Assembly (NCBI GenBank): GCA_963575745.1
Contig: CAUYUJ010016697.1
Coordinates: 202,393-266,392 of the forward strand
From: Prorocentrum cordatum
Taxonomy: Eukaryota > Sar > Dinophyceae > Prorocentrales > Prorocentraceae
Direction: 5' to 3'
DNA: 64,000 nt
This document shows positions 1 to 64,000 of the stretch, piece after piece (positions within the stretch are counted from its first letter, which is position 1; every line of letters begins with the position of its first letter). The notes below the pieces were generated by a model. The model saw only the letters and a program-made list of their open reading frames with translations. It did not search any database and was not told where the DNA came from. Made by a program: the position numbers and the translations under genes.

Positions 1-331
1 CTGGCAAATACGCTGACACAATAATGAGTGGTGACTTCTCTGACCCAAAGACACCGATAACGAACCTCGTGAAACAAGTGAAAAACATACGGACGGCAGC
101 CGCCCAAGATCTGTCGAAGATGAGAGCTGCCTTACTACACGAACTAGTTTTGATGCGCCACCCCAAGCGTTCAAATTCCCCGTGCACTAGGTATTGAGTT
201 TCCTGACATGCAAAGAGCCCACCACATGCCCTCATATGATGGAGAATCTCAGCACATTTGAAATGAGCCTCCCCTGCTTTGTTCAGGTTCCAGCTCGCCA
301 AACGTATGCCTCGGACGAGGCGCCGCAAACG
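1..331 (-). pseudogene. ORF2 N-terminus of LINE C' (EEP endonuclease, partial)
   Basis: The minus-strand translation reads into an endonuclease/exonuclease/phosphatase fold. It has an ASWNLNKAG start motif, then ACQETQ with the catalytic glutamate, then FDRSWAA and a YLPD segment at the window edge. It is truncated by the window, not necessarily in the genome. The frame is continuous with ORF1 across a single TGA at 332-334 that is followed by C (UGA-C context). In the LINE family this domain nicks the target DNA. This is the same domain as in LINE C, where the matching glutamate is a valine. Confidence 0.85.
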
Positions 332-689
332 TCACTGCCTACGATTCACTTCCTGAAGTATATCATTCATGGGAACCTTCAGCGCCGGATAAAAAGAAAC
401 AATACGAGCCCATGCATCAGCATGAAGAACCCAAGCCCCTGTGGTATTCGTATACGTCGCAAAACAGACGGGTCGGAAATTCGGAACAGCTTGAGTCCAA
501 ATCTGACTTCTCGGTGGCCCCACCTCCCCACGGATCTCGATTTGAACATGAGCCGAGGTCATACTACGCCAAGTCCCACAGAAACGAGCAACCGCTTTCA
601 CATGATCACGCTTCCAGGGTGCACACTCCACTAACGTACGAATCTTTCTGGGATCGATTGGCGTGTCCATATCATGAGTGAGAACATCG
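332..689 (-). pseudogene. ORF1 C-terminal fragment of LINE C'
   Basis: About 118 residues match the C-terminus of LINE C ORF1, including the ECAPWKRDH segment and RGEVGPP, and end in VNRRQ before TGA. The 5' part of ORF1 is missing because the copy stops at 689. ORF1 proteins of LINEs usually bind the element RNA. No zinc knuckle is visible here. The APWK-x-DH signature is shared with ORF1 of LINE B and, more distantly, LINE A. Confidence 0.85.
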
Positions 690-701
690 TCAACCTTTCT
701 T
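690..701 (+). repeat. Satellite-loop target sequence between LINE C' and element D
   Basis: TCAACCTTTCTT is exactly the loop sequence of the satellite hairpin. Here it is stranded between the truncated 5' end of LINE C' and the 3' tail of element D, with no hairpin stem left. The simplest reading is that C' inserted into the loop, kept one copy of the target on its 5' side, and that D then inserted at the same target. Confidence 0.8.
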
Positions 702-1125
702 TTTTGCGGACTTTGCGGTCGACTGTGCAGGCTTTCCAGCCTAGTCGGAGCAAGGAGCGGACGTATCCAAACAGGCAAGGCGTGAGTGAGCACAAACTCT
801 TATTCACAACAAACCAGTCCGAAATACGCATGTTCAACCCGCCGTATGACAAGAGGCGTATGCTCGACGTCACATGTGAAGTAATCAACGAATTAGACGG
901 GGAAACAACCCGTGGAAGAACGTCACCTGAAGAATATGAGGGGCTCCTGCCCTTTACACACCTGAAGCGCTTAGTGGGGCCCACAGCGGGCCGTAGAGCC
1001 ATCATGGCTCCTGCGAGAGGTCAAACAGAGAGATAAAGTGAGGAAGACAAGAACAGGTGAGATACAAGCATTACAGCCTTCGCTGTTCTAAACCGAAAGT
1101 TGCATACAAGTGCGCACGAATAGCT

Positions 1126-1911
1126 TCATCCCAACTTGTCGAAACTCCTCGGGCGTCCGAAGAATATTATTCGGTAATCGCTGCACTTGGAAACCTCAAG
1201 AAACTTGGCCATCTCGGCGCGGTTCATTTGTCCTGTCAAGAACCTGTGCACCTCGAAGAATCCTAGAAGATCCTCCAGCGTCGCTTGCACATTCTGGAGC
1301 ATCTCATACAGCTTCCGAGCATAATCTTTTTGGGCCTTCTTTGTAGGGAACCCACGTTCTGTCACCAGCTTATCAAACAAATCCATTCCGTTCTTTAAAT
1401 ACTGGATCGCATTCAACTCGTTGATGCTGGCAACAGCGTCAATCCACGCTTTGACATCGGCAATGGTGGCCTGAGAGCACGTCGATGTCCCCTTGACCTT
1501 GTCACGATCTCTCCCTCGAGTCCTCTGGCGCGACTCCTTCGATACCTCATTGAGCGTGACGGGACGATTCAGACACCCCTGGGACGCTCCTGACAAGGCG
1601 CGGCTATCAGAATCATACTGCACGTTCGGAGAAGACTCCGCACTCGAGGGTGCCTCCAGCTCCTCCTCCGCCGCCACAGTCACTTTCCCAAGAAGAACTC
1701 CTGAAGCTCCTCCCTCCATCCCAACGACACTATCTGTCTGACAGCCGACTTCACAATGAAAGTCCGCAACATCAACCGTCTGCACTCCAGCATCAACCAG
1801 CAATTCAGAAGCCTGCACTCCAATATCTACATAAACCAGCGATTCAGAAGCCTGCATACGGCAAGAAAGATTCTCCGAAACAGTCTTAATGTCAGCCTCC
1901 TCCTCCTCCAA
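1126..1911 (-). CDS. Unknown acidic/helical protein carried by element D
   Basis: This 261-codon ORF has no recognised family. The N-terminal third is acidic and repetitive, with spaced GVQ/GCQT segments (DIGVQAS, DAGVQT, EVGCQTD). A charged, Ser/Arg-rich linker follows. The last ~110 residues look like a compact helical domain (ADVKAWIDAV to FFEVHRFL). It ends in TGA at 1126. The first residue is not ATG (TTG), and the frame stays open upstream to about 2286 except for one TAG at 1939-1941, so the true start may lie further up. It has no reverse transcriptase motifs, so it may be a captured host fragment or a diverged ORF1. Coding status is moderately supported by length and composition only. 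Confidence 0.5.
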   Translation of the reverse strand: MEEEEADIKTVSENLSCRMQASESLVYVDIGVQASELLVDAGVQTVDVADFHCEVGCQTDSVVGMEGGASGVLLGKVTVAAEEELEAPSSAESSPNVQYDSDSRALSGASQGCLNRPVTLNEVSKESRQRTRGRDRDKVKGTSTCSQATIADVKAWIDAVASINELNAIQYLKNGMDLFDKLVTERGFPTKKAQKDYARKLYEMLQNVQATLEDLLGFFEVHRFLTGQMNRAEMAKFLEVSKCSDYRIIFFGRPRSFDKLG

Positions 1912-1938
1912 ACTGCGTTTAACAACAGGTGGATCGCG

Positions 1939-2286
1939 CTACATGAGATAATCTAGAACCAAATCGGCAGTCGCCCGCTCTAGCCCTGGTGGTGGGAGAC
2001 ACGTGGGTGGCACCAAACCATACAGAGGCAAACGAATAGGTAAATGCACACAGTATCCGTTTTGAACAGCCAGCGCCCGACGCAGAATGCGAGCACTTGC
2101 ACTCCGTACGTGTGGCATAACGAAAGATTGCAGAGACTGCCTCGGAAGCACCCAGCAAAACAAATCAATTGAAGACAACTCAAGGCGATCAAACGTGTCA
2201 AGTGAATGGCAGCGCAATATCACTCTAGGCGACTCACGTGTGAAACAAATCAATTGAAGACCACTCAAGGCGATCAAACGTGTCAA
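1939..2286 (-). other. Possible upstream extension of the element D ORF (in-frame across TAG)
   Basis: An open stretch of 115 codons sits in the same frame as the 261-codon ORF, separated only by TAG at 1939-1941. Its composition is not convincingly protein-like, and it overlaps an 85-bp tandem duplication whose length is not a multiple of three. It may therefore be the 5' UTR rather than coding sequence. Confidence 0.25.
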
Positions 2287-2330
2287 ATGAATGGCAGTGC
2301 AATATCACTCTAAGCGACAAACGTGTGACT
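2161..2330. repeat. 85-bp direct tandem duplication (2 copies)
   Basis: The block starting CAAATCAATTGAAGA at 2161 recurs at 2246 with a few substitutions, giving a period of 85 bp. It lies in the 5' region of element D (minus strand), where LINEs often carry repeated promoter units. A promoter role is only an inference. Confidence 0.8.
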
Positions 2331-2412
2331 CCCTGACGCGCACTCGATCCCACTGGAGGTTACCCAGGCAGAGGGGATCAAATGTCAAGCGCCTTGAGCC
2401 GAGATTTCTTGA

Positions 2413-3545
2413 GCCGGGGGACTCGTAGAGCTTCCTGACAATATATAATGTGGAAAAATGCAAAGAACGAATCGTTTTTCAGCCCAAGCGATTTCAAACC
2501 TCTCGATCCAACAGCCGAACGCCCCCAATGCTTTTGGATTGTCTTGTTTACGACCTCTGTAGCTCTCCTCGAGTTACGTGCGTAAATCGACAGCACCTCT
2601 CAAGATGACTCTACAAAACGAATAGGTTGAACCCAGCTCGAGTATCAAACCGAGTTCAGACCTCTGAATGCGACAGGCGGACGCATTTGATGTCTGCGAA
2701 TCGATTCCTGTGACTACCAGCACTGTAGCCCCCCCTACAGCCCCAGTTAAGTACAGAAAACCGACAACACCTCTCAGGATGACATACAATAGTTTCGCGA
2801 TTCTAGTTCGGGCAGCAGACCGAGTTCCGAGCTCTGGATTCGACAGACGGACGCGCCTGATGTCTTCAAATCGATTCTTGTGACCACCAGCACTGTAGCC
2901 CCCCAGCCCGAGTTGAGTGCAGAAGACCAAGAGCACTTCTCAAGATGACTCGAACAATACGAATGGTTTCGCGATTCTAGATCGGGCAGCAGACCGAGTT
3001 CAGAGCTCCGGATTCAACAGACAACTGCCACTGATGATTCTGAATCGGCTTCTGTCCTATCAGCTCTGTAGCTGTCCTGTAGCTCGAGTGAAGTACAGGA
3101 AATCGAGAGCGTATGTCAAGATGACTCGAATAGTACGAATAGGTTTGCGGATCTAGCTCGGCTAGCAGACCGAGTTCAGACCTCTGGATTCAACACGCGA
3201 ACGCGCCTGATCATTCTGAATCGATTAGCTGTGCTCACCAGCTCTGCAGCTGTCCTAAAGCTCGAGTTATGTTCAGAAAACCGTCATCTCGTGTCAAGAT
3301 GACTTGAAACGGCCGATCCCGCCCGTGTGCTTTTTGGCAGTAAAAGATACCCGATCGAGGTGAGATCAAGGTGGCGAGCGGGAATAATATCGAATATCAT
3401 GGGAAAAAATACTAGAGCTCAAACGAATTGTTCAATTTCGAGAACAAAATTTTCAACCGACCAAAAGTCACCAAAAGGTCCGTCGAGATTGTTCTTGCCA
3501 ACTAGCTCTCCAGCGCCCCGGAATTACTCTTAAGCTTCCAGCAAT
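2413..3545 (+). repeat. HOR unit 0 (hairpin lost at junction with element D)
   Basis: It starts directly at GGGGGACTCGTAGAGC with no left half of the hairpin. Monomer boxes lie at about 2602, 2777, 2941, 3118 and 3296. The tail ends in GGAAGCTCTACGAG near 3560. Confidence 0.8.
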
Positions 3546-4003
3546 CACTTGCTAAGGGAAGCTCTACGAGTTAGGAATTGTCAAATATCCTTCAAATTTT
3601 CGCAAAACCACCCAAAAGTTATCACTTTGTCCTTTCTGGCCGGGTCGGCCAACTAGCTCCACCCCGCGCCGGAACTGGCACCGGCGGTGAACCGTCAACC
3701 TGGTCACCGCCAGCGAGCTCGTAGAGCTCTCTACACGCGTGAGAGAGCTCAGAGTCGGAAGAGAGGAGCCATTTCTTGAAAAATTGAACATTCAATTTTT
3801 TCATGTCGACATGAAGTTGGTTGCTCCAAGTGTTTGGGTAGTAAATGTGCGCCTACAGAGCTCATATTAAGAAGCAGAGGCCCTCATAATCGTTCACAGG
3901 TGCGAAAAATCTGCTTCATAAAAATGAATGGTAAAATATCTTTCACATATTCGCAAAACCACCCAAAAGTTGTCACTTTGTCCTTTCTCGTCGAGTCGAC
4001 CAA
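3546..4003 (+). repeat. Type-2 modules (one tail fragment, one module with G-type hairpin)
   Basis: 3546-3674 is the end of a type-2 module (CAAAACCACCCAAAAGTT... CTAGCTCCACCCCGCGCC). A new module starts at 3675 with the G-type hairpin (GGCGGTGA/TCACCGCC) and runs through the TGTCGACATGAAGTTGGTT and GAGGCCCTCATAA boxes until unit 1 begins at 4004. Confidence 0.75.
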
Positions 4004-5106
4004 CTGGGCGCCGGCGGTAAACCGTCAACCTTTCTTACCGCCGGGGGACTCGTAGAGCTTCCTGACAATATGTAATGTCCAAAAAAATTGCAGAGAACGA
4101 ATAGTTTTTCAGCCCAAGCGATTTCAGACCTCTCGATGCAACAGCCGGACGCCCCCCCATGCTTCTGGATCTCTTCTGTACAAGCTCTGTAGCTCTCCTA
4201 CAGCCCGAGTTTACGTGCGTTACTCGACAGCAAGATGACTCGAACAATGCGAATAGTTTGGCAAATCCAGCTCGAGTATCAGGCCGAGTTCAGACCTCTG
4301 AATGCGACAGGGGACGCGTCTGATGTCTCCAAATCGATTCCTGTGATTACCAGCCCTGCAGCCTACAGCCCGAGTTAAATGCAGAAAGCCGACAGCAGCT
4401 TTCAGGATGACTCGAACAATACGAACAGTTTCGCGGACCTAGTTCGGGCAGCAGACCGAGTTCCGAGCTCTGGATTCCACAGGCGGACGCGCCTGATGTC
4501 TCCAAATCGATTGCTGTCACCACCAGCACTCTAGCCCCCCTACAGCCCGAGTTAAGTGCAGAAAACCGACAGGAGCTCTCATGATGACTCCAACAAATAC
4601 AGACAGTTTCGTGATTCTGGATCGGGCAGCAGACCGAGTTCAGAGCTCTGGATTCAGTAGGCAAACGCGACTGATGATTCTGAATCGATTTCTGTAAGTA
4701 TCAGCTCTGCAGCTGTCCTATAGCCCGAGTTAAATACAGAAAACCGAGAGCGCTTGTCAAGATGACTCGAATAATACGAATAGGTTTGCGGACCTAGCCC
4801 GGCTAGCAGACCGAGTTCAGACCTCTGGATGCACCAATCGAACGCGCATGATCATTCTGAATGGATAAGGTGTGCTTATCAGCTCTGTAGCTGTCCTATA
4901 TCTCGAGTTAAGGCCAATATACCGACAGCACATATGAAGATGACTCGAAACGGCCGATGCAGCCGCAGTGCTTTTTGGCAGTAAAAGGTACCCGATCGAG
5001 CTGAGATCAAGATGGCGAGCGGGAATAAGATCGAATATCACGGGAAAAAATACTAGAGCTCTAACGAATGGTTGAATTTCGAGAACAAAATTTTCAACCG
5101 ACCAAA
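4004..5106 (+). repeat. HOR unit 1
   Basis: It begins with the A-type hairpin. Monomer boxes are at about 4232, 4404, 4581, 4759 and 4937, spaced 172-178 bp. The tail is cut off at AACCGACCAAA, where unit 2 starts. Confidence 0.9.
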
Positions 5107-5800
5107 CTGGGCGCCGGCGGTAAACCGTCAACCTTCCTTTCCGCCGGGGGACTCGTAGAGCTTCCTGATAATATATAATGTGGAAACAAACGCAGAGAAC
5201 GAATAGTTTTTCAGCCCAAGCGATTTCAGACCTCTCGATGCAACAGCCGAACACCCCCGATGCTTCTGGATTGTCTTCTTTGCGAGCTCTGTAGCTCTCC
5301 TACAGCCCGAGTTACGTGCGTAAATCGACAGCACCTCTCAAGATGACTCTAACAAAACGAATATTTTGGCAACCCGGCTCGAGTATCAAACCGAGTTCAG
5401 ACCTCTGAATGCGACAGGCGGCCAATCCCGCCTGCCTGCTTTTTGGCAGTAAAAGCTACCCGATCGAGCTGAGAACAAGATGGCGAGCGGGAATAAGATC
5501 GAATGTCATGGGAAAAAATGCTAGAGCTCTAACGAATGTTTGAATTTCGAGAACCAAGTTTTCAACCGACCAAAAGTCACCAAAAGGTCCGTCGAGATTT
5601 TTATTGCCAACTAGCTCTCCAGCGCCCCGGAATTACTCATAAGCTTCAAGCAATAACTTGCTAAGGGAAGCTCTACGAGTTCAGTCACCAAAAGGTCTGT
5701 CGAGATTTTTCTTGCCAACTAGCTCTCCAGCGCCCAGGAATTACTCTTAAGCTTCCAGCAACAACTTGCTAAGGGAAGCTCTACGAGTCATTCCTCTAGC
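5107..5800 (+). repeat. HOR unit 2 (internally deleted)
   Basis: The hairpin and first monomer are present. At about 5420 the sequence then jumps from the monomer GCGACAGGCGG directly into the tail (CCAATCCCGCC), so three to four monomers are missing. The tail end (AACTAGCTCTCCAGCG... GGAAGCTCTACGAG) is duplicated at about 5610-5670 and 5710-5787. Confidence 0.85.
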
Positions 5801-6380
5801 TCATCGATAACGAAGAGCTCTACGAGGTATTCCTCCAGCTCATCGACTGGAACCTGATGTCAAACGTCAACCAGGCTACTGCCGGGCACCTCGTAGAGCT
5901 CTTTCCTTGCACAGCGCTCCTCGGAACACATGAAGGGAGCTTGTGAAACGTGAACTAGAAAACTCGAAAAATCACGATTTTTCGGTTTTCATCAAATCAA
6001 TTCCTCCAAATATGATAGTAATACTGCACCTACGGATCTGAGAATTCGACTGACAGACGCGGCATAACCCACTCTCTCCCTCTCTCGCTGCCTGCTCACC
6101 GAGATAGCTTATCATATTACGCAGTCAAACGCATTTTTTAATATTGATGCAGAGTCGGCTCCTCAAAGTGTTTTAATAGTAATACTGCACCTAGAGCCAT
6201 GAAAATCTAACCAGCAAGTACGCCATAGCAAACTACAGGGAATGAAAATCTCACTTATGAAACAAACTTCTAAATTTTGCACACAATGAAAAAAAAAACC
6301 TACCCCAGGTTACCACATTCTCTCTTTTAGTCGGGCTGGCCAACTAGCTCCATCCTGCGCCCGAATTTCTCTTAGCTCTT
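5801..6380. other. AT-rich inter-satellite stretch, no gene seen
   Basis: The border motif GAGCTCTACGAGG appears near 5826 and its inverse near 5890. Between them and 6380 I see AT-rich unique sequence with a short CT-rich tract (about 6070-6090) and a degenerate hairpin remnant (GTCAACCAGGCTACTGCC, about 5866). No ORF or RNA gene is convincing. Confidence 0.5.
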
Positions 6381-6600
6381 TGCCGAAGAGCTCTACGAGC
6401 TATTTCAAAATCTCTCGCAATCTTCCGAAAACCGACCCCAGGTCACCACATTGTCCGCACGGGCCGGGTTGGCCAACTAGCTGCACCCCCTCTAGCTCAT
6501 CGATACCAAAGATCTCTACGAGGTATTTTCGCAAAACCGACTTGGTAGCGTCCAAAAACCGGAGAGCGAAGAGACCCTTCGGGACGGAAAATCTTTATAG
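6381..6600 (+). repeat. Type-2 module tail fragments with border motifs
   Basis: It contains AAGAGCTCTACGAG (about 6386), the CCGGGTTGGCCAACTAGCT segment and another border motif at about 6507, followed by a copy of the CTTGGTAGCGTCCAAAA motif. It is the end of type-2 modules rather than an independent element. Confidence 0.6.
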
Positions 6601-7191
6601 CGCCGACGGTGAACCGTCAACCTAGTCACCGGGGACAACCTCGTATAGCTCCTTACACTGGCAAGAGTGCTGAGAATCGAAGTAGAATGAAAAATACAGA
6701 TTTTTCGACAATCTTTATTTTCGATTTTTTCGATCTTCATATTCGCCCAGTTCCCCGAATTCAACTCCTAAGAAAATGCATCGAGAGAGCTTAGCTGCTG
6801 TCAGAGAGAAGTATATACACCAATGCGACGCGCATCTGCGTTCTTAAAATGAATGGTTAAACTTGGTAGCGTCCAAAACCCGGAGAGCAAAGGGCAACGA
6901 ACACACCTGCAGCGCTGCTGCAGCGCTGCCAGAATCGCTTCCACGCGTGCCTGCACGCGTGCAGGCACGCGTGGAAGCTTGCCGGAAGCTCTCCCGGACC
7001 CGTTGCCGGGCCAGGCGAGTCGCTGCGGGGAACGTGGAGCGCCGCGGAAGAGCTCCTGGCGGGCACCACCACCGCCCGGCTTCCAATCTTAAGCCCTTTA
7101 GCTCTCAGCGAGCTCTCCGGGAATATCTTTCAAATCTTCGCAAAACCGACCAAAAGTCACCAATTTGTCCGCCCCGGCCGGGTGGGCCAAC
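6601..7191 (+). repeat. Type-2b module with GC-rich palindromic island
   Basis: It starts with a G-type hairpin remnant and a variant body (AATGCATCGAGAGAGCT, GCTGCTGTCAGAGAG) that recurs at 29591-29929. At about 6860 it switches through the CTTGGTAGCGTCCAAAA motif into a GC-rich island (6890-7080) that contains a 42-bp perfect palindrome. It then returns to a type-2 tail before unit 3. Confidence 0.7.
6937..6978. repeat. 42-bp perfect palindrome
   Basis: The arms read GCTTCCACGCGTGCCTGCA with a central CGCG. All 42 positions pair. Half of the same motif (TGCGTGCCTGCACGCA) appears at about 43871, again next to a CAGCGTCCAAAA motif. It could extrude as a cruciform; a protein-binding or insertion-target role is speculative. 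Confidence 0.95.
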
Positions 7192-8241
7192 CTGGGCGCC
7201 GGCGGTAAACCGTCAACCTTTCTTACCGCCGGAGGACTCGTAGAGCTTCCTGATAATATATAATGTCGAAAAAAATTGCAGAGAACGTATAGTTTTTCAG
7301 CGCAAGCGATTTGAGACCTCGCGATGCGACAGCCGAACGCCCCCGATGCTTCTGGATTGGCTTCTGTACGAGCTCTATAGCTCTCCTACTCGAACAATAG
7401 GAAAAGTGGCAAACCCAGCTCGAGTATCAGACCGAGTTCAGACCTCTGAATGCGACAGGCGGACGCGTCTGATGTCTCCGAGTCGAGTCCTCTCATCACC
7501 AGCCCTGCAGCCGCCTAAAGCCTTAGTAATGTGCAGAAAACCGACAACACCTCTCAGGATGACTCGAACAATACGAAATAGTTTCGCGGACCCAGTTCGG
7601 GCAGCAGACCGAATTACGAGCTCTGGATTCGACAGACGGACGCACCCCAGGTGTCCAAAACGATTCCTGTCACTACCTGCACTGTAGCCCCCCTACAGCT
7701 CGAGTTAAGTACAGAAAACCGACAACATCTCTGAAGATTACTCGAACAATACGATAATTTCGCGGGTCTGGATCGGGCAACAGACCGAGTTTAGAGCTCT
7801 GGATTCAACAGACGAACGCGACTGATGATTCTGAATCGCATTCTCTAAGTATCAGCTCTGCAGCTGCCATATAGCTCGAGTTAAGTACAGAAAACCGAGA
7901 GCGTCTGTGAAGATGACTCGAACCATACGAACTGGTTTGCGGACCTAGCTCAGCTAGCAGATCGAGTTCAGACCCCTGGATGCAACAGACGAACGCGCCT
8001 TATCATTCTGAATCGATTAGCTGTGCTTACCAGCTCTGTAGCTGCTCTCTATCTCGAGTTAAGTACAAAATACCGACAACGCGTATCAAGATGACTCGAA
8101 ACGGCCGATCCCGCCAGTGTGCTTTTTGGCAGTAAAAGGTACCCGATCGAGCTGAGATCAAGATGGCGAGCGGGAATAAGATCGAATATCACGGGAAAAA
8201 ATACTAGAGCTCAAACGAATTGAGGAATTTCGAAAACAAAA
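7192..8241 (+). repeat. HOR unit 3
   Basis: A full A-type hairpin is followed by monomers with boxes near 7560, 7730, 7910 and 8090 (the first monomer is shortened). The tail is truncated after GAAAACAAAA, where unit 4 starts. Confidence 0.9.
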
Positions 8242-9499
8242 CTGGGCGCCGGCGGTAAACCGTCAACCTTTCTTACCGCCGGGGGACTCGTAGAGCTTCC
8301 TGACAACATATAAGTCGGGAAAAAATGCAGAGAACGAATAGTTTTTCAGCCCAAGCGACTTCAGACCTCTCGATGCAACAGCCGAACGCCCCTGATGCTT
8401 CTGGATTGTCTTCTCTACGAGCTCTGTAGCTCTCCTACAGCCCAAGTTACGTGCGTAAATCGACAGAACCTCCCAAGATGACTCGAACAATACGAACAGT
8501 TTGGCAACCTAGCTCGAGTATCAGACCGAGTTCAGACCTCTGAATGCGACAGGCGGACGCGTCTGATGTCTTCGAATCGATTCCTGTGATTCTCAGCCCT
8601 GCAGCCCCCCTACAGCCCGAGTTAAGTGCAGAAAACCGACAGCACCTCTCAGGATGACTCAAACAATACGAGTAGTTTCGCGGAGCTTGTTCGGGCAGCA
8701 GACCGATTTCGGAGCTCTCGATTCGACAGGCGGACGCCCCTGATGTCTCAGAACCGATTCCTCTGTCTAACAGTACTGTAGCCCCCTTACAGCCCAAGTT
8801 AAGTACAGAAAACCGACAGCACCTCTCAAGATGACTCGAACAATACGAATAGTTTCGCGATTCTAGATCAGGCAGCAGACCAAGTTCAGAGCTCTGGGTT
8901 CAACAGACGAATGCGACTGATGATTCTCAATCGCTTTCTGTAAGTTTCAACTCTGTAGCTGCCATATAGCTCGAGTTAACTGCAGAAAACCGAGAGCGCC
9001 TCTCAAGATGACTCGAATAATACGAATAGGTTTGCGGACCTAGCTCGGCTAGCAGACCGAGTTCAGACCTCTAGATTCAACAGGCGAACGCGCCTCATCA
9101 TTCTGAATCGATTAGCTGTGCTTACCAGCTCTGTAGCAGCCCTACAGCTCGAGTTAAGTGCGAAATACCGACAGCGCGTATCAAGATGACTCGAAACAGC
9201 CGATCCCGCCCGTGTGCTTTTTGGCAGTAAAAGGTACCCGATCGAGCTGAGATCAAGATGGCGAGCGGGAAAAAGATCGAATATCACGGGAAAAAATACT
9301 AGAGCTCTAACGAATGGTTGAATTTCGAGAACAAAATTTTCAACCGACCAAAAGTCAGCAAAAAGTCCGTCGAGATTTTTCTTGCCAACTATCTCTCCTG
9401 CGCCCCGGAATTACTCTTAAGCTTCCAGCAACAACTTGCTAAGGCAAGCTCTACGAGATATTTTCAACCGACCAAAAGTCACCAAAAGGTCCGTCGAGA
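8242..9499 (+). repeat. HOR unit 4 (best complete unit)
   Basis: This is the cleanest example. Monomer boxes are at about 8474, 8651, 8828, 9005 and 9183, giving spacings of 177, 177, 177 and 178 bp. The five monomers differ from each other in consistent ways, for example GGCGGACGCGTCTGATGTCT, then GATCATTCTGAATCGATTAG in the last. Confidence 0.95.
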
Positions 9500-10751
9500 C
9501 TGGGCGCCGGCGGTAAACCGTCAACCTTTCTTACTGCCGGGGGACTCGTAGAGCTTCCTGACAATATATAATGTCGAGAAAAATTGCAGATAACGAATAG
9601 TTTTTGAGCCCAAGCGATTTCAGACCTCTCGATGCAACAGCCGAACGCCCCCCGATGCTTCTGGATTGTCTTCTGTACGAGCTCTGTAGCTCTCCTACAG
9701 CCCGAGTTACGTGCGTCAATCGACAGCACCTCTCAAGATGACTCGAACAAAACGAATAGTTTGGCAAACCCAGCTCGAGTATCAGACCGAGTTCAGACCT
9801 CTGAATGCGACAGGCGGACGCGTCTGATCTCTCCGAATCTACAGCCCCCCGCGTCTGATTCCTGTGATTACCCGCCCTGCAGCCCCCCTACAGCCTGAGT
9901 TAAGTGCAGAAAGCGGACAGCATCTTTCAGGATGACTCGAATAATACGAACAGTTTCGCGATCCGAGTTCGGGCAGCAGACCGAGTTGCGAGCTCTGGAT
10001 TCCACAGGCGGACGCGCCTGATGTCTCCAAAATTGCTGTCACCACCAGCACTGTAGCCCCCCTACAGCGCGAGTTAAGTGCAGAAACCGACAGCACGTCT
10101 CAAGATAACTCGAACAATACGAGCAGTTTCGCGATTCTGGATCGGGCAGCAGACCGAGTTCAGAGCTCTGGATCCAACAGACAAACGCGACTGATGATTC
10201 TGAATCGGTTTCTGTAAGCATCAGCCCTGTAGCTGTCCTATAAGTACAGAAAATCGAGAGCGCCTGTCAAGACGACTCGAATAATACGAATAGGTTTGCG
10301 GACCTAGCTCGGCTAGCAGACCGAGTTTAGACCTCTGGTTGGAACAGACGAACGCGCCTAATCATTCTGAATCGATAAGGTGTGCTTACCAGCTCTGTAG
10401 CTGTCCTATATCTCGAGTTAAGTTCAGTATACCGACAGCGCGAATCAAGATGACTCGAAACGGCCGATCCCGCCGCAGTGCTTTTTGGCAGTAAAAGGTA
10501 ACCGATCGAGCTGAGATCAAGATGGCGAGCGGGAATGAGATCGAATATCACGGGAAAAAATACTAGAGAATGGTTGAATTTCGATAACCAAATTTTGAAC
10601 CGACCAAAATTCCTCAAAATGTCCGTCCAGATTTTTCTTGCCAACTAGCTCTCCAGCGCCCCGGAATTTCTCTTAAGTTTCCAGCAACAACCTGCTGAGG
10701 GAAGCTCTAGTTATTTTCCTTGCCAACTAGCTCTCCAGCGCGCCGGAAGTA
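9500..10751 (+). repeat. HOR unit 5
   Basis: A-type hairpin with a mismatch in the right stem (TTACTGCC). Five monomers follow, with a small duplicated segment carrying CTACAGCCCCC near 9840, and a tail ending AGCTCTAG near 10710. Confidence 0.85.
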
Positions 10752-11878
10752 CTAGGCGCCGGCGGTAAACCGTCAACCTTCGTTACCGCCGGGGGACTCG
10801 TAGAGCTTCCTGACAACATATAATGTCGAAAAAAAATTACACTGAAAAAAAATGTTTTCAGCCCAAGCAATTTCAGACTCTCCGATGTAACAGCCGAACG
10901 CCCCCGATGCTTCTGAATTGTCTTCTGTACGAGCTCTGTAGCTCTCCTACAGCCCGAGCTACGTGCGTAAATCGACAGCACCTCTCAAGATGATTCGAAC
11001 AACACGAATAGTTTGGCAAACCTAGCTCGAGTATCAGACCGAGTTCAGACCTCTGAATGCGACAGCCCGAGTTGAGTGCAGGAAACCGACAGCACCTCTC
11101 AGGATGACTCGAACAATACGAATAGTTTCGCAGACCTGGTTCCGGCAGCAGACAGAGTTCGGAGCTTTGGATTCGAAAGGCGGACGCACCTGATGTCTCC
11201 GAATCGAATCCAGTGATTACCAGCCATGCAGCCCCCGCACAGCCCGAGTTGAGTGCAGAGAATCGACAGTCTCTCAAGATGACTCGAACAGTACGAATAG
11301 TTTCGCAATTCTAGATCGGGCAGCAGACCGAGTTCAGAGCTCTGGATTCAACAGACAACGGCCACTGATGATTCGAAATCAGACTCTGTACGTATCAGCT
11401 CTGTAGCTGTCCTGTAGCTCGAGTTAAGTACAGAAAATCGAGAGCGTCTGTCAAGATAACTCGAAAAATACGAATAGGTATGCGGACCTAGCTCGGCTAG
11501 CAGATAGAGTTCAGACCTCTGGGTTCAACAGACGAACGCGCCTGATCATTCTGTGTGCTTACCAGCTCTGTAGCTGTTCTGATTTTCGAGTTATCTTGAG
11601 AAAACCGACAGCGCGTAACAAGATGACCCGAAACGGCCGATCCCGCCTGGACGCTTTTAAAAAGTAAAAGGTACCCGATCGATCTGAGATCAAGATGGCG
11701 AGCGGGAATGAGATCGAACATCACGGGAAAAATACTAGAGCTCTAACGAATGGTTTCGAGAACAAAATTTTCAACCGACCAAAATTTCTCAAAATGTCCG
11801 TCGAGATTTTTCTTGCCAACTAGCTCTCCAGCGCCCCGGAACTTGGTAGCGTCCAAAACCCGGAGAGCAAAGACGGCA
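10752..11878 (+). repeat. HOR unit 6
   Basis: It begins CTAGGCGCCGGCGG, one base off the usual start. The second monomer is fused to a later one at about 11066 (GCGACAGCCCGAGTT), a short internal deletion. Its tail ends in a copy of the CTTGGTAGCGTCCAAAA motif just before unit 7. Confidence 0.85.
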
Positions 11879-12825
11879 CTGGGCGCCGGCGGTAAACCGT
11901 CAACCTTTGTTACCGCCGGGGGACTCGTAGAGCTTCCTGAGAATATATAATGTGGAACAGAAATTGCAGAGAACGAATACTTTTCCAGCCCAAGAAATTT
12001 CAGACCTCTCGATGCGACAGCCGAACGCTCCCGACGCTTCTGGATTGTCTTCTTTACGAGCTCTGTAGTGCGAATCCACACCTGTGATTACCATCCAGCC
12101 CAAGTTAAGTGCAGGAAACCGACGGCACCTCTCAGGATGACTGGACGACTCGAGCAATACAATAGTTTTGCGGACCTAGTTCGGGCAGCAGACCGAGTTC
12201 CGAGCTCGGGATTCGACAGGCAGACGCGCCTGATGTCTTCAAACCGATTCTTGTGACCACCAGCACTGTAGCCCCCCTCAGCCCGAGTTGAGTGCAGAAA
12301 ACCGAGAGCACTTCTCAAGATGACTCGAACAATTCGAATAGTTTCGCGATTCTAGATCGGGCAGCAGACCGAGTTCAGAGCTCTGGAGTCAAAAGCCGAA
12401 TGCGACTGATGATTCTGAATCAGTTTCTGTAAGTATCAGCTCTGTCGCTGTCCTATAGCTCGAGTTAAGTACAGAAAACCAAGAGCGTCTGTCGAGATGA
12501 CTCGAATAATACGAATAGGTTTGCAGACCTAGCTCCGCTAGCAGACCGAGTTCAGACATCTTGATTCAACAGGCGAACGCGCCTGATCATTCTGAATCGA
12601 TTAGCTGTGCTTCCTAGCCCTGTAGCTGTTCTAAAGATCGAGTTATGTTCAGAAAACCGCCATTGCGTGTCAAGATGACTTGAAACAGCCGATCCCGCCA
12701 AAGTGCTTTTAGATAGTAATATTCACCCGATCGAGCTGATATGAAGATGGCGAGCGGGAATAAGATCGAATAACACAGGCAAAAATACTAGAGCTCAAAC
12801 GAATGTTTATATTTTGAGAACATAA
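11879..12825 (+). repeat. HOR unit 7
   Basis: A-type hairpin. The early monomers are collapsed near 12070-12110, the remaining monomers are intact, and the tail is cut at GAACATAA. Confidence 0.85.
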
Positions 12826-13850
12826 CTGGGCACCGGCGGTAAACCGTCAACCTTTGTTACCGCCGGGGGACTCGTAGAGCTTCCTGACAACATATAATGT
12901 CATGAAAAAACACACAAAAAATACTTTTTCAGCCCAAGCAATCTCAGACCTCTCGGATGCAACAGCCAAACGCCCCCGATGCTTCTGAAGACAGACGGAC
13001 GCGTCTGATGTCTCTGAATCGATCTGTGATTGCCAGCCCTGCAGCCCCCCTGCAGCCCGAGTTAAGTGCAGGAAACCGACAGCACCTCTCAGGATGACTC
13101 GAACAATACGAATAGTTTCGCGATTCTAGATCGGGCAGCAGACAGACTTCGGAGCTCTGGATTCGACAGGCAGACGCGCCTGATGTCTCCGAATCGATTC
13201 CAGTGATAACCAGCCATGCAGCCACCCTACAGCCCGAGTTAAGTGCAGAGAACTGACAGCATCTCTCAAGATGACTGGAACAATACGAATAGTTTCGCGA
13301 TTCTAGATCGGGCAGCAGACCCAGTTCAGAGCTCTGGATTCAACAGACAACGGCAGATGATGATTTGGATCAGATTCTGTACGCATCAGCCCTGTAGCTG
13401 TCCTATAGCTCGAGTTGAATACAGAAAATCGAGAGCGCCTGTCAAGATAACTCGAATCATACGAATAGGTATGCGGACCTAGCTCGGCTAGCAGATAGAG
13501 TTCAGACCTCTGGATTCAACAGGCGAACGCGCCTGATCATTCTGAATCGATTAGCTGTGCTTACCAGCTCTGTAGCTGTCCTATCTCTCGAGTTAAGTTC
13601 AGTATACCGACAACGCGTATCAAGACGACTCGAAACAGCCGATCCCGCCGCGATGCTTTGTTGCAGAAATATTTACCCGATCGAGCTGAGATCAAGATGG
13701 CGAGCGGGAATAAGATCGAATATGATCGGAAAAAATAGTAGAGCTCAAACGAATGTTGCAATTTTGGAGAAGAGAATGTTCAACCGACCAAAAGTCAGCA
13801 AAAGGTCCGTCGAGATTTTTCGAGCCAACTAGCTCTCCAGCGCCCCGGAA
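12826..13850 (+). repeat. HOR unit 8
   Basis: The hairpin carries a GGGCACCGG start. The first monomer is truncated (CTTCTGAAGACAGACGG near 12980). The tail ends AGCGCCCCGGAA and is followed by a type-2 module. Confidence 0.85.
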
Positions 13851-14340
13851 CTGGCGCCGGCGGTGAACCGTCAACCTGGTCACCGCCGGGAACCTCGTAG
13901 AGCTCATTTCACGCGTAAGAGTGCTCGGAGTCGAAAGAGAGAGCTTCTGGAAGGATTTCTCGAAAAAAAGAAGCATTGATTTTTTCGTGTCGACATGAAG
14001 ATGGTTCCGCCAAGTGTTTTGATAGTAAAAGTGCGCCTACAGAGCTCATACTAAGACAGAGAGGCCCTCATAGTCGTTTACAGGTGCGAAAAATCTGCTT
14101 TCTCAAAATGAATTGTCAAATATCTTCAAATATTCGCAAAACCACCCAAAAGTTGTCACATTGTCCGCCTCGGCCGGGTGGGCCAACTAGCTCCACCCCG
14201 CGCCGGAATTCCTTTAGCTCATCGATGCCGAAGAGCTCTACGAGGTATTACTCTTAAGCTTCCAGCAATAACTTGCGAAGGGAAGCTCTACGAGTTATTT
14301 TTAATCGACCAAAAGTCAGCAAACATTCCGTCGAGACAAC
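13851..14340 (+). repeat. Type-2 module, forward copy, plus tail fragment
   Basis: It starts with a perfect G-type hairpin (CCGGCGGTGA/TCACCGCCGG) and the border motif CCTCGTAGAGCTC. It continues through TGTCGACATGAAGATGGTT and ends with GAGCTCTACGAGG near 14245. The 5' and 3' border motifs are therefore inverted copies. A unit-1-type tail end (GGAAGCTCTACGAGTT) follows. Confidence 0.85.
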
Positions 14341-14364
14341 TAGATCTCCAGCGCGTCCGAATTA

Positions 14365-15040
14365 CTCTTCGGCATCGATGAGCTAGAGGAATTCCGGCGC
14401 GGGGTGGAGCTAGTTGGCCCACCCGGCCGAGGCGGACAATGTGGCAACTTTTGGGTGGTTTTGCGATTTTTTGAAAGATATTTGACCATTTATTTTGAGA
14501 AAGCAGATTTTTCGCACCTGTAGACGATTATGAGGGCCTCAGCGTCTTAATATGAGCTCCCTACATGCACGTTTACTATCAAAACACTTGGCGGAACCAA
14601 CTCTATGTCGACATGCAAAAAATCATGTTTTCTCTTCTCCGAGAAATGCTCCCAGAAGCCCTCTCGTTTGATACTGAGCACTCTCACGCGTGTTAGGAGC
14701 TCTACGAGATTCCCGGCGGTGACCAGGTTGACGGTTCACCGCTGGCGCCAGCGGTGAACCGTCAACCTGGTCACCGCCGGGAACCTCGTAGAGCTCCTAG
14801 CACGTAAGAGTGCTCAGCATCAAGAGAGAGGGCTTCTGGAAGCATTTCTCGAAAAAGAGAAATCACTATTTTCTTATGTCGACATAAAGTTGGTTCCGCC
14901 AAGTGTTTTGATGGTAAAAGTGCATCTAGAGAGCTCATATTAAGACGCAGAGGCCCTCATAACCTTCTACAGGTGCAAAAAATCTGCTTTCTCAAAATAA
15001 ATGGTCAAATATCTTTCAAATATTCGCAAAACCACCCAAA
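14365..15040. repeat. Head-to-head inverted pair of type-2 modules
   Basis: 14365-14746 is an inverted type-2 module and 14747-15040 is a forward one, abutting with no spacer. The central 74 bp (14710-14783) is a perfect palindrome through the hairpin and the CTGGCGCCAG centre. Similarity then continues outward with scattered mismatches for nearly 300 bp per arm. This is the only inverted unit seen in the array. Confidence 0.9.
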
Positions 15041-16037
15041 CTGGGCGCCGGCGGTTAACCGTCAACCTTGGTTACCGCCGGGAGACTCGTAGAGCTTCCT
15101 AGCTCGACTTAAGTTGAGAAAACCGACAGCACCTACCAACATTCCGACTCATAGTGAATATGTTTTGACCTCTGAATGCGACAGGCGGACGCGTCTGATG
15201 TCTGCGAATCGACTCCTGTCATTACCAGCACTGCAGCCCCCCCTACAGCTCGAGTTTTGTGCAGAAAACCAACAGCACCTCTCAGAATGACTCGAACAAT
15301 ACAGTAGTTTCGCAGACCTTGTTCGGGCAGCAGACCGAGTTCCGAGCTCTGGATTCGACAGACGGACGCCTGATGTCTTCAAATCGATTCCTGTGAACAC
15401 CAGCACTGTAGCCCCCCCTCAGCGCGAGATGAGTGAAGAAAACCGAGGGCACTTCTCAAGATGACTCGATCAATACGAATAGTTTTGCGATTCTAGATCG
15501 GGCAGCAGACCGAGTTCAGAGCTCTAGATTCGACAGACAAACGCAACTAATGATTCTGAATCAGTTTCTGTAAATATCAGCTCTGTAGCTGACCTACAGC
15601 TCGAGTTAAGTACAGAAAACCGAGAGTTCTTGTCAAGATGACTCGAATAATACGAATATGTTTGCGGACCTAGCTCGGCTAACAGACCGAGTTCAGACCT
15701 CTGGATTCAACAGCGAACGCGCCTAATCATTCTACATCGATTAGCTGTGCTTACCAGCTCTGTAGCTGTACTAAAGCTCGAGTTATGTTCAGAAAACCGT
15801 CAGCCCGTATCAAGATGACTGAAAACGGCCGATCCCGTCACAGTGCTTTTCGATAGTAATATTCACCCGATCGAGCTGAGATCAAGATGGCGAGCGGGAA
15901 TGAGATCGAATATCACGGAAAAATACTAGAGCTCTAACGAATGGTTGAATTTCGAGAACAACATTTTCAACCGAGCAAAAGTCAGCAAAAGTTCCGTCGA
16001 GATTTTTCGAGCCAACTAGCTCTCCAGCGCGCCGGAA
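15041..16037 (+). repeat. HOR unit 9
   Basis: A-type hairpin with GGTTACCGCC on the right arm, followed by a variant first segment (AGCTCGACTTAAGTTGAG). This variant is shared with units at 16376, 25601, 26571 and 43888, so it defines a second subfamily of units. Confidence 0.85.
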
Positions 16038-16375
16038 CTGGCGCCGGCGATGAACCGTCAACCTGGTCACCGCCGGGAACCTCGTAGAGCTCCTAGCACG
16101 CGTAAGAGTGCGCAGCATCAAAAGAGAGGGCTTCTGGAAGCATTTCTCGAAAAAGATAAATCACGATTTTTTTCATGTCGACATAAAGTTGGTTCCGTCA
16201 AGTGTTTTGATAGTAAAAGTGCATCTAGAGAGCTCATATTAGGACGCAAAGGCCCTCATAACCTTTTACAGGTGCGAAAAAACTGCTTTCTCAAAACAAA
16301 TGGTCAAATATCTTTCAAATATTCGCAAAACTACCCAAAAGTTGCCACATTGTCCGCCTCGGCCGGGTGGGCCAA
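16038..16375 (+). repeat. Type-2 module
   Basis: G-type hairpin with one stem mismatch (GGCGATGA). The body has the usual GTCGACATAAAGTTGGTT and GAGGCCCTCATAA-like boxes. It is cut at GTGGGCCAA, where unit 10 starts. Confidence 0.85.
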
Positions 16376-17297
16376 CTGGGCGCCGGTGGTAAACCGTCAA
16401 CCTTGGTTACCGCCGGGAGACTCGTAGAGCTTCCTAGCTCGACTTAAGTTGGGAAAACCGACAGCATCTACCAACATTCCGACTTATAGTGAATATTTTT
16501 TGACCTCTGAATGCGACAGGCGGACGCGTCTGATGTCTGCGAATCGACTCCTGTCATTACCAGCCCTGCAGCCCCCCTACAGCCCGAGTTAAGTGCAGAA
16601 AACCGACAGCACCTCTCAGGATGACTCGAACAATACAATAGTTTCGCAGACCTTGTTCGGGCAGCAGACCGAGTTCCGAGCTCTGGATTCGACAGGCGGA
16701 CGCGCCTGTCTTCAAATTGATGCCTGTGATCACCAGCACTGTAGCCCACCTCAGCGCGAGTTGAGTGAAGAAAACCGAGAGCACTTCTCAAGATGACTCG
16801 ATCAATGAATAGTTTCGTGATTCTAGATCGGGCATCAGACCGAGTTCAGAGCTCTGGATTCGACAGACAAAGGCAACTGACAATTCTATAGGTTTCTGTA
16901 ACTATCAGCTCTGTAGCTGTCCTACAACTCGAGTTAAGTACAGAAACCGAGAGTTTCTCTCCCTACCTCGGCTAACAGACCGAGTTCACCAGGCGAACGC
17001 GCCTCGTCATTCTACATCGATTAGCTGTGCTTACCAGCTCTGTAGCTGTCCTAAAGCTCGAGTTATCTTCAGGAAACCGTCAGCGCGTATCAAGATGACT
17101 CAAAACGGCCGATCCCGCCACAGTGCTTTTCAATAGTAATATTCACCCGATCGAGCTGAGATCAAGATGGCGAGCGGGAATAAGATCGAATATCACAGAA
17201 AAAAATACTAGAGCTCTAACGAATGTTCAAATTTCGATAACAAAATTTTCAACCGACCAAAAGTCAGCAAAAGTTCCGTCGAGATTTTTCTTGCCAA
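16376..17297 (+). repeat. HOR unit 10
   Basis: Second-subfamily unit (AGCTCGACTTAAGTTG after the hairpin). One late monomer is shortened near 16965. Confidence 0.85.
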
Positions 17298-18415
17298 CTG
17301 GGCGCCGGCGGTAAACCGTCAACCTTTCTTACCGCCGGGGGACTCGTAGAGCTTCCTGACAATACATAATGTCGAAAAAAAAGCAGAGAACGAATAGTTC
17401 TTCAGCCCAAGCAATTTCAGACCTCTCGGATGCAACAGCCGAACGCCCCCCGATGCTTCTGGATTGTCTTCTGTACGAGCTCTGCACAGCCAGAGTTACG
17501 TGCGTCAATCGACAGCATCTCTCAGATGACTTGAACAAAACGAATAGTTTGGCAAACCCAGCTCGAGTATCATACCGAGTTCAGACCTCTGAATGCGACA
17601 GGCGGACGCGTCTGATGTCTCCGAATCGATTCCTGTGATCACCCGCCCTGCAGCCCCCCTACAGCCCGAGTTAATTAAGTGCAGAAAGCCGACAGCATCT
17701 TTCAGGATGACTCGAACAATACGAACAGTTTCGCGGAACGAGTTCGGGGAGCAGACCGAGTTCCGAGCTCTGGATTCCACAGGCGGACGCGCCTGACGTC
17801 TCCAAATCGATTGCTGTCACCACCAGCTCTGTAGCCCCCTACAGCCCGAGTTAAGTGCAGAAAACCGACAGCACCTCTCAAGATGCCTCGAACAATACGA
17901 ACAATTTCGCGATTCTGGATCGGGCAGCAGACCGAGTTCAGAGCTCTGGATTCAACAGACAAACGCGACTGATGATTCTGAATCGATTTCTATAAATATC
18001 AGCCCTGTGGCTTTTCTATAACTTGAGTTAAGTACAGAAAACCGAGAACGCCTGTCAAAATGACTCGAATAATACGAATAGGTTTGCGGACCTAGCTCGG
18101 CTAGCAGACCGATTTCAGACTTCTGGTTGGGAGAGCCGAACGCGCCTGATCATTCTGAATCGATAAGGCGTGCTTACCAGCTCGGTAGCTGCCCTATATC
18201 TCGAGTTAAGTTCAGTATACCGACAGCGCGAATCAAGATGACTCGAAACGGCCGATCCCGCCGCAGTGCTTTTTGGCAGTGAAAGGTACCCGATCGAGCT
18301 GAGATCAAGATGGCGAGCGGGAATAAGATCGAATATCACAGGAAAAAATACTAGAGCTCTAACGAGTGGTTGAATTTCGGGAACAAAATTTTCAACCGAC
18401 CAAAAGTCATCAAAA
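17298..18415 (+). repeat. HOR unit 11
   Basis: First-subfamily unit with a clean A-type hairpin and about five monomers. The tail is cut at GTCATCAAAA. Confidence 0.85.
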
Positions 18416-18445
18416 CTGGGCGCCGGCGGTAAACCGTCAACCTTT
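18416..18445 (+). repeat. Left half of a hairpin split by LINE A
   Basis: CTGGGCGCCGGCGGTAAACC and the loop TCAACCTTTGTT (18437-18448) run straight into the LINE A tail. The right half, TTACCGCCGGGGG, resumes at 24255. This shows directly that the LINE sits inside the loop of the satellite hairpin. Confidence 0.9.
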
Positions 18446-18523
18446 GTTTTTTTTGCGGTTTGCGGTCCGCCACTAGAATCCGAATCCGAATCGGCGGAGC
18501 AGTGCAACTGAGCCCCCACCATC

Positions 18524-19477
18524 TTAGGTAGGTCGTAGCAGAGCGCACGCCACCTTAGCAGCAGCTCTCGTCAGGGCAGCGCAGGCAGCTAGTTCACAGC
18601 AGGTTACCGTGCTACCAGGAGGCAAGCTCATCGCCTCCTCGGCCACATCGTGCCAATGGAAGCTGTGCGAGCTGGTGCAGGAGGAAGAGGAGGAGGAGGA
18701 GGAGGAGGAGATGGGAAAATCAACCTGCACGCTGGAACCCCTACCTACAACGCCAATCTGAAGCCACCACCCACCTCCACATCCTTCATTACTGACACCC
18801 CCATCGAATGCACCACGGAGAGCAGTCTTACGAGTACTGAGGAACTTATCATATGCAAACCAGCGAGTAATAGTTTGGCCACCTCTGGCCTCCCACGACA
18901 ATTTATCCGCACGCTCATTACCCTCACGAAAGAAATGCTTATACAGATTCTGTCCCGATGCAGGTGAGGTCAGTCCCCATCCAGACAGCATCGATACCGT
19001 ATTTTGTAGTGTTCCCACCAGTCGTACATACTGCTTGTTGCGAATCTGCCACTCACCACACATCCAGTTTACAACAGTCTTACTATCTCCCAAGATCTCC
19101 ATCCCAAGACGCTCAATATTCTCACACCTCCACTCCGTTTCATTCTCAAAATTAGCGGCAATACGTTTGCTCATCCTCTCATTCATCTCACTCTCCTCCT
19201 CCTCCTCTGCCTTCACATGTCTCACACCAGGCGGCCTGGGTAGAACAAACAAGTCGAACAAGTGTTGCATACCAATCACAGTCAGCAAATGCTTGCAGTA
19301 TTTCTCACGGGACCCAGCGGAACTGTCGAATGAGAGGTACCACTCACAACCAAAGAGATCGCACAAGCACCAGTCCCACGCAGTATGTCCACGGGGGCGG
19401 CCGCCTATGTTCATGCGTGTCAGCTGCTTCCTATCTTTTACAGGCATTGCTAGAATACATGTGTCACGATGTTCCGT
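18524..19477 (-). CDS. LINE A ORF2, C-terminal part: permuted RNase H
   Basis: About 317 residues in frame with the upstream RT segment across TAG at 19478-19480. RNase H motifs appear in the order ILGDSKTVVNWMCGEW (D70-like), FFREGNERADKL (D134-like), GAFDGGVSNEG (D10-like), then CCELAACAAL (E48-like). In ordinary RNase HI the D10 and E48 strands come first, so the fold looks circularly permuted. A poly-serine run (about 18695-18730) lies between the last two motifs. It ends in TAA at 18524. The likely role is removal of RNA from the RNA/DNA hybrid during reverse transcription. Assignment to RNase H rests on motif pattern; the permutation is inference from motif order. Confidence 0.8.
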   Translation of the reverse strand, partial: TEHRDTCILAMPVKDRKQLTRMNIGGRPRGHTAWDWCLCDLFGCEWYLSFDSSAGSREKYCKHLLTVIGMQHLFDLFVLPRPPGVRHVKAEEEEESEMNERMSKRIAANFENETEWRCENIERLGMEILGDSKTVVNWMCGEWQIRNKQYVRLVGTLQNTVSMLSGWGLTSPASGQNLYKHFFREGNERADKLSWEARGGQTITRWFAYDKFLSTRKTALRGAFDGGVSNEGCGGGWWLQIGVVGRGSSVQVDFPISSSSSSSSSSCTSSHSFHWHDVAEEAMSLPPGSTVTCCELAACAALTRAAAKVACALLRPT

Positions 19478-20950
19478 CTACTTCCCCCTTCCATGTAACA
19501 TGGCCAGCCTAGATATCATCCATTCACGTGACATGTCCGACTCCTCAGGTATGGCAGGCTGATCATCTGGTGTACGCCGGCGACAGCCACTCGACATCTG
19601 GGATATCTGAGATACATGATATGTTTGAGAAGTCGCCGCCGCCGCCATCGCCCGAGTTTTCCTCTGACGCCGATTTGGTACCGTCTCTCCCTCCTCCTCC
19701 TCTGTGTGTGTTGTGTATCTCCTCATACGAATACTTGCAGCAACTGAGACATCCTTAGCCCAATCCCAACAACGAAATATCCATATCTGCACCGCACTTC
19801 GGAATCCAAGTCCAGCAAAACTCTGTCGTCCCGCTTTGTATCGCCTACGTTGAAACTCAGACCAGCCTTCAGTTCTCCGCTTGCGTATACCTGACATTAT
19901 AGCTAGACATCTGCCTTCAAAATAGTGAACAGCAGCAATGGTAGAATAGTCGGGCGTTCTGCCCTCACAGTTGAATAATAATGCAGCAATCACTTTAGCT
20001 TGATAGCGAGTAAATCTTTCAGCCAAGTCAATCCCAGAACAGCGGTAATACGCGATTTCCCCAAAGAACATCCTCTGGGCTTTCTGGAGCATGGCCTCTG
20101 AGTCCGAGTGGTCCTTCCAGGTCTCCTCCAGAGTGGCTCCCAGGATCTCAAACGCTTGAACACGCGGTAGGACCACTTCTCGGGTCCCAAGAGCGGCGTC
20201 ACTAGACGGCACCAGCACACGGATATCCTGCTCAGGGGACGGCGGGATGCCAGGCGGCGCACCAAAGTAAATATACATCAAAGATTTCGGCTTCCAGGTC
20301 ATTCCTGCATTCATCAGGGGGATACTCATGTCACGCACCATCAACTCAAGGTCAGTGCGGGTCTTCGCATACAACAAAAGATTATCTGCCCAGAAACTGT
20401 GGGTCATACGCTCACCATTGAACATGCGCTCATCATTTTCCAATTTGATGCCGTACTGCGTTTCTTGCCTCCATCTGTCGATAACATCTCTCCAGAGTAC
20501 AATAGAAACTGCCAGAAAAATCATAGGTCCCTCTACTCCTCCCGTTCGAATAGATTTGTCCCAATAGACCGCTGACGATGCCTCGATGCCCTCGAAGCTG
20601 GCCACGCACTGATTATCCATCATGGGTTCAATCAACGCCACAATGAGATCAGCAGGTATGTCAAGAGCACGAAGACAGCGCATGGCGAGGCACGGAGTAA
20701 CATTATCGAAAGCTTGTAAGATATCAAGATTGGCAAGCCACAAACTGTCTCCTTTGCCCCAGACAGCGGAGTGCTGGCTGAGCCTCTTGGCAACGCTGGT
20801 GATTTCCGATGTTTTGCGTCCCGATCTGAATCCGTACAGGCATACATAGTGTCGGTGCTCCTCAATCCTCTTCTCAATCAACATCACAATACATGTCATG
20901 TACCATTTCATAAGACACGACTGTAGACATAGCACACGTGTATCTGTCAA
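19478..20950 (-). CDS. LINE A ORF2, reverse transcriptase part
   Basis: This segment holds the core RT motifs: NLDILQAFDNVTP (motif A with catalytic Asp), SIRTGGVEGPMIF (motif B) and SFWADNLLLYA (motif C). Motif C is normally F/Y-A-D-D but here reads W-A-D-N. It then runs into the linker before RNase H. It continues the upstream endonuclease/RT segment after a frame change between about 20900 and 20950, judged by alignment with LINE C around the MP-x-F/L...CMQ-like region. It ends at a TAG (19478-19480) with homology continuing in the same frame beyond. Confidence 0.85.
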   Translation of the reverse strand: MTDTRVLCLQSCLMKWYMTCIVMLIEKRIEEHRHYVCLYGFRSGRKTSEITSVAKRLSQHSAVWGKGDSLWLANLDILQAFDNVTPCLAMRCLRALDIPADLIVALIEPMMDNQCVASFEGIEASSAVYWDKSIRTGGVEGPMIFLAVSIVLWRDVIDRWRQETQYGIKLENDERMFNGERMTHSFWADNLLLYAKTRTDLELMVRDMSIPLMNAGMTWKPKSLMYIYFGAPPGIPPSPEQDIRVLVPSSDAALGTREVVLPRVQAFEILGATLEETWKDHSDSEAMLQKAQRMFFGEIAYYRCSGIDLAERFTRYQAKVIAALLFNCEGRTPDYSTIAAVHYFEGRCLAIMSGIRKRRTEGWSEFQRRRYKAGRQSFAGLGFRSAVQIWIFRCWDWAKDVSVAASIRMRRYTTHTEEEEGETVPNRRQRKTRAMAAAATSQTYHVSQISQMSSGCRRRTPDDQPAIPEESDMSREWMISRLAMLHGRGK

Positions 20951-22682
20951 ATGTTGGCATGAGTGTGGCAGCTAGTTGACGCCAACTGTCGGGACAACAT
21001 AACCTTCTGGAATACACACCTTGGAAGCTCACCAGAACACGTCGCACAGATGCCCACGAGAGCTGTTTCAACATCGTGACAGTCACGTTGTCGGGACCTG
21101 GGGCCTTTCCCGTGGACAGCTTCGCCCTCGCCCGCAGCAGGAGCGACATCGAGAACACCTCTGAGGATCCGCTTCCCGAACATAGACCACGCAGCGACTG
21201 AAGCTCACGCAGGGTCACCTCTCTGGCCTCGGGGTCCTCCACCTTAGACTTCATGTGCCCCAATATCTCGTCCCCCCACTCCTCGCGGTTCTGAGACTCC
21301 ATCCCGTTGGCAAGGATCAACGTCTCCGTCTTGGCCCTCCTCCTCCTCCTCGTGTTCATTTCCGTCCTCCACCTCTGTACTCTTGCCTCTAGCCTCCTTC
21401 TTTCTCTCCTCACAATCTTTGAGCACCGTTTAGCCTCCTCTCTATCCCCCCGACGAAGAGCTTCACGTTTACTTGCCTGGGCGGCCCAGTGGATCTCGGA
21501 TTTCTTTGGCACATTATTCCTGGGATTGATATCTTTCTGGGGGGTCTCCTCGGCGGCCTTTATGAGGTCAGGTCCCAGCGTATCCAACATCTCCTGTCGA
21601 TCCTCTGGGTCAGCATTTTCCTGGCACAGAGCACGGTAACGACTGCCCCGATCGTCCATGTTCTTCGCAAACTCCAGCTGTGACACCGGTTGCAAGTGGA
21701 TGAATTTTCGAGCAGGCTGGGTCCGTCTCTTCGCAGACGGTGCACAAGACAAGCGAACAACTATGCAGGCGTGGTCAGACAGCGCACGCTCGTATCTGCT
21801 GCAAGGGTGCTCCGTCCAGGCGTGGCCGACTTCCGAAGGCAGCATCCAGCCAACGGTGAGCTCCTGCCTGTGTAAACGACGGCTGACACCAACATAGTCG
21901 AGCACCTTCTCCACCCCCGTACCTGATTTGAAAGTAACCCTCCTCTGCCCGAATGTGTTCTCCATCCTGATGCCCCAGAGCCCGCAGAAGTCCAGTAGGG
22001 CCCTCCTCATCGATTGCAACCTAGACGCCCGTCGAATTTCGAAGCCCGAGACAAGCCTATGAGGTCTGGCTTTGCGTGCACCACGTTTTGTTTGAGTCAT
22101 ATACGGGTTGCCGTCATCCGCTCCCTCCTCCATCCCAGTATCAATCTCCGTAGACTCCCCAGCAATCCCAGACGCCTCCAGAAGCCCTGATCCAGTAACT
22201 CTAAAGCCGTTGACCTCCGAATCTGGCTCGAGTTCGACGTTAGCATCTGTCAAGAAGACCAGGTCCTGCGGCTGCTTCGGGAACTTAGACCTATGTGTGC
22301 GAAGCACTTGGGATATATCAAACAATATCTGCTCATACACATCATGCTCATACTGTTCTTCCGTAAGGGCATTGATACTCTCATGTGGCATATATGCAAC
22401 AATAACCGTAACACTAGAATAACTACAAATGACAAAACCTTTGCCACGATATGTGGCTCTGAGCGAGTCTCTCCAAGACTTAGACATAATCACCGCAGCC
22501 TTCCGACAAGTACTCCGAAAAATTGTGTAACCTCGCATGCTGAGATCACGAACTGAAAGGAACTGACACTCGCACAACCCCGCGAGTCCCACATCTAAAC
22601 GACGTAGTGAATTAATTATGTCATGGCCGTTCTCTGCACCTGCCCGACGCACATTCCATGACGCAATGGTGTCGTGGCACCT
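20874..22682 (-). CDS. LINE A ORF2, endonuclease and start of RT
   Basis: From TAG at 22683-22685 the frame reads on into IASWNVRRAGAENG (start of an EEP-type endonuclease), then LCECQ with the glutamate, FLTDANVEL, LDYVGVSRR and LSDHACIVV. These are the usual APE-like landmarks. A basic linker follows (EAKRCSKIVRRERRRLEA), then the first RT segment, STGKAPGPDNVTVTML. Real coding ends near 20945, where the frame shifts; the last ~25 residues of the open frame are not homologous to the other LINEs. This domain would nick the satellite hairpin to prime reverse transcription. Confidence 0.85.
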   Translation of the reverse strand, partial: RCHDTIASWNVRRAGAENGHDIINSLRRLDVGLAGLCECQFLSVRDLSMRGYTIFRSTCRKAAVIMSKSWRDSLRATYRGKGFVICSYSSVTVIVAYMPHESINALTEEQYEHDVYEQILFDISQVLRTHRSKFPKQPQDLVFLTDANVELEPDSEVNGFRVTGSGLLEASGIAGESTEIDTGMEEGADDGNPYMTQTKRGARKARPHRLVSGFEIRRASRLQSMRRALLDFCGLWGIRMENTFGQRRVTFKSGTGVEKVLDYVGVSRRLHRQELTVGWMLPSEVGHAWTEHPCSRYERALSDHACIVVRLSCAPSAKRRTQPARKFIHLQPVSQLEFAKNMDDRGSRYRALCQENADPEDRQEMLDTLGPDLIKAAEETPQKDINPRNNVPKKSEIHWAAQASKREALRRGDREEAKRCSKIVRRERRRLEARVQRWRTEMNTRRRRRAKTETLILANGMESQNREEWGDEILGHMKSKVEDPEAREVTLRELQSLRGLCSGSGSSEVFSMSLLLRARAKLSTGKAPGPDNVTVTMLKQLSWASVRRVLVSFQGVYSRRLCCPDSWRQLAATLMPTFDRYTCAMSTVVSYEMVHDMYCDVD

Positions 22683-24248
22683 CTAGTTCGTACTGGAAAT
22701 CCTCGCTCGCAACTCATCAATGTTGATCCCTGGCTCAAGCTGATTCATTGCACGAGTGATCTCCCAGCCATTCTGCAGAGAGAACTTGGCCACAATCTTC
22801 CCTGGAGGTGGTAAGTGGTCACTGGAGCCCCACATGAACGTAATCGGTGGTCCCGTCTCAGCCCTGAGATTCGAATGATGCTTCTTGAAACTCTTGAACT
22901 TGGCCTGAAAGATCCCAGCGGCATCCAGATGGGGCTTCTTCCAGGGGGGGGCCTCCACGTGGACCTTGAGGGCCCTGGGAGCGTGCTGGAGTTTGTTGTC
23001 GGCGATCGCGGCAACGAGTCGACGACGAAGATCCCACAGCTGGTCACTGGTAACCCCATTCTGGAAATAGAGCCGAGCACGCGAATACCCCCACGCCTCT
23101 CTACCTGTGTTGAACCTCTTGGATTGGTTCAGGTCCAGAAACTCCTTCACACCACTGAACCATTCTCCAGCCAGGACCTCATTCAGCAGTGAATTCAACG
23201 CCTGCTGTGATAACATCTCCTCCTGACGCTTCTCTGCATCCCTCCAGTCCGTCACCCATCCCTTGAGCTCGACGAACGATGGGGTGAAATTCTGCACTGA
23301 CTGCCGAGTTTCCGCCGAGGACGCTGTCGTAGAGGTGCCTGCTCTGGGGGCCCCACCTGCAGGAGCCTGCTGGAGCTGGATTATCTGGAGCCTCTGATCC
23401 TCAACCTTCTTAGTAATAGCATCTATGTCCGTCATCGCCTGCTGTACATTTTTCTCCACCGAATCAACACGAGCATTGAGCTGGGTGCCGAGATCCGTGA
23501 TGCTTCGATGTGTTGATTGGAAGCCCTCCGTCATCTTACCTCCCAGAGATGCAACAAGCGTCGTGATCTTGTCCATCCCCTTTGTCATGGCCTCCTCGAG
23601 GCCTTCAACCGTCTGAATTTTGACCCGTTTTCCCTCTGGGACCTCCTCCTCCTTGGCTCCTGGAACGGGCATATCAGTGGCGTCCATAGCGAAAACCTCG
23701 GGGACCGCAGCAGCTGATGAGGCAGCCATCTTGCCGTCTGAGATATTACAAGGGATATTCCACTTCGCACAGAACGATCGATCTTCTCGAGTACGTTTGA
23801 GATGTGCACTCAACTGATGAAAGTTATATGGGGCAACAGGATGGTGAGGTAAAGTGGGAGAGAGATCAGGTGGCCCAGATGGTATGTCGACTAGAGAATC
23901 CTTATCGTCGTGTCGAGCTCTACCAACCTGTCTGGCAAGATACTCCCACTCCCAATGTCCGAAGTTGGCTCCCCAGCGGTCCAAATCGATCGATTGACTC
24001 TGGCTCGTCCCGTCCAGCTCGACGCGGCAAAATGCCGCAAACAAGTGCAGGCGGCCTGCTTGCCTCGGGAAGCAAACAAATGCCGCAAACAAGTGCAGGC
24101 AGCCGAAGTCGCCGAAGTGGCCCGATCGCCACGCGCCCCCCCGCGCGGCGGGCCAGGGGCAGGCTGCCTGACTGCACGATGCAGCTCGAGTGAGCCCCCC
24201 GACGGGACAAGGCCGAGGGAGAGCGGGAGGTAAACTCCGCTTCCTCAA
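22683..24248 (-). CDS. LINE A ORF1
   Basis: The 521-codon open frame ends in TAG at 22683. The first convincing ATG is at 23729 (MAASSAAAVPEV), giving about 348 residues. However, the segment just upstream (LKRTRED... KWNIP) resembles LINE B upstream of its own ATG, so translation may begin further up. Visible parts: a coiled-coil-like stretch (LEEAMTKGMDKITTLVASLG onward), a Gly/Ala linker, the family signature VELKGWVTDW and an APPWKKPHLDA segment. These signatures are shared with LINE B and C ORF1. An RNA-binding role is inferred from LINE biology; no zinc knuckle is visible. Confidence 0.8.
   Translation of the reverse strand: MRKRSLPPALPRPCPVGGLTRAASCSQAACPWPAARGGAWRSGHFGDFGCLHLFAAFVCFPRQAGRLHLFAAFCRVELDGTSQSQSIDLDRWGANFGHWEWEYLARQVGRARHDDKDSLVDIPSGPPDLSPTLPHHPVAPYNFHQLSAHLKRTREDRSFCAKWNIPCNISDGKMAASSAAAVPEVFAMDATDMPVPGAKEEEVPEGKRVKIQTVEGLEEAMTKGMDKITTLVASLGGKMTEGFQSTHRSITDLGTQLNARVDSVEKNVQQAMTDIDAITKKVEDQRLQIIQLQQAPAGGAPRAGTSTTASSAETRQSVQNFTPSFVELKGWVTDWRDAEKRQEEMLSQQALNSLLNEVLAGEWFSGVKEFLDLNQSKRFNTGREAWGYSRARLYFQNGVTSDQLWDLRRRLVAAIADNKLQHAPRALKVHVEAPPWKKPHLDAAGIFQAKFKSFKKHHSNLRAETGPPITFMWGSSDHLPPPGKIVAKFSLQNGWEITRAMNQLEPGINIDELRARISSTN
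24028..24115. repeat. Direct repeat in LINE A 5' region
   Basis: The segment ATGCCGCAAACAAGTGCAGG occurs at about 24031 and again at about 24080, with a variable spacer. It lies in the presumed 5' UTR, where tandem promoter units are common in LINEs; function is not shown. Confidence 0.8.
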
Positions 24249-25261
24249 CCTTGGTTACCGCCGGGGGACTCGTAGAGCTTCCTGACATCTCAAGATGACT
24301 CGAATAATACGAATAATTCGGCAAACCTAGCTCGAGTGTCAGACCGAGTTCACACCTCTGCATGCGACAGGTGGACGCGTCTGATGTCTGCGAATCGACT
24401 CCTGTGATCACCAGCCCAACAGCCCCCCCCCTACAGCCCGAGTTAAGTGCAGGAAACCGACAGCGTCTGTCAGGATGACTCGAACAATACGAATATGTTC
24501 GCAGACCTCGTTCGGGCAGCAGACAGAGTTCGAAGCTCTGGATTCGAAAGGCGGACGCGCCTGATGTCTCCGAATCGATTGCTGTGATTACCAGCCCTGC
24601 AGCTGCCCTACAGCCCGAGTTAAGTGCAGAGAATCACGCATCTCTCAAGATAACTAAAACAATACGAATAGTTTTTGCGATTCTCAGCAGACCGAGTTCA
24701 GAGCTCTGGAGTCAACAGACAAGGGCCACATATAATTCTGAATCAGATTATGTACGTATCAGCTCTGTACTGTTCTTTAGCTCGACTTAAGTGCAGAAAA
24801 CCCAGAGTGTATCTCAAGATAACTCGAATAATACGAACAGGTTTGCGAACCTAGCTCGGCTAGCAGACCGATTTCAGACCTCTGGGTTCAACAGGCGAAC
24901 GCGTCTAATTAATCTGAATCGATTGGCTGTGCTTAACAGCTCTGTACCTGTCCTCCAGCTCGAGTTATCTTGAGAACCCGTCACCGCGTGACACGCTGAC
25001 CCGAAACGGGCGATCCCGCCGCAGTGCTTTTTGGCAGTAAAAGGTACCCGATCGAGCTGAGATCAAGATGGCGAGCTCAAATAAGATCGAATATCATAGG
25101 AAAAAATACTAGAGCTAACGAATGATTGAATTTTGAGAACCGAATTTTCAACTAACCAAAAGTCATCAAAATGTCCGTCGAGATTTTTCTTCCCAACTAG
25201 CTCTCCAGCGCCCCTGAATAACGGGAAAGCTTTTCTGGAGCGCTGCGGAAGCGCTGCCAGA
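24245..25261 (+). repeat. HOR unit 12 (right part, resumed after LINE A)
   Basis: It opens with TCAACCTTGGTTACCGCC, the right side of the hairpin. Monomers follow with boxes near 24292, 24471, 24646 and 24815, then the tail. It ends in GCTGCGGAAGCGCTGCCAGA, a GC-rich end not seen in other tails. Confidence 0.85.
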
Positions 25262-25600
25262 CTGGGAACCGGCGGTAAACTGTCAACCAGGTTACCGCCG
25301 GGACCCTCGTAGAGCTCTGCATAGACCAGGTCGGTTCCGAGATAACAGCAGAAAAAAGCTTCTGCATACTAGCTTCAAACATAAAGACATCTTTGTTTCG
25401 GTCGTACACAGTGGTGGTTCTCCCTAGTCTTTTAATCGGAATAATACAGCTAGGGCCCTGCGAATTGTACCATCGAAAGCACCATGGTTTACTGCATAGA
25501 ATAAAAATTCAATTTCGCAAAACGAATTTCAAAATCTCTCGCCATCTTCGAAAAAACGACCCCAGGTCACCACATTGTCCGCCCGGCCCGAGTTGGCCAA
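25262..25600 (+). repeat. Type-3 module
   Basis: It starts CTGGGAACCGGCGG with an A-type stem, a different loop (ACTGTCAACCAGG) and CCCTCGTAGAGCTC. The body (GCATAGACCAGGTCGGTTCC...) is unlike types 1 and 2, except that its end (AAAACGACCCCAGGTCACCAC) matches the fragment at 6430. Confidence 0.75.
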
Positions 25601-26570
25601 CTGGGCGCCGGCGGTAAACCGTCAACCTTGGTTACCGCCGGGAGACTCGTAGAGCTTCCTAGCTCGACTGAAGTTGAGGAAACCAACAGCACCTACCAAC
25701 ATTCCGACTCACAGCGAAAAATTTTTAACCTCTCAATGCGACAGGCGGACGCGTCTGATATCTGCGAATCGAGTCCTGTCATTACCAGCCCTGCAGCCCC
25801 ATACAGCCCGAGTTAAGTGCAGAAATCCGACAGGACCTCTCAGGATGACTCGAACAATACAATAGTTTTCCAGACCTAATTCGGGCAGCAGACCGAGTTC
25901 GGAGCTCTGGATTCGACAGGCGGACGCGCCTGATGTCTTGAAATCGATACCTGTGACCACAAAGAAAACCGAGAGCACTTCTCAAGATTACTCGACCAAT
26001 ACGAATAGTTTCGCGATTCTAGATCGGGGAGCAGACCGAGTTCAGAGCTCTGGATTCGACAGACAAACGCAACTGATGATTCTGAATCGGTTTCTGTAAA
26101 GATCAGCTCTGTAGCTGTGCTACAGCTCGAGTTAAGTACAGAAAACCGAGAGTTTCTGTCAAGATGACTCGAATAATACGAATAGGTTTGTGGACCTAGC
26201 TCGGCTAGCAGACCGAGTTCAGACCTCTGGATTCAACGAGCGAAAGCGCCTAATCATTCTACATCGATTAGCTGTGCTTACCAGCTATTTAGCTGTCCTA
26301 AAGCTCGAGTTATGTTGAGAAAATCCGTGAGTGTGTATCAAGATGACTCAAAACGGCCGATCCCGCCACAGTGCTTTTCGATAGTAATATTCACCCGATC
26401 GAGCTGAGATCAAGATGGCGATCGGGAATAAGATCGAATATCACGGGAAAAAATACTAGAGCTCAAACGAATTGTCAAATTTTGAGAACAAAATTTTCAA
26501 CCGAGCAAAAGTCAGCAAAAGTTCCGTCGAGATTTTTCTTGCCAACTAGCTCTCCAGCGCGCCGGAATTA
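25601..26570 (+). repeat. HOR unit 13 (second subfamily)
   Basis: Hairpin, then the AGCTCGACTGAAGTTGAG variant segment, followed by monomers and tail. One monomer is shortened near 25965. Confidence 0.85.
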
Positions 26571-27360
26571 CTGGGCGCCGGCGGTAAGCCGTCAACCTTC
26601 TTTACCGCCGGGAGACTCGTGGAGCTTCCTAGCTCGACTTAAGTTGAGGAAACCGACAGCACCTACCATCATTCCGATTTATAAAGAATATTTCTTGATC
26701 TCTGATTGCGACAGCCGGACGCGTCTGATGTCTGCGAATCGACTTCTGTTATTACCAGCCCTGTAGCCCCCCTACAGCCCGAGTGAAGTGCAGAAAACCG
26801 ACAGCACCTCTCAAGATCACTCGAACAATATAGTAGTTTTGCAGACCTTCGTGCAGCAGACCGAGTTCCGAGCTCTCGATACGACAGGCAGAGTCTGATG
26901 TCTTCAAATCGGTTCCTGTGATAACAAGCACTGTAGCCCCCTCAGCGCGAGTTGAGTGGAGAAGACCGCGAGCACTTCTCAAGATGACTCGATCAATACG
27001 AAACGCAAAGGTTTACGGGCATAGCTCGGCTAACAGACCGAGTTCAGACCTCTGGTTTCAACAGGCGAACGCTCCTACATCGATTAGCTGTGCTTACCAG
27101 CTCTGTAGCTGTCCTAAAGCTCGAGTTATGTCTAGAAAACCGTCAGCGCGTATCAAGATGACTCGAAACGGCCGATCCCGCCACAGTGCTTTGCGATAGT
27201 AATATTCACCCGATCGATCTGAGATCGAGATGGCGAGCGGGAATAAGATCGAATATTACGGGAAAAAATACTAGAGCTCAAACGAATTGTTGGATTTCGA
27301 GAACTAAATTTTCAACCGACCAAAAGTCACCAAAAGTTCCGTCGAGATTTTTCGGGCCAA
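26571..27360 (+). repeat. HOR unit 14 (second subfamily, shortened)
   Basis: Hairpin with one loop change (TAAGCCGTC). One to two monomers are missing around 27005, giving a unit of only about 790 bp. Confidence 0.85.
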
Positions 27361-28410
27361 CTGGGCGCCGGCGGTAAACCGTCAACCTTTCTTACCGCCG
27401 GGGGACTCGTAGAGCTTCCTGACAGTATATAATGTGGAAAAAATTCAAGAGAATTTCAGCCCAAGCCAGACCTCTCAAGATCACTCTGGCAAAAAAACGA
27501 ACAGTTTGGAACCCAGCTCGAGTGTCAAACCGAGTTCAGACTTCCGAATGCGACAGGCGGACGCGTCTGATGTCTGTGAATCGACTCCTGTGATTGCCAG
27601 CCCTGCAGCCCCCTACAGCCCGAGTTAAGTGCAGAAACCGACAGCAGCTCTCAGGACGACTTGAATAATAGAATAGCTTCGCAGAGCTAGTTCGAGCAGC
27701 AGACCGAGTTCCGAGCTCTCGGTTCGACAGACGGACGCGCCTGATGTGTCCAAATCGATGTATGTGACCAGCGGCACTGTAGCCCTCCCCCAGCACGAGG
27801 TAAGTGCATAAAACCGAGAGTACTTCTCAAGATGACTCAAACAATACGAATAGTTTCGCGAACCTAGCTCGGGCAGCAGGCCGAGTTAAGAGCTCTCGAG
27901 TGAACAGACGAACGCGCCTGATGATTCCCAATCGATTTCTGTGACTATGAGCTCTGTAACTGCCCTACAGCTCGAGTTAAGTACAGAAAACCGAGAGCGT
28001 CTGATACGTTGACTCGAATAATACGAATAGGTTTGCGGACCTAGCTCGGCTAGCAGACCGAGTTCAGACCTCTGGAATGAACAGGCGAACGCGCCTAATC
28101 ATTCTGAATCGATTAGCTGTGCTTACCAGCTCTGTAGCTGTCCTGAAGCTCGAGTTATCTTGAGAAAACCGACAGCGCGTATCAAGATAACTCGAAACGG
28201 CTGATCCCGCCTGCCCGCTTTTTGGCAGTAGAAGGTACCCGATCGAGCTGAGATCAAGATGGCGAGCGGGAATAAGATCGCATATCACGGGAAAAATATT
28301 AGAGCTCAAACGAATTGTTGAATTTCGAGAAAAAAATTTTCAACCGAGCAAAAGTCACCAAAAGGTCCGTCGAGATTTTCCTTGCCAACTAGCTCTCCAG
28401 CGCCCCGGAA
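27361..28410 (+). repeat. HOR unit 15
   Basis: Clean A-type hairpin; the first monomer is collapsed near 27460; the tail ends AGCGCCCCGGAA. Confidence 0.85.
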
Positions 28411-29590
28411 CTGGGCGCCGGCGGTAAACCGTCAACCTTTCTTACCGCCGGAGGACTCGTAGAGCTTCCTGACAACATATTATGTCGAAAGTAATTATAC
28501 CGAAAAAATAGTTTTGCAGCCCAAACAATTTCAAACCTCTCGGATGCAACAGCCGAACGCCCCCGATCCTTCTGGATTGTCTAGCTCTCCTACAGCCCGA
28601 GTTACGTGCGTAAATCGACGACAGCACCTCTCAAGATGACTCGAACAATACAAAGGTTTGGCAAACCTAGCTCGAGTATCAGACCGAGTTCAGACCTCTG
28701 AATGCGACAGGCGGACGCGTCTCATGTCTCTGAATCGATTCCTGTCATTACCAGCCCTGCAGCTCCCCCTACAGCCCGAGTTGAGTGCAGGAAACCGACA
28801 GCACCTCTCAGGATGACTCGAACAATACGAGTAGTTTCGCGGACCTAGTCCGGGCTCTGGATTCCAAAGGCGGACACGCCTGATGTCTCCGGATTCCAGT
28901 GATTACCAGCCATGCAGCCACCCCACAGCCCGAGTTAAGTGCAGAGAACCGACAGCATCTCTGAAGATGACTCGAACAATACGAATAGTTTCGCGATTCT
29001 AGATCGGGCAGCAGACCGAGTTCAGAGCTCTGGATGCAGCAGACGAACGCGACTGATGATTCTGAATCAGATTCTGTACGTATCAGCTCTGTGGCTGTCC
29101 TGTAGCTCGAGTTAAGTACAGAAAACCGAGAGCGCCTGTGAAGATGACTCGAATGATACGAATAGGTTTGCGAACCTAGCTTGGCTAGCAGACCGAGTTC
29201 AGACCTCTGGGTTCAACAGGCAAACGCGCCTGATCATTCTGGATCGATTAGCTGTGCTTACCAGCTCTGTAGCTGTCCTAAAGCTCGAGTTATCTTGAGA
29301 AAACCGTCACCGCGTGACAAGATGACCCGAAACGGCCGATCCCGCCTGCCTGCTTTTTGGCAGTAAAAGGTACCTGACCGAGCTGAGATCAAGACGGCGA
29401 GCCGGAATAAGATCGAATATCATGTTCAAACTTTGAGAACAAAACTTTCAACCGACCAAAAGTCATCAAAAGGTCCGTCGAGATTTTTCTTGCCAACTAG
29501 CTCTCCAGCGCGCCGGAATTACTCTTAAGCTTCCAGCAATAACTTGCCAAGGGAAGCTCTACGAGTTATTACTCTTAAGCTTCCAGCAAT
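28411..29590 (+). repeat. HOR unit 16
   Basis: Full-length unit. The tail shows a short duplication of TTACTCTTAAGCTTCCAGCA (about 29518 and 29569) flanking the GGAAGCTCTACGAGTT border. Confidence 0.85.
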
Positions 29591-29929
29591 GGCGCCGGCG
29601 GTGAACCGTCAACCTGGTCACCGCCGGGAACCTCGTAGAGCTCCTCTCACTGGTATGAGTGCAGAGAATCGACACAGAGTGAAAAAATAAAGATTTTTCG
29701 AAAATCTTGAAATTCGATTTTTTCGATGTTCATATTCGCTCAGTTCCTGGAAGTGAACTAACTCATGCAAAAATGCATCGAGAGAGCTGAGCTGCTGTCA
29801 GAGAGGAGTTCATACGCCAATGCTCGGCGTAAAAATCCGCTTTCTCAAAATAAATGGTCAAATATCTTTCAAAAAATCGCAAAACCACCCAAAAGTTATC
29901 ACATTGTCCGCCTCGGCCGGCTGGGCCAA
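29591..29929 (+). repeat. Type-2b module
   Basis: G-type hairpin (GGCGGTGA/TCACCGCC) with a body matching the module at 6601 (AATGCATCGAGAGAGCT, GAGCTGCTGTCAGAGAG). It then switches to the type-2 ending (GAAAGATATTT-like, GTCCGCCTCGGCCGG). Confidence 0.85.
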
Positions 29930-31102
29930 CTGGGCGCCGGCGGTAAACCGTCAACCTTTCTTACCGCCGGGGGACTCGTAGAGCTTCCTGACTATATATA
30001 ATGTAGAAAATAAATTGCAGCGAACGAATGGTTTTTCAGCCCAACCGATTTCAGACCTCTCGATGCAACAGCCGAACGCCCCCTGATGCTTCTGGATTGT
30101 CTTCTGTACGAGCTCTGTAGCTCTGCTACAGCCCGAGTTACGTGCCCTAATCAACAGCACCTCTGAAGATAACTCAAACAAAACGAATAGTTTCCTAAAC
30201 CCACCTCGAGTATCAGACCGAGTTCAGGCCTCCGAATGCGACGGGCGGACGCGTCTGATGTCTCCGAATCGATTCCTGTGATTACCAGCCCTGCAGCTCC
30301 CCTACAGCCCGAGTTAAGTGCAGAAAACCGATAGCATCTTTCAGGATGACTCGAACAATACGAACAGGTTCGCGGACCGAGTTCAGGCAGCAGGCCGAGT
30401 TCCGAGCTCTGGCTTCCACAGGCGGACGCGCCTGATGTCTTCAAATCGATTGCTGTCCCCAGCAGCACTGTAGCCCTCTACAGCCCGAGTTAAGTTTAGA
30501 AAGCGACAGTACCTCTTCAGATGATTCGAACAATACGAATAGTTTCGCGATTCTAGCTCGGGCAGCAGGGCGAGTTCAGAGCTCTCGATTCAACAGACGA
30601 ACGCGCCTGATGATTCCCAATCGATTTCTGTGACTATCAGCTCTGTAGCTGCCCTACAGCTCGAGTCAAGCACAAAATACCGAGAGCGTCTGTCAAGATG
30701 ACTCGGATAATACGAATAGGTTTTTGAACCTAGCTCGGCTAGCAGACCGAGTTCAGGCCTCTAGGATCAACAGGCGAACGCGCCTGATCATTCTACATCG
30801 ATTAGCTGTGCTTACTGGCCCTGTAGCTGTCCTGAAGCTCGAGTTATCTTGAGAAAACCGACAGCGCGTATCAAGATGACTCGAAACGGCCGATCCCGCC
30901 CGCCTGCTTTTTGACAGTGAAAGGTACCCGATCGAGCTGAGATCAAGATGGCGAGCGGGAATAAGATCGACTATCATGGGGAAAAAATACTAGAGCTCTA
31001 ACGAATGTTCAAATTTTGAGAAAAAATTTCAACCGACCAAAAGTCACCAAAAGGTCCGTCGATATGTTTCTTGCCAATTAGCTCTCCAGCGCCTCGGAAT
31101 TA
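29930..31102 (+). repeat. HOR unit 17
   Basis: Full-length first-subfamily unit with hairpin, five monomers and tail. Confidence 0.85.
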
Positions 31103-31366
31103 CTGGGCGCCGGCGGTAAACCGTCAACCTTTCTTACCGCCAGGGGACTCGTAGAAAAATATGTAGAGAACAAATAGTTTTTTAGCCCAGCGATGTCAGA
31201 TCTGGATTCTCTTCTGTACGAGCTCTGTAGCTATCCTACAGCCCCAGTTACGTGCGTCAATCGACAGCATCTCTCAAGGTGACTCGAACAAAACGAATAG
31301 TTTGGCAAACCCAGCTCGAGTTTTCCAGCGCCCCAGACTGGGCCAGCGGTGAACCGTCAACCTTGG
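31103..31366 (+). repeat. Short unit plus hairpin split by LINE B
   Basis: A hairpin at 31103 is followed by only one collapsed monomer. A second hairpin then starts at 31338 (CTGGGCCAGCGGTGAACC) and runs into the loop TCAACCTTGGTT (31357-31368), where the LINE B tail begins. Confidence 0.85.
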
Positions 31367-31382
31367 TTTTTTCGTTTCGCGG

Positions 31383-31582
31383 ACACACGGGCCCTAAGGC
31401 CCCGTCCAGTCCGAGGCGGGCGGGCACGCCAAACGCGGGCCACCGAGCGGCTAAGGCGAAAGCCTCACCACGCCAAGCACGTGGGGGGCGGCTTAGGCGG
31501 TAGCCTCTGGCAGCTCTTATAAGGAGTGTGTACATCAACACAATGTGTGCACGCATGAAGGCAACAACACAAATGAGAATCA
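31383..31582 (-). other. LINE B 3' UTR
   Basis: Non-coding, GC-rich, with inverted segments that could form small hairpins near 31390-31400 and 31450-31465. This region is probably where the element's own reverse transcriptase recognises its RNA, as in other LINEs; that is inference. Confidence 0.6.
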
Positions 31583-34500
31583 TCAATCACACAACTTATC
31601 GCTAAAATAGGCCTGCAAAACCCGTGGGAGTGCTGCAATAACGCACTCTGCAGCGGAGAGTTCCGCATCCGTCACCGTGGACCCGTCTTGGAGAGCGAAA
31701 GAGCAAACGTAAACGTCCTTGAAGATAATCTGTGGGGATTCACAGAAGGAAGAGGTGGGCGATAGATGGGAGAATCGAGAACGCAGTCCAATCTGAATCC
31801 AAGCTCCACTTCCTGCTCCCAGGCTGCACACACCACCATCAAAGCCCGCTTTGATGAGGCAAGGTTCATAGCATGACTGTTCGTATGGCTGCAACTGGTA
31901 CTGTTCGTTCGTGTATTGGTGGCCCTCGCGGGCCTGGTGGGTAAGGAGGTCGGCTTTCTCGTTCCATTCCCGAAACTCATGCTTGAGAAGATCGCGTCCT
32001 GCTTCAGCAGGTCTGACACCATACATACAACACATTCCTGCCAAAGAATTAATCATATTATCAACACGTGTCTGGTATAAGTGATTATCGGCCTTCCAGA
32101 GGCCGCAAAGCCAGCAAATGATAAGACGAGAATCTCCTGTGATCTCCAACGGCACGCCTCCTGAAGTCACGTCCCAACATGTGCTCTTCATATTGTGGAT
32201 AGCTAATCTCTTACTGAATCGCAGGCGTGCAGCGGGAGAATCGTCATCTGTAACAACATACTCCTCATTTCGTTCAGCCAGCAAGACGGGGGAGTTACCA
32301 TCATGGATACCTTTGCATTTCTTCCGGAAAAGCTTGAGCATAGAGGGTGTACAATGATGAGCTGCAAACTGCATGAAGGCATGAAGGCCACCTTGGAATA
32401 CTTCCCACCACCGTGGGCCGAAGAACTCATGAAAAGGTGTCTGCCAACAACGTTGTCCGATCGCTTGCCCTCCTGACCTCCAGCGTTTCATAACTCCACA
32501 TTCCCTCCACTTGCCGAAAGCCCGAAGGACTTCTCCCTCAAGTGTGCGCAGCGTGTCATAACTTATTCCAAAGGCAATCAAACACATGCGTGCATCACTC
32601 CATGCTCTATGCTCGTCCGTCATGTCCTCTCCCTGATACAACCTCTGCGCATATGCCGAGACGCCCTTTGCCAGCAGCCACTGAGCTCGGAGAAATCTCT
32701 GGACCAAGCTGTGGTACCCAGCCTCTGCGAACCTCGATCTGGCATCGCTGTATCTTCTCTCGTTCCATGTAGCATGGGATTCGTCTGGTTCTCGGCGGCA
32801 TCGAAGCATGAAGCATAAACACTTGCCCTCAAACGCGTGCAATGCATGGAGGCTATCCTTGTCGGCCGTGCAGCCATCCGCACCGAAAAGGGCAATACTC
32901 TGAACCTTTTGCTGGTACCGTAGGAACTTATCCTTCAGAGGCGTGCGTTTGTTCCGAAAATATCCTGCCTGGGAATAAAATGTCCGACGAGCCGCCTCAA
33001 TCCTAGAGTCCACGTCAAGGTGCGAGGAGTACTTATAATCAGAGAACAACTGGACGCCTAGAACCGTCATCTCAGTAACACGCCTGAACCGCATTACGTC
33101 ATTCAGGAAGGGTACAAGCAAGCCGGCTGAAGATAGGATCTGCCCCTCTGCATCTCTCGCAGCGTCGGCTCCGAAGACCATGTAAAGCAAGCTTGAGGGT
33201 TTCCAGCGCATGCCGAAATCTTGGAGTCTAACAGTAAGGTCGTGAATCATGTGTGCCAATTCTTCCCTGCTTCGTGCCAAGATGTAGCAATTATCTGCCC
33301 ATACGAAGTGATTGACGACCGACGTGTAGGACGATTTGCCAGACTCCATGGGGTCCCCAGTTTTAAAACACACTTGATAGCCTATGTTCTGTCTATCCCA
33401 TTGTCGGAAGGTTTCCTGCCACATCGCAGCAATAATAAGATTGAAACCTAGGGGTCCCTCGGCTCCGCCCGTTCTAATACATCTATCCCATCTCACACCC
33501 TCCACCTCGATACTTTCATGGCAAACCGTCCCCACACTATCGCATAGTGGATCAAGAAATGCATATTGAAGATGATAAGGTACATGCGCGTGCTGTAAAC
33601 CCCGTCTAACATTGGCTACCGTGCAATGGTCGAAGGCTTGTAGGATATCTGCATTGGCCAGATGTGCTGTTTCCCCCTTTCCCCATGTAGAAGCATGCTG
33701 GCCGATGTGTTTCAAACTCGCCGTGATCTCGTTCGTGGTGCGATTAGATTGGAAGCCGTAAAGACCGAGAGGGCGAAAGAGACCGTTTCGCTCGACATGT
33801 TGTTCCACCAAGATAACAATACATGTGCTGTACCATCGTGCAATAGCGTTCTGCATACATAGAAGCCTACCGTCCCTAAGATCCGTGATGCCAGGAAGCT
33901 TGGGCATAAAGGAGATGAGGATATCACGCCATGAGGAGGGGTACGGTGTGCACATGTGTAGCATATCGTCGAACAGGCGTCGGATGTTGCGCAATACCGT
34001 CCAAGGGAGACACTTTAACACCTCACACGGTACTCGATCTGGCCCTGTGGCTCGTTGTGTACGGAGGGGCGCCCGCCCACGTCCGAGTAACGCCATAGTG
34101 ATGGTCGAATACATGCTGCTACAAAGCTCCTCCCTCGCCTTCTCCTTGATCTCCTCCATCATACTAGCGTTCTCCTCCCGCATCTGATCCGATGAAAGCT
34201 TATTTCTGCAGAAACTGTCGAGCTCCTTCCTCCAAACCTCCCTGTCCTCCGTCTCCTGGCCCTCCACCACCAAGTGTTTAATATGATGACGAGTCTTTCG
34301 ACGATTGAGGGGACACTTCCAGGCTGCAACATCTCTGCGATATCGACGGCGATGTAGATTAATCTCACTCCTGAAACGTTTCTTTTCCTCTGGAGTCGTG
34401 TCTGACGGTAGTTCCCGCCATCTCTCCAAAAGACGAGTCAACTCGGTCGGCCTCACAGGTGGCCTCTGCTTGCCACTCTGCGCCGTGGTAAAGTCCACGT

Positions 34501-35497
34501 CAGGAGCAGCAACAAAAGACTGAATGAGCGTGCTAGGCAAGCTGGCTGGCTCCATCTCGAGAGAACGTGCGGGAATCCCACGAAACACAACATCTCCCAA
34601 GCTCCGATCCACCCTCCTCCTGGCATTGAACTCATCGCCCCATGTCACGCATCGATATCCTACCAAAGAGGGCGCCGGCGGCTCCACCCGCCCCCTGTCG
34701 TCACGTCGCACAATCACACGGCCAGGCGATGCAAACTGCCCAGTTAGAAGTGCATGATCACTTAATCGACTCCTATTCCTCCTTCCTCCTCTTGCATAAC
34801 ACCAAGAAACTTCACACTCAGAGCACTCCCAGCGGCTGGGCACCAAGATGTAATCGAGCACCTTCTGAATTCGTCCAAAGCTACGTTGCTCGCCCCACGC
34901 TTCCCAAGTAGGACGCCTATCTGCAGAAAAGGTATTGGCCGCCTTAAACATGTGGGTCTGCATGAACCCCAGTAGCATCTCCATCATCCTCCTCCTCCTG
35001 TTGATACGCTCCCTCTCCTCCGTACCACATGCCAAGGTCCTGACCTCCTTCCTCAAGCCCTCTCCCGTGGCAAGATACAATTCCCCATTACATTCTAACT
35101 CACATAGTGGCGGTAGCTCAACATTCCCGTCAAGCAAACAAACAAAGCTGGCCTGGCTATACCTGTGTCTGAGGCTTCTGAAAGTGGCAGACACCCGCTC
35201 AAGCGTGAGTTCATACTCCGCTTCGCAATCTTCTCGATGAGAATCGGGCAGGTAGAGAGAGCAGACAACCAAGGGAGAGATGGAAGTACCGAACACACCA
35301 ATGGCGAATCTAGAGAAAGTAGTAACGAATTCCCTGGACGTCGAGGCCCAACTTCGATCGAAGAGGAGCCCCGCCTTCCTGCAGGCACTATGCTTGATCT
35401 GCCATCCGAGACGGGCGGCATCTGCATGAATTATATTCTGGGCCTCCTGAAGCGCGAACATGGTTGAGCACCTCCACGCCTCTGAAGTTGTTCTCAC
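31583..35497 (-). CDS. LINE B ORF2: EEP endonuclease, RT, permuted RNase H
   Basis: 1304 codons, ending in TGA. Order: an EEP-type endonuclease (FALQEAQ near residue 15, LLDGNVELPP near 118, LDYILVPSRW and LSDHALL near 250); a basic linker; an RT with ATGPDRVPCEVL, ADILQAFDHCTVAN (motif A, about residue 620), RTGGAEGPLGF (motif B) and HFVWADNCYIL (motif C, about residue 730, W-A-D-N instead of F-A-D-D); then a C-terminal RNase H with ITGDSRLIICWLCG, FREWNEKADLLTHQ, KAGFDGGVCS and VTDAELSAAE, in permuted order. The conserved start (CWNLDKAGE, about 35516) lies in the frame that continues ORF1 across TGA at 35556-35558. The switch to this ORF's frame occurs around 35465-35500. This is the best preserved ORF2 here. 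Confidence 0.93.
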   Translation of the reverse strand: MRTTSEAWRCSTMFALQEAQNIIHADAARLGWQIKHSACRKAGLLFDRSWASTSREFVTTFSRFAIGVFGTSISPLVVCSLYLPDSHREDCEAEYELTLERVSATFRSLRHRYSQASFVCLLDGNVELPPLCELECNGELYLATGEGLRKEVRTLACGTEERERINRRRRMMEMLLGFMQTHMFKAANTFSADRRPTWEAWGEQRSFGRIQKVLDYILVPSRWECSECEVSWCYARGGRRNRSRLSDHALLTGQFASPGRVIVRRDDRGRVEPPAPSLVGYRCVTWGDEFNARRRVDRSLGDVVFRGIPARSLEMEPASLPSTLIQSFVAAPDVDFTTAQSGKQRPPVRPTELTRLLERWRELPSDTTPEEKKRFRSEINLHRRRYRRDVAAWKCPLNRRKTRHHIKHLVVEGQETEDREVWRKELDSFCRNKLSSDQMREENASMMEEIKEKAREELCSSMYSTITMALLGRGRAPLRTQRATGPDRVPCEVLKCLPWTVLRNIRRLFDDMLHMCTPYPSSWRDILISFMPKLPGITDLRDGRLLCMQNAIARWYSTCIVILVEQHVERNGLFRPLGLYGFQSNRTTNEITASLKHIGQHASTWGKGETAHLANADILQAFDHCTVANVRRGLQHAHVPYHLQYAFLDPLCDSVGTVCHESIEVEGVRWDRCIRTGGAEGPLGFNLIIAAMWQETFRQWDRQNIGYQVCFKTGDPMESGKSSYTSVVNHFVWADNCYILARSREELAHMIHDLTVRLQDFGMRWKPSSLLYMVFGADAARDAEGQILSSAGLLVPFLNDVMRFRRVTEMTVLGVQLFSDYKYSSHLDVDSRIEAARRTFYSQAGYFRNKRTPLKDKFLRYQQKVQSIALFGADGCTADKDSLHALHAFEGKCLCFMLRCRREPDESHATWNERRYSDARSRFAEAGYHSLVQRFLRAQWLLAKGVSAYAQRLYQGEDMTDEHRAWSDARMCLIAFGISYDTLRTLEGEVLRAFGKWRECGVMKRWRSGGQAIGQRCWQTPFHEFFGPRWWEVFQGGLHAFMQFAAHHCTPSMLKLFRKKCKGIHDGNSPVLLAERNEEYVVTDDDSPAARLRFSKRLAIHNMKSTCWDVTSGGVPLEITGDSRLIICWLCGLWKADNHLYQTRVDNMINSLAGMCCMYGVRPAEAGRDLLKHEFREWNEKADLLTHQAREGHQYTNEQYQLQPYEQSCYEPCLIKAGFDGGVCSLGAGSGAWIQIGLRSRFSHLSPTSSFCESPQIIFKDVYVCSFALQDGSTVTDAELSAAECVIAALPRVLQAYFSDKLCD

Positions 35498-35555
35498 CAG
35501 CCTTGTCGAGGTTCCAGCATCCCAACTTGATCCCCGACAGCCGGTGCCGATTCGG

Positions 35556-36926
35556 TCACACCTTGCGGTTGACCTCGACCTCGAAGTCCGTCGCTGTGAT
35601 CGTTAGATTTGGGAACTTCACCTGAAGTTGGCCCCACTGCGTCTCATGGATCGTCCACGCCTGGGCTGCTCCGAATTCAGCGATACAGATCGGGCGGAGG
35701 AGTCGGTCGCCCTGAGCCTTGACCCACATGTTCGATTTCGGGGGGCCAACCTCTCCCCTCACCTCCAGGACCAAGCTGTGGCGCTGGCACACGTTACGCC
35801 AGGCCCCGCAGAAGCGACCAACTGCACGAACATGGTCGCGCTTCCAGGGAGCTGATTCGATATTGAAACGTAATTGGGTCGGGTCGATGACCTGCGTCAT
35901 GCCTGCGATGAGCACGCTGGGATCTGGAATAGTCGTCCCCTCTGGCAAGGGGGCTCGCTGCGCAGTGGGAGTCACAATGATCCTGAGAAGCTTCTGGAAA
36001 CGATATAACACTTCTCGATCAGTGAATGGAAGAAACTTGATGCGACAACTGCCGAACATGTAGCGACCCGCATTGATACGCTCTGTCCCCTCCTTGCTGA
36101 GAAAGGCCTGGTCATCTGAGGCAATCACTTTGGATATATTGTCCACGAGTATCACGGTGTCGTCAGAAGTCAACATTTGAGCACAACGATTCTGATGATT
36201 GGCCCAATCCGTAACCCACCCCTTGACCTCGATATATGTTGGAGAGAATTGGCTCCTACCCCCGCCTCCTCCACCGCCCCCGTCAGCGGGGCCACTCCCA
36301 GCACTGAAGGTAGAGACCGCACTCCCATTCTGAACCGTTTTCAATGTTTTCTCGAGTTCGTCCATACGTTTATCCGTCTCGTCCATACGTTTAGTGTGTT
36401 CTGCTAAAACTCCGTCCATCCTCTTGATGTCTGTCTTTGTGGCCTCCACAGTCTCACGGATATCGTCACCTACGTCTTCCTGTTTGAACATTCCCTCAAT
36501 CATCATACGCTGGAAGGGATCAGTGAATTGTGCAAGCGTCTGGGTCCTGCGCGCCTGGACATCAGGACCTCGCTGTCTCTTAGTACCCGCAGTAGCAGCA
36601 GCTGCTTCCACGGAGCTCGACATAATTCCTACGTCGCCTCTAAGGAGATCTTCGGGGATATTCCAACGATTTCGAAAGCCCTGTTCCTCTCTGCGTCGTT
36701 TAAGTAGTTGAGCTGAAGCAACCCTGAGAACTGAATCGAAGCGATACCCTTCTGTACGAATAAGGGGGACCGTCGGGCTGATGAGCCTGTCGTCGTCAAG
36801 ATCTAATGAAGTCTGCCTCTGAAGCCACTGCTCCCTTGTCTCAAGCCAATTGCCGAGACCCCACTGCTCCAGAAGCCTAGCCTGGTCCTCAGGCTCGTCC
36901 CAAGACGTGGCTGGAAATTCCCAGAA
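35556..36926 (-). CDS. LINE B ORF1
   Basis: Open for about 456 codons, ending in TGA (followed by C). The first ATG of note is at 36623, giving 355 residues. The upstream part (TSWDEPEDQARLL..., WNIPEDLLRGD) is homologous to the LINE C N-terminus, so it is probably translated. Parts: an N-terminal W-rich region; DPFQRMMIEGMF; a coiled-coil-like stretch (TKTDIKRMDGVLAEHTKRMD); a poly-Gly linker; the family signature YIEVKGWVTDW; and SAPWKRDHVRA near the end. It presumably binds element RNA. ORF1 and the start of ORF2 are in one frame, separated only by the TGA. Confidence 0.85.
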   Translation of the reverse strand, partial: FWEFPATSWDEPEDQARLLEQWGLGNWLETREQWLQRQTSLDLDDDRLISPTVPLIRTEGYRFDSVLRVASAQLLKRRREEQGFRNRWNIPEDLLRGDVGIMSSSVEAAAATAGTKRQRGPDVQARRTQTLAQFTDPFQRMMIEGMFKQEDVGDDIRETVEATKTDIKRMDGVLAEHTKRMDETDKRMDELEKTLKTVQNGSAVSTFSAGSGPADGGGGGGGGRSQFSPTYIEVKGWVTDWANHQNRCAQMLTSDDTVILVDNISKVIASDDQAFLSKEGTERINAGRYMFGSCRIKFLPFTDREVLYRFQKLLRIIVTPTAQRAPLPEGTTIPDPSVLIAGMTQVIDPTQLRFNIESAPWKRDHVRAVGRFCGAWRNVCQRHSLVLEVRGEVGPPKSNMWVKAQGDRLLRPICIAEFGAAQAWTIHETQWGQLQVKFPNLTITATDFEVEVNRKV

Positions 36927-36929
36927 TCA

Positions 36930-37101
36930 GAATACTATGGCGGCGCCCGCGGGGGAGTGCGCGCCCCGAGGGAGGAGAGAACGCGCCCAGAGGGAGCGGA
37001 GACCAGCGCCCAGAGGAAGGAGGCCGCGCGGAGGTGGAGGGGGGAGGGGGGAGCACGCTAGAACCCTTGCGGTTCTTGAGCCGTGCGGTTCTTGAGCCAG
37101 G
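36930..37101 (-). promoter_or_regulatory. LINE B 5' UTR with doublet of GGCTCAAGAAC boxes
   Basis: A GC-rich 5' leader. At its outer end GTTCTTGAGCC occurs twice (about 37074 and 37088, plus strand), matching the LINE C 5' end at 42965-42998. A conserved doublet at the extreme 5' end suggests an internal promoter or RNA structure; that is inference. Confidence 0.55.
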
Positions 37102-37361
37102 GTTTTGTTTTGCGTCTTTGCTGGGACCGTCTTGGCCACTGAGGCCAGGTCCAACAAAGTCTCAGGCAAAACAGAGCCTCTTATTCATCACGCAAGCAGT
37201 CAGCTCTTATACCACACAGCGAAGCTGAAGGAATAAAGAGAATCACATGCCGCAATGACACAATCAAACGCAAAGAACACACAGATAATCGAGGAAGTCA
37301 GTGAGCAGCGAAGCTGCAGGAATATACAAGACACAGAAAAGAAGAAACAATGTGTGTCAAA
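37102..37361 (-). other. LINE C 3' UTR and tail
   Basis: It contains an inverted segment GGCCACTGAGGCC (37134-37146) and ends in the CGCAAAACAAAA tail. The element D 3' UTR has the same layout (short GC hairpin, then a TTATTCA block). Confidence 0.6.
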
Positions 37362-40300
37362 TCACTGCGAATGATCAAAGAAGGTCTGCACAACCTGTGG
37401 GAGCACCTCGCATATGCGCTCCGCCGCCGATAGCTCCGTATCTGTAACAGTGGCGCTCGGTGGTAGACACCAAGCCGCAAGATACACATCCTTGAAAATG
37501 ATGTCGGTCCGCGAGAGATATACTTGTTTCGCAGACCAATCTGTATCCATGCACCACAGGCACTTCCGCGGCTACAAACTCCCCCATCAAAGCCGGCTTT
37601 GATAAGGCAAGGAATATAACACTGAGATTCAAAGTCGTTGAGGTAAACGAAATCGGCGTACACATGGCCCTGACGGGCCTGATGGGTCAGTAAGTCTGCT
37701 TTCTGGTTCCATTCCCGAAACGAATGAGAGAAGAAGTCACGGCCGGCCTCTGGAGGCCTCACCAAGTAAGTTTCCTGCATTTCGTCCAACTTATTAATCA
37801 GAGTATCCACCCTTTTCTGATATACCTGAGCTAATACTTTCCATTTCCCGCAGAGCCAGTTAATAACAAGCAGTGAGTCCCCTTGGATGTCCAGTGGTAT
37901 CCCATCTGTATCGAGGTCCCACTGTGTACAACGCATATTATGCAACGCAATACGTTTGCTGAGGCGATCCCTATATGCTGGTGTATCCTCCCGATCCTGA
38001 CCGATATGAACCCCTCCATCCTCATCCAAGTTCAAGAATACAGGCACCCCTGAGGACGCCAACCCTTTACACTTCTTTTGGAAGTACTTCAACATAGTAC
38101 TAGAACAAACATTAGCAGCGAAATCCATGAAATGCTCAAAACTTCCAGCAAAGAACTCCCACCAGGATAAACCGTAAAACGATTCCAATGAATAATACCA
38201 CGGACGGAGTCCGACGCTCTCCTGTCCCCCCCGATGCCTTTTCATAGAGCTGGCCTCCTTCCAGTTTCCCCAACATCTGAGAGCCTCACTTGAATCCGTC
38301 CTCATTCTATCCCACAGTCGGCCAAACGCCAGACATGAGAAACGAGAATCTCTCCAAGCTCTCATCGAGTTCGCCTCCAGCTCCCCCCGATCTGTGATCA
38401 GCCTGTGTGCAAAGTCCTGGATGTCAATAGCCCACATCCAATGCACTCTGAGAAACTTCTGTACAATGCCCACGAAGTGAGCATCATGAAATTTTTGTCT
38501 CGCACGTTCATACCTCCTCGTATTCCATTCCTGGTAACTTTCCCCCTCCCTCCGTATACAGCGAGACATTACAGACAGGCACTTGCCCTCAAAGATATGA
38601 AGGGCGCTCAATGAACTTGAATCGACCGTGCATCCTTCCGCCGCGTAGAGCACAATACTCTGAACTCTCTGAGCATACCTCTCATATTTATCTTTCAACG
38701 GGATGGCCGTGGAGCGGAAGAAGGTCGCCTGCCCCCAGAAGGCCCTGCGAGCACAGTCAATACGAGCGTCCAAATCATGATGTTCATTCACATGTAGTTC
38801 AGAACAAATATAAGCCCCCAGCACCTCCATCTCCGTCGTCCTTCTAAATCGATACACTCCAGACGCCTCCGACCCCACCGAGAGAGCAAGATCAGCAGTG
38901 TGAAGTATTTCCCCTTCCACATCTCGCGGCGGCTCGACCCCGAACACCATATACAATAGGCTGGATTCCTTCCATCTCATTCCATAATCATGTAACTGTG
39001 TAGTTAGACCGTGTAACATGCGTGTGAGTTCCTCTCGACTCCGAGCCAATACATAACAGTTGTCAGCCCAAAGGAAATGATTAATAATCGAAACACAGCT
39101 AGTCGAGCCAGTCACATACTCAATACGATAACCTAGTCCTAGTACGTCCCATTCTCGAATCGTGGAGCCCCACATAGCAGCAACGATGAGATTGAAGGCC
39201 AACGGTCCCTCGGGCCCTCCCGTCCGAATACATTTGTCCCACCTAACCTCCACCACCTCAATCCCATCATAATAGACAGTGCCTACACATTCGCACAAGG
39301 GGTCAAGTAGAGCATACTGTAGGTAAAGGGGTACATCCGCATGATCCAACCCGCGCCTGACATTGGCCACCGTGCAGTGATCGAACGCCTGAAGGACATC
39401 AGCGTTCGCCAAGTGTGCCGTTTCCCCTTTTCCCCATTGTGCAGCATGTTGACCTATGTGTTTGATGCTAGCCGTGATTTCGTGTGTACGACGGTGTTCC
39501 TGGAAACCATACAACCCAATATGACGAAACACTCCTTTTCTTTCAATATGACCCTCAACCAAGAGAACAACACAGGAACTGAACCATCTCGAAACAGCAT
39601 TCTGCATACACAGCAAACGTCCGTCTTTTAACTTAGTGATCCCTGGAGTTTTTGGCATAAAAGAGACGAGAATCTCACGCCACGACTGAGGATACGGAAT
39701 CGTGAGCTTGATGATTTTATCGAACAACTTCTGGATCGCTCTGAGAGCACACCACGGCAAGCTCCTTATAATCTCGCACGGTATCCCGTCTGGCCCAGTA
39801 GCCCTCTGGGTCTTCAGCCGAGCTCGTGCTCTGAGAAGCAGCGCCATACTAATTCCCACAACTGATGTGGAACGTATCTCATGTACAGCCCTCATCCTGA
39901 TCTCCTCCATCATACTGTTGGTGGAATTGCGTATCTCTTCGGACGACACCTTGCAACGAACGAACTTGTCGAGCTCCTCCTTCCACTCCTCACGGTCCTC
40001 CGTCTCCCTCCCATCCACCACTAAATGTTTGATAGTATATCTGACCTTTCTTTTTGTTGGGGGACATCTGCACATAATCATATCACGTCGATAACCTCTG
40101 CGTAGACGATTAGCCTCATTCTTTAACCTCCTCAACCTCTCCACTTCCTCCTTCGGACACATCTTAACCTCCTCCTCCGCTCTTGTGAGCTGCACCGGCC
40201 TGGACGGCTCTCTCTGTCTTCTCGCACCCGTGGTGGAGTAGTCCACCGTCGGTGACAAGTACGCCTCCAGCATAGTACTCTCCAGACCCTGTGGACAGGT

Positions 40301-41314
40301 CACAGACGGACACCTTGAAAAGGCAGCACCGCCTAGATACGAATCCACATGCTGTCGAGCCTGATGCTCATCAGCCCAAGTCGAACACTTGTATCCGACC
40401 AGAGACGGCCTAGACTTCTGACCAGGCTGGGGGTCAGGGCGACGAACAATCACGTTCCCAGGGTCAGTGAAACTCGCCGTGATGATTGCGTGATCGGATA
40501 ATCTACTGAACTGCTTCTTCCCACCCCTCTTGAAACACCACTTCACCTCCAGATCCGAGAACTCCCAACGGTGAGGGACCATTAGGTAATCCAGGACCCT
40601 CTTCGAAGTCAGAAACTTGTTCTCCCCCCACGACTCCCAGGTATGCCTCCTAGTACAGAAAGTGTTGGCGGCCTTCAGTCCATGCGATTCCATGAACTCT
40701 AACAGCAGCTCCTTCAGCCTCCTCCTCCGACTCCTCCTTTCAATCTGCTGTGTACCGTCTCCTCCTCTCTCCCACCTTCTGTCCGTACGAGTACCTTCCT
40801 TTCCAGTAGCCTCATACTCCTCCCCATTATACGTAAATCTGCATCCAGGCGGAATCTCCACGTTTGCATCTAGCAGAACACAAAAGCTGGCCTGAGGAAA
40901 CTTAGTGCGGAGAACATTGCGAGCACGACCGATCTGCTCATATACCTCCGCAGCAATCTCAACACAATCCTCCACATGAGGGTCTGGCAAATACGCTGAC
41001 ACAATAATGAGTGGTGACTTCTCTGACCCAAAGACACCGATAACGAACCTCGTGAAACAAGTGAAAAACATGCGGACGGCAGCCGCCCAAGATCTGTCGA
41101 AGATGAGAGCTGCCTTACTACACGAACTAGTTTTGATGCGCCACCCCAAGCGTTCAAATTCCCCGTGCACTAGGTATTGAGTTACTTGACATGCAAAGAG
41201 CCCACCACATGCCCTCATATGATGGAGAATCTCAGCACATTTGAAATGAGCCTCCCCTGCTTTGTTCAGGTTCCAGCTCGCTAAGCGTATGCCTCGGACG
41301 AGGCGCCGCAAACG
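37362..41314 (-). CDS. LINE C ORF2: endonuclease (mutated), RT, permuted RNase H (frameshifted)
   Basis: The frame is open from the ORF1 stop (TGA 41315-41317, followed by C) through IRLASWNLNKAGE to about 37510. Landmarks: ACQVTQ where the glutamate should be, LLDANVEIPP, LDYLMVPHRW, LSDHAIITASF; RT motifs NADVLQAFDHCT, RTGGPEGPLAF and HFLWADNCYVL; then DIQGDSLLVINWLCG, FREWNQKADLLTHQ and KAGFDGGVCS. Just after AWIQIGLRNKYISR the homologous frame shifts by one, and the last motif (VTDTELSAAE) and the true TGA at 37362 lie in the new frame. Without a correction the protein would end at 37298 with an unrelated tail. Compared with LINE B it is about 66% of the way to full function at best. Confidence 0.9.
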
Positions 41315-42720
41315 TCACTGCTTACGATTCACTTCCTGAAGTATATCATTCATGGGAACCTTCAGCGCCGGATAAAAATAAACAATACGAGCCCATGCAT
41401 CAGCATGAAGAACCCAAGCCCCTGTGGTATTCGTATACGTCGCAAAACAGACGGGTCGGAAATTCGTAACAGCTTGAGTACAAATCTGACTTCTCGGTGG
41501 CCCCACCTCCCCACGGATCTCGATTTGAACATGAGCCGAGGTCATACTACGCCAAGTCCCACAGAAACGAGCAACCGCTTTCACATGATCACGCTTCCAG
41601 GGTGCACACTCCACTAACGTACGAATCTTTCTGGGATCGATTGGCGTGTCCATATCATGAGTGAGAACATCGGCATCTGGATACGTATAACCTGGGGGCG
41701 GGGCAATGCGGTCGGCGGGTTCCTTACAGACCATATCCATCCATTTCTTTATTCTCCAAAGAGTGTCCCGTGGTGTCCCTTCTTTGAAACCGACCTTCAC
41801 ACTGCCGTACATATATCTTCCTCCGTTTAAACGTTCAGTTTTATCTTTATCGTAAGCATTCCTTTCCTCCCCCTGAAGTGTCCCAATCATATTAGATATT
41901 AACTGTGCCGCATCTGCCCAGGGTATCATTTGATTTCCCCGATTTACTTGATTCGACCAATCCGTAACCCACCCTTTCAGCTCGAGATAAGTTGGTGTGA
42001 ACTGGCTCGATCGCTCCTGTTGCACGCGAGGGAACGAACCTCCACCACCACCAGAGGAGCCACCAGGGCCCACACTAGTCGAAACCGAAGCTGCAGGAGA
42101 TCCAGCCAAAATTTGCTTAACCTGTTTCTCCAAAATCTCTGTCCGTGCATCTGATTTGTCCATTCTCTCCGTATGCAACTTGAGTGTGTCATCCACTCTT
42201 TTGATGTCCGTCTTCGTCGATTGAACAACATGGATGAGATCCTCATGGGCATCCTCCGTTTCCAAACATGCTTCATCATCATCTGTTTGAATGGATCCTT
42301 CTCCTTTTCTAACATCACTTTCCTCTCCTCCTCAATCTCAGTTCCACGTGCACGTTTGGATCGAGTCTCACCATCCCCAGTCATCGCGGCATCCGCCGCT
42401 GCTGCAACATGAGTCATATCTTCAAGAATATTACCGTTCAATCCGTATTTATCTAACCAGCTCCTATCGTCCTCACGTTGACGTTTGTTTGATGCTGCCT
42501 CCAGTGCCTGCAGATCTTTCTGATCCCACGGCTGGTATTCCTCAAGGTAATCAAAGTTGACTCTCTCGTCCTGGTAGTCTTCTGTGGGTATGTCCAAATT
42601 CCTTTGACGCCGAAACCACTCCTCAGTACTTTCACCCCAATGCTCGAGTCCTATCTCTCTCCTCAATGCCAGCTGAGCCTCAGGACTGTCGTACGACGTG
42701 ATTGTCAACAACGGTCAACA
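41315..42720 (-). CDS. LINE C ORF1 (frame change near 42270)
   Basis: The N-terminal part (42275-42720: TSYDSPEAQ, WFRRQRNLDIP, DPFKQMMMKH) and the C-terminal part (41315-42265: QSTKTDIKRVDD, poly-Gly, YLELKGWVTDW, CAPWKRDHVKA) lie in different frames. LINE B shows these are one continuous protein (DPFQRMM... then TKTDIKRMD), so a single-base change near 42270 breaks it. No ATG is present near the N-terminal end, only a stop at about 42721. The end is TGA, in frame with ORF2. Role as for LINE B ORF1. Confidence 0.85.
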
Positions 42721-43000
42721 AGGACACGTCTTACGACGTGATTGTCAGTAACTACCACCCGTTCAATAAGAGGTAAAGAATGCAGACAGACAATGAACAG
42801 CAGTGCAGCACACCAGAGAATCTCAATACCACGAAGAAGAATATAGCGTACAATACAAGAGATGTAGAGTAGCAGACAAAAACCTCGAGGGAACCCAGGC
42901 AAGCCGGGCACACACCCCGAGGCCAGGGCTCGCTAGAACGTCTGGAGGTTCCCCAGGCAGAGACGTTCTTGAGCCGAGACGTTCTTGAGCCGAGCCAGGG
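42721..43000 (-). promoter_or_regulatory. LINE C 5' UTR
   Basis: Non-coding leader with a duplicated TACGACGTGATTGTCA segment (about 42693 and 42733), a GGTTxCCCAGGCAGAG segment shared with element D (2356), and the GTTCTTGAGCC doublet at the very end. Probably promoter and RNA-packaging sequence; inference only. Confidence 0.55.
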
Positions 43001-45300
43001 TTACCGCCGGGGAACTCGCAGAGCTTCCTAGCTCGACTTAGGTAGAGAAAACCGACAGCACCTACATTCCGAGTCATAGTCAATATGTTTCGACCTCTGA
43101 ATGCAACAGGCGGACGCGTCTGCCTGCAGCCCCCCTACAGCCCGAGTTAAGTGCAGAAAACTGACAGCACCTCTCAGGATGACTCGAATTTTACAATCGT
43201 TCCGCTGACCTAGTTCGGCGGAGCAGAACGAGTCTTGAGCTCTGGATTCGACAGGCGGATGCGCCTGATCTCTTCAAATCGACGCAAATGATGATTCTGA
43301 ATTGGTTTTTGTCAGTATCAGCTCTGTATATGTCCTACAGCTTGAGTTAAGTAGAGAAAACCGTGAGTACCTGTCAAGATGACTCGAATAATACAAATAG
43401 GTTTGCAAACCTAACTCGTCTAACAGACTGAGTGCAGGCCTCTCGATTCAACAGGCGAACGCGCCTAATCATTGTACATCAATTAGCTGTGATTACCAGC
43501 TCTGTAGCTGTCTTAAAGCTCGAGTTATGTTCAGAAAACGTCAGTGCGTGTCAAGAGAACTCGAAACGGCCGATTCCGCTAGAGTGCTTTTTGGCAGTAA
43601 AAGGCACCCGATCGAGCTAGATCAAGATAGCGAGCGGGAATGAGATCGAATATCACGGGGAAAAATACTAGAGCTCTAACGAATGTTTAAATTTCGAGAA
43701 CATAATTTTCAACCGACCAAAAGTCATCAAAAGTTCCGCCGAGATTTATCTTGCCAACTAGCTCTCCAGCGCGCCGAGTCACTTGGTAGCGTCCACTTGG
43801 CAGCGTCCAAAACCTGAAGAGCGAAGATCCTCGGGGACAGGAAATCGTTTCTCGAGATCGAAGCGCCTCCATGCGTGCCTGCACGCACTGGGCGCCGGCG
43901 GTAAACCGTCAACATTGAACACCGCCGGGGAACTCGTAGAGCTTCCAAGCTCGACTTAAGTTGAGAAAACCGAGAGCACCTACCAACGTTCTGACTCATA
44001 GTGAATATTTGTGGACCTCTGAATGCGACAAGCGGACGCGTCTGATCAGACCGAGTTCAGACCTCTCAATGCGACAGGCGGGCGCGTCTGATGAATGACT
44101 CATGTGATAACCAGCCCTACAGCCCCCCTACAGCCCGAGTTAAGTGCAGAAAATCGACAGTATCTCTCAGGATGACTTGAATAATATAATAGTTTTGCAG
44201 ACCTGTTTCGAGCAGCAGGCCGAACGACCGCGCCTGATGTGTGCAAATCGATTTCTATAACCCAGCACTATAGCCCTCCCCAGCACGAGTTGAGTGCAGA
44301 AAATTGAGAGCTCAAATAATACGATTGTTTCTCAAGATGATCGAGTGTTTCTTAAGATGACTCCAATAATACGATGAACCTAGCTCAACTAGCAGACCGA
44401 GTTCAGACCTATGGATTCGACAGGCGAACACGTCTCATGATTCTGAGTGCTATAGTGTGCGTATCAGCTCTGTAGCTGCCCTGTAGCTCGAATCACGTAC
44501 AAAATACCGACAACGCGTATCAAGAGGTTTCCGGAACTAGCTCGGCTAGCAGACCGAGTTCAGATCTATGGATTCAACGGGCAAACGTGCCTGAGTGCGA
44601 GGGACTAGTACTGTAGCCTACAGCTCGAGTTAAAGAGAAAATACCGAGAACGCGTATTAAGTTGACTCAAATAATACGAATAGATTTGCAGACCTAGTTC
44701 GGCTAGCAGACCGAGTTCAGACCTATGGATTTAACAGACGAACGCGCCTGATGATTCTGAGTGCGATAGATTTGCTCACACAGCTCGAGTTAAAGAGAAA
44801 ATACCGACAACGCGTATCAAGTTTACTCGAATAATACGAACAGGTTTGCAGACCTAGCTCGGCTAGCAGACTGAGTTGAGACCTATGGATTCAACAGGCG
44901 AACGCGCCTGATGATTTTGAGTGCGATAGCTGTGCCTACCACCTCTATAGCTGTTCTACAGCTCGAGTTAAGGTCAAAATTCTGACAACGCGTAGCAAGA
45001 TGACTCGAAACGACCGATCCCGCCCAATGTGCTTTTTCGCCTTCAAAATTACCCGATCGAGCTGAGATCAAGATGACGAGGGGGAATAAGATCGAATATC
45101 ACGGGGTACAATACTGGAGCACAAACGAATTGTTGAATTTCGAGAACAAATTTTCAACCGACTAAAAGTCCTGAAAAGTTCAGTTCTTTTTTTCGAGCCA
45201 AGTAGCGCTCCAGCGCGCCGGAATTAGAATTACTCTTAGCTTCCAGCTGTAACTAGCTGATGGGAAGCTCTACGACTGAGGCAAGGCGCGGAGCGCAGAG
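43001..45300 (+). repeat. Satellite block III (decayed)
   Basis: It resumes with TTACCGCCGGGGAACTCG, the right half of a hairpin. Monomers are more diverged and irregular than in blocks I and II, with several partial copies (for example 44380-44720). Only one complete hairpin is seen (43888). It ends near 45300. No genes are visible. The greater decay fits an array edge. Confidence 0.85.
43888..45240 (+). repeat. HOR unit in block III (second subfamily, decayed)
   Basis: CTGGGCGCCGGCGG start, then the AGCTCGACTTAAGTTGAG variant, followed by at least six partial monomers and a tail (45020-45240). The preceding sequence (43871-43887) repeats half of the palindromic motif found at 6937. Confidence 0.75.
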
Positions 45301-45366
45301 CACTTGTCAGCGTCCAACTTGTCAGCGTCCACTTGGTAGCGTCCAAAACCCGGATAGCAAAGAGGC
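45290..45366 (+). repeat. Three copies of the CTTGGTAGCGTCC motif
   Basis: CTTGTCAGCGTCCAACTTGTCAGCGTCC is followed by CTTGGTAGCGTCCAAAACCCGGATAGCAAAG. The same motif occurs at about 6540, 6862, 11842 and 43783 (doubled), always at a junction between repeat modules or next to GC-rich sequence. Here it borders the CA microsatellite. Confidence 0.8.
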
Positions 45367-45869
45367 ACTCACACAAACGAGCACACGCACATAAGCACGC
45401 ACACACGAACACACACACATACAAACACATATACATACACAAGAACGCACACATACGCCAGCATGTTCCACACACACACACACACGCACACATACACACA
45501 CACACACACATACGCACACACTCACACACACACGCACACGCAACACATCCACGCGCAAAGGGCGACACACACGCGCAAACGCACACACACGAACACACAG
45601 CACATCTCACATACACACAGGGACGCGCACACGCACACGGATCACACAAGCACATAGACACACGGGGGCACACACAAACACCCACACGCACACACGCACA
45701 CACACACACACACACTCGCGCACGCACAACCCACGCACACAGACGCACACGCAAGCATCCATGGAAACCTACGCACTGACGACCACACGATGACGCACGC
45801 ACCGCAGCCAACTCGGCCCCCCCCCCCCGCGCTCCCCTGCCGCCCCCACGCACCCCCGCCCTCCCCGCC

Positions 45870-45951
45870 GGCGCTCCGGAGGGGGGAGGCACCGCCCCAT
45901 TTTGGGGCCGGCCCTCCCTCCGCTCCAACCACTCCGCCCTCGCGGAGCGCC
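45870..45951. repeat. 82-bp inverted-repeat element, copy 1
   Basis: It begins GGCGCTCCG and ends CGGAGCGCC (9-bp perfect inverted termini), with inner G-rich and C-rich arms (GGAGGGGGGAGG and CCCTCCC). It is nearly identical to 46488-46569. Confidence 0.85.
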
Positions 45952-46487
45952 AGAGGGGGGGGAGGGGGGAGGGGTGGGGGGCGCGCGGACGGCGGCAGCA
46001 CCGCGCGCACGCACGCGCACACGCACATGCGCAGACGAACAACGAACAGGATGGCAAAGAGGATATCACACAAGCAAGCACACGCACACACACACAGACT
46101 AGCACACAAGAGCACACACGTACGCCAGCATGCTCCACACACATGCGCACATACACACATGCACACACACGCACACACACACACACACGCAAAGGTCCAC
46201 ACACACACACGCGCAAACGCGCACACGCAGAGCACCCAGACACGCACGCGCACACGCACACACGGTCGCGCACACACACACACACACATACGAGACACGC
46301 GCGAGCCCCCCCCACCACCACCACCACAAACACACACACACACAAGCGCACACACAGACGCAATCGCGAACACCCGCGGCTAACCACGCACAGACGACAA
46401 CGCGGTGACAGACCCATTCCCCGACTAAGCAGCGCACTCTACCCCCGCGCCCCCCAGCCGCCCCCAAGCGCCACCGCCCTCCCCGCC

Positions 46488-46569
46488 GGCGCTCCGGAGG
46501 GGGGAGGCACCGCCCCATGTTGGGGCCGGCCCTCCCTCCACTCCAGCCACTCCGCCCTCGCGGAGCGCC
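46488..46569. repeat. 82-bp inverted-repeat element, copy 2
   Basis: Same length and termini as copy 1, 618 bp away. Both copies sit in matching GC-rich inserts within the CA tract. They could be a small foldback element, or part of a 618-bp segmental duplication. Confidence 0.85.
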
Positions 46570-46842
46570 GAAGAGATGGGGGGGGAGAAGGGGGAAGGGG
46601 GCGGCAGGGGTGCCAGCGCCGTGCTCGCACACAGACACACACACACACGCACACACAAGGATGCACGTTTCCTCAGGAAGCGCGCCGCGTCGCAGGCGCG
46701 AGCGCGGGTCTCAAGTGCACACGCGGACATACACGCGCACACTAAGACACACAGACACACATACACACACACACGAATACACAAACGCACGCCCGCACAC
46801 TCAATGAGGGACGCCCTGGCAAGCGGCCATGGAGGGGCGATC

Positions 46843-49800
46843 TCATCCCAACCTGTGTGGATCAGAGCGGGGTAGGTCTACGCCTGTCCTGTCTGTCACG
46901 CGGCCCCGTTCGCCCTCTTCGCGTCGCCTGCGCGCGGTCTCCGCCTCCCTCGCCTGCTGCGCCTTCTCGTGAGCCTCCACGTCCGGAATCCCGATTGTGG
47001 CGATGCGCGGGCGCGCTTGAGGGCGCGGCGGTTCGGTGGACGCCGTGCCAGCGCCGGCGCCCACACGAACGACAACGCCAGCCACAATCCTCGTCGTCGC
47101 CCCGCCTCCACCGCCCACTGACGGGGCCGAAGCCCCACAGTGCGCGCCAGCATCCCCAGCACCCTCGGACGCGGCGGCCTCTCGCGCACCCTCGAAGCCG
47201 CCCTGGGCGAACACCTCTGGAGGCGCAGCCGCGGGCGAAGCCTCGGGCAGGGTCCCCGCCGCTGGAACCACCGGCGCAGAAACAGCGCCCGACGCACTGC
47301 GCGCCGCTCGCTCCTGGAACTCCTTCAACTTTGCCTCCGGGATTGCCCCGTCCACGCGCCCATGCCACCCCTTTGCCCCTTGCTGGCCGAAGTGCCTCTT
47401 GCAGAACACGCCGCATCCCTCCGCGGGGAAACTGCGGCACTGCGCACCCACTCCATCCCCCCAAGTACGAGCCAAACATTTCCTTTCATCGATCGTCTTC
47501 GGCGTAAAGCGATGCCACTCGCGGTCGGCAGGTGGCGCCCCCACGCCTGGCTCGACCGCGGCAGGAGCCGGGCCCGCGGACGGGACGCCCGAGGCCCTGC
47601 CAGCGTCGTCGTCCTCGCCGCCCGTGCTGCCCAGAGCAGGCGGGGACAGCCCGCGCTTCTTGCCCCTGCGCAACGGCGGCTGCGGCTGCCCCGAAGCGCC
47701 GGGGTCCCCGTCGCCAGCGCCAGGATCCCCGCCACCCGCCCGACGCCGCTTGCCCGGTGGCTCGCCACCCGACGCCTGCTGCCCGGCGGGCGCACTCGGC
47801 GGCGCAGACGGCGCGGCAGACGTGCTGGAAGCAGCGCCGCCGCCGCCATCGCCGCTCCCCGCAGACCCCGCCGCGCGCCCGCCTGCATGCCCGAGAGGCG
47901 CAGTCGGCGGAGCCGGCGGCGCACCAGACGGTCCCGCACCAGCGCTGCCGCCGGCGCCCCCCGCAGACCCCGCCGCCGCGCGCCCGCCGCCTCCGCCCCG
48001 CGGACCCGCCCTGCGCACATACGCAAACACATACGCGCCCATGTGCACCTGGTGGTTTCTGGCGATCTGCGCCCAAGTCTGGAGGTGGACAGTACTGTCG
48101 TCGAATTTGGCGTATTCGTTCACGCCCACGGATGCATACGCATAGTAGTGTCCGCTCGTCGCGCTTTCGCCCTGGTGCACCACGACCCCCGAGAAATCGT
48201 ACTCGCACTCGGAATCCACAGGCCGCAGAATCTGAGGAAAGCGCACAGGGCGTCTGTCGTACCACTCGCCTATCACCCGCTGCACGATCACGAAGAGCAC
48301 GGGCGGCGACCGCTCCCAGCGATTGCCTGTATATACCCTGATGCCTTGACAGACCCCGGCCGCCGCCCTCTGAGCATCATCGAGGTGAGCGTGCGCCGGA
48401 CATCCTTGCCCTGGCTCACCGACATGCCTTAATTCCAGCCGGATCAACTCCTCCAGATCGCACGGCCCCCGGTAGTCGGGGCCGAGCAATTCGGAAGGCA
48501 CCACCTTGAGAAACGTCTTAATTTCCCCCTTGTCCGAACTTGCTGTGCACGCGGCGCATCGCCTCCGCTGCCGAAACGCAATGCCGCAGACGTGCTGCTG
48601 GAGCACACTGCGCTGCCCGTGAGCCCCCCCTGCGGTGCAAACGGGGTGTTCGGCCGCGGTAACGGCATGGAGGGCGGCCAGGAAGAACTCTGACGCGTCG
48701 CATTGCTTCGGTCTCCCTTGCTGATCGAATTCTGCAAATTCTCGCTCACCAAAGAGCCCCTTGCGCGCGGCTATAGCGAGTGGCGCGACGGCGTCGACCC
48801 CCTGGACAGAGAGAGCCGCGGCCTGAGCTCCGAGCGCGCACGCCGCGCAAGAGTCTGCACCCAGAGGGCACCGGCCGTGCTCGTGGAGAAGCCGACGGAA
48901 GGGAGCCAGGCGCAGCAGCACCTGCGCGACTGAGCTCACGAAGCAAGTATTGCCGAGGTTTGCGATGCCCACGCCAGAGCCGCGGCCGCAGTGCCACTGC
49001 AGCTCCCTGGTGACCTCCTCCTGGGACACGCCGTAAGCTGCCATGCACAGATCCCGGTCCAGCGGGCGCAGCTCTGGCGGCTCTGCACCATCGCCAACAG
49101 TCGCCGCCGTGCGAAACATTTCCCCCCAAAGATCCCTCGGCACGACGGTGCCCCTACCGGCGCCGCGGCCGGCACCCCCGCGCCCACGCCCCCGCGAAGC
49201 AGCGCTCCCAGTGGACGGTGCCGCCGCCGCATCTGCGGCCCCCGTCGCGTCGCCGCCGCGGCCGCGGCCCCTGCCCCGCCCCGCAGGCCCCGCGTCCGGC
49301 GCAATGAATGCCGGCGGCACCGTCAGAGCCTGGCCCGGGCGCAGCGCATGCGAGGGCAGAGGCGTCTGCACAGACGCCGCAGGGGCCACCTCCCCGTCCG
49401 AAGGCGCTGATCCAGTGGCGTCGTCGTCGTCGTCGTCGCCCACCTCGTCACCGACGCCCGCTGAGCTCCCCACGGCGCGAGGCGGGCCTGGCGGCGACGC
49501 CCGAGGCACCGTCGGCGGCGCGGGCGCCGAGCTCGACTCCGGGTTGCCCCGTCCCGCGGGCCCATCCCCCACGTCCCAGCCGTACTCCTGCGCCCTCTGC
49601 TTGGCGATTTCGTAACTCGCTTTGAAAATCCTGCCTTCGAAGCGTTGGACCCCCTCGCGGACGTACTGGGGCGGGCCCCGCTGCAGGATGTCCCAGGGCG
49701 GCAGGTTGTAGACGAGGACGCGATGGGCCACGCGAACGCGACTGAGCATGACGCACAGGTGCAGCCACCAGTCATCGGCGCCCATGTTCACGGGCTTCTG

Positions 49801-52800
49801 GAGCACCATGGTGGCCGCATCCATGCCCAAGCCCTGCGCCGTCTGCACGGTGCGAACTTTCTCTGGCAGCAACGGGATCTGGTACCTCGTAACCTTCACC
49901 TTCCGAAGCTTGCGCTCGCCATCGTCTTCGTAGTAGTGATGGTTCCACTCCCAGGACGCCCTGTGCGGCGCGATCTGCACGACCCCTTCTCCGAACCCTA
50001 GGTCCTCCGTGAAGTCATCAAACTTGACGAGGACACCGCGAGGCAAACGCTTGCATCGATAATAACCGAGCCGGTGGGCGTCGTGAGGCTTCTTTTCGCG
50101 CCAATCCGCGCCCGGCGTCTTGAACTCTCGCGGGTGGAACCTCACGTCCTTGACTTCCCCCACGGCGTCCTGGACGATCTGGTGCTTCGCCGACAACTTC
50201 ACGGTCAGCCGCACACGCATGCCGATGTACAGCGGGCACATGCCGATGAGGTGACCAGTGTTGTTCACGTTCGGCACCTGCAGCATGGCCTTGTAATGCT
50301 CCTCAACGAAGGCCGCGGGGGTTGGAGGCAGGTCCACGGCCTGTACGTACAGCAGCATCTGCCCCTTCTCCCTGGCCTCTCGCACGGCCCGATACTGCAT
50401 CTGCCTGTGCACGGCCTCCCAGGCGATGCCCATCTCGAACCCGTCTTTGACAGCGGGGTCCTGCAGCCGCTTGTCGTTCTTACCGGGTCGGACCACCCAC
50501 CCTTGCACCACCCTTTTCTGCTCGGCCGTCAACTTCTTGCCCTCCCTCATGGTCTTCAAGAACCCTGGCATGAAAGGGCAGGGCGCGTGCGGAGTAACGA
50601 GCCTGTCCTTGAAGCGGTGCGTCTCGTACAGAAACATCGCGTGGGTGACGCCGTCCAGGAATATCGACTGCCCATTGCGGACGTGAACCCACTGGTCGGG
50701 TGCCTCACGCTGCAGCAGGGAAGACCTCTTGCCTTTGCCGCTCACAGGGCCCAGCTGATAAAAGTCACCCAGGAACATGACAATCGGAGCCTTCCCGAAC
50801 ATGTGTCCCCGCTCCATGTACAGGTCCACGTCGCAATTGTGCGTCGCCTTCCGGGCTTTGCACATGCGAAACGATGCAGCGCCGAGAAGCGCAGGCGGCA
50901 CCATGGACACCTCCTCCACGATGACGGCCTTGAGAGCGTTCATGCGGTCCACGAAATCATCCTCGACTTTCTGCCCGGAGAGCCTAGCGATGGTCAAGGC
51001 CTGCTGCCCGCTCAGCCCGAAGCCGCTGTGGATCGTCTCCCCCCCGATGACGCGCGCGGCGCTGTTCGACGAGGCCACGGCGATCTCCGATCCCTTGCCG
51101 AACACCTCGGCGAACAGACGCCGCAGCAGTTTCACAACCTCCGTCTTCCCCGTCCCGCCCTCCCCGTGCAACAGGAGAGCCATCTGCTCCACCGGCTTCG
51201 GGCTTTTCCCGCTGCTCAGATCTTCCTCGTATGCCACGATGGCCTCCACCTGGCCCACGACCAGGGCGACCACCGCCTTCTGCTCCTTATTGAACGTCAA
51301 CGGGTTGTCCGCCCTGGTCGCCCACTCGTCCAACAGCCTCTGCGCGATGTCGCGCGCCCGCGGCGGCCGCTTCTCGTCGCCGGCAACCGCGGGCGCCGGC
51401 GGCCGACCAGGCACGATCACGGCAGGCGCCGAACCCACGAGGCCCCCCCCCCCGTCGCCATCCCCAGACAAGCCCTCAGCTCCCTTTTTCCTGTATCGGA
51501 ACGCCTCCTTCTGCTGTGCTTTGCCTTCCTCGAACTGAGAGTCGTCCAAGTCGAGACCACCGAAGCCGGTCTTCCTTCCAGTACTCGCGGCAGCAGGCTG
51601 CGGCTTATGGTCTTTCGCATAACCCTCAAGGAAGATGTTCTTATAGACCACGCTTTGTGACGAGCCACGAATTTGCTCCAGCTGGGCCACCGCGGGCACC
51701 TCGCTATCCGGCACGGGGACCCTGGCCATCTGTCGGTGCGCCGCCCACGCTTCGTCCGCCTCCCCCTCGTCCACCTCCTCAGCAAAACCGTCGAAGGCTC
51801 CGCCACCGGCGCCCGCCCCCTCCTCCTCGTCCGCCTCCCCGGCAGGCCGATTCTCCGCTGGCTGCAGCTCAGAGTACTCAAAGTCCTTGGCCTCCGGACG
51901 AGTCTTGATTCGCGGCCGCCCTTTCGCCTCCGCCTCCACGTCGAGGTTCGTCGCGACCTGGACGGTCCAGCGCGCCATGAACTCGGCGGCGCTGGGGCGC
52001 TGTGCAAAATGGCCTGGACGCTCGTCTGGGCCCCGGTTCACATCGATGTCCTCGATCGTGAACCACTTTCCAGCTCGCCGCTCGCACTCCTCGTACTGCC
52101 TGGACAACGCCACCTGCTTCGCCCACCACTCCTCCCAGGCAGGCTTATGCTTCCCGGACGCGTCGACACCGGCCCTGTAGGGCGCCCAGGCCGCCGCCCC
52201 CTTCTCAGCCGGCTGCAACGGACGAAAGATCACAGACTTGAACAGCGCGTTCACCTCTTTGTCTTTCTCCTTCGAAGGCATCGCGAAGCCGAAGAACTTG
52301 GGCACCCTGAACGGCGCGCCGACGCGGAGCTTCTGCACTCGGGAGGCGGCGGCCGGGTGCGAGTCGGCGAACGCGTACGTCTCGAAGTCCTGCGCGTCGA
52401 AGTGGAGCGGGTTGGCCTGCGCTGTGTACACGTACATGGCGTAATGGTACATGCCCATGGACTTCAGGGGCTCCCTGTCGCCGCGATGCAACCAGTCCAT
52501 CTTCATGTCGTGCTCCTGCCGCGCCCGGTATTCGACAGCCTGCTGCTGCTCCTGCTCGGGGCGCCCCCCCCCAGCAGCACCGGCAGCCGCGCCCTCCCCG
52601 ACGACGCCGTTGACGACCTCGGCGCGAAGCGTTGCGCGTCCCTCGTCCAGCGCATCCATGATACCGCCCCCTCCCTCGCCGTCCTCTTCTCCCGCGGCCG
52701 GCTGGTCCACCTCGATATCCTCTGCGCGGGGGTCGGTCCAGAAGTCGTCCTTTTGCTTGTGAACGGCGTGGCTTGCCTGGTACGCCAGCGCCACGATCCC

Positions 52801-52947
52801 CTTGCAATACAGAGTCCAGGTGTCATGGGAGCAGTAGCACTCGTGGCCATACTGCATCTGAAACATCATCTCGGGCAACTTCTTCAGGAGCGCCCGGTGC
52901 GAGCTGGTCGTGAGCTTGATGAGAGTTCGCCTGGCAGAGTCGAGCAC
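46843..52947 (-). CDS. Helitron: post-Rep region, PIF1-type helicase and USP domain
   Basis: 2034 codons, ending in TGA. The open start is GTG, so the true protein continues from the upstream segment. Order: a region typical of Helitrons just after Rep (PEMMFQMQYGHECYCSHDTW, about residue 30); low-complexity stretches; a helicase with FNKEQKAVVA, Walker A GEGGTGKTEVV (about 590), VIVEEVSMVPP (Walker B, Glu-Glu rather than the usual Asp-Glu), FLGDFYQLGPV and VMLSRVRVAHR; an Ala/Gly/Pro linker; a ubiquitin-specific protease with the Cys box GIANLGNTCFVSS (Cys near 1334) and the His box SGHYYAYASVGVNEYAKFDD (near 1597); then a Cys/His module, CLARTWGDG... FCKRHF (about 1820-1850). The helicase would unwind DNA for rolling-circle transfer. 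The USP could remove ubiquitin from element or host proteins; that is inference. Confidence 0.88.
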   Translation of the reverse strand: MLDSARRTLIKLTTSSHRALLKKLPEMMFQMQYGHECYCSHDTWTLYCKGIVALAYQASHAVHKQKDDFWTDPRAEDIEVDQPAAGEEDGEGGGGIMDALDEGRATLRAEVVNGVVGEGAAAGAAGGGRPEQEQQQAVEYRARQEHDMKMDWLHRGDREPLKSMGMYHYAMYVYTAQANPLHFDAQDFETYAFADSHPAAASRVQKLRVGAPFRVPKFFGFAMPSKEKDKEVNALFKSVIFRPLQPAEKGAAAWAPYRAGVDASGKHKPAWEEWWAKQVALSRQYEECERRAGKWFTIEDIDVNRGPDERPGHFAQRPSAAEFMARWTVQVATNLDVEAEAKGRPRIKTRPEAKDFEYSELQPAENRPAGEADEEEGAGAGGGAFDGFAEEVDEGEADEAWAAHRQMARVPVPDSEVPAVAQLEQIRGSSQSVVYKNIFLEGYAKDHKPQPAAASTGRKTGFGGLDLDDSQFEEGKAQQKEAFRYRKKGAEGLSGDGDGGGGLVGSAPAVIVPGRPPAPAVAGDEKRPPRARDIAQRLLDEWATRADNPLTFNKEQKAVVALVVGQVEAIVAYEEDLSSGKSPKPVEQMALLLHGEGGTGKTEVVKLLRRLFAEVFGKGSEIAVASSNSAARVIGGETIHSGFGLSGQQALTIARLSGQKVEDDFVDRMNALKAVIVEEVSMVPPALLGAASFRMCKARKATHNCDVDLYMERGHMFGKAPIVMFLGDFYQLGPVSGKGKRSSLLQREAPDQWVHVRNGQSIFLDGVTHAMFLYETHRFKDRLVTPHAPCPFMPGFLKTMREGKKLTAEQKRVVQGWVVRPGKNDKRLQDPAVKDGFEMGIAWEAVHRQMQYRAVREAREKGQMLLYVQAVDLPPTPAAFVEEHYKAMLQVPNVNNTGHLIGMCPLYIGMRVRLTVKLSAKHQIVQDAVGEVKDVRFHPREFKTPGADWREKKPHDAHRLGYYRCKRLPRGVLVKFDDFTEDLGFGEGVVQIAPHRASWEWNHHYYEDDGERKLRKVKVTRYQIPLLPEKVRTVQTAQGLGMDAATMVLQKPVNMGADDWWLHLCVMLSRVRVAHRVLVYNLPPWDILQRGPPQYVREGVQRFEGRIFKASYEIAKQRAQEYGWDVGDGPAGRGNPESSSAPAPPTVPRASPPGPPRAVGSSAGVGDEVGDDDDDDATGSAPSDGEVAPAASVQTPLPSHALRPGQALTVPPAFIAPDAGPAGRGRGRGRGGDATGAADAAAAPSTGSAASRGRGRGGAGRGAGRGTVVPRDLWGEMFRTAATVGDGAEPPELRPLDRDLCMAAYGVSQEEVTRELQWHCGRGSGVGIANLGNTCFVSSVAQVLLRLAPFRRLLHEHGRCPLGADSCAACALGAQAAALSVQGVDAVAPLAIAARKGLFGEREFAEFDQQGRPKQCDASEFFLAALHAVTAAEHPVCTAGGAHGQRSVLQQHVCGIAFRQRRRCAACTASSDKGEIKTFLKVVPSELLGPDYRGPCDLEELIRLELRHVGEPGQGCPAHAHLDDAQRAAAGVCQGIRVYTGNRWERSPPVLFVIVQRVIGEWYDRRPVRFPQILRPVDSECEYDFSGVVVHQGESATSGHYYAYASVGVNEYAKFDDSTVHLQTWAQIARNHQVHMGAYVFAYVRRAGPRGGGGGRAAAGSAGGAGGSAGAGPSGAPPAPPTAPLGHAGGRAAGSAGSGDGGGGAASSTSAAPSAPPSAPAGQQASGGEPPGKRRRAGGGDPGAGDGDPGASGQPQPPLRRGKKRGLSPPALGSTGGEDDDAGRASGVPSAGPAPAAVEPGVGAPPADREWHRFTPKTIDERKCLARTWGDGVGAQCRSFPAEGCGVFCKRHFGQQGAKGWHGRVDGAIPEAKLKEFQERAARSASGAVSAPVVPAAGTLPEASPAAAPPEVFAQGGFEGAREAAASEGAGDAGAHCGASAPSVGGGGGATTRIVAGVVVRVGAGAGTASTEPPRPQARPRIATIGIPDVEAHEKAQQAREAETARRRREEGERGRVTDRTGVDLPRSDPHRLG

Positions 52948-54701
52948 TCCGCCCCAGCCGCTGCGACGAGCACAGCAGCGGCCCGGGCCCCGTCGACGTC
53001 CTCCTTGCCCTCCTCCTCCGCCGCCTCATCCGCCTCCCGCTCCGCCCTCTGCTGGAGTCGGAGCCACTCCAACCCGGTGCTCTGCGCGTGCAGCACTCCG
53101 AGGTCTCCCGCGATCGGCCCCGCCTTGGTCGTGTAGTCCGTCTGGTAGTGCGCCATATTGATGGCGTCCATGAACACGGCCTCCAGCGAGTGCAAAACGT
53201 GCTCCCGCAGGCTGCCGGGCGGACCGCTGCCGCTCGCGCCAGCAGCTGAGGCGGAGTCGGCGGGCGAGGCGGGCGCGCTCGATGCAGGGCCGCCAGACGC
53301 AGCGCTCGATGCGGCGCGGCCCGGCGCCCGCGACCTCGGCTCTGTCTGGACGGCTGATTCTGCCAGCTCGCGCTCCGCGCGCCCGTCGCTGTAGTAGCCC
53401 AGGCCCTGCTCCCCGTTTTTGAACACGAACCCGGGCCGGCTGCCGTCGTAACACGAAGCCGCGCAGAACCTCGCGGTGTCCTCGCCCGGTGGATCTGCTG
53501 GCCCGACTGCCTGCTTTCCGCCGCTCTGTTCCGGCGTCGGCGGAGGCGGCGGACCCAGGTCATACGCATCGGCCAAATCGAACACATCTTCATCGCCCCC
53601 ACCCATGTCCCAGATGTCCCCCGCGTCGGGATCGTCCATCGTGGTGGTCGGGGCCCCGCCGAGCAAGCCTCCTCCCCTGGGCAGGCCGAGGCGGCGGCCC
53701 ACGGGCAGGCGCGCCCCCCCCGCCGCAGGCGCGCGCGCCGACCCCTCGCCCGCTCCGCCCACGCCCTGCGTTGCGGCCGCCACCCCTGAACCCGTGGAAC
53801 CTCCGCTCTGCCCGGTGCCCTCGTCGCAACCGGTGCCGCCAGTCTCGGCCCCAGCCAGCGCCTCCGACGCGACGCCGACCGGCTCGGCGAACGCACCAGG
53901 CTCCGGAGGCGGCGGCACGGCCGGGTCGCCGTCGGCCGCGGACGCGCCCCTGACGCTGTCGTCGCCGGGCAGGTCGAGCACCACGCGGTCCAGACACTGG
54001 ACGTCCAGGTTGCTCCGCAGACACACCTGGCCCACAGGGTTCGTGCTCCCGTGGTACGGGTGGTACCGCACCACGTCGACGCGACCAGCTCTGCCGTACC
54101 GGTTGCAGCGGTGCGCCCACGGGCCGTAGCCTTCAGCCGGAACGTCGCCCAGATCCAGGCGCTCGCCAGGCGGGTTCCACTGCCCCTCCTCCAACGGACC
54201 GCACGCGTACTGAACCTTCGCACCTTCCGGAAGCACCAAATCCTTCCCCTTGCGCAGGCGCCGCCAGACGAGAGAGGCGGCCGGGCGCTTCCTGGACGGG
54301 TGGCTGTACACCGCAGTCTCGTACTCGTGGTAGAAGCCAAGCCGGCACACCTTGCAGTGCTGAGGCACATCGTCGTTCGTCTTGTGCTTCCAGCACGTGG
54401 GACCGCACCTGTGCAGGTGGCCACGGATGATACACTTGCGCGCGTCCCGCGCGAAGCAGCCCGCCCAGGTGCGCGCCTCCTCGTCCGGGCGGTCCGCAAA
54501 GTGCATGGCCGCGGTGCCGCCCGCGCGCTCGCGGTACGCAGGCTTGCGGCGGTACTGCGGCTGCAGCGTCACGTGCGCACCCGTGAGAGGCTCGCCAAAG
54601 ACCGCCGGGTACTGTGCCCGCTGCTCATGGGGATCGGGCTCTGGATCTGCCAACGGCGCGAACGGGCGCTGCCGGCGCGGACCCTCAATTGCGGGCTGCT
54701 C
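52884..54701 (-). CDS. Helitron: middle Rep segment with two-tyrosine motif
   Basis: The frame is open from TAG at 54702-54704 to the frame change near 52950. It holds a Cys/His-rich segment (HRCGPTCWKHK... CKVCRLGFYHEYE) like the TC-x-K...CRFGFPR region of other Helitrons. Next come VVRYHPYHGSTNPV and LRSNLDVQCL, matching the NPALL...RSNxDVQ segment. A ~170-residue Gly/Ala/Pro insertion follows, then GFVFKNGEQGLGYYSD and finally AHYQTDYTTKAG (53121-53153). The last fits the catalytic Y-x3-Y-x2-K pattern of Helitron Rep. ATG at 54653 is possible, but homology and open frame reach up to the TAG. The two tyrosines would form the DNA-protein links during strand transfer. Confidence 0.8.
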   Translation of the reverse strand, partial: EQPAIEGPRRQRPFAPLADPEPDPHEQRAQYPAVFGEPLTGAHVTLQPQYRRKPAYRERAGGTAAMHFADRPDEEARTWAGCFARDARKCIIRGHLHRCGPTCWKHKTNDDVPQHCKVCRLGFYHEYETAVYSHPSRKRPAASLVWRRLRKGKDLVLPEGAKVQYACGPLEEGQWNPPGERLDLGDVPAEGYGPWAHRCNRYGRAGRVDVVRYHPYHGSTNPVGQVCLRSNLDVQCLDRVVLDLPGDDSVRGASAADGDPAVPPPPEPGAFAEPVGVASEALAGAETGGTGCDEGTGQSGGSTGSGVAAATQGVGGAGEGSARAPAAGGARLPVGRRLGLPRGGGLLGGAPTTTMDDPDAGDIWDMGGGDEDVFDLADAYDLGPPPPPTPEQSGGKQAVGPADPPGEDTARFCAASCYDGSRPGFVFKNGEQGLGYYSDGRAERELAESAVQTEPRSRAPGRAASSAASGGPASSAPASPADSASAAGASGSGPPGSLREHVLHSLEAVFMDAINMAHYQTDYTTKAGPIAGDLGVLHAQSTGLEWLRLQQRAEREADEAAEEEGKEDVDGARAAAVLVAAAGAECSTLPGELSSSSRPARTGRS

Positions 54702-55070
54702 CTACAGCATCGCTCGCTCCTCTGCGAGATCGATCTTCATCATGGCCGCAACCTCGTTCCGCAGCTCTTCTGTGGACAATTTCTTGTCATCACGGACAGA
54801 GCGGCGCCCCGCGTCGTACTCCGGCTTGAGAAGCTTCCCGAGCTGGCGGCGCGAGGCGCCAGCGATCGTATGGCACTGCAAGGAGAGGTCGCTCTCCTCC
54901 AGCTTCCCGTCCGCGAACGCGAGACGTCGATCCCGCGGGGCGAGCGGAAGCGGCGGCAGCCACTCCCGCCCGTCCCGCCCGTCCAAGCCCAGCTGCCGGC
55001 CCACCTCCTCCGCCGCGTCGAACTGCACGCTGCCAACCCGGGCGAGCACGGCCCCCTCCACTTCCTCAGA
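54702..55070 (-). CDS. Helitron: Rep segment between frame change and TAG
   Basis: About 120 residues that continue the HUH Rep segment in a different frame (EEVEGAVLARVGSVQFDAAE to DLAEERAML). The composition here is protein-like, while the older frame becomes Arg/Ser-rich nonsense after about 55066. It ends in TAG (54702-54704), and the same frame then continues as the middle Rep segment. A single-base insertion or deletion near 55060-55070 (GTCTGAGGAAGTGG on the minus strand) explains the shift. Confidence 0.7.
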   Translation of the reverse strand, partial: SEEVEGAVLARVGSVQFDAAEEVGRQLGLDGRDGREWLPPLPLAPRDRRLAFADGKLEESDLSLQCHTIAGASRRQLGKLLKPEYDAGRRSVRDDKKLSTEELRNEVAAMMKIDLAEERAML

Positions 55071-58000
55071 CGCTCCTCGAGGCCATCGACGTCCCCCGCG
55101 CGCAGCTTCGCGAGGAACGCGCCAGTCATCGGGTGCAGGCGCCACAGGTGGATGTGCGGATGGATGCCGCCGCGCCCCTGCGACTCCACGGGGCCGAAGT
55201 ACGCGCGGACGAGCCCGAACGCTCCACACGCCCCCGTGGCGGCCACGCCGTCGGAGACGCCCGTGGCCCCGCGCTGCGGCGTGACGCCGACGACATGCTC
55301 CAGGAACAGTTCCAGCATGAGGTTCGTGACCATGGCCTGCGACACCGGGTCTGCGGCCACCCGCCGCAGCATCTCCCGAGTCGAGGGCATCACGGGAGCA
55401 GTCTCCTCCAGCAGCCGCCATTGCTGCACGGAGGCGCCCTCGTACATCAGGGACACCATCAGGTTCCGAGTGTCCGCGATGTTCGGCGTCGTGAACACCA
55501 GGGGCGGACCAAAGAGCCGGGTGTAGCTGGTACTGATGTGCCGCAGCGTGGTCCGGTGCGCGTCGGAGCCGACGACATCGCGGTTGCTGAGCAGCATGCT
55601 GCGCAGCGCGCTCTTGACGTTCCGGGGCACGCCCTCGTGGCCCAGGGCCTGCTTCAGGCCCGCCCCCCTGCCGAGCTCGGCCACGACCAGCGCCAGGTCC
55701 TCCGGCGACAAAGCGGCGAGGTCCGCGATGCTTTCCCCGAGGCGCTGCTTGCGCACGAATAACCTGGCCGACTGAATGATTGCCTTTCTGCGCCAGAGGC
55801 AATACTGGGCCGTGAGCAGGTCTGCGTGGCGACGCCAGCGCGGCACGGGCGACTCAGACGCGGCGGGCGCCTTCGCAGCGTCGGGCGCGGGCGCCCGCGC
55901 AGCGTCGGGCGCCGAGACGTCGTCGGGGACCGCGTACTCGAGCTCCTCGCGAGCCATGAGGCACCGGCACCACTCGTCGCACGTCAACTTGGCGTCCCTC
56001 TCGAGTCCGAAGACGCCGTCCCCATACGGAAACGCGACGGGGTCGAAGGCGCTCCAGAAACCGGGCGAGAACATGCTGACAGGCTCCGTTCCAGTGGGCA
56101 CGACGACCCGCACCGCGCGCCTCGCCCCCCCGGCCTCGGGGCCCCCGGCCGGCGCGCCGCCGCCGCCGCCGCCGCCGGCCGCGCGCTTCCCGGCAACTCC
56201 TGGAGGAGGCCGAGTGGCCTGAATCTTCTGCTCCGTCTGCTCCAGCTTCTTTGTGAGCGCCTCCTTCTTGCAGTTGGTGAGCAACTTCGCAGCCTTGCGG
56301 GCCTCTTCCGCGGCCTCCGCCAAGCGCCGGTCGAGATCTCGGTCCTGGAAATTCTCCATGCCGTCGAACTGCCGCGTTTCTGCCTCCGCGCGCTGCTTCT
56401 CGCGCGCAATCTCCTCCGCCCTCTGGAGGCTGAGGTGCACATTCGCCCACTGCTTGTCCAGATCGGCCATGATGTCGGCGTCCGCGACGGCGGCGCAGTA
56501 CTCGCCCTCCTCGACACCCTCGCCGCCCTCTCCCTCGCCAGCCTCGCCCTCGTCGCCCTCTGCATCCTCCCCACCGGCGCCAGTAGCGTCCTCACCGCTG
56601 GCCCCTGCCTCGCCCCCTGCCTCGCCCCCGCCGTCTGCCGCCGCGTTCGCGTCGCCCTCCGCGCTCGCAGCGCCTGCACTCGTCCGCTTCGGCGGGGCCG
56701 AGCCCACGCCGGGCTGCACGGCATCGGCCGGGCCCTCCTGGCGAGCGTCGCCACCCTCACCCCCCACGGCCACGCACGCCGCGAGACAGCGAGGCAGGCC
56801 CAGGAGCGAGGAGCCGTCGCCATCGCCGTCGCCCTCGGGGTCCGCAAAGTTTCGCGCGGCCTCTTCGTCCCACCGCACCGCGGCGTACTGCTCGTTCGTG
56901 TCGCGGAGGTAATCGTAAGCGCGCTTGAAATCGTCGAGGGGCACGCCGAGCTCCTCCAACCGCGCCTTCTGCAGGGTGGCGGGATCGGAACCCGCGAAGA
57001 CAATCTGCACAAACTCGACAAGATCGCTCTCCCGCGGCGGCAGCGACAGCACCTGCCGACCGCCGTCCGCCTGCGGGAACGCCACGAAGTTCCCCACGTA
57101 CGCCTTGATCTGCTGGTCGATTGGAGCCCACTCGCCAGAATCGGTCTTGCAGTTGAACCGCCGCACGATGCCCCGCGCGATGGGCAGCAGAAGCTTCGCG
57201 CCCAGCGTGAGGTTCCGCAGCGGCGGTGGCAGCCGACCGATCCAGAGATCGTTGGCCAGCGCGCAGGGCGGCATCGTGGGCAAACTCTTGGTGAGCGCGC
57301 CGTGACACCCCGCGCAGATGGGCACCTTCTGCGTCGCGTCGGCCACGAGCACTCCGTCTGACTCGCGCTTGTCAATCTTGAAGCACTTCTTGTGCAAGAG
57401 CCACAGCTTCCCGTCGGGGCCAGGGTCGCGCACTGCGGACGCCTCCAGCTCCTCGAGGGGGATGCCGCCCGGGTGCTCGGCGCCGTCGGGGCCCTCGCGC
57501 ACGAAGCGCCACCGGGCGTAGTACCGCGCCGGGTCCAGGAGCGCGTGGGCGCGCTGCCGCTGCGTCAGGCGCATGGCCTGCGCCTGCGCGCCCGCGGCCT
57601 CCGATGCCTCTCCCCTCGCCGCCTCGAGCTCGGCGCGCGCGGGCCGCTTCGGCACCTCGTCGCAGAGCAGCGAACGCTCCCCGGCGCCGCCCGGCTGCTG
57701 CCAGAAGTGCACGCGCTGCAGCTCGTCCGCCCAGTGGAGCCGAGCGCAGACGCAGCAGGCCACTCTCGAGCGCACGGCGCGGCGACTCTGCCCGGGCTCG
57801 GGCCCCTCGGCGTCCGACGCCGCCGGAGCAGCGCCCAGCGCGTCCATGTCCACGGGCGGCATGTCCACGCCCGCGGGCGGCGCGGCCCCGTCCGCGCCGG
57901 ACGGCTTCCACCAGGCGCGCGGCGCGTCCGGCGCGGCAGCGGCGGCGGCGGCCTCCCCCGAATCGGCGGGCGCTGCGCAGGCCGGCCAGTCGCGAGACCC

Positions 58001-59251
58001 CGTGACGAGGTGCTCCGAGAAGGCCTCCACGCACTGCCGCCACTCCTGGGGCCGCACGGGCCGCACGTCGTCGTCCTGCTGCGGCCACTGCTCGGCCAGG
58101 TAGAACAGGCGCTTCCTGTACTCCGGCCACCCGTGGTGCTTTTCGCGCACGTGCGTCATGAAGCCGGCATGCGTGGCGAAGTTCTGGTCGCAGAGGCGGC
58201 ACGGGAACGGCGGGAGAGCCTCAGGGGCCTCTTTAAACGCCCGCAGAGGGTGGCGCTCGCCACACGGGAGGGCCACATACTTGGGCTGGAGCCTGGGCAC
58301 GCGCGCCTTGCGAGCGGCAGCGATGGCCGGGGTCGGGGCGGGCGGGGCGCCGCCGGCCTCCGTCTCGCGCAACCGCGCCTCCTTCACGGCCAAGTCATAC
58401 CGTTCCGGGCGCTCGCGCGTCAGGGAGCCGTGGCGCTGGTCCGGGTCCCACTCCCCAAAAGGTCGCTGCTCGGGACTGCCATGGCCCCCACAGAACTCTC
58501 CCTGACCCTTGCACGGGTTCCTGCTGCACTGCCAGAGAACGCGCCCGCCCTTGTACGGGCGCCAGACGCGGGCGCGGCACCTGCCAGCGACGCAGGGCGC
58601 GGGGTCCAGGAGCCAGGCCGGCAGGGTGCCCTCCTCGCTCACGTGGGGGTCATCGAGACCCACGTTCACCTCCACGTCCCCTGCCTTCACTGTCTTCCCT
58701 GCGAGACGCTCCTCCTCTTCCTTCCGCAGCCGCTCCTGCTGCAACCGCTCCTGGTCCTTTCTCGCCGCCCCGCGAGTCCGCGGTCCCGGCCCCTCGGGGG
58801 CCTGCCTCTTCGGTCCGCCGCCGAGCAGCCGGCCCCCGCCCCCGCCCGCGCCCCCGCCCGCGCCCCCGTCGCCGTCGCCGCCCGCGCCACCGTCGCCCGG
58901 CCCCCACGAACCAGAGCCCGACCCCGACGCTGGTCCACCGCCCGCGCCGCTGCCCGAAGCAGACCCGCCGCCGCCGCCGCCGCCGCCGCCCCCCGAAGAG
59001 TCGTCGCCGCCGGCCCCTCCTCCCACCACCTCATCCCCGCACCCCGCCAGCCGCAGCCAGTCGCTGCATGTTCGGTCCAACCAGATGCGCACGAATTCCT
59101 GCGAATACTTCGTCGCCACCCTTGCAACGCCCCGCGCGAGCTTCGCTTCCTTGAAATCGGGCTCCCCGCGCCGATCGGCGAACGCGTCCGGCCAGACACC
59201 GCCGTGACAGGCACGGAAATCGTCGAGAGCAATCAGGACATCCTTGTCCTT
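55066..59251 (-). CDS. Helitron: zinc modules, DUF6570-like region and HUH Rep domain
   Basis: The frame is continuous from TAG at 59252-59254 (reading IALDDFRACHGGVWPDAF next) to about 55066. Order: a Gly/Ser-rich stretch; a Cys/His module, CRARVWRPYKGG... FCGGHG (58440-58590); a C2H2 zinc finger, FPCRLCDQNFATHAGFMTH (about 58145-58205); a Cys-rich patch (VACCVCARLHW); a DUF6570-like segment (VPICAGCHGALTKSLP, ALANDLWIGRLPPPLRNLTL); an acidic low-complexity insertion; the Helitron-like N-terminal domain (FWSAFDPVAFPYGDG, VVGSDAHRTTLRH, GPPLVFTTPNIAD); and the HUH motif GGIHPHIHLWRL (about 55135-55170). The HUH residues would bind the metal for strand nicking. Confidence 0.85.
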
Positions 59252-62200
59252 CTATGCAGCCGCGGCGTTCTTCTCCACCGCGGCGAGCAACGCGGGATCC
59301 CTGTCGAGCGCGGCGAGCAGGCGCTGCTGGTCCAGGTCCCAGTGCCCCGCGGCGAGGTTCCACGTCAAGCCCACGCCCGCCCGCTCCCGGCGCACGAAAG
59401 TCGCCACCTGCCGCGCCGCCTGAGGCTTCAGCTTGAGGAGCTGCTGCCAGACGGGCCACTCGGGGATCGCCTGCGGCTTCAGGTCCGCCAAGTACTCGGG
59501 CGGCTTCAGGTCGCCACTCCCCGGGGATCGCCCGGCGCCCTCCGCGGCCTCCACCCTGCACATGATGTCGCGGTCGCCCTCGAGCTGCTGCAAGCGCGCG
59601 GCCAGGGCGTCGCCCATGCGAGCGACGCCGCCGCGCGCGCGGCACCAGGCCCGCAACAGCCAGAGCTCCGCGGGCACGTCGCCCGGCTCGCCCGAGTAGT
59701 AGCCGCGCCGCCCCTGGGGGAACGTGTCGGCGGGGAAGCCCGACTCCACGGCCTCGGAGAAGAACGCACCACCATGGCCGGCCCACGATTTCGGAATACC
59801 GAAGACGCGCGGCCACGGCGCCAGCCTGCTCCCGTCGGGCCCCGCGCGCTGGTACCAGGGCTCCAGGGCGTGTCGCTGGTCGTGCTTCACGCTCGCTTCG
59901 CAGTTGTCCTGGTGAAAGCACCCGTTCTCCAGCAGCAGACCGCGGAACTCAGCGAATCCGTTCTCCCCCCTCGCCGCGCACCGGGCCGCCTGCTTTCGCC
60001 GCACGGCGCGGGCGCGCTCCGCTTCCACCGCCTCGCGCTTCGCCGCCAAACTGGGCAGCTTCTTCTTCGACGTGAAATGCAGCCTCTCACACCACGCAGT
60101 GACCTCCTCGTCGCTCATCACGTCCCCTCCGCCCCGCTCGCGCTCGAACTCCTGCTGGCACTTGTAGCAGAGGAAATCAGAGGCGAGGCGCAGGAGCACG
60201 CTGCCGTGCACCGGGGCGCCAGGTGCGCCGTCCAGCCGCGCCTGCTCTGCGTACCGCGCCTGGCGAGTCGCCTCGCGCACCTCCCCAGGCCTCCAGACCT
60301 CTCCCTCGGCGGCGTCCAGCGACGGCAGCGGCGGCGCGCGGACCGGCCCCAGTTTGCCGTCGTCGCGGAGCGGCGCGCGCCAGCGCAGCGGCACGCGACG
60401 GCAGCAGACCCAGACCTCGCGCTCCACGCCCTCCTGCTCGAGCCGGTCGAGCAGGCGCTGCCACTGCTCCCAGGGCTCCCGCACGTCCGAATTGGGCACG
60501 GGCGTGCGGCGCAGCAGCTCGGGGTCGGCCTTGCGCAGGCGCCGGATCGCCTGCGACCGCGCCACGTTGTCCTGCGCCGTGGCCGCGTCGCGCCCCAGGG
60601 CGACGTCCCGCAGCCGCTCCAGCTCCGCCACCTGCCGCTGCAGCTCCGCCTCCGGCGCCTCCCCCGCGAAGAACCTCGGCAAGACAGGCACCCACGACAG
60701 CATGCAGGACGCCAGCACGTACCGCACGAAATCCTCGTGCTCCTGGCCGACGCCCGCGGGCAGCTCCTCCTCGTCCGCCATGCCCCGCGGCTCCTCGTCC
60801 GCGTCCGCCATCTCTGCGTCTCCCTTCTCCTGCTCTCGTCCCTCGTCGTCGCCCTCCTCCTGCTCCTGCTTCTCCTGCTCCTGCTCCTCCTCTTCCTCCA
60901 GCTCCTCTTCCTCCTGCTCCTCTCCTTCCTCCTCCTCATCCTCCTCTCCGAGCGCCTCGCGGCGCGGCTCTTCGGCCGCTGGGGCGGCCAAGGCTTCGCG
61001 GACCCGCCTGTCTTTGGCCAGGGCAGCGAAGACGTCGATCCCGAGCGCGGCGCCCTGCAGCGCGTCCACGTACGACAGCAGGGCGCCCACGAGCGCGGTC
61101 TTCACCCGCCGAGCCAGCGCCCTGTCTGCCCTCTGGAACCCGGCGAACATATCCTGCGTGACCTCCGCGCGCCGCTCCTCCGCGAGGCAGTCGGCCGGGT
61201 CCGGCTCTTCCTCCTGCTCCTCCTCCTCCTCCTCCCCGCAGGCCTCCTCCTCCTCGGCCGCGCGCTGCAGCAGCTCCTGCCGGTGCGCCTCGAGCGCCCG
61301 CGCCTCCGCCTCCCTGCTCTCGGCGTCGCGGCGCGCGGCGGCCGCCTGCGCGTACTTCTGCCGCAGCGCGTCGAAGGTGTCGGGCGCGTTAAACGACGCC
61401 TCGCGGCCCCCGCGCTCGCGGTTCGCGATGAACTTGGCCAGCTTGCGCTCCTCGTCATCCTCGGCCTTCTCCACCGGCATCCTCTGGTTCTTCTCGCACC
61501 ACGCCTCCAGCGCCTGGACCTGGATGAGATCCGCGTCCAGCGCCGCCTCCAGCTGCGCGCGCCATCGCTCGTCCAGGCCCTGGAGGCCCTGCGAGCGCAC
61601 GTTCCCGATCCACCTCGCGAGCAGACGCTCCCGCGGGTCGTCGTCGTGACCGACGCGCTGCGGCCCTCGCCCGTGCCTCTCCACGAACGCCTTCACCTCG
61701 AGCACGCGCTCCCGCGCCGCCCGCCGCTGCCACGCGCGCCTGTTGACCAGCTTATCGAACCTCTCCTGATTGTCATTGTCCAGCTCGTTCTGGCCAACGC
61801 TGACCTTGTTGATCCACCGCGCGAGCATTGCCTCCTCCTCGTCCTCTGCCCCCTGCTTCGGCAGCTCGTCGAGCACCTCCCCGTGCTCCTCGATGCGGTC
61901 CAGCATCGCGCGGGCGCGCGCGCGCCTCTCCTCCCGCCGGTTCACGAGCCCGTCGAACCGCGCGCGCCGCTCGGGGGTCAGCGCGAGCACCTCCACGTGC
62001 TCCTCGATGCGATCCAGCATCGCGCGGGCGCGCGCGCGCCTCTCCTCCCGCCGGTCCACGATCCCGTCGAACCGCGCGCGCCGCTCGGGCGTCAGCGCCA
62101 CCTCCCCTGAACTCACGTGATCGACCCATTTTCCGAGCGCGGACTCACGCACCTGCGGCAAGCGGCCGTGCTCCTCAACGTGCCACGCCAGCTCGCCCAG

Positions 62201-62338
62201 CATCTCCTCCGAGTGGTCCCGCGATCGCGCCTCCGCGCCAGCATGCTGCACACCGCTCATGTCGATGCCCAGGTGCGCCGCGAGCGCGGCCCTGTGCGCA
62301 TCGGCCTCCAAGCGCACCCGCTTCCCATTGCCATCCAT
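59252..62338 (-). CDS. Helitron-linked protein with helicase-associated-type repeats
   Basis: 1028 codons from ATG at 62338 to TAG at 59252. The N-terminal ~400 residues hold repeated segments of the pattern W-x-EEHGRLP...LGKWVDHV...LTPERRARFDGIV. They resemble the helicase-associated (HA) repeat family, including a near-perfect 38-residue duplication. A long Glu-rich stretch follows (about 60770-60970), then a C-terminal region with conserved-looking blocks (CYKCQQEFERE with paired cysteines, FGIPKSWAGHGGAFF, GYYSGEPGDVPAELW). TAG is directly followed, in frame, by the Rep-bearing segment, so this may be the N-terminal part of one giant protein. Alternatively it is a separate gene whose stop is genuine. 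Confidence 0.75.
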   Translation of the reverse strand: MDGNGKRVRLEADAHRAALAAHLGIDMSGVQHAGAEARSRDHSEEMLGELAWHVEEHGRLPQVRESALGKWVDHVSSGEVALTPERRARFDGIVDRREERRARARAMLDRIEEHVEVLALTPERRARFDGLVNRREERRARARAMLDRIEEHGEVLDELPKQGAEDEEEAMLARWINKVSVGQNELDNDNQERFDKLVNRRAWQRRAARERVLEVKAFVERHGRGPQRVGHDDDPRERLLARWIGNVRSQGLQGLDERWRAQLEAALDADLIQVQALEAWCEKNQRMPVEKAEDDEERKLAKFIANRERGGREASFNAPDTFDALRQKYAQAAAARRDAESREAEARALEAHRQELLQRAAEEEEACGEEEEEEQEEEPDPADCLAEERRAEVTQDMFAGFQRADRALARRVKTALVGALLSYVDALQGAALGIDVFAALAKDRRVREALAAPAAEEPRREALGEEDEEEEGEEQEEEELEEEEEQEQEKQEQEEGDDEGREQEKGDAEMADADEEPRGMADEEELPAGVGQEHEDFVRYVLASCMLSWVPVLPRFFAGEAPEAELQRQVAELERLRDVALGRDAATAQDNVARSQAIRRLRKADPELLRRTPVPNSDVREPWEQWQRLLDRLEQEGVEREVWVCCRRVPLRWRAPLRDDGKLGPVRAPPLPSLDAAEGEVWRPGEVREATRQARYAEQARLDGAPGAPVHGSVLLRLASDFLCYKCQQEFERERGGGDVMSDEEVTAWCERLHFTSKKKLPSLAAKREAVEAERARAVRRKQAARCAARGENGFAEFRGLLLENGCFHQDNCEASVKHDQRHALEPWYQRAGPDGSRLAPWPRVFGIPKSWAGHGGAFFSEAVESGFPADTFPQGRRGYYSGEPGDVPAELWLLRAWCRARGGVARMGDALAARLQQLEGDRDIMCRVEAAEGAGRSPGSGDLKPPEYLADLKPQAIPEWPVWQQLLKLKPQAARQVATFVRRERAGVGLTWNLAAGHWDLDQQRLLAALDRDPALLAAVEKNAAAA
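61886..62113 (-). repeat. 114-bp tandem duplication inside the HA-type region
   Basis: CTCCTCGATGCG[G/A]TCCAGCATCGC recurs at about 61889 and 62001, a period of about 114 bp (38 codons). The copies differ at very few positions, so the duplication is recent compared with the other HA-type repeats. Confidence 0.85.
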
Positions 62339-63213
62339 TGCCGCGAGGATGGCGCGTCTTCGTCGCCCTCCGCCCGCAGTCGCGTTGCCAGCTCATGCAA
62401 CTGATTCCGGGTCATCCGGGCCAACGCCGCCGCGTCCACACCGTCGCGCGCGCCCCCGCGAGCGCCCTGCGCCCCCGCGGCGCCCTGATCCGCACGGCGC
62501 TTCGGCGCCCCGCCTCTCAGCGCGCCACGCCCCGCACCCGCGCGCGGCGACCGCGACGCCGAGCTCGAACGCCCGTGCGCGACGACGCGACACCACGGCG
62601 CGCTCTCGGCTTCCCCCCACTCCACGTCACCAGAACCCACCGACTCCCCCACCGCGCACACGTGGCCGCCGTCGAGCCACAGCAGAGCACCAGCGCAGAA
62701 GCCCGTCGCGTGCCCCAGCGCCCACGCCACACGCCTTCCTTCCTGCGCTTCGAACGCTTCCACACATTCCGCAGAGAACACGCGCACGTGCAGGAAGCGG
62801 GAGCGCAAGTGCTGGACGACGACCTCAAGATTCCAGCGCTCCACCACCGACCCACAGGCGCCCGAACCCTCGAGGTTCTGACACGCGCGACCGAAATGCC
62901 CCGCGGCGTCGCCCCCCACGAGCTCAGCCACTGCGCTCTGCAGGCACTTCCCACGCCACTCGACGGGAGAACCAGCGCGCGCGCGGCGGTTCCCCCGCCC
63001 GCCGCCGCGCGGCCGTGGGCGCGGTGGGCGAGCGGCACCGAATGCACCAACAGACATGGGCACGGCGCCGTCCTGCGTCGCCCCGCTGAACCCTGCCGGA
63101 CACGCTCCGAGAGCGATCATGGCGCAAGCAGCGCGCACGGCCACCGGCGCGCACAGACGCGGCGGCCGCCGCACGTCCGTGCCGAGAGTCCGTAGAGCAC
63201 GCAGCAGAACCAC
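62257..63213 (-). CDS. Unknown N-terminal Helitron-linked ORF with SAP-like segment
   Basis: 318 codons with no recognised family overall. It contains VAVRAACAMIALGACPAG, which resembles a segment of the neighbouring upstream ORF (ALRAACVLVALGVYPPQ), and a central block (WNLEVVVQHLRSRFLHVRVF, GHATGFCAGALLWLDGGHV). Near the C-terminus, LARMTRNQLHELATRLRAEG looks like a SAP-type DNA-binding helix pair. The last ~30 residues overlap the start of the HA-type ORF in another frame, so a frame change near 62350 may join them. The initiator is not ATG. Confidence 0.5.
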   Translation of the reverse strand: MVLLRALRTLGTDVRRPPRLCAPVAVRAACAMIALGACPAGFSGATQDGAVPMSVGAFGAARPPRPRPRGGGRGNRRARAGSPVEWRGKCLQSAVAELVGGDAAGHFGRACQNLEGSGACGSVVERWNLEVVVQHLRSRFLHVRVFSAECVEAFEAQEGRRVAWALGHATGFCAGALLWLDGGHVCAVGESVGSGDVEWGEAESAPWCRVVAHGRSSSASRSPRAGAGRGALRGGAPKRRADQGAAGAQGARGGARDGVDAAALARMTRNQLHELATRLRAEGDEDAPSSRQWMAMGSGCAWRPMRTGPRSRRTWAST

Positions 63214-63827
63214 CTGGCGGTGACGACCGCGGCCTCACGATCGGCCAGCCCGGGCGCGTCCGGGAGCTCCCGCGCGAACACATCCCGCTGCCGCCACCAG
63301 CGCGCCGCCGCGACCTTCCGCGTCATCACTACTCTGCCGTCTTCCTGGGGCGGGTACACGCCGAGAGCGACGAGAACGCAGGCTGCGCGCAGGGCCGCGT
63401 CGCCCACGGTCCACGACGACGCGTCGGGCGCAGGCGCGGCGGCGGCGCGGGGGGCGCGCGCTGGCGGCTCGTCCGGGTCGACGGCACGGGCCGCGCGCGC
63501 GTTCAGGAACTGCTCCACGCGCTCGTTCTTGCGAGCTGCCCCCCGGGCGGTGCGCCCAGACGAGACCCGCCCCGGCGACGCGTCGCGCTGCAGTAAGCGG
63601 GGCACGACGGGGAGCAGCACACGGCGTGCAAGCTGCTTGTTCCGCTCGGCCGCCGCCTCCGTCCGCTGCGCCCACTCCGCCTCCCGCCGCGCACACCGAG
63701 CCCGCCGGCACGACGCGCGGCACACTTTCCGGAGCGATTTCTGCTCGCGCTCCGCCGCCTCCAGCGCGGAATCATCGACGACCTCCTCATGGATCACGGC
63801 GTGCTCTGCGCGCAAACAGTCCTGCAC
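63117..63827 (-). CDS. Unknown N-terminal Helitron-linked ORF
   Basis: 236 codons, basic and Ala/Arg-rich, with no family recognised. The segment AALRAACVLVALGVYPPQ and a following W-rich block (AARWWRQRDVF, VVTARWFCC) parallel segments in the next ORF, suggesting a repeated domain and a possible frame change near 63190. It ends in TGA at 63117. It may be the start of the giant Helitron gene, or an accessory ORF. Confidence 0.45.
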   Translation of the reverse strand: MQDCLRAEHAVIHEEVVDDSALEAAEREQKSLRKVCRASCRRARCARREAEWAQRTEAAAERNKQLARRVLLPVVPRLLQRDASPGRVSSGRTARGAARKNERVEQFLNARAARAVDPDEPPARAPRAAAAPAPDASSWTVGDAALRAACVLVALGVYPPQEDGRVVMTRKVAAARWWRQRDVFARELPDAPGLADREAAVVTARWFCCVLYGLSARTCGGRRVCARRWPCALLAP

Positions 63828-63859
63828 CCGGTCGTCCCATGCACGCGACTTCCGGGCCG

Positions 63860-64000
63860 AGGCCGGGCGCTCTGCGCACCGCCCCCAAGAACCGACACCG
63901 CCCCCCGCCCGGGCCAGAACCCGGTCCCGGTCCCGGTCCCGGTCTAGGTCCCATTCCCGGTCCCGGTCCCGGTCCCTGCCCCGGTCCCGGTCCCGGCCCC
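63860..64000. repeat. GGTCCC minisatellite at window edge
   Basis: Tandem CGGTCC hexamers with a few variants fill about 63920-64000 and continue beyond the window. No gene is seen here. It may lie upstream of the Helitron gene. Confidence 0.85.

Follow-up and report, generated by a model that had tools for sequence, protein, structure and literature searches.

RNase H is a model fold. Engineered circular permutants of Escherichia coli RNase HI have been used in folding studies, and the fold tolerates new chain ends. Natural RNases HI of the archaea-like type, represented by the profile families RVT_3, RNAseHI_Thmprot and RnaseHI_Halo and by the structures 3u3g, 4h8k, 3aly and 4e19, run in the order beta1-beta3-alphaA-beta4-alphaE. 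According to the accounts available in part, an arginine instead of a histidine separates the archaea-like RNases H from the His type and defines the class D-E-D-R-D (PMC4640811, PMC5348765). An enzyme of this class is found at the end of ORF2 in the L1 elements of plants (Ta11) and oomycetes, where it is described with the D-E-D-R-D residues and with a CCHC motif upstream (PMC5348765, available portion). In the oomycete Utopia elements, an archaea-like RNase H is located upstream of the reverse transcriptase (RT) (PMC4640811, portion seen); there, too, a non-LTR element gained an enzyme of this class independently, in an unusual place. LINEs are abundant in dinoflagellates; those of Symbiodinium possess two ORFs and a methyltransferase in ORF1, and the part of the description at hand mentions no RNase H domain in their ORF2 (PMC5890265).

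The window analyzed here (the whole 64-kb stretch of DNA) contains three LINEs, denoted A, B and C, of which LINE B, with two ORFs like the Symbiodinium elements, encodes an RNase H-like domain at the end of ORF2. With archaea-like RNase HI the domain has in common the motif (G)DS..V....G.(W/Y) in beta4 and beyond, (F)DGG in beta1, a glutamate at the start of alphaA and, in alphaE, RExNxxAD, where Arg takes the place of the His found in the remaining RNases HI. In contrast to the ordinary enzymes, the beta4-alphaE half comes first and the beta1-beta3-alphaA half last, and the spacing is wider both from D10 to E48 and from D70 to D134. Both the enzyme class and its place match the plant and oomycete L1 elements, from which the LINE domain differs in being permuted. 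In Utopia the whole domain occupies another place in the protein, whereas in the LINE B family the domain itself is permuted and, unlike the E. coli permutants, it is natural. We consider it likely that this is a conserved, probably active, circularly permuted type I RNase H of the archaea-like class, with a chain that runs from beta4 to alphaA and a predicted activity that would remove template RNA during retrotransposition.

That LINEs carry RNases H of this class, and where in the protein they do so, was already known; the chain order appears to be new. In the open-access literature, covered partly in excerpt, we came across no account of an RNase H that is permuted in nature. The word stem 'permut' does not occur in the review of the RNase H superfamily PMC3985635; the passages seen on circular permutation and the RNase H fold are general remarks or deal with other domains, and in the portions seen of the RNase H and retrotransposon literature 'permuted' refers to the thumb helices of RT or occurs in a cited title, which concerns Penelope-like elements whose domains are permuted.

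Motif order in the three LINEs of the window

In a six-frame scan of the 64 kb, each of the four motif patterns was found exactly three times, that is, once in each of LINEs A, B and C, and in the identical order. In LINE B, all four motifs (GDSRLIICW, 32111-32137; FREWNEKAD, 31949-31975; FDGG, 31832-31843; TDAELSA, 31652-31672) belong to the single frame of ORF2 (Table 1). The initial annotation had described the order D70, D134, D10, E48 at the C-terminus of this protein; the scan, the three LINEs and the database family described below all bear this out, and the motif coordinates given there lie close to the scanned positions.

Table 1. Features of the LINE B ORFs and of the corresponding domains of LINEs A and C (coordinates in the window)
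Feature	Position	Strand	Remarks
LINE B ORF1	35556-36926	minus	Pfam: weak matches only, all under cut-off
LINE B ORF2 (endonuclease-like region, reverse transcriptase, predicted permuted RNase H)	31583-35602	minus	single open frame, 1339 aa
Predicted permuted RNase H domain, LINE B ORF2	31586-32185	minus	ORF residues ~1140-1339 (~200 residues), final domain before stop; AF2 and alignment
beta4, LINE B	32135-32155	minus	AF2 secondary structure; followed by the D70-like Asp of GDS
D70-like Asp (GDS), LINE B	codon 32132-32134	minus	invariant in 16-sequence alignment
beta5 and alphaE, LINE B	31928-31987	minus	AF2; hhalign match to ordinary archaea-like RNase HI
Archaea-like class Arg, LINE B	codon 31970-31972	minus	inside FREWNEKAD
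D134-like Asp, LINE B	codon 31949-31951	minus	inside FREWNEKAD
Linker alphaE to beta1, LINE B	31871-31927	minus	19 residues, short strand and short helix; in place of the ordinary chain ends
beta1 and beta2, LINE B	31778-31870	minus	AF2; contains the D10-like Asp
D10-like Asp (FDGG), LINE B	codon 31838-31840	minus	in beta1
beta3, LINE B	31694-31729	minus	AF2
alphaA, LINE B	31604-31675	minus	AF2; carries the E48-like Glu
E48-like Glu, LINE B	codon 31661-31663	minus	25 residues from Glu to protein end
LINE C ORF2	37298-41314	minus	in frame: GDS 37856-37882, FREWNQKAD 37694-37720, FDGG 37580-37591
LINE C E48-like motif TDTELSA	37425-37445	minus	frame differs from the rest of ORF2
Predicted permuted RNase H domain, LINE A	18527-19165	minus	GDS 19064-19090, FREGNERAD 18905-18931, FDGG 18797-18808, TCCELAA 18584-18604

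The other two copies are damaged. The ORFs of LINE C span 37298-42714, and the position of its E48-like motif in another frame indicates that this copy is frameshifted. In LINE A (ORFs spanning 18524-24254), the remainder of ORF2 is broken across frames and the RNase H-like domain itself is open. Such damage could be taken to suggest that the unusual order arose in one copy only, through misassembly or rearrangement, but the order is identical in the three LINEs and in 22 of the 47 sequences of the family, which come from several sources, so that this explanation is already refuted and its probability is practically nil. In the LINE A domain (18524-19477), beta2 and beta3 are separated by a serine run, and the corresponding run in the database protein P0006 differs in length by one Ser.

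No ordinary D10/E48 pair was detected upstream: in the full-length ORF2s of LINEs B and C and of the relatives P0001, P0002 and P0003, the four patterns are absent outside the C-terminal domain. The sole match upstream in LINE B to a looser pattern (hydrophobic-DG-small) is ADGC at residue 908, which is not conserved. An upstream FDGG in P0009 is unaccompanied by an E48 motif, and the relatives have QGG or AGS at that place.

A family of proteins with the permuted order

The C-terminal part of LINE B ORF2 retrieved one close protein and residues 500-1330 retrieved two more (48% and 39% identity); an alignment of six C-termini, used as the query, yielded 41 further proteins of 80-311 aa, only lengths near that of the query being admitted. 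Together with LINEs A, B and C, these 44 relatives, among which six are labelled Pyramimonas sp. (EukProt) and one comes from MMETSP, make up a set of 47 sequences. Because the family patterns were derived from its own members, the evidence lies in the order of the motifs and not in the hit rate. In an unordered scan, all four motifs were detected in 22 of the 47 sequences; 21 have exactly the order D70-D134-D10-E48, and P0009 has the same order plus the extra upstream FDGG. The remaining 25 contain D70-D134-D10 (four sequences), D134-D10-E48 (five), D134-D10 (eight), D10-E48 (two), D70-D10-E48 (one), a single motif (four) or none (one). The same scan found a conflicting order, or the four motifs in the ordinary order, in none of the 47. 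For comparison, 81 ordinary archaea-like RNases H (80 loci and L001) were scanned with their own patterns: the four motifs were recovered in 43, all in the order D10-E48-D70-D134 (an additional DGG being present in three), and fewer motifs in the other 38.

The spacing of the motifs can be compared between the 22 permuted and the 43 ordinary sequences with all four. The D70-D134 distance is 57-61 residues in the former versus 50 in the latter, and D10-E48 is 42-72 versus a median of 41. From E48 to the C-terminus there are 16-27 residues in the permuted sequences, compared with 24 between E48 and D70 in the ordinary ones, and D134 and D10 are 31-38 residues apart in the 22 permuted sequences. 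The D-E-D-R-D catalytic set shows little or no variation across the alignments of 16, 18 and 26 relatives. In all 18 sequences of one alignment, the D, G and G of FDGG, a later G, and the V, T, E and A of VTxxExxA are invariant; some copies (P0005 and P0025) have lost a catalytic acid.

Thirteen members, P0027-P0029, P0032, P0033, P0035-P0037 and P0039-P0043, form a second subfamily with the identical motif order, most of them on contigs of ~10-36 kb; a lysine-rich stretch follows FDGG in most, and the E48 motif is TQAETTA in P0027, P0028 and P0037. The C-terminus of LINE A (18524-19477) is nearly identical to the JGI protein P0006, and its last part to the MMETSP transcript P0023; it also resembles EukProt fragments labelled Pyramimonas sp. 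(side group P0006, P0023, P0017, P0024, P0030, P0034 and P0038). This likeness could reflect an element common across algae, prey or contamination. Viral contigs and prokaryote genome contigs gave 23 and 81 pattern matches, respectively, none of which was confirmed as a relative, and these collections say little on absence.

Homology to archaea-like RNase HI

The beta4-alphaE half aligns with the 81 ordinary archaea-like RNases H with an hhalign probability of 97.8 (E=1e-12). Profile searches were run with 16 of the 23 complete sequences, P0001, P0006, P0007, P0008, P0014, P0022 and P0028 being omitted as similar to kept ones. In the natural order, nine of the 16 match Pfam RVT_3 at E<=1 (profile positions 62-121 in the members shown singly), and 12 of 16 match NCBIfam RNAseHI_Thmprot at E<=1 in natural and un-permuted order alike. 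The matches of the family profile to PDB profiles include the RNases H 3u3g, 3aly, 2ehg and 4e19, with a best E of 0.014 in the natural and 0.00067 in the ordinary order. The Arg of RExNxxAD is conserved in the family and corresponds to the fifth catalytic residue, and on these profile comparisons the beta4-alphaE half is clearly homologous to archaea-like RNase HI, the class Arg included.

For the beta1-alphaA half, the sequence comparisons are less uniform. Un-permuted models mostly score better, without dramatic gain: RVT_3 matches 10 of 16 members with a best E of 9.4e-06 (8.9e-05 in the natural order), and the best E for RNAseHI_Thmprot is 1.5e-08 versus 3.3e-07, but PRK07238 becomes slightly worse (1e-06 versus 7.6e-07). 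P0018 exceeds the curated RVT_3 cut-off of 21.6 bits in the natural order (22.8 bits) and reaches 26.0 bits when un-permuted, with the start of the match shifted seven profile positions earlier. Un-permuting extends the match leftwards, towards or into alphaA, in P0009, P0018 and P0020 (the largest extension, from profile position 72 to 37) but not in others. A match of P0012 to the unrelated Amidase_2 at E=0.00044 is a warning on E-values of that size.

In the global hhalign alignment of the un-permuted profile, FDGG, the Glu of alphaA, GDS and RExNxxAD are in register over 128 columns (E=6e-13); when the columns of the D10 half were shuffled, four of 300 trials reached this score. The local un-permuted hhalign score is no better than that of the shuffles (299 of 300 as high); it is insensitive to shuffling because the other half carries the score. 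A local profile alignment places FDGG..G in the D10 register as its best match (three of 200 shuffles as high), with E48 out of register, and in an end-free alignment neither FDGG nor E48 is in register (72 of 200 shuffles as high). The D10 half alone retrieved no RNase H from the PDB; its profile matched 21 entries for viral envelope proteins and a single designed protein, which we judge to be chance.

These results bear on the proposal that RNase H ancestry is confined to the beta4-alphaE half, the C-terminal half being a beta-hairpin/helix module of unrelated origin in which FDGG and VTxxEL resemble the RNase H motifs by chance. Such a module would have no significant match alone, would not lift the local un-permuted scores above the shuffles and would fail in the end-free alignment, as is the case. 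It would hardly be expected, though, that the only invariant acids of this half should be an Asp in a three-strand meander and a Glu near the start of the next long helix, as in RNase H, nor that FDGG..G should fall in the D10 register in the local and global alignments; moreover, half an RNase H would by itself be devoid of an active site. The stretch beta1-beta2 is also the best conserved among those compared between LINEs B and C, with 84% identity over 25 codons (dN ~0.10, dS ~2.5, the latter near saturation) versus 67% identity for RT. We regard the chance-likeness reading as improbable. The sequence support for an RNase H identity of the beta1-alphaA half is modest to weak, and the assignment draws mainly on the invariant D and E and the predicted topology, and also on spacing and on the conservation of beta1-beta2 between LINEs B and C.

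Predicted fold

An AlphaFold2 (AF2) model was built for positions 31586-32491 of LINE B (302 residues) with an alignment of 26 sequences; a single-sequence model was discarded (pLDDT 36). Mean pLDDT is 78 and pTM 0.69, the first ~100 of the 302 residues being of low confidence. In residues 111-300, the ten-residue blocks have pLDDT values of 83-98, save for a loop at 241-250 (60); by block means, 156 of the 302 residues are at pLDDT >=90, covering most of the domain. With strands and helices named here by their RNase H correspondence, the model comprises beta4 (113-119), two helices (122-128 and 137-157), beta5 (169-171), alphaE (178-188), the linker, beta1 (208-222), beta2 (225-238), beta3 (255-266) and alphaA (273-296), along with extra short strands (159-161 and 193-196) and an extra helix (202-207). 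Of the acids, D120 comes right after beta4, beta1 contains D218, and D181 and E277 both sit close to the beginning of their helices, alphaE and alphaA, respectively. The model thus supports, at the level of prediction, the claim of the initial annotation that the motifs make up one RNase H fold with new termini: the order of secondary structure elements is that of a circular permutant, with each acid at its RNase H place. With high confidence, the predicted topology is that of an RNase H opened between alphaA and beta4, its former termini being connected. A pTM of 0.69, reached although roughly one third of the model is of low confidence, makes it probable that a single domain comprises both halves. 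Ahead of beta4, the model has 112 residues, predicted to be mostly helical or disordered, and the idea may be entertained that a helix upstream of beta4 is a relic of the original alphaA.

A further alternative is a different alpha/beta fold in its natural order, such as that of the CinA C-terminal domain; we consider a fold of this kind very unlikely. In sequential fold searches, CinA was the top match with VIA, which we judge to reflect a common arrangement. Foldseek against the PDB produced no confident match, its top match, PelC, likewise being judged a common arrangement; the RNase H 3aly appeared at rank 41 (E 0.61, probability 0.75, 71 columns).

Probable activity and proposed mechanism and origin

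With respect to the archaea-like RNases H, the domain has the D-E-D-R-D residues and the profile homology of beta4-alphaE but not the ordinary chain order beta1-beta2-beta3-alphaA-beta4-alphaB..-beta5-alphaE; because its chain starts with beta4 and ends with alphaA, it is classified as a permuted variant and not as a plain member.

Since all five catalytic residues are conserved, the domain is probably active. An alternative is that the permuted fold is no longer, or not mainly, a nuclease and serves as a structural or nucleic acid-holding tether, like the retroviral connection domain. The permutation and the linkers could have accompanied such a change of role, P0005 and P0025 lack an acid, and non-LTR elements often depend on the RNase H of the host (PMC5348765, available portion). 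However, D, E, D, R and D are kept in nearly all aligned members, whereas in LTR elements with two RNases H the redundant original domain lost those residues, as far as the same account goes (PMC5348765), and we consider a tether role unlikely.

For an active permuted RNase H, the following scheme can be proposed. The permuted domain would hang from RT via its strand-4 side, with the old chain ends, alphaE and beta1, joined by the linker of ~20 residues, and beta1-beta3-alphaA would complete the active site of what is presumably a metal-dependent RNase H. In target-primed reverse transcription, the first cDNA strand would be freed of the LINE RNA by this enzyme, so that second strand synthesis could follow. 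Removal of the template RNA is the general role of RNase H in retrotransposition, for which many non-LTR elements use the host enzyme, according to the portion seen of PMC5348765. As a likely origin of the permutation, we propose that an archaea-like RNase H at the C-terminus, like the one in the L1 elements of plants and oomycetes, was duplicated in tandem and that the two outer halves were then lost.

We lean towards the view that this is the first natural and active circularly permuted RNase H, carried by an old and diverse clade of LINEs from aquatic protists, in which the chain ends moved from beta1/alphaE to beta4/alphaA, probably through duplication and outer-half loss. If so, a natural permutant has been kept by selection across a retrotransposon clade, and such a change is evolvable and not merely tolerable; protist genomes would allow its origin, through a duplication intermediate or a domain swap, to be tested directly. 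Permuted domains would then also be overlooked, or recognized in one half only, by ordinary sequential searches with profiles or structures, as with Pfam and Foldseek here, and LINEs annotated as devoid of RNase H may merit re-examination.

Other features of the elements

LINE B has the layout of a non-LTR retrotransposon, with an RT in ORF2 after an ORF1. The RVT_1 match in its ORF2 (E=3.4e-06, 27.3 bits) is slightly under the cut-off of 29.6 bits, that of LINE C is also just below, and among the relatives P0002 scores above it (33.2) and P0003 below (22). The Pfam scan of LINEs B and C yielded nothing above the cut-offs, only the sub-threshold RT and noise, and the full-length ORF2 profile matched nothing in the PDB at E<=0.1, RT included. 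At the N-terminus of ORF2, neither Pfam nor the PDB search with this profile gave a match to an APE-type endonuclease; the region contains the motifs ASWN, DANVE and LSDHA, which we take to be APE-like. In eight complete or partial ORF2 sequences, a scan for a CCHC-like pattern gave a single match, which lies in the frameshifted LINE C tail. ORF1 of LINE B has no clear Pfam family.

The usual catalytic motif of RT is (F/Y)xDD. In all six elements inspected, LINEs A, B and C and P0001, P0002 and P0003, the corresponding motif is WADN, in which the second Asp is always Asn (LINE B ORF2 residues 768-771; LINE C, 749-752; LINE A, within the ORF 19478-20971), and the pattern (F/Y/L/I)(A/V/M/I)DD does not occur in these six sequences.

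A scan of the window with the dinoflagellate spliced leader gave no match, which speaks neither for nor against a dinoflagellate. The window also contains a Helitron-like element (46843-59251, minus strand), with one ORF that combines a PIF1 helicase with a ubiquitin carboxyl-terminal hydrolase and another with Helitron_like_N and DUF6570. The three ORF1 proteins of the LINEs (35556-36926 in B, 41315-42331 in C and 22683-24254 in A) share the motif E(L/V)KGWVTDW.
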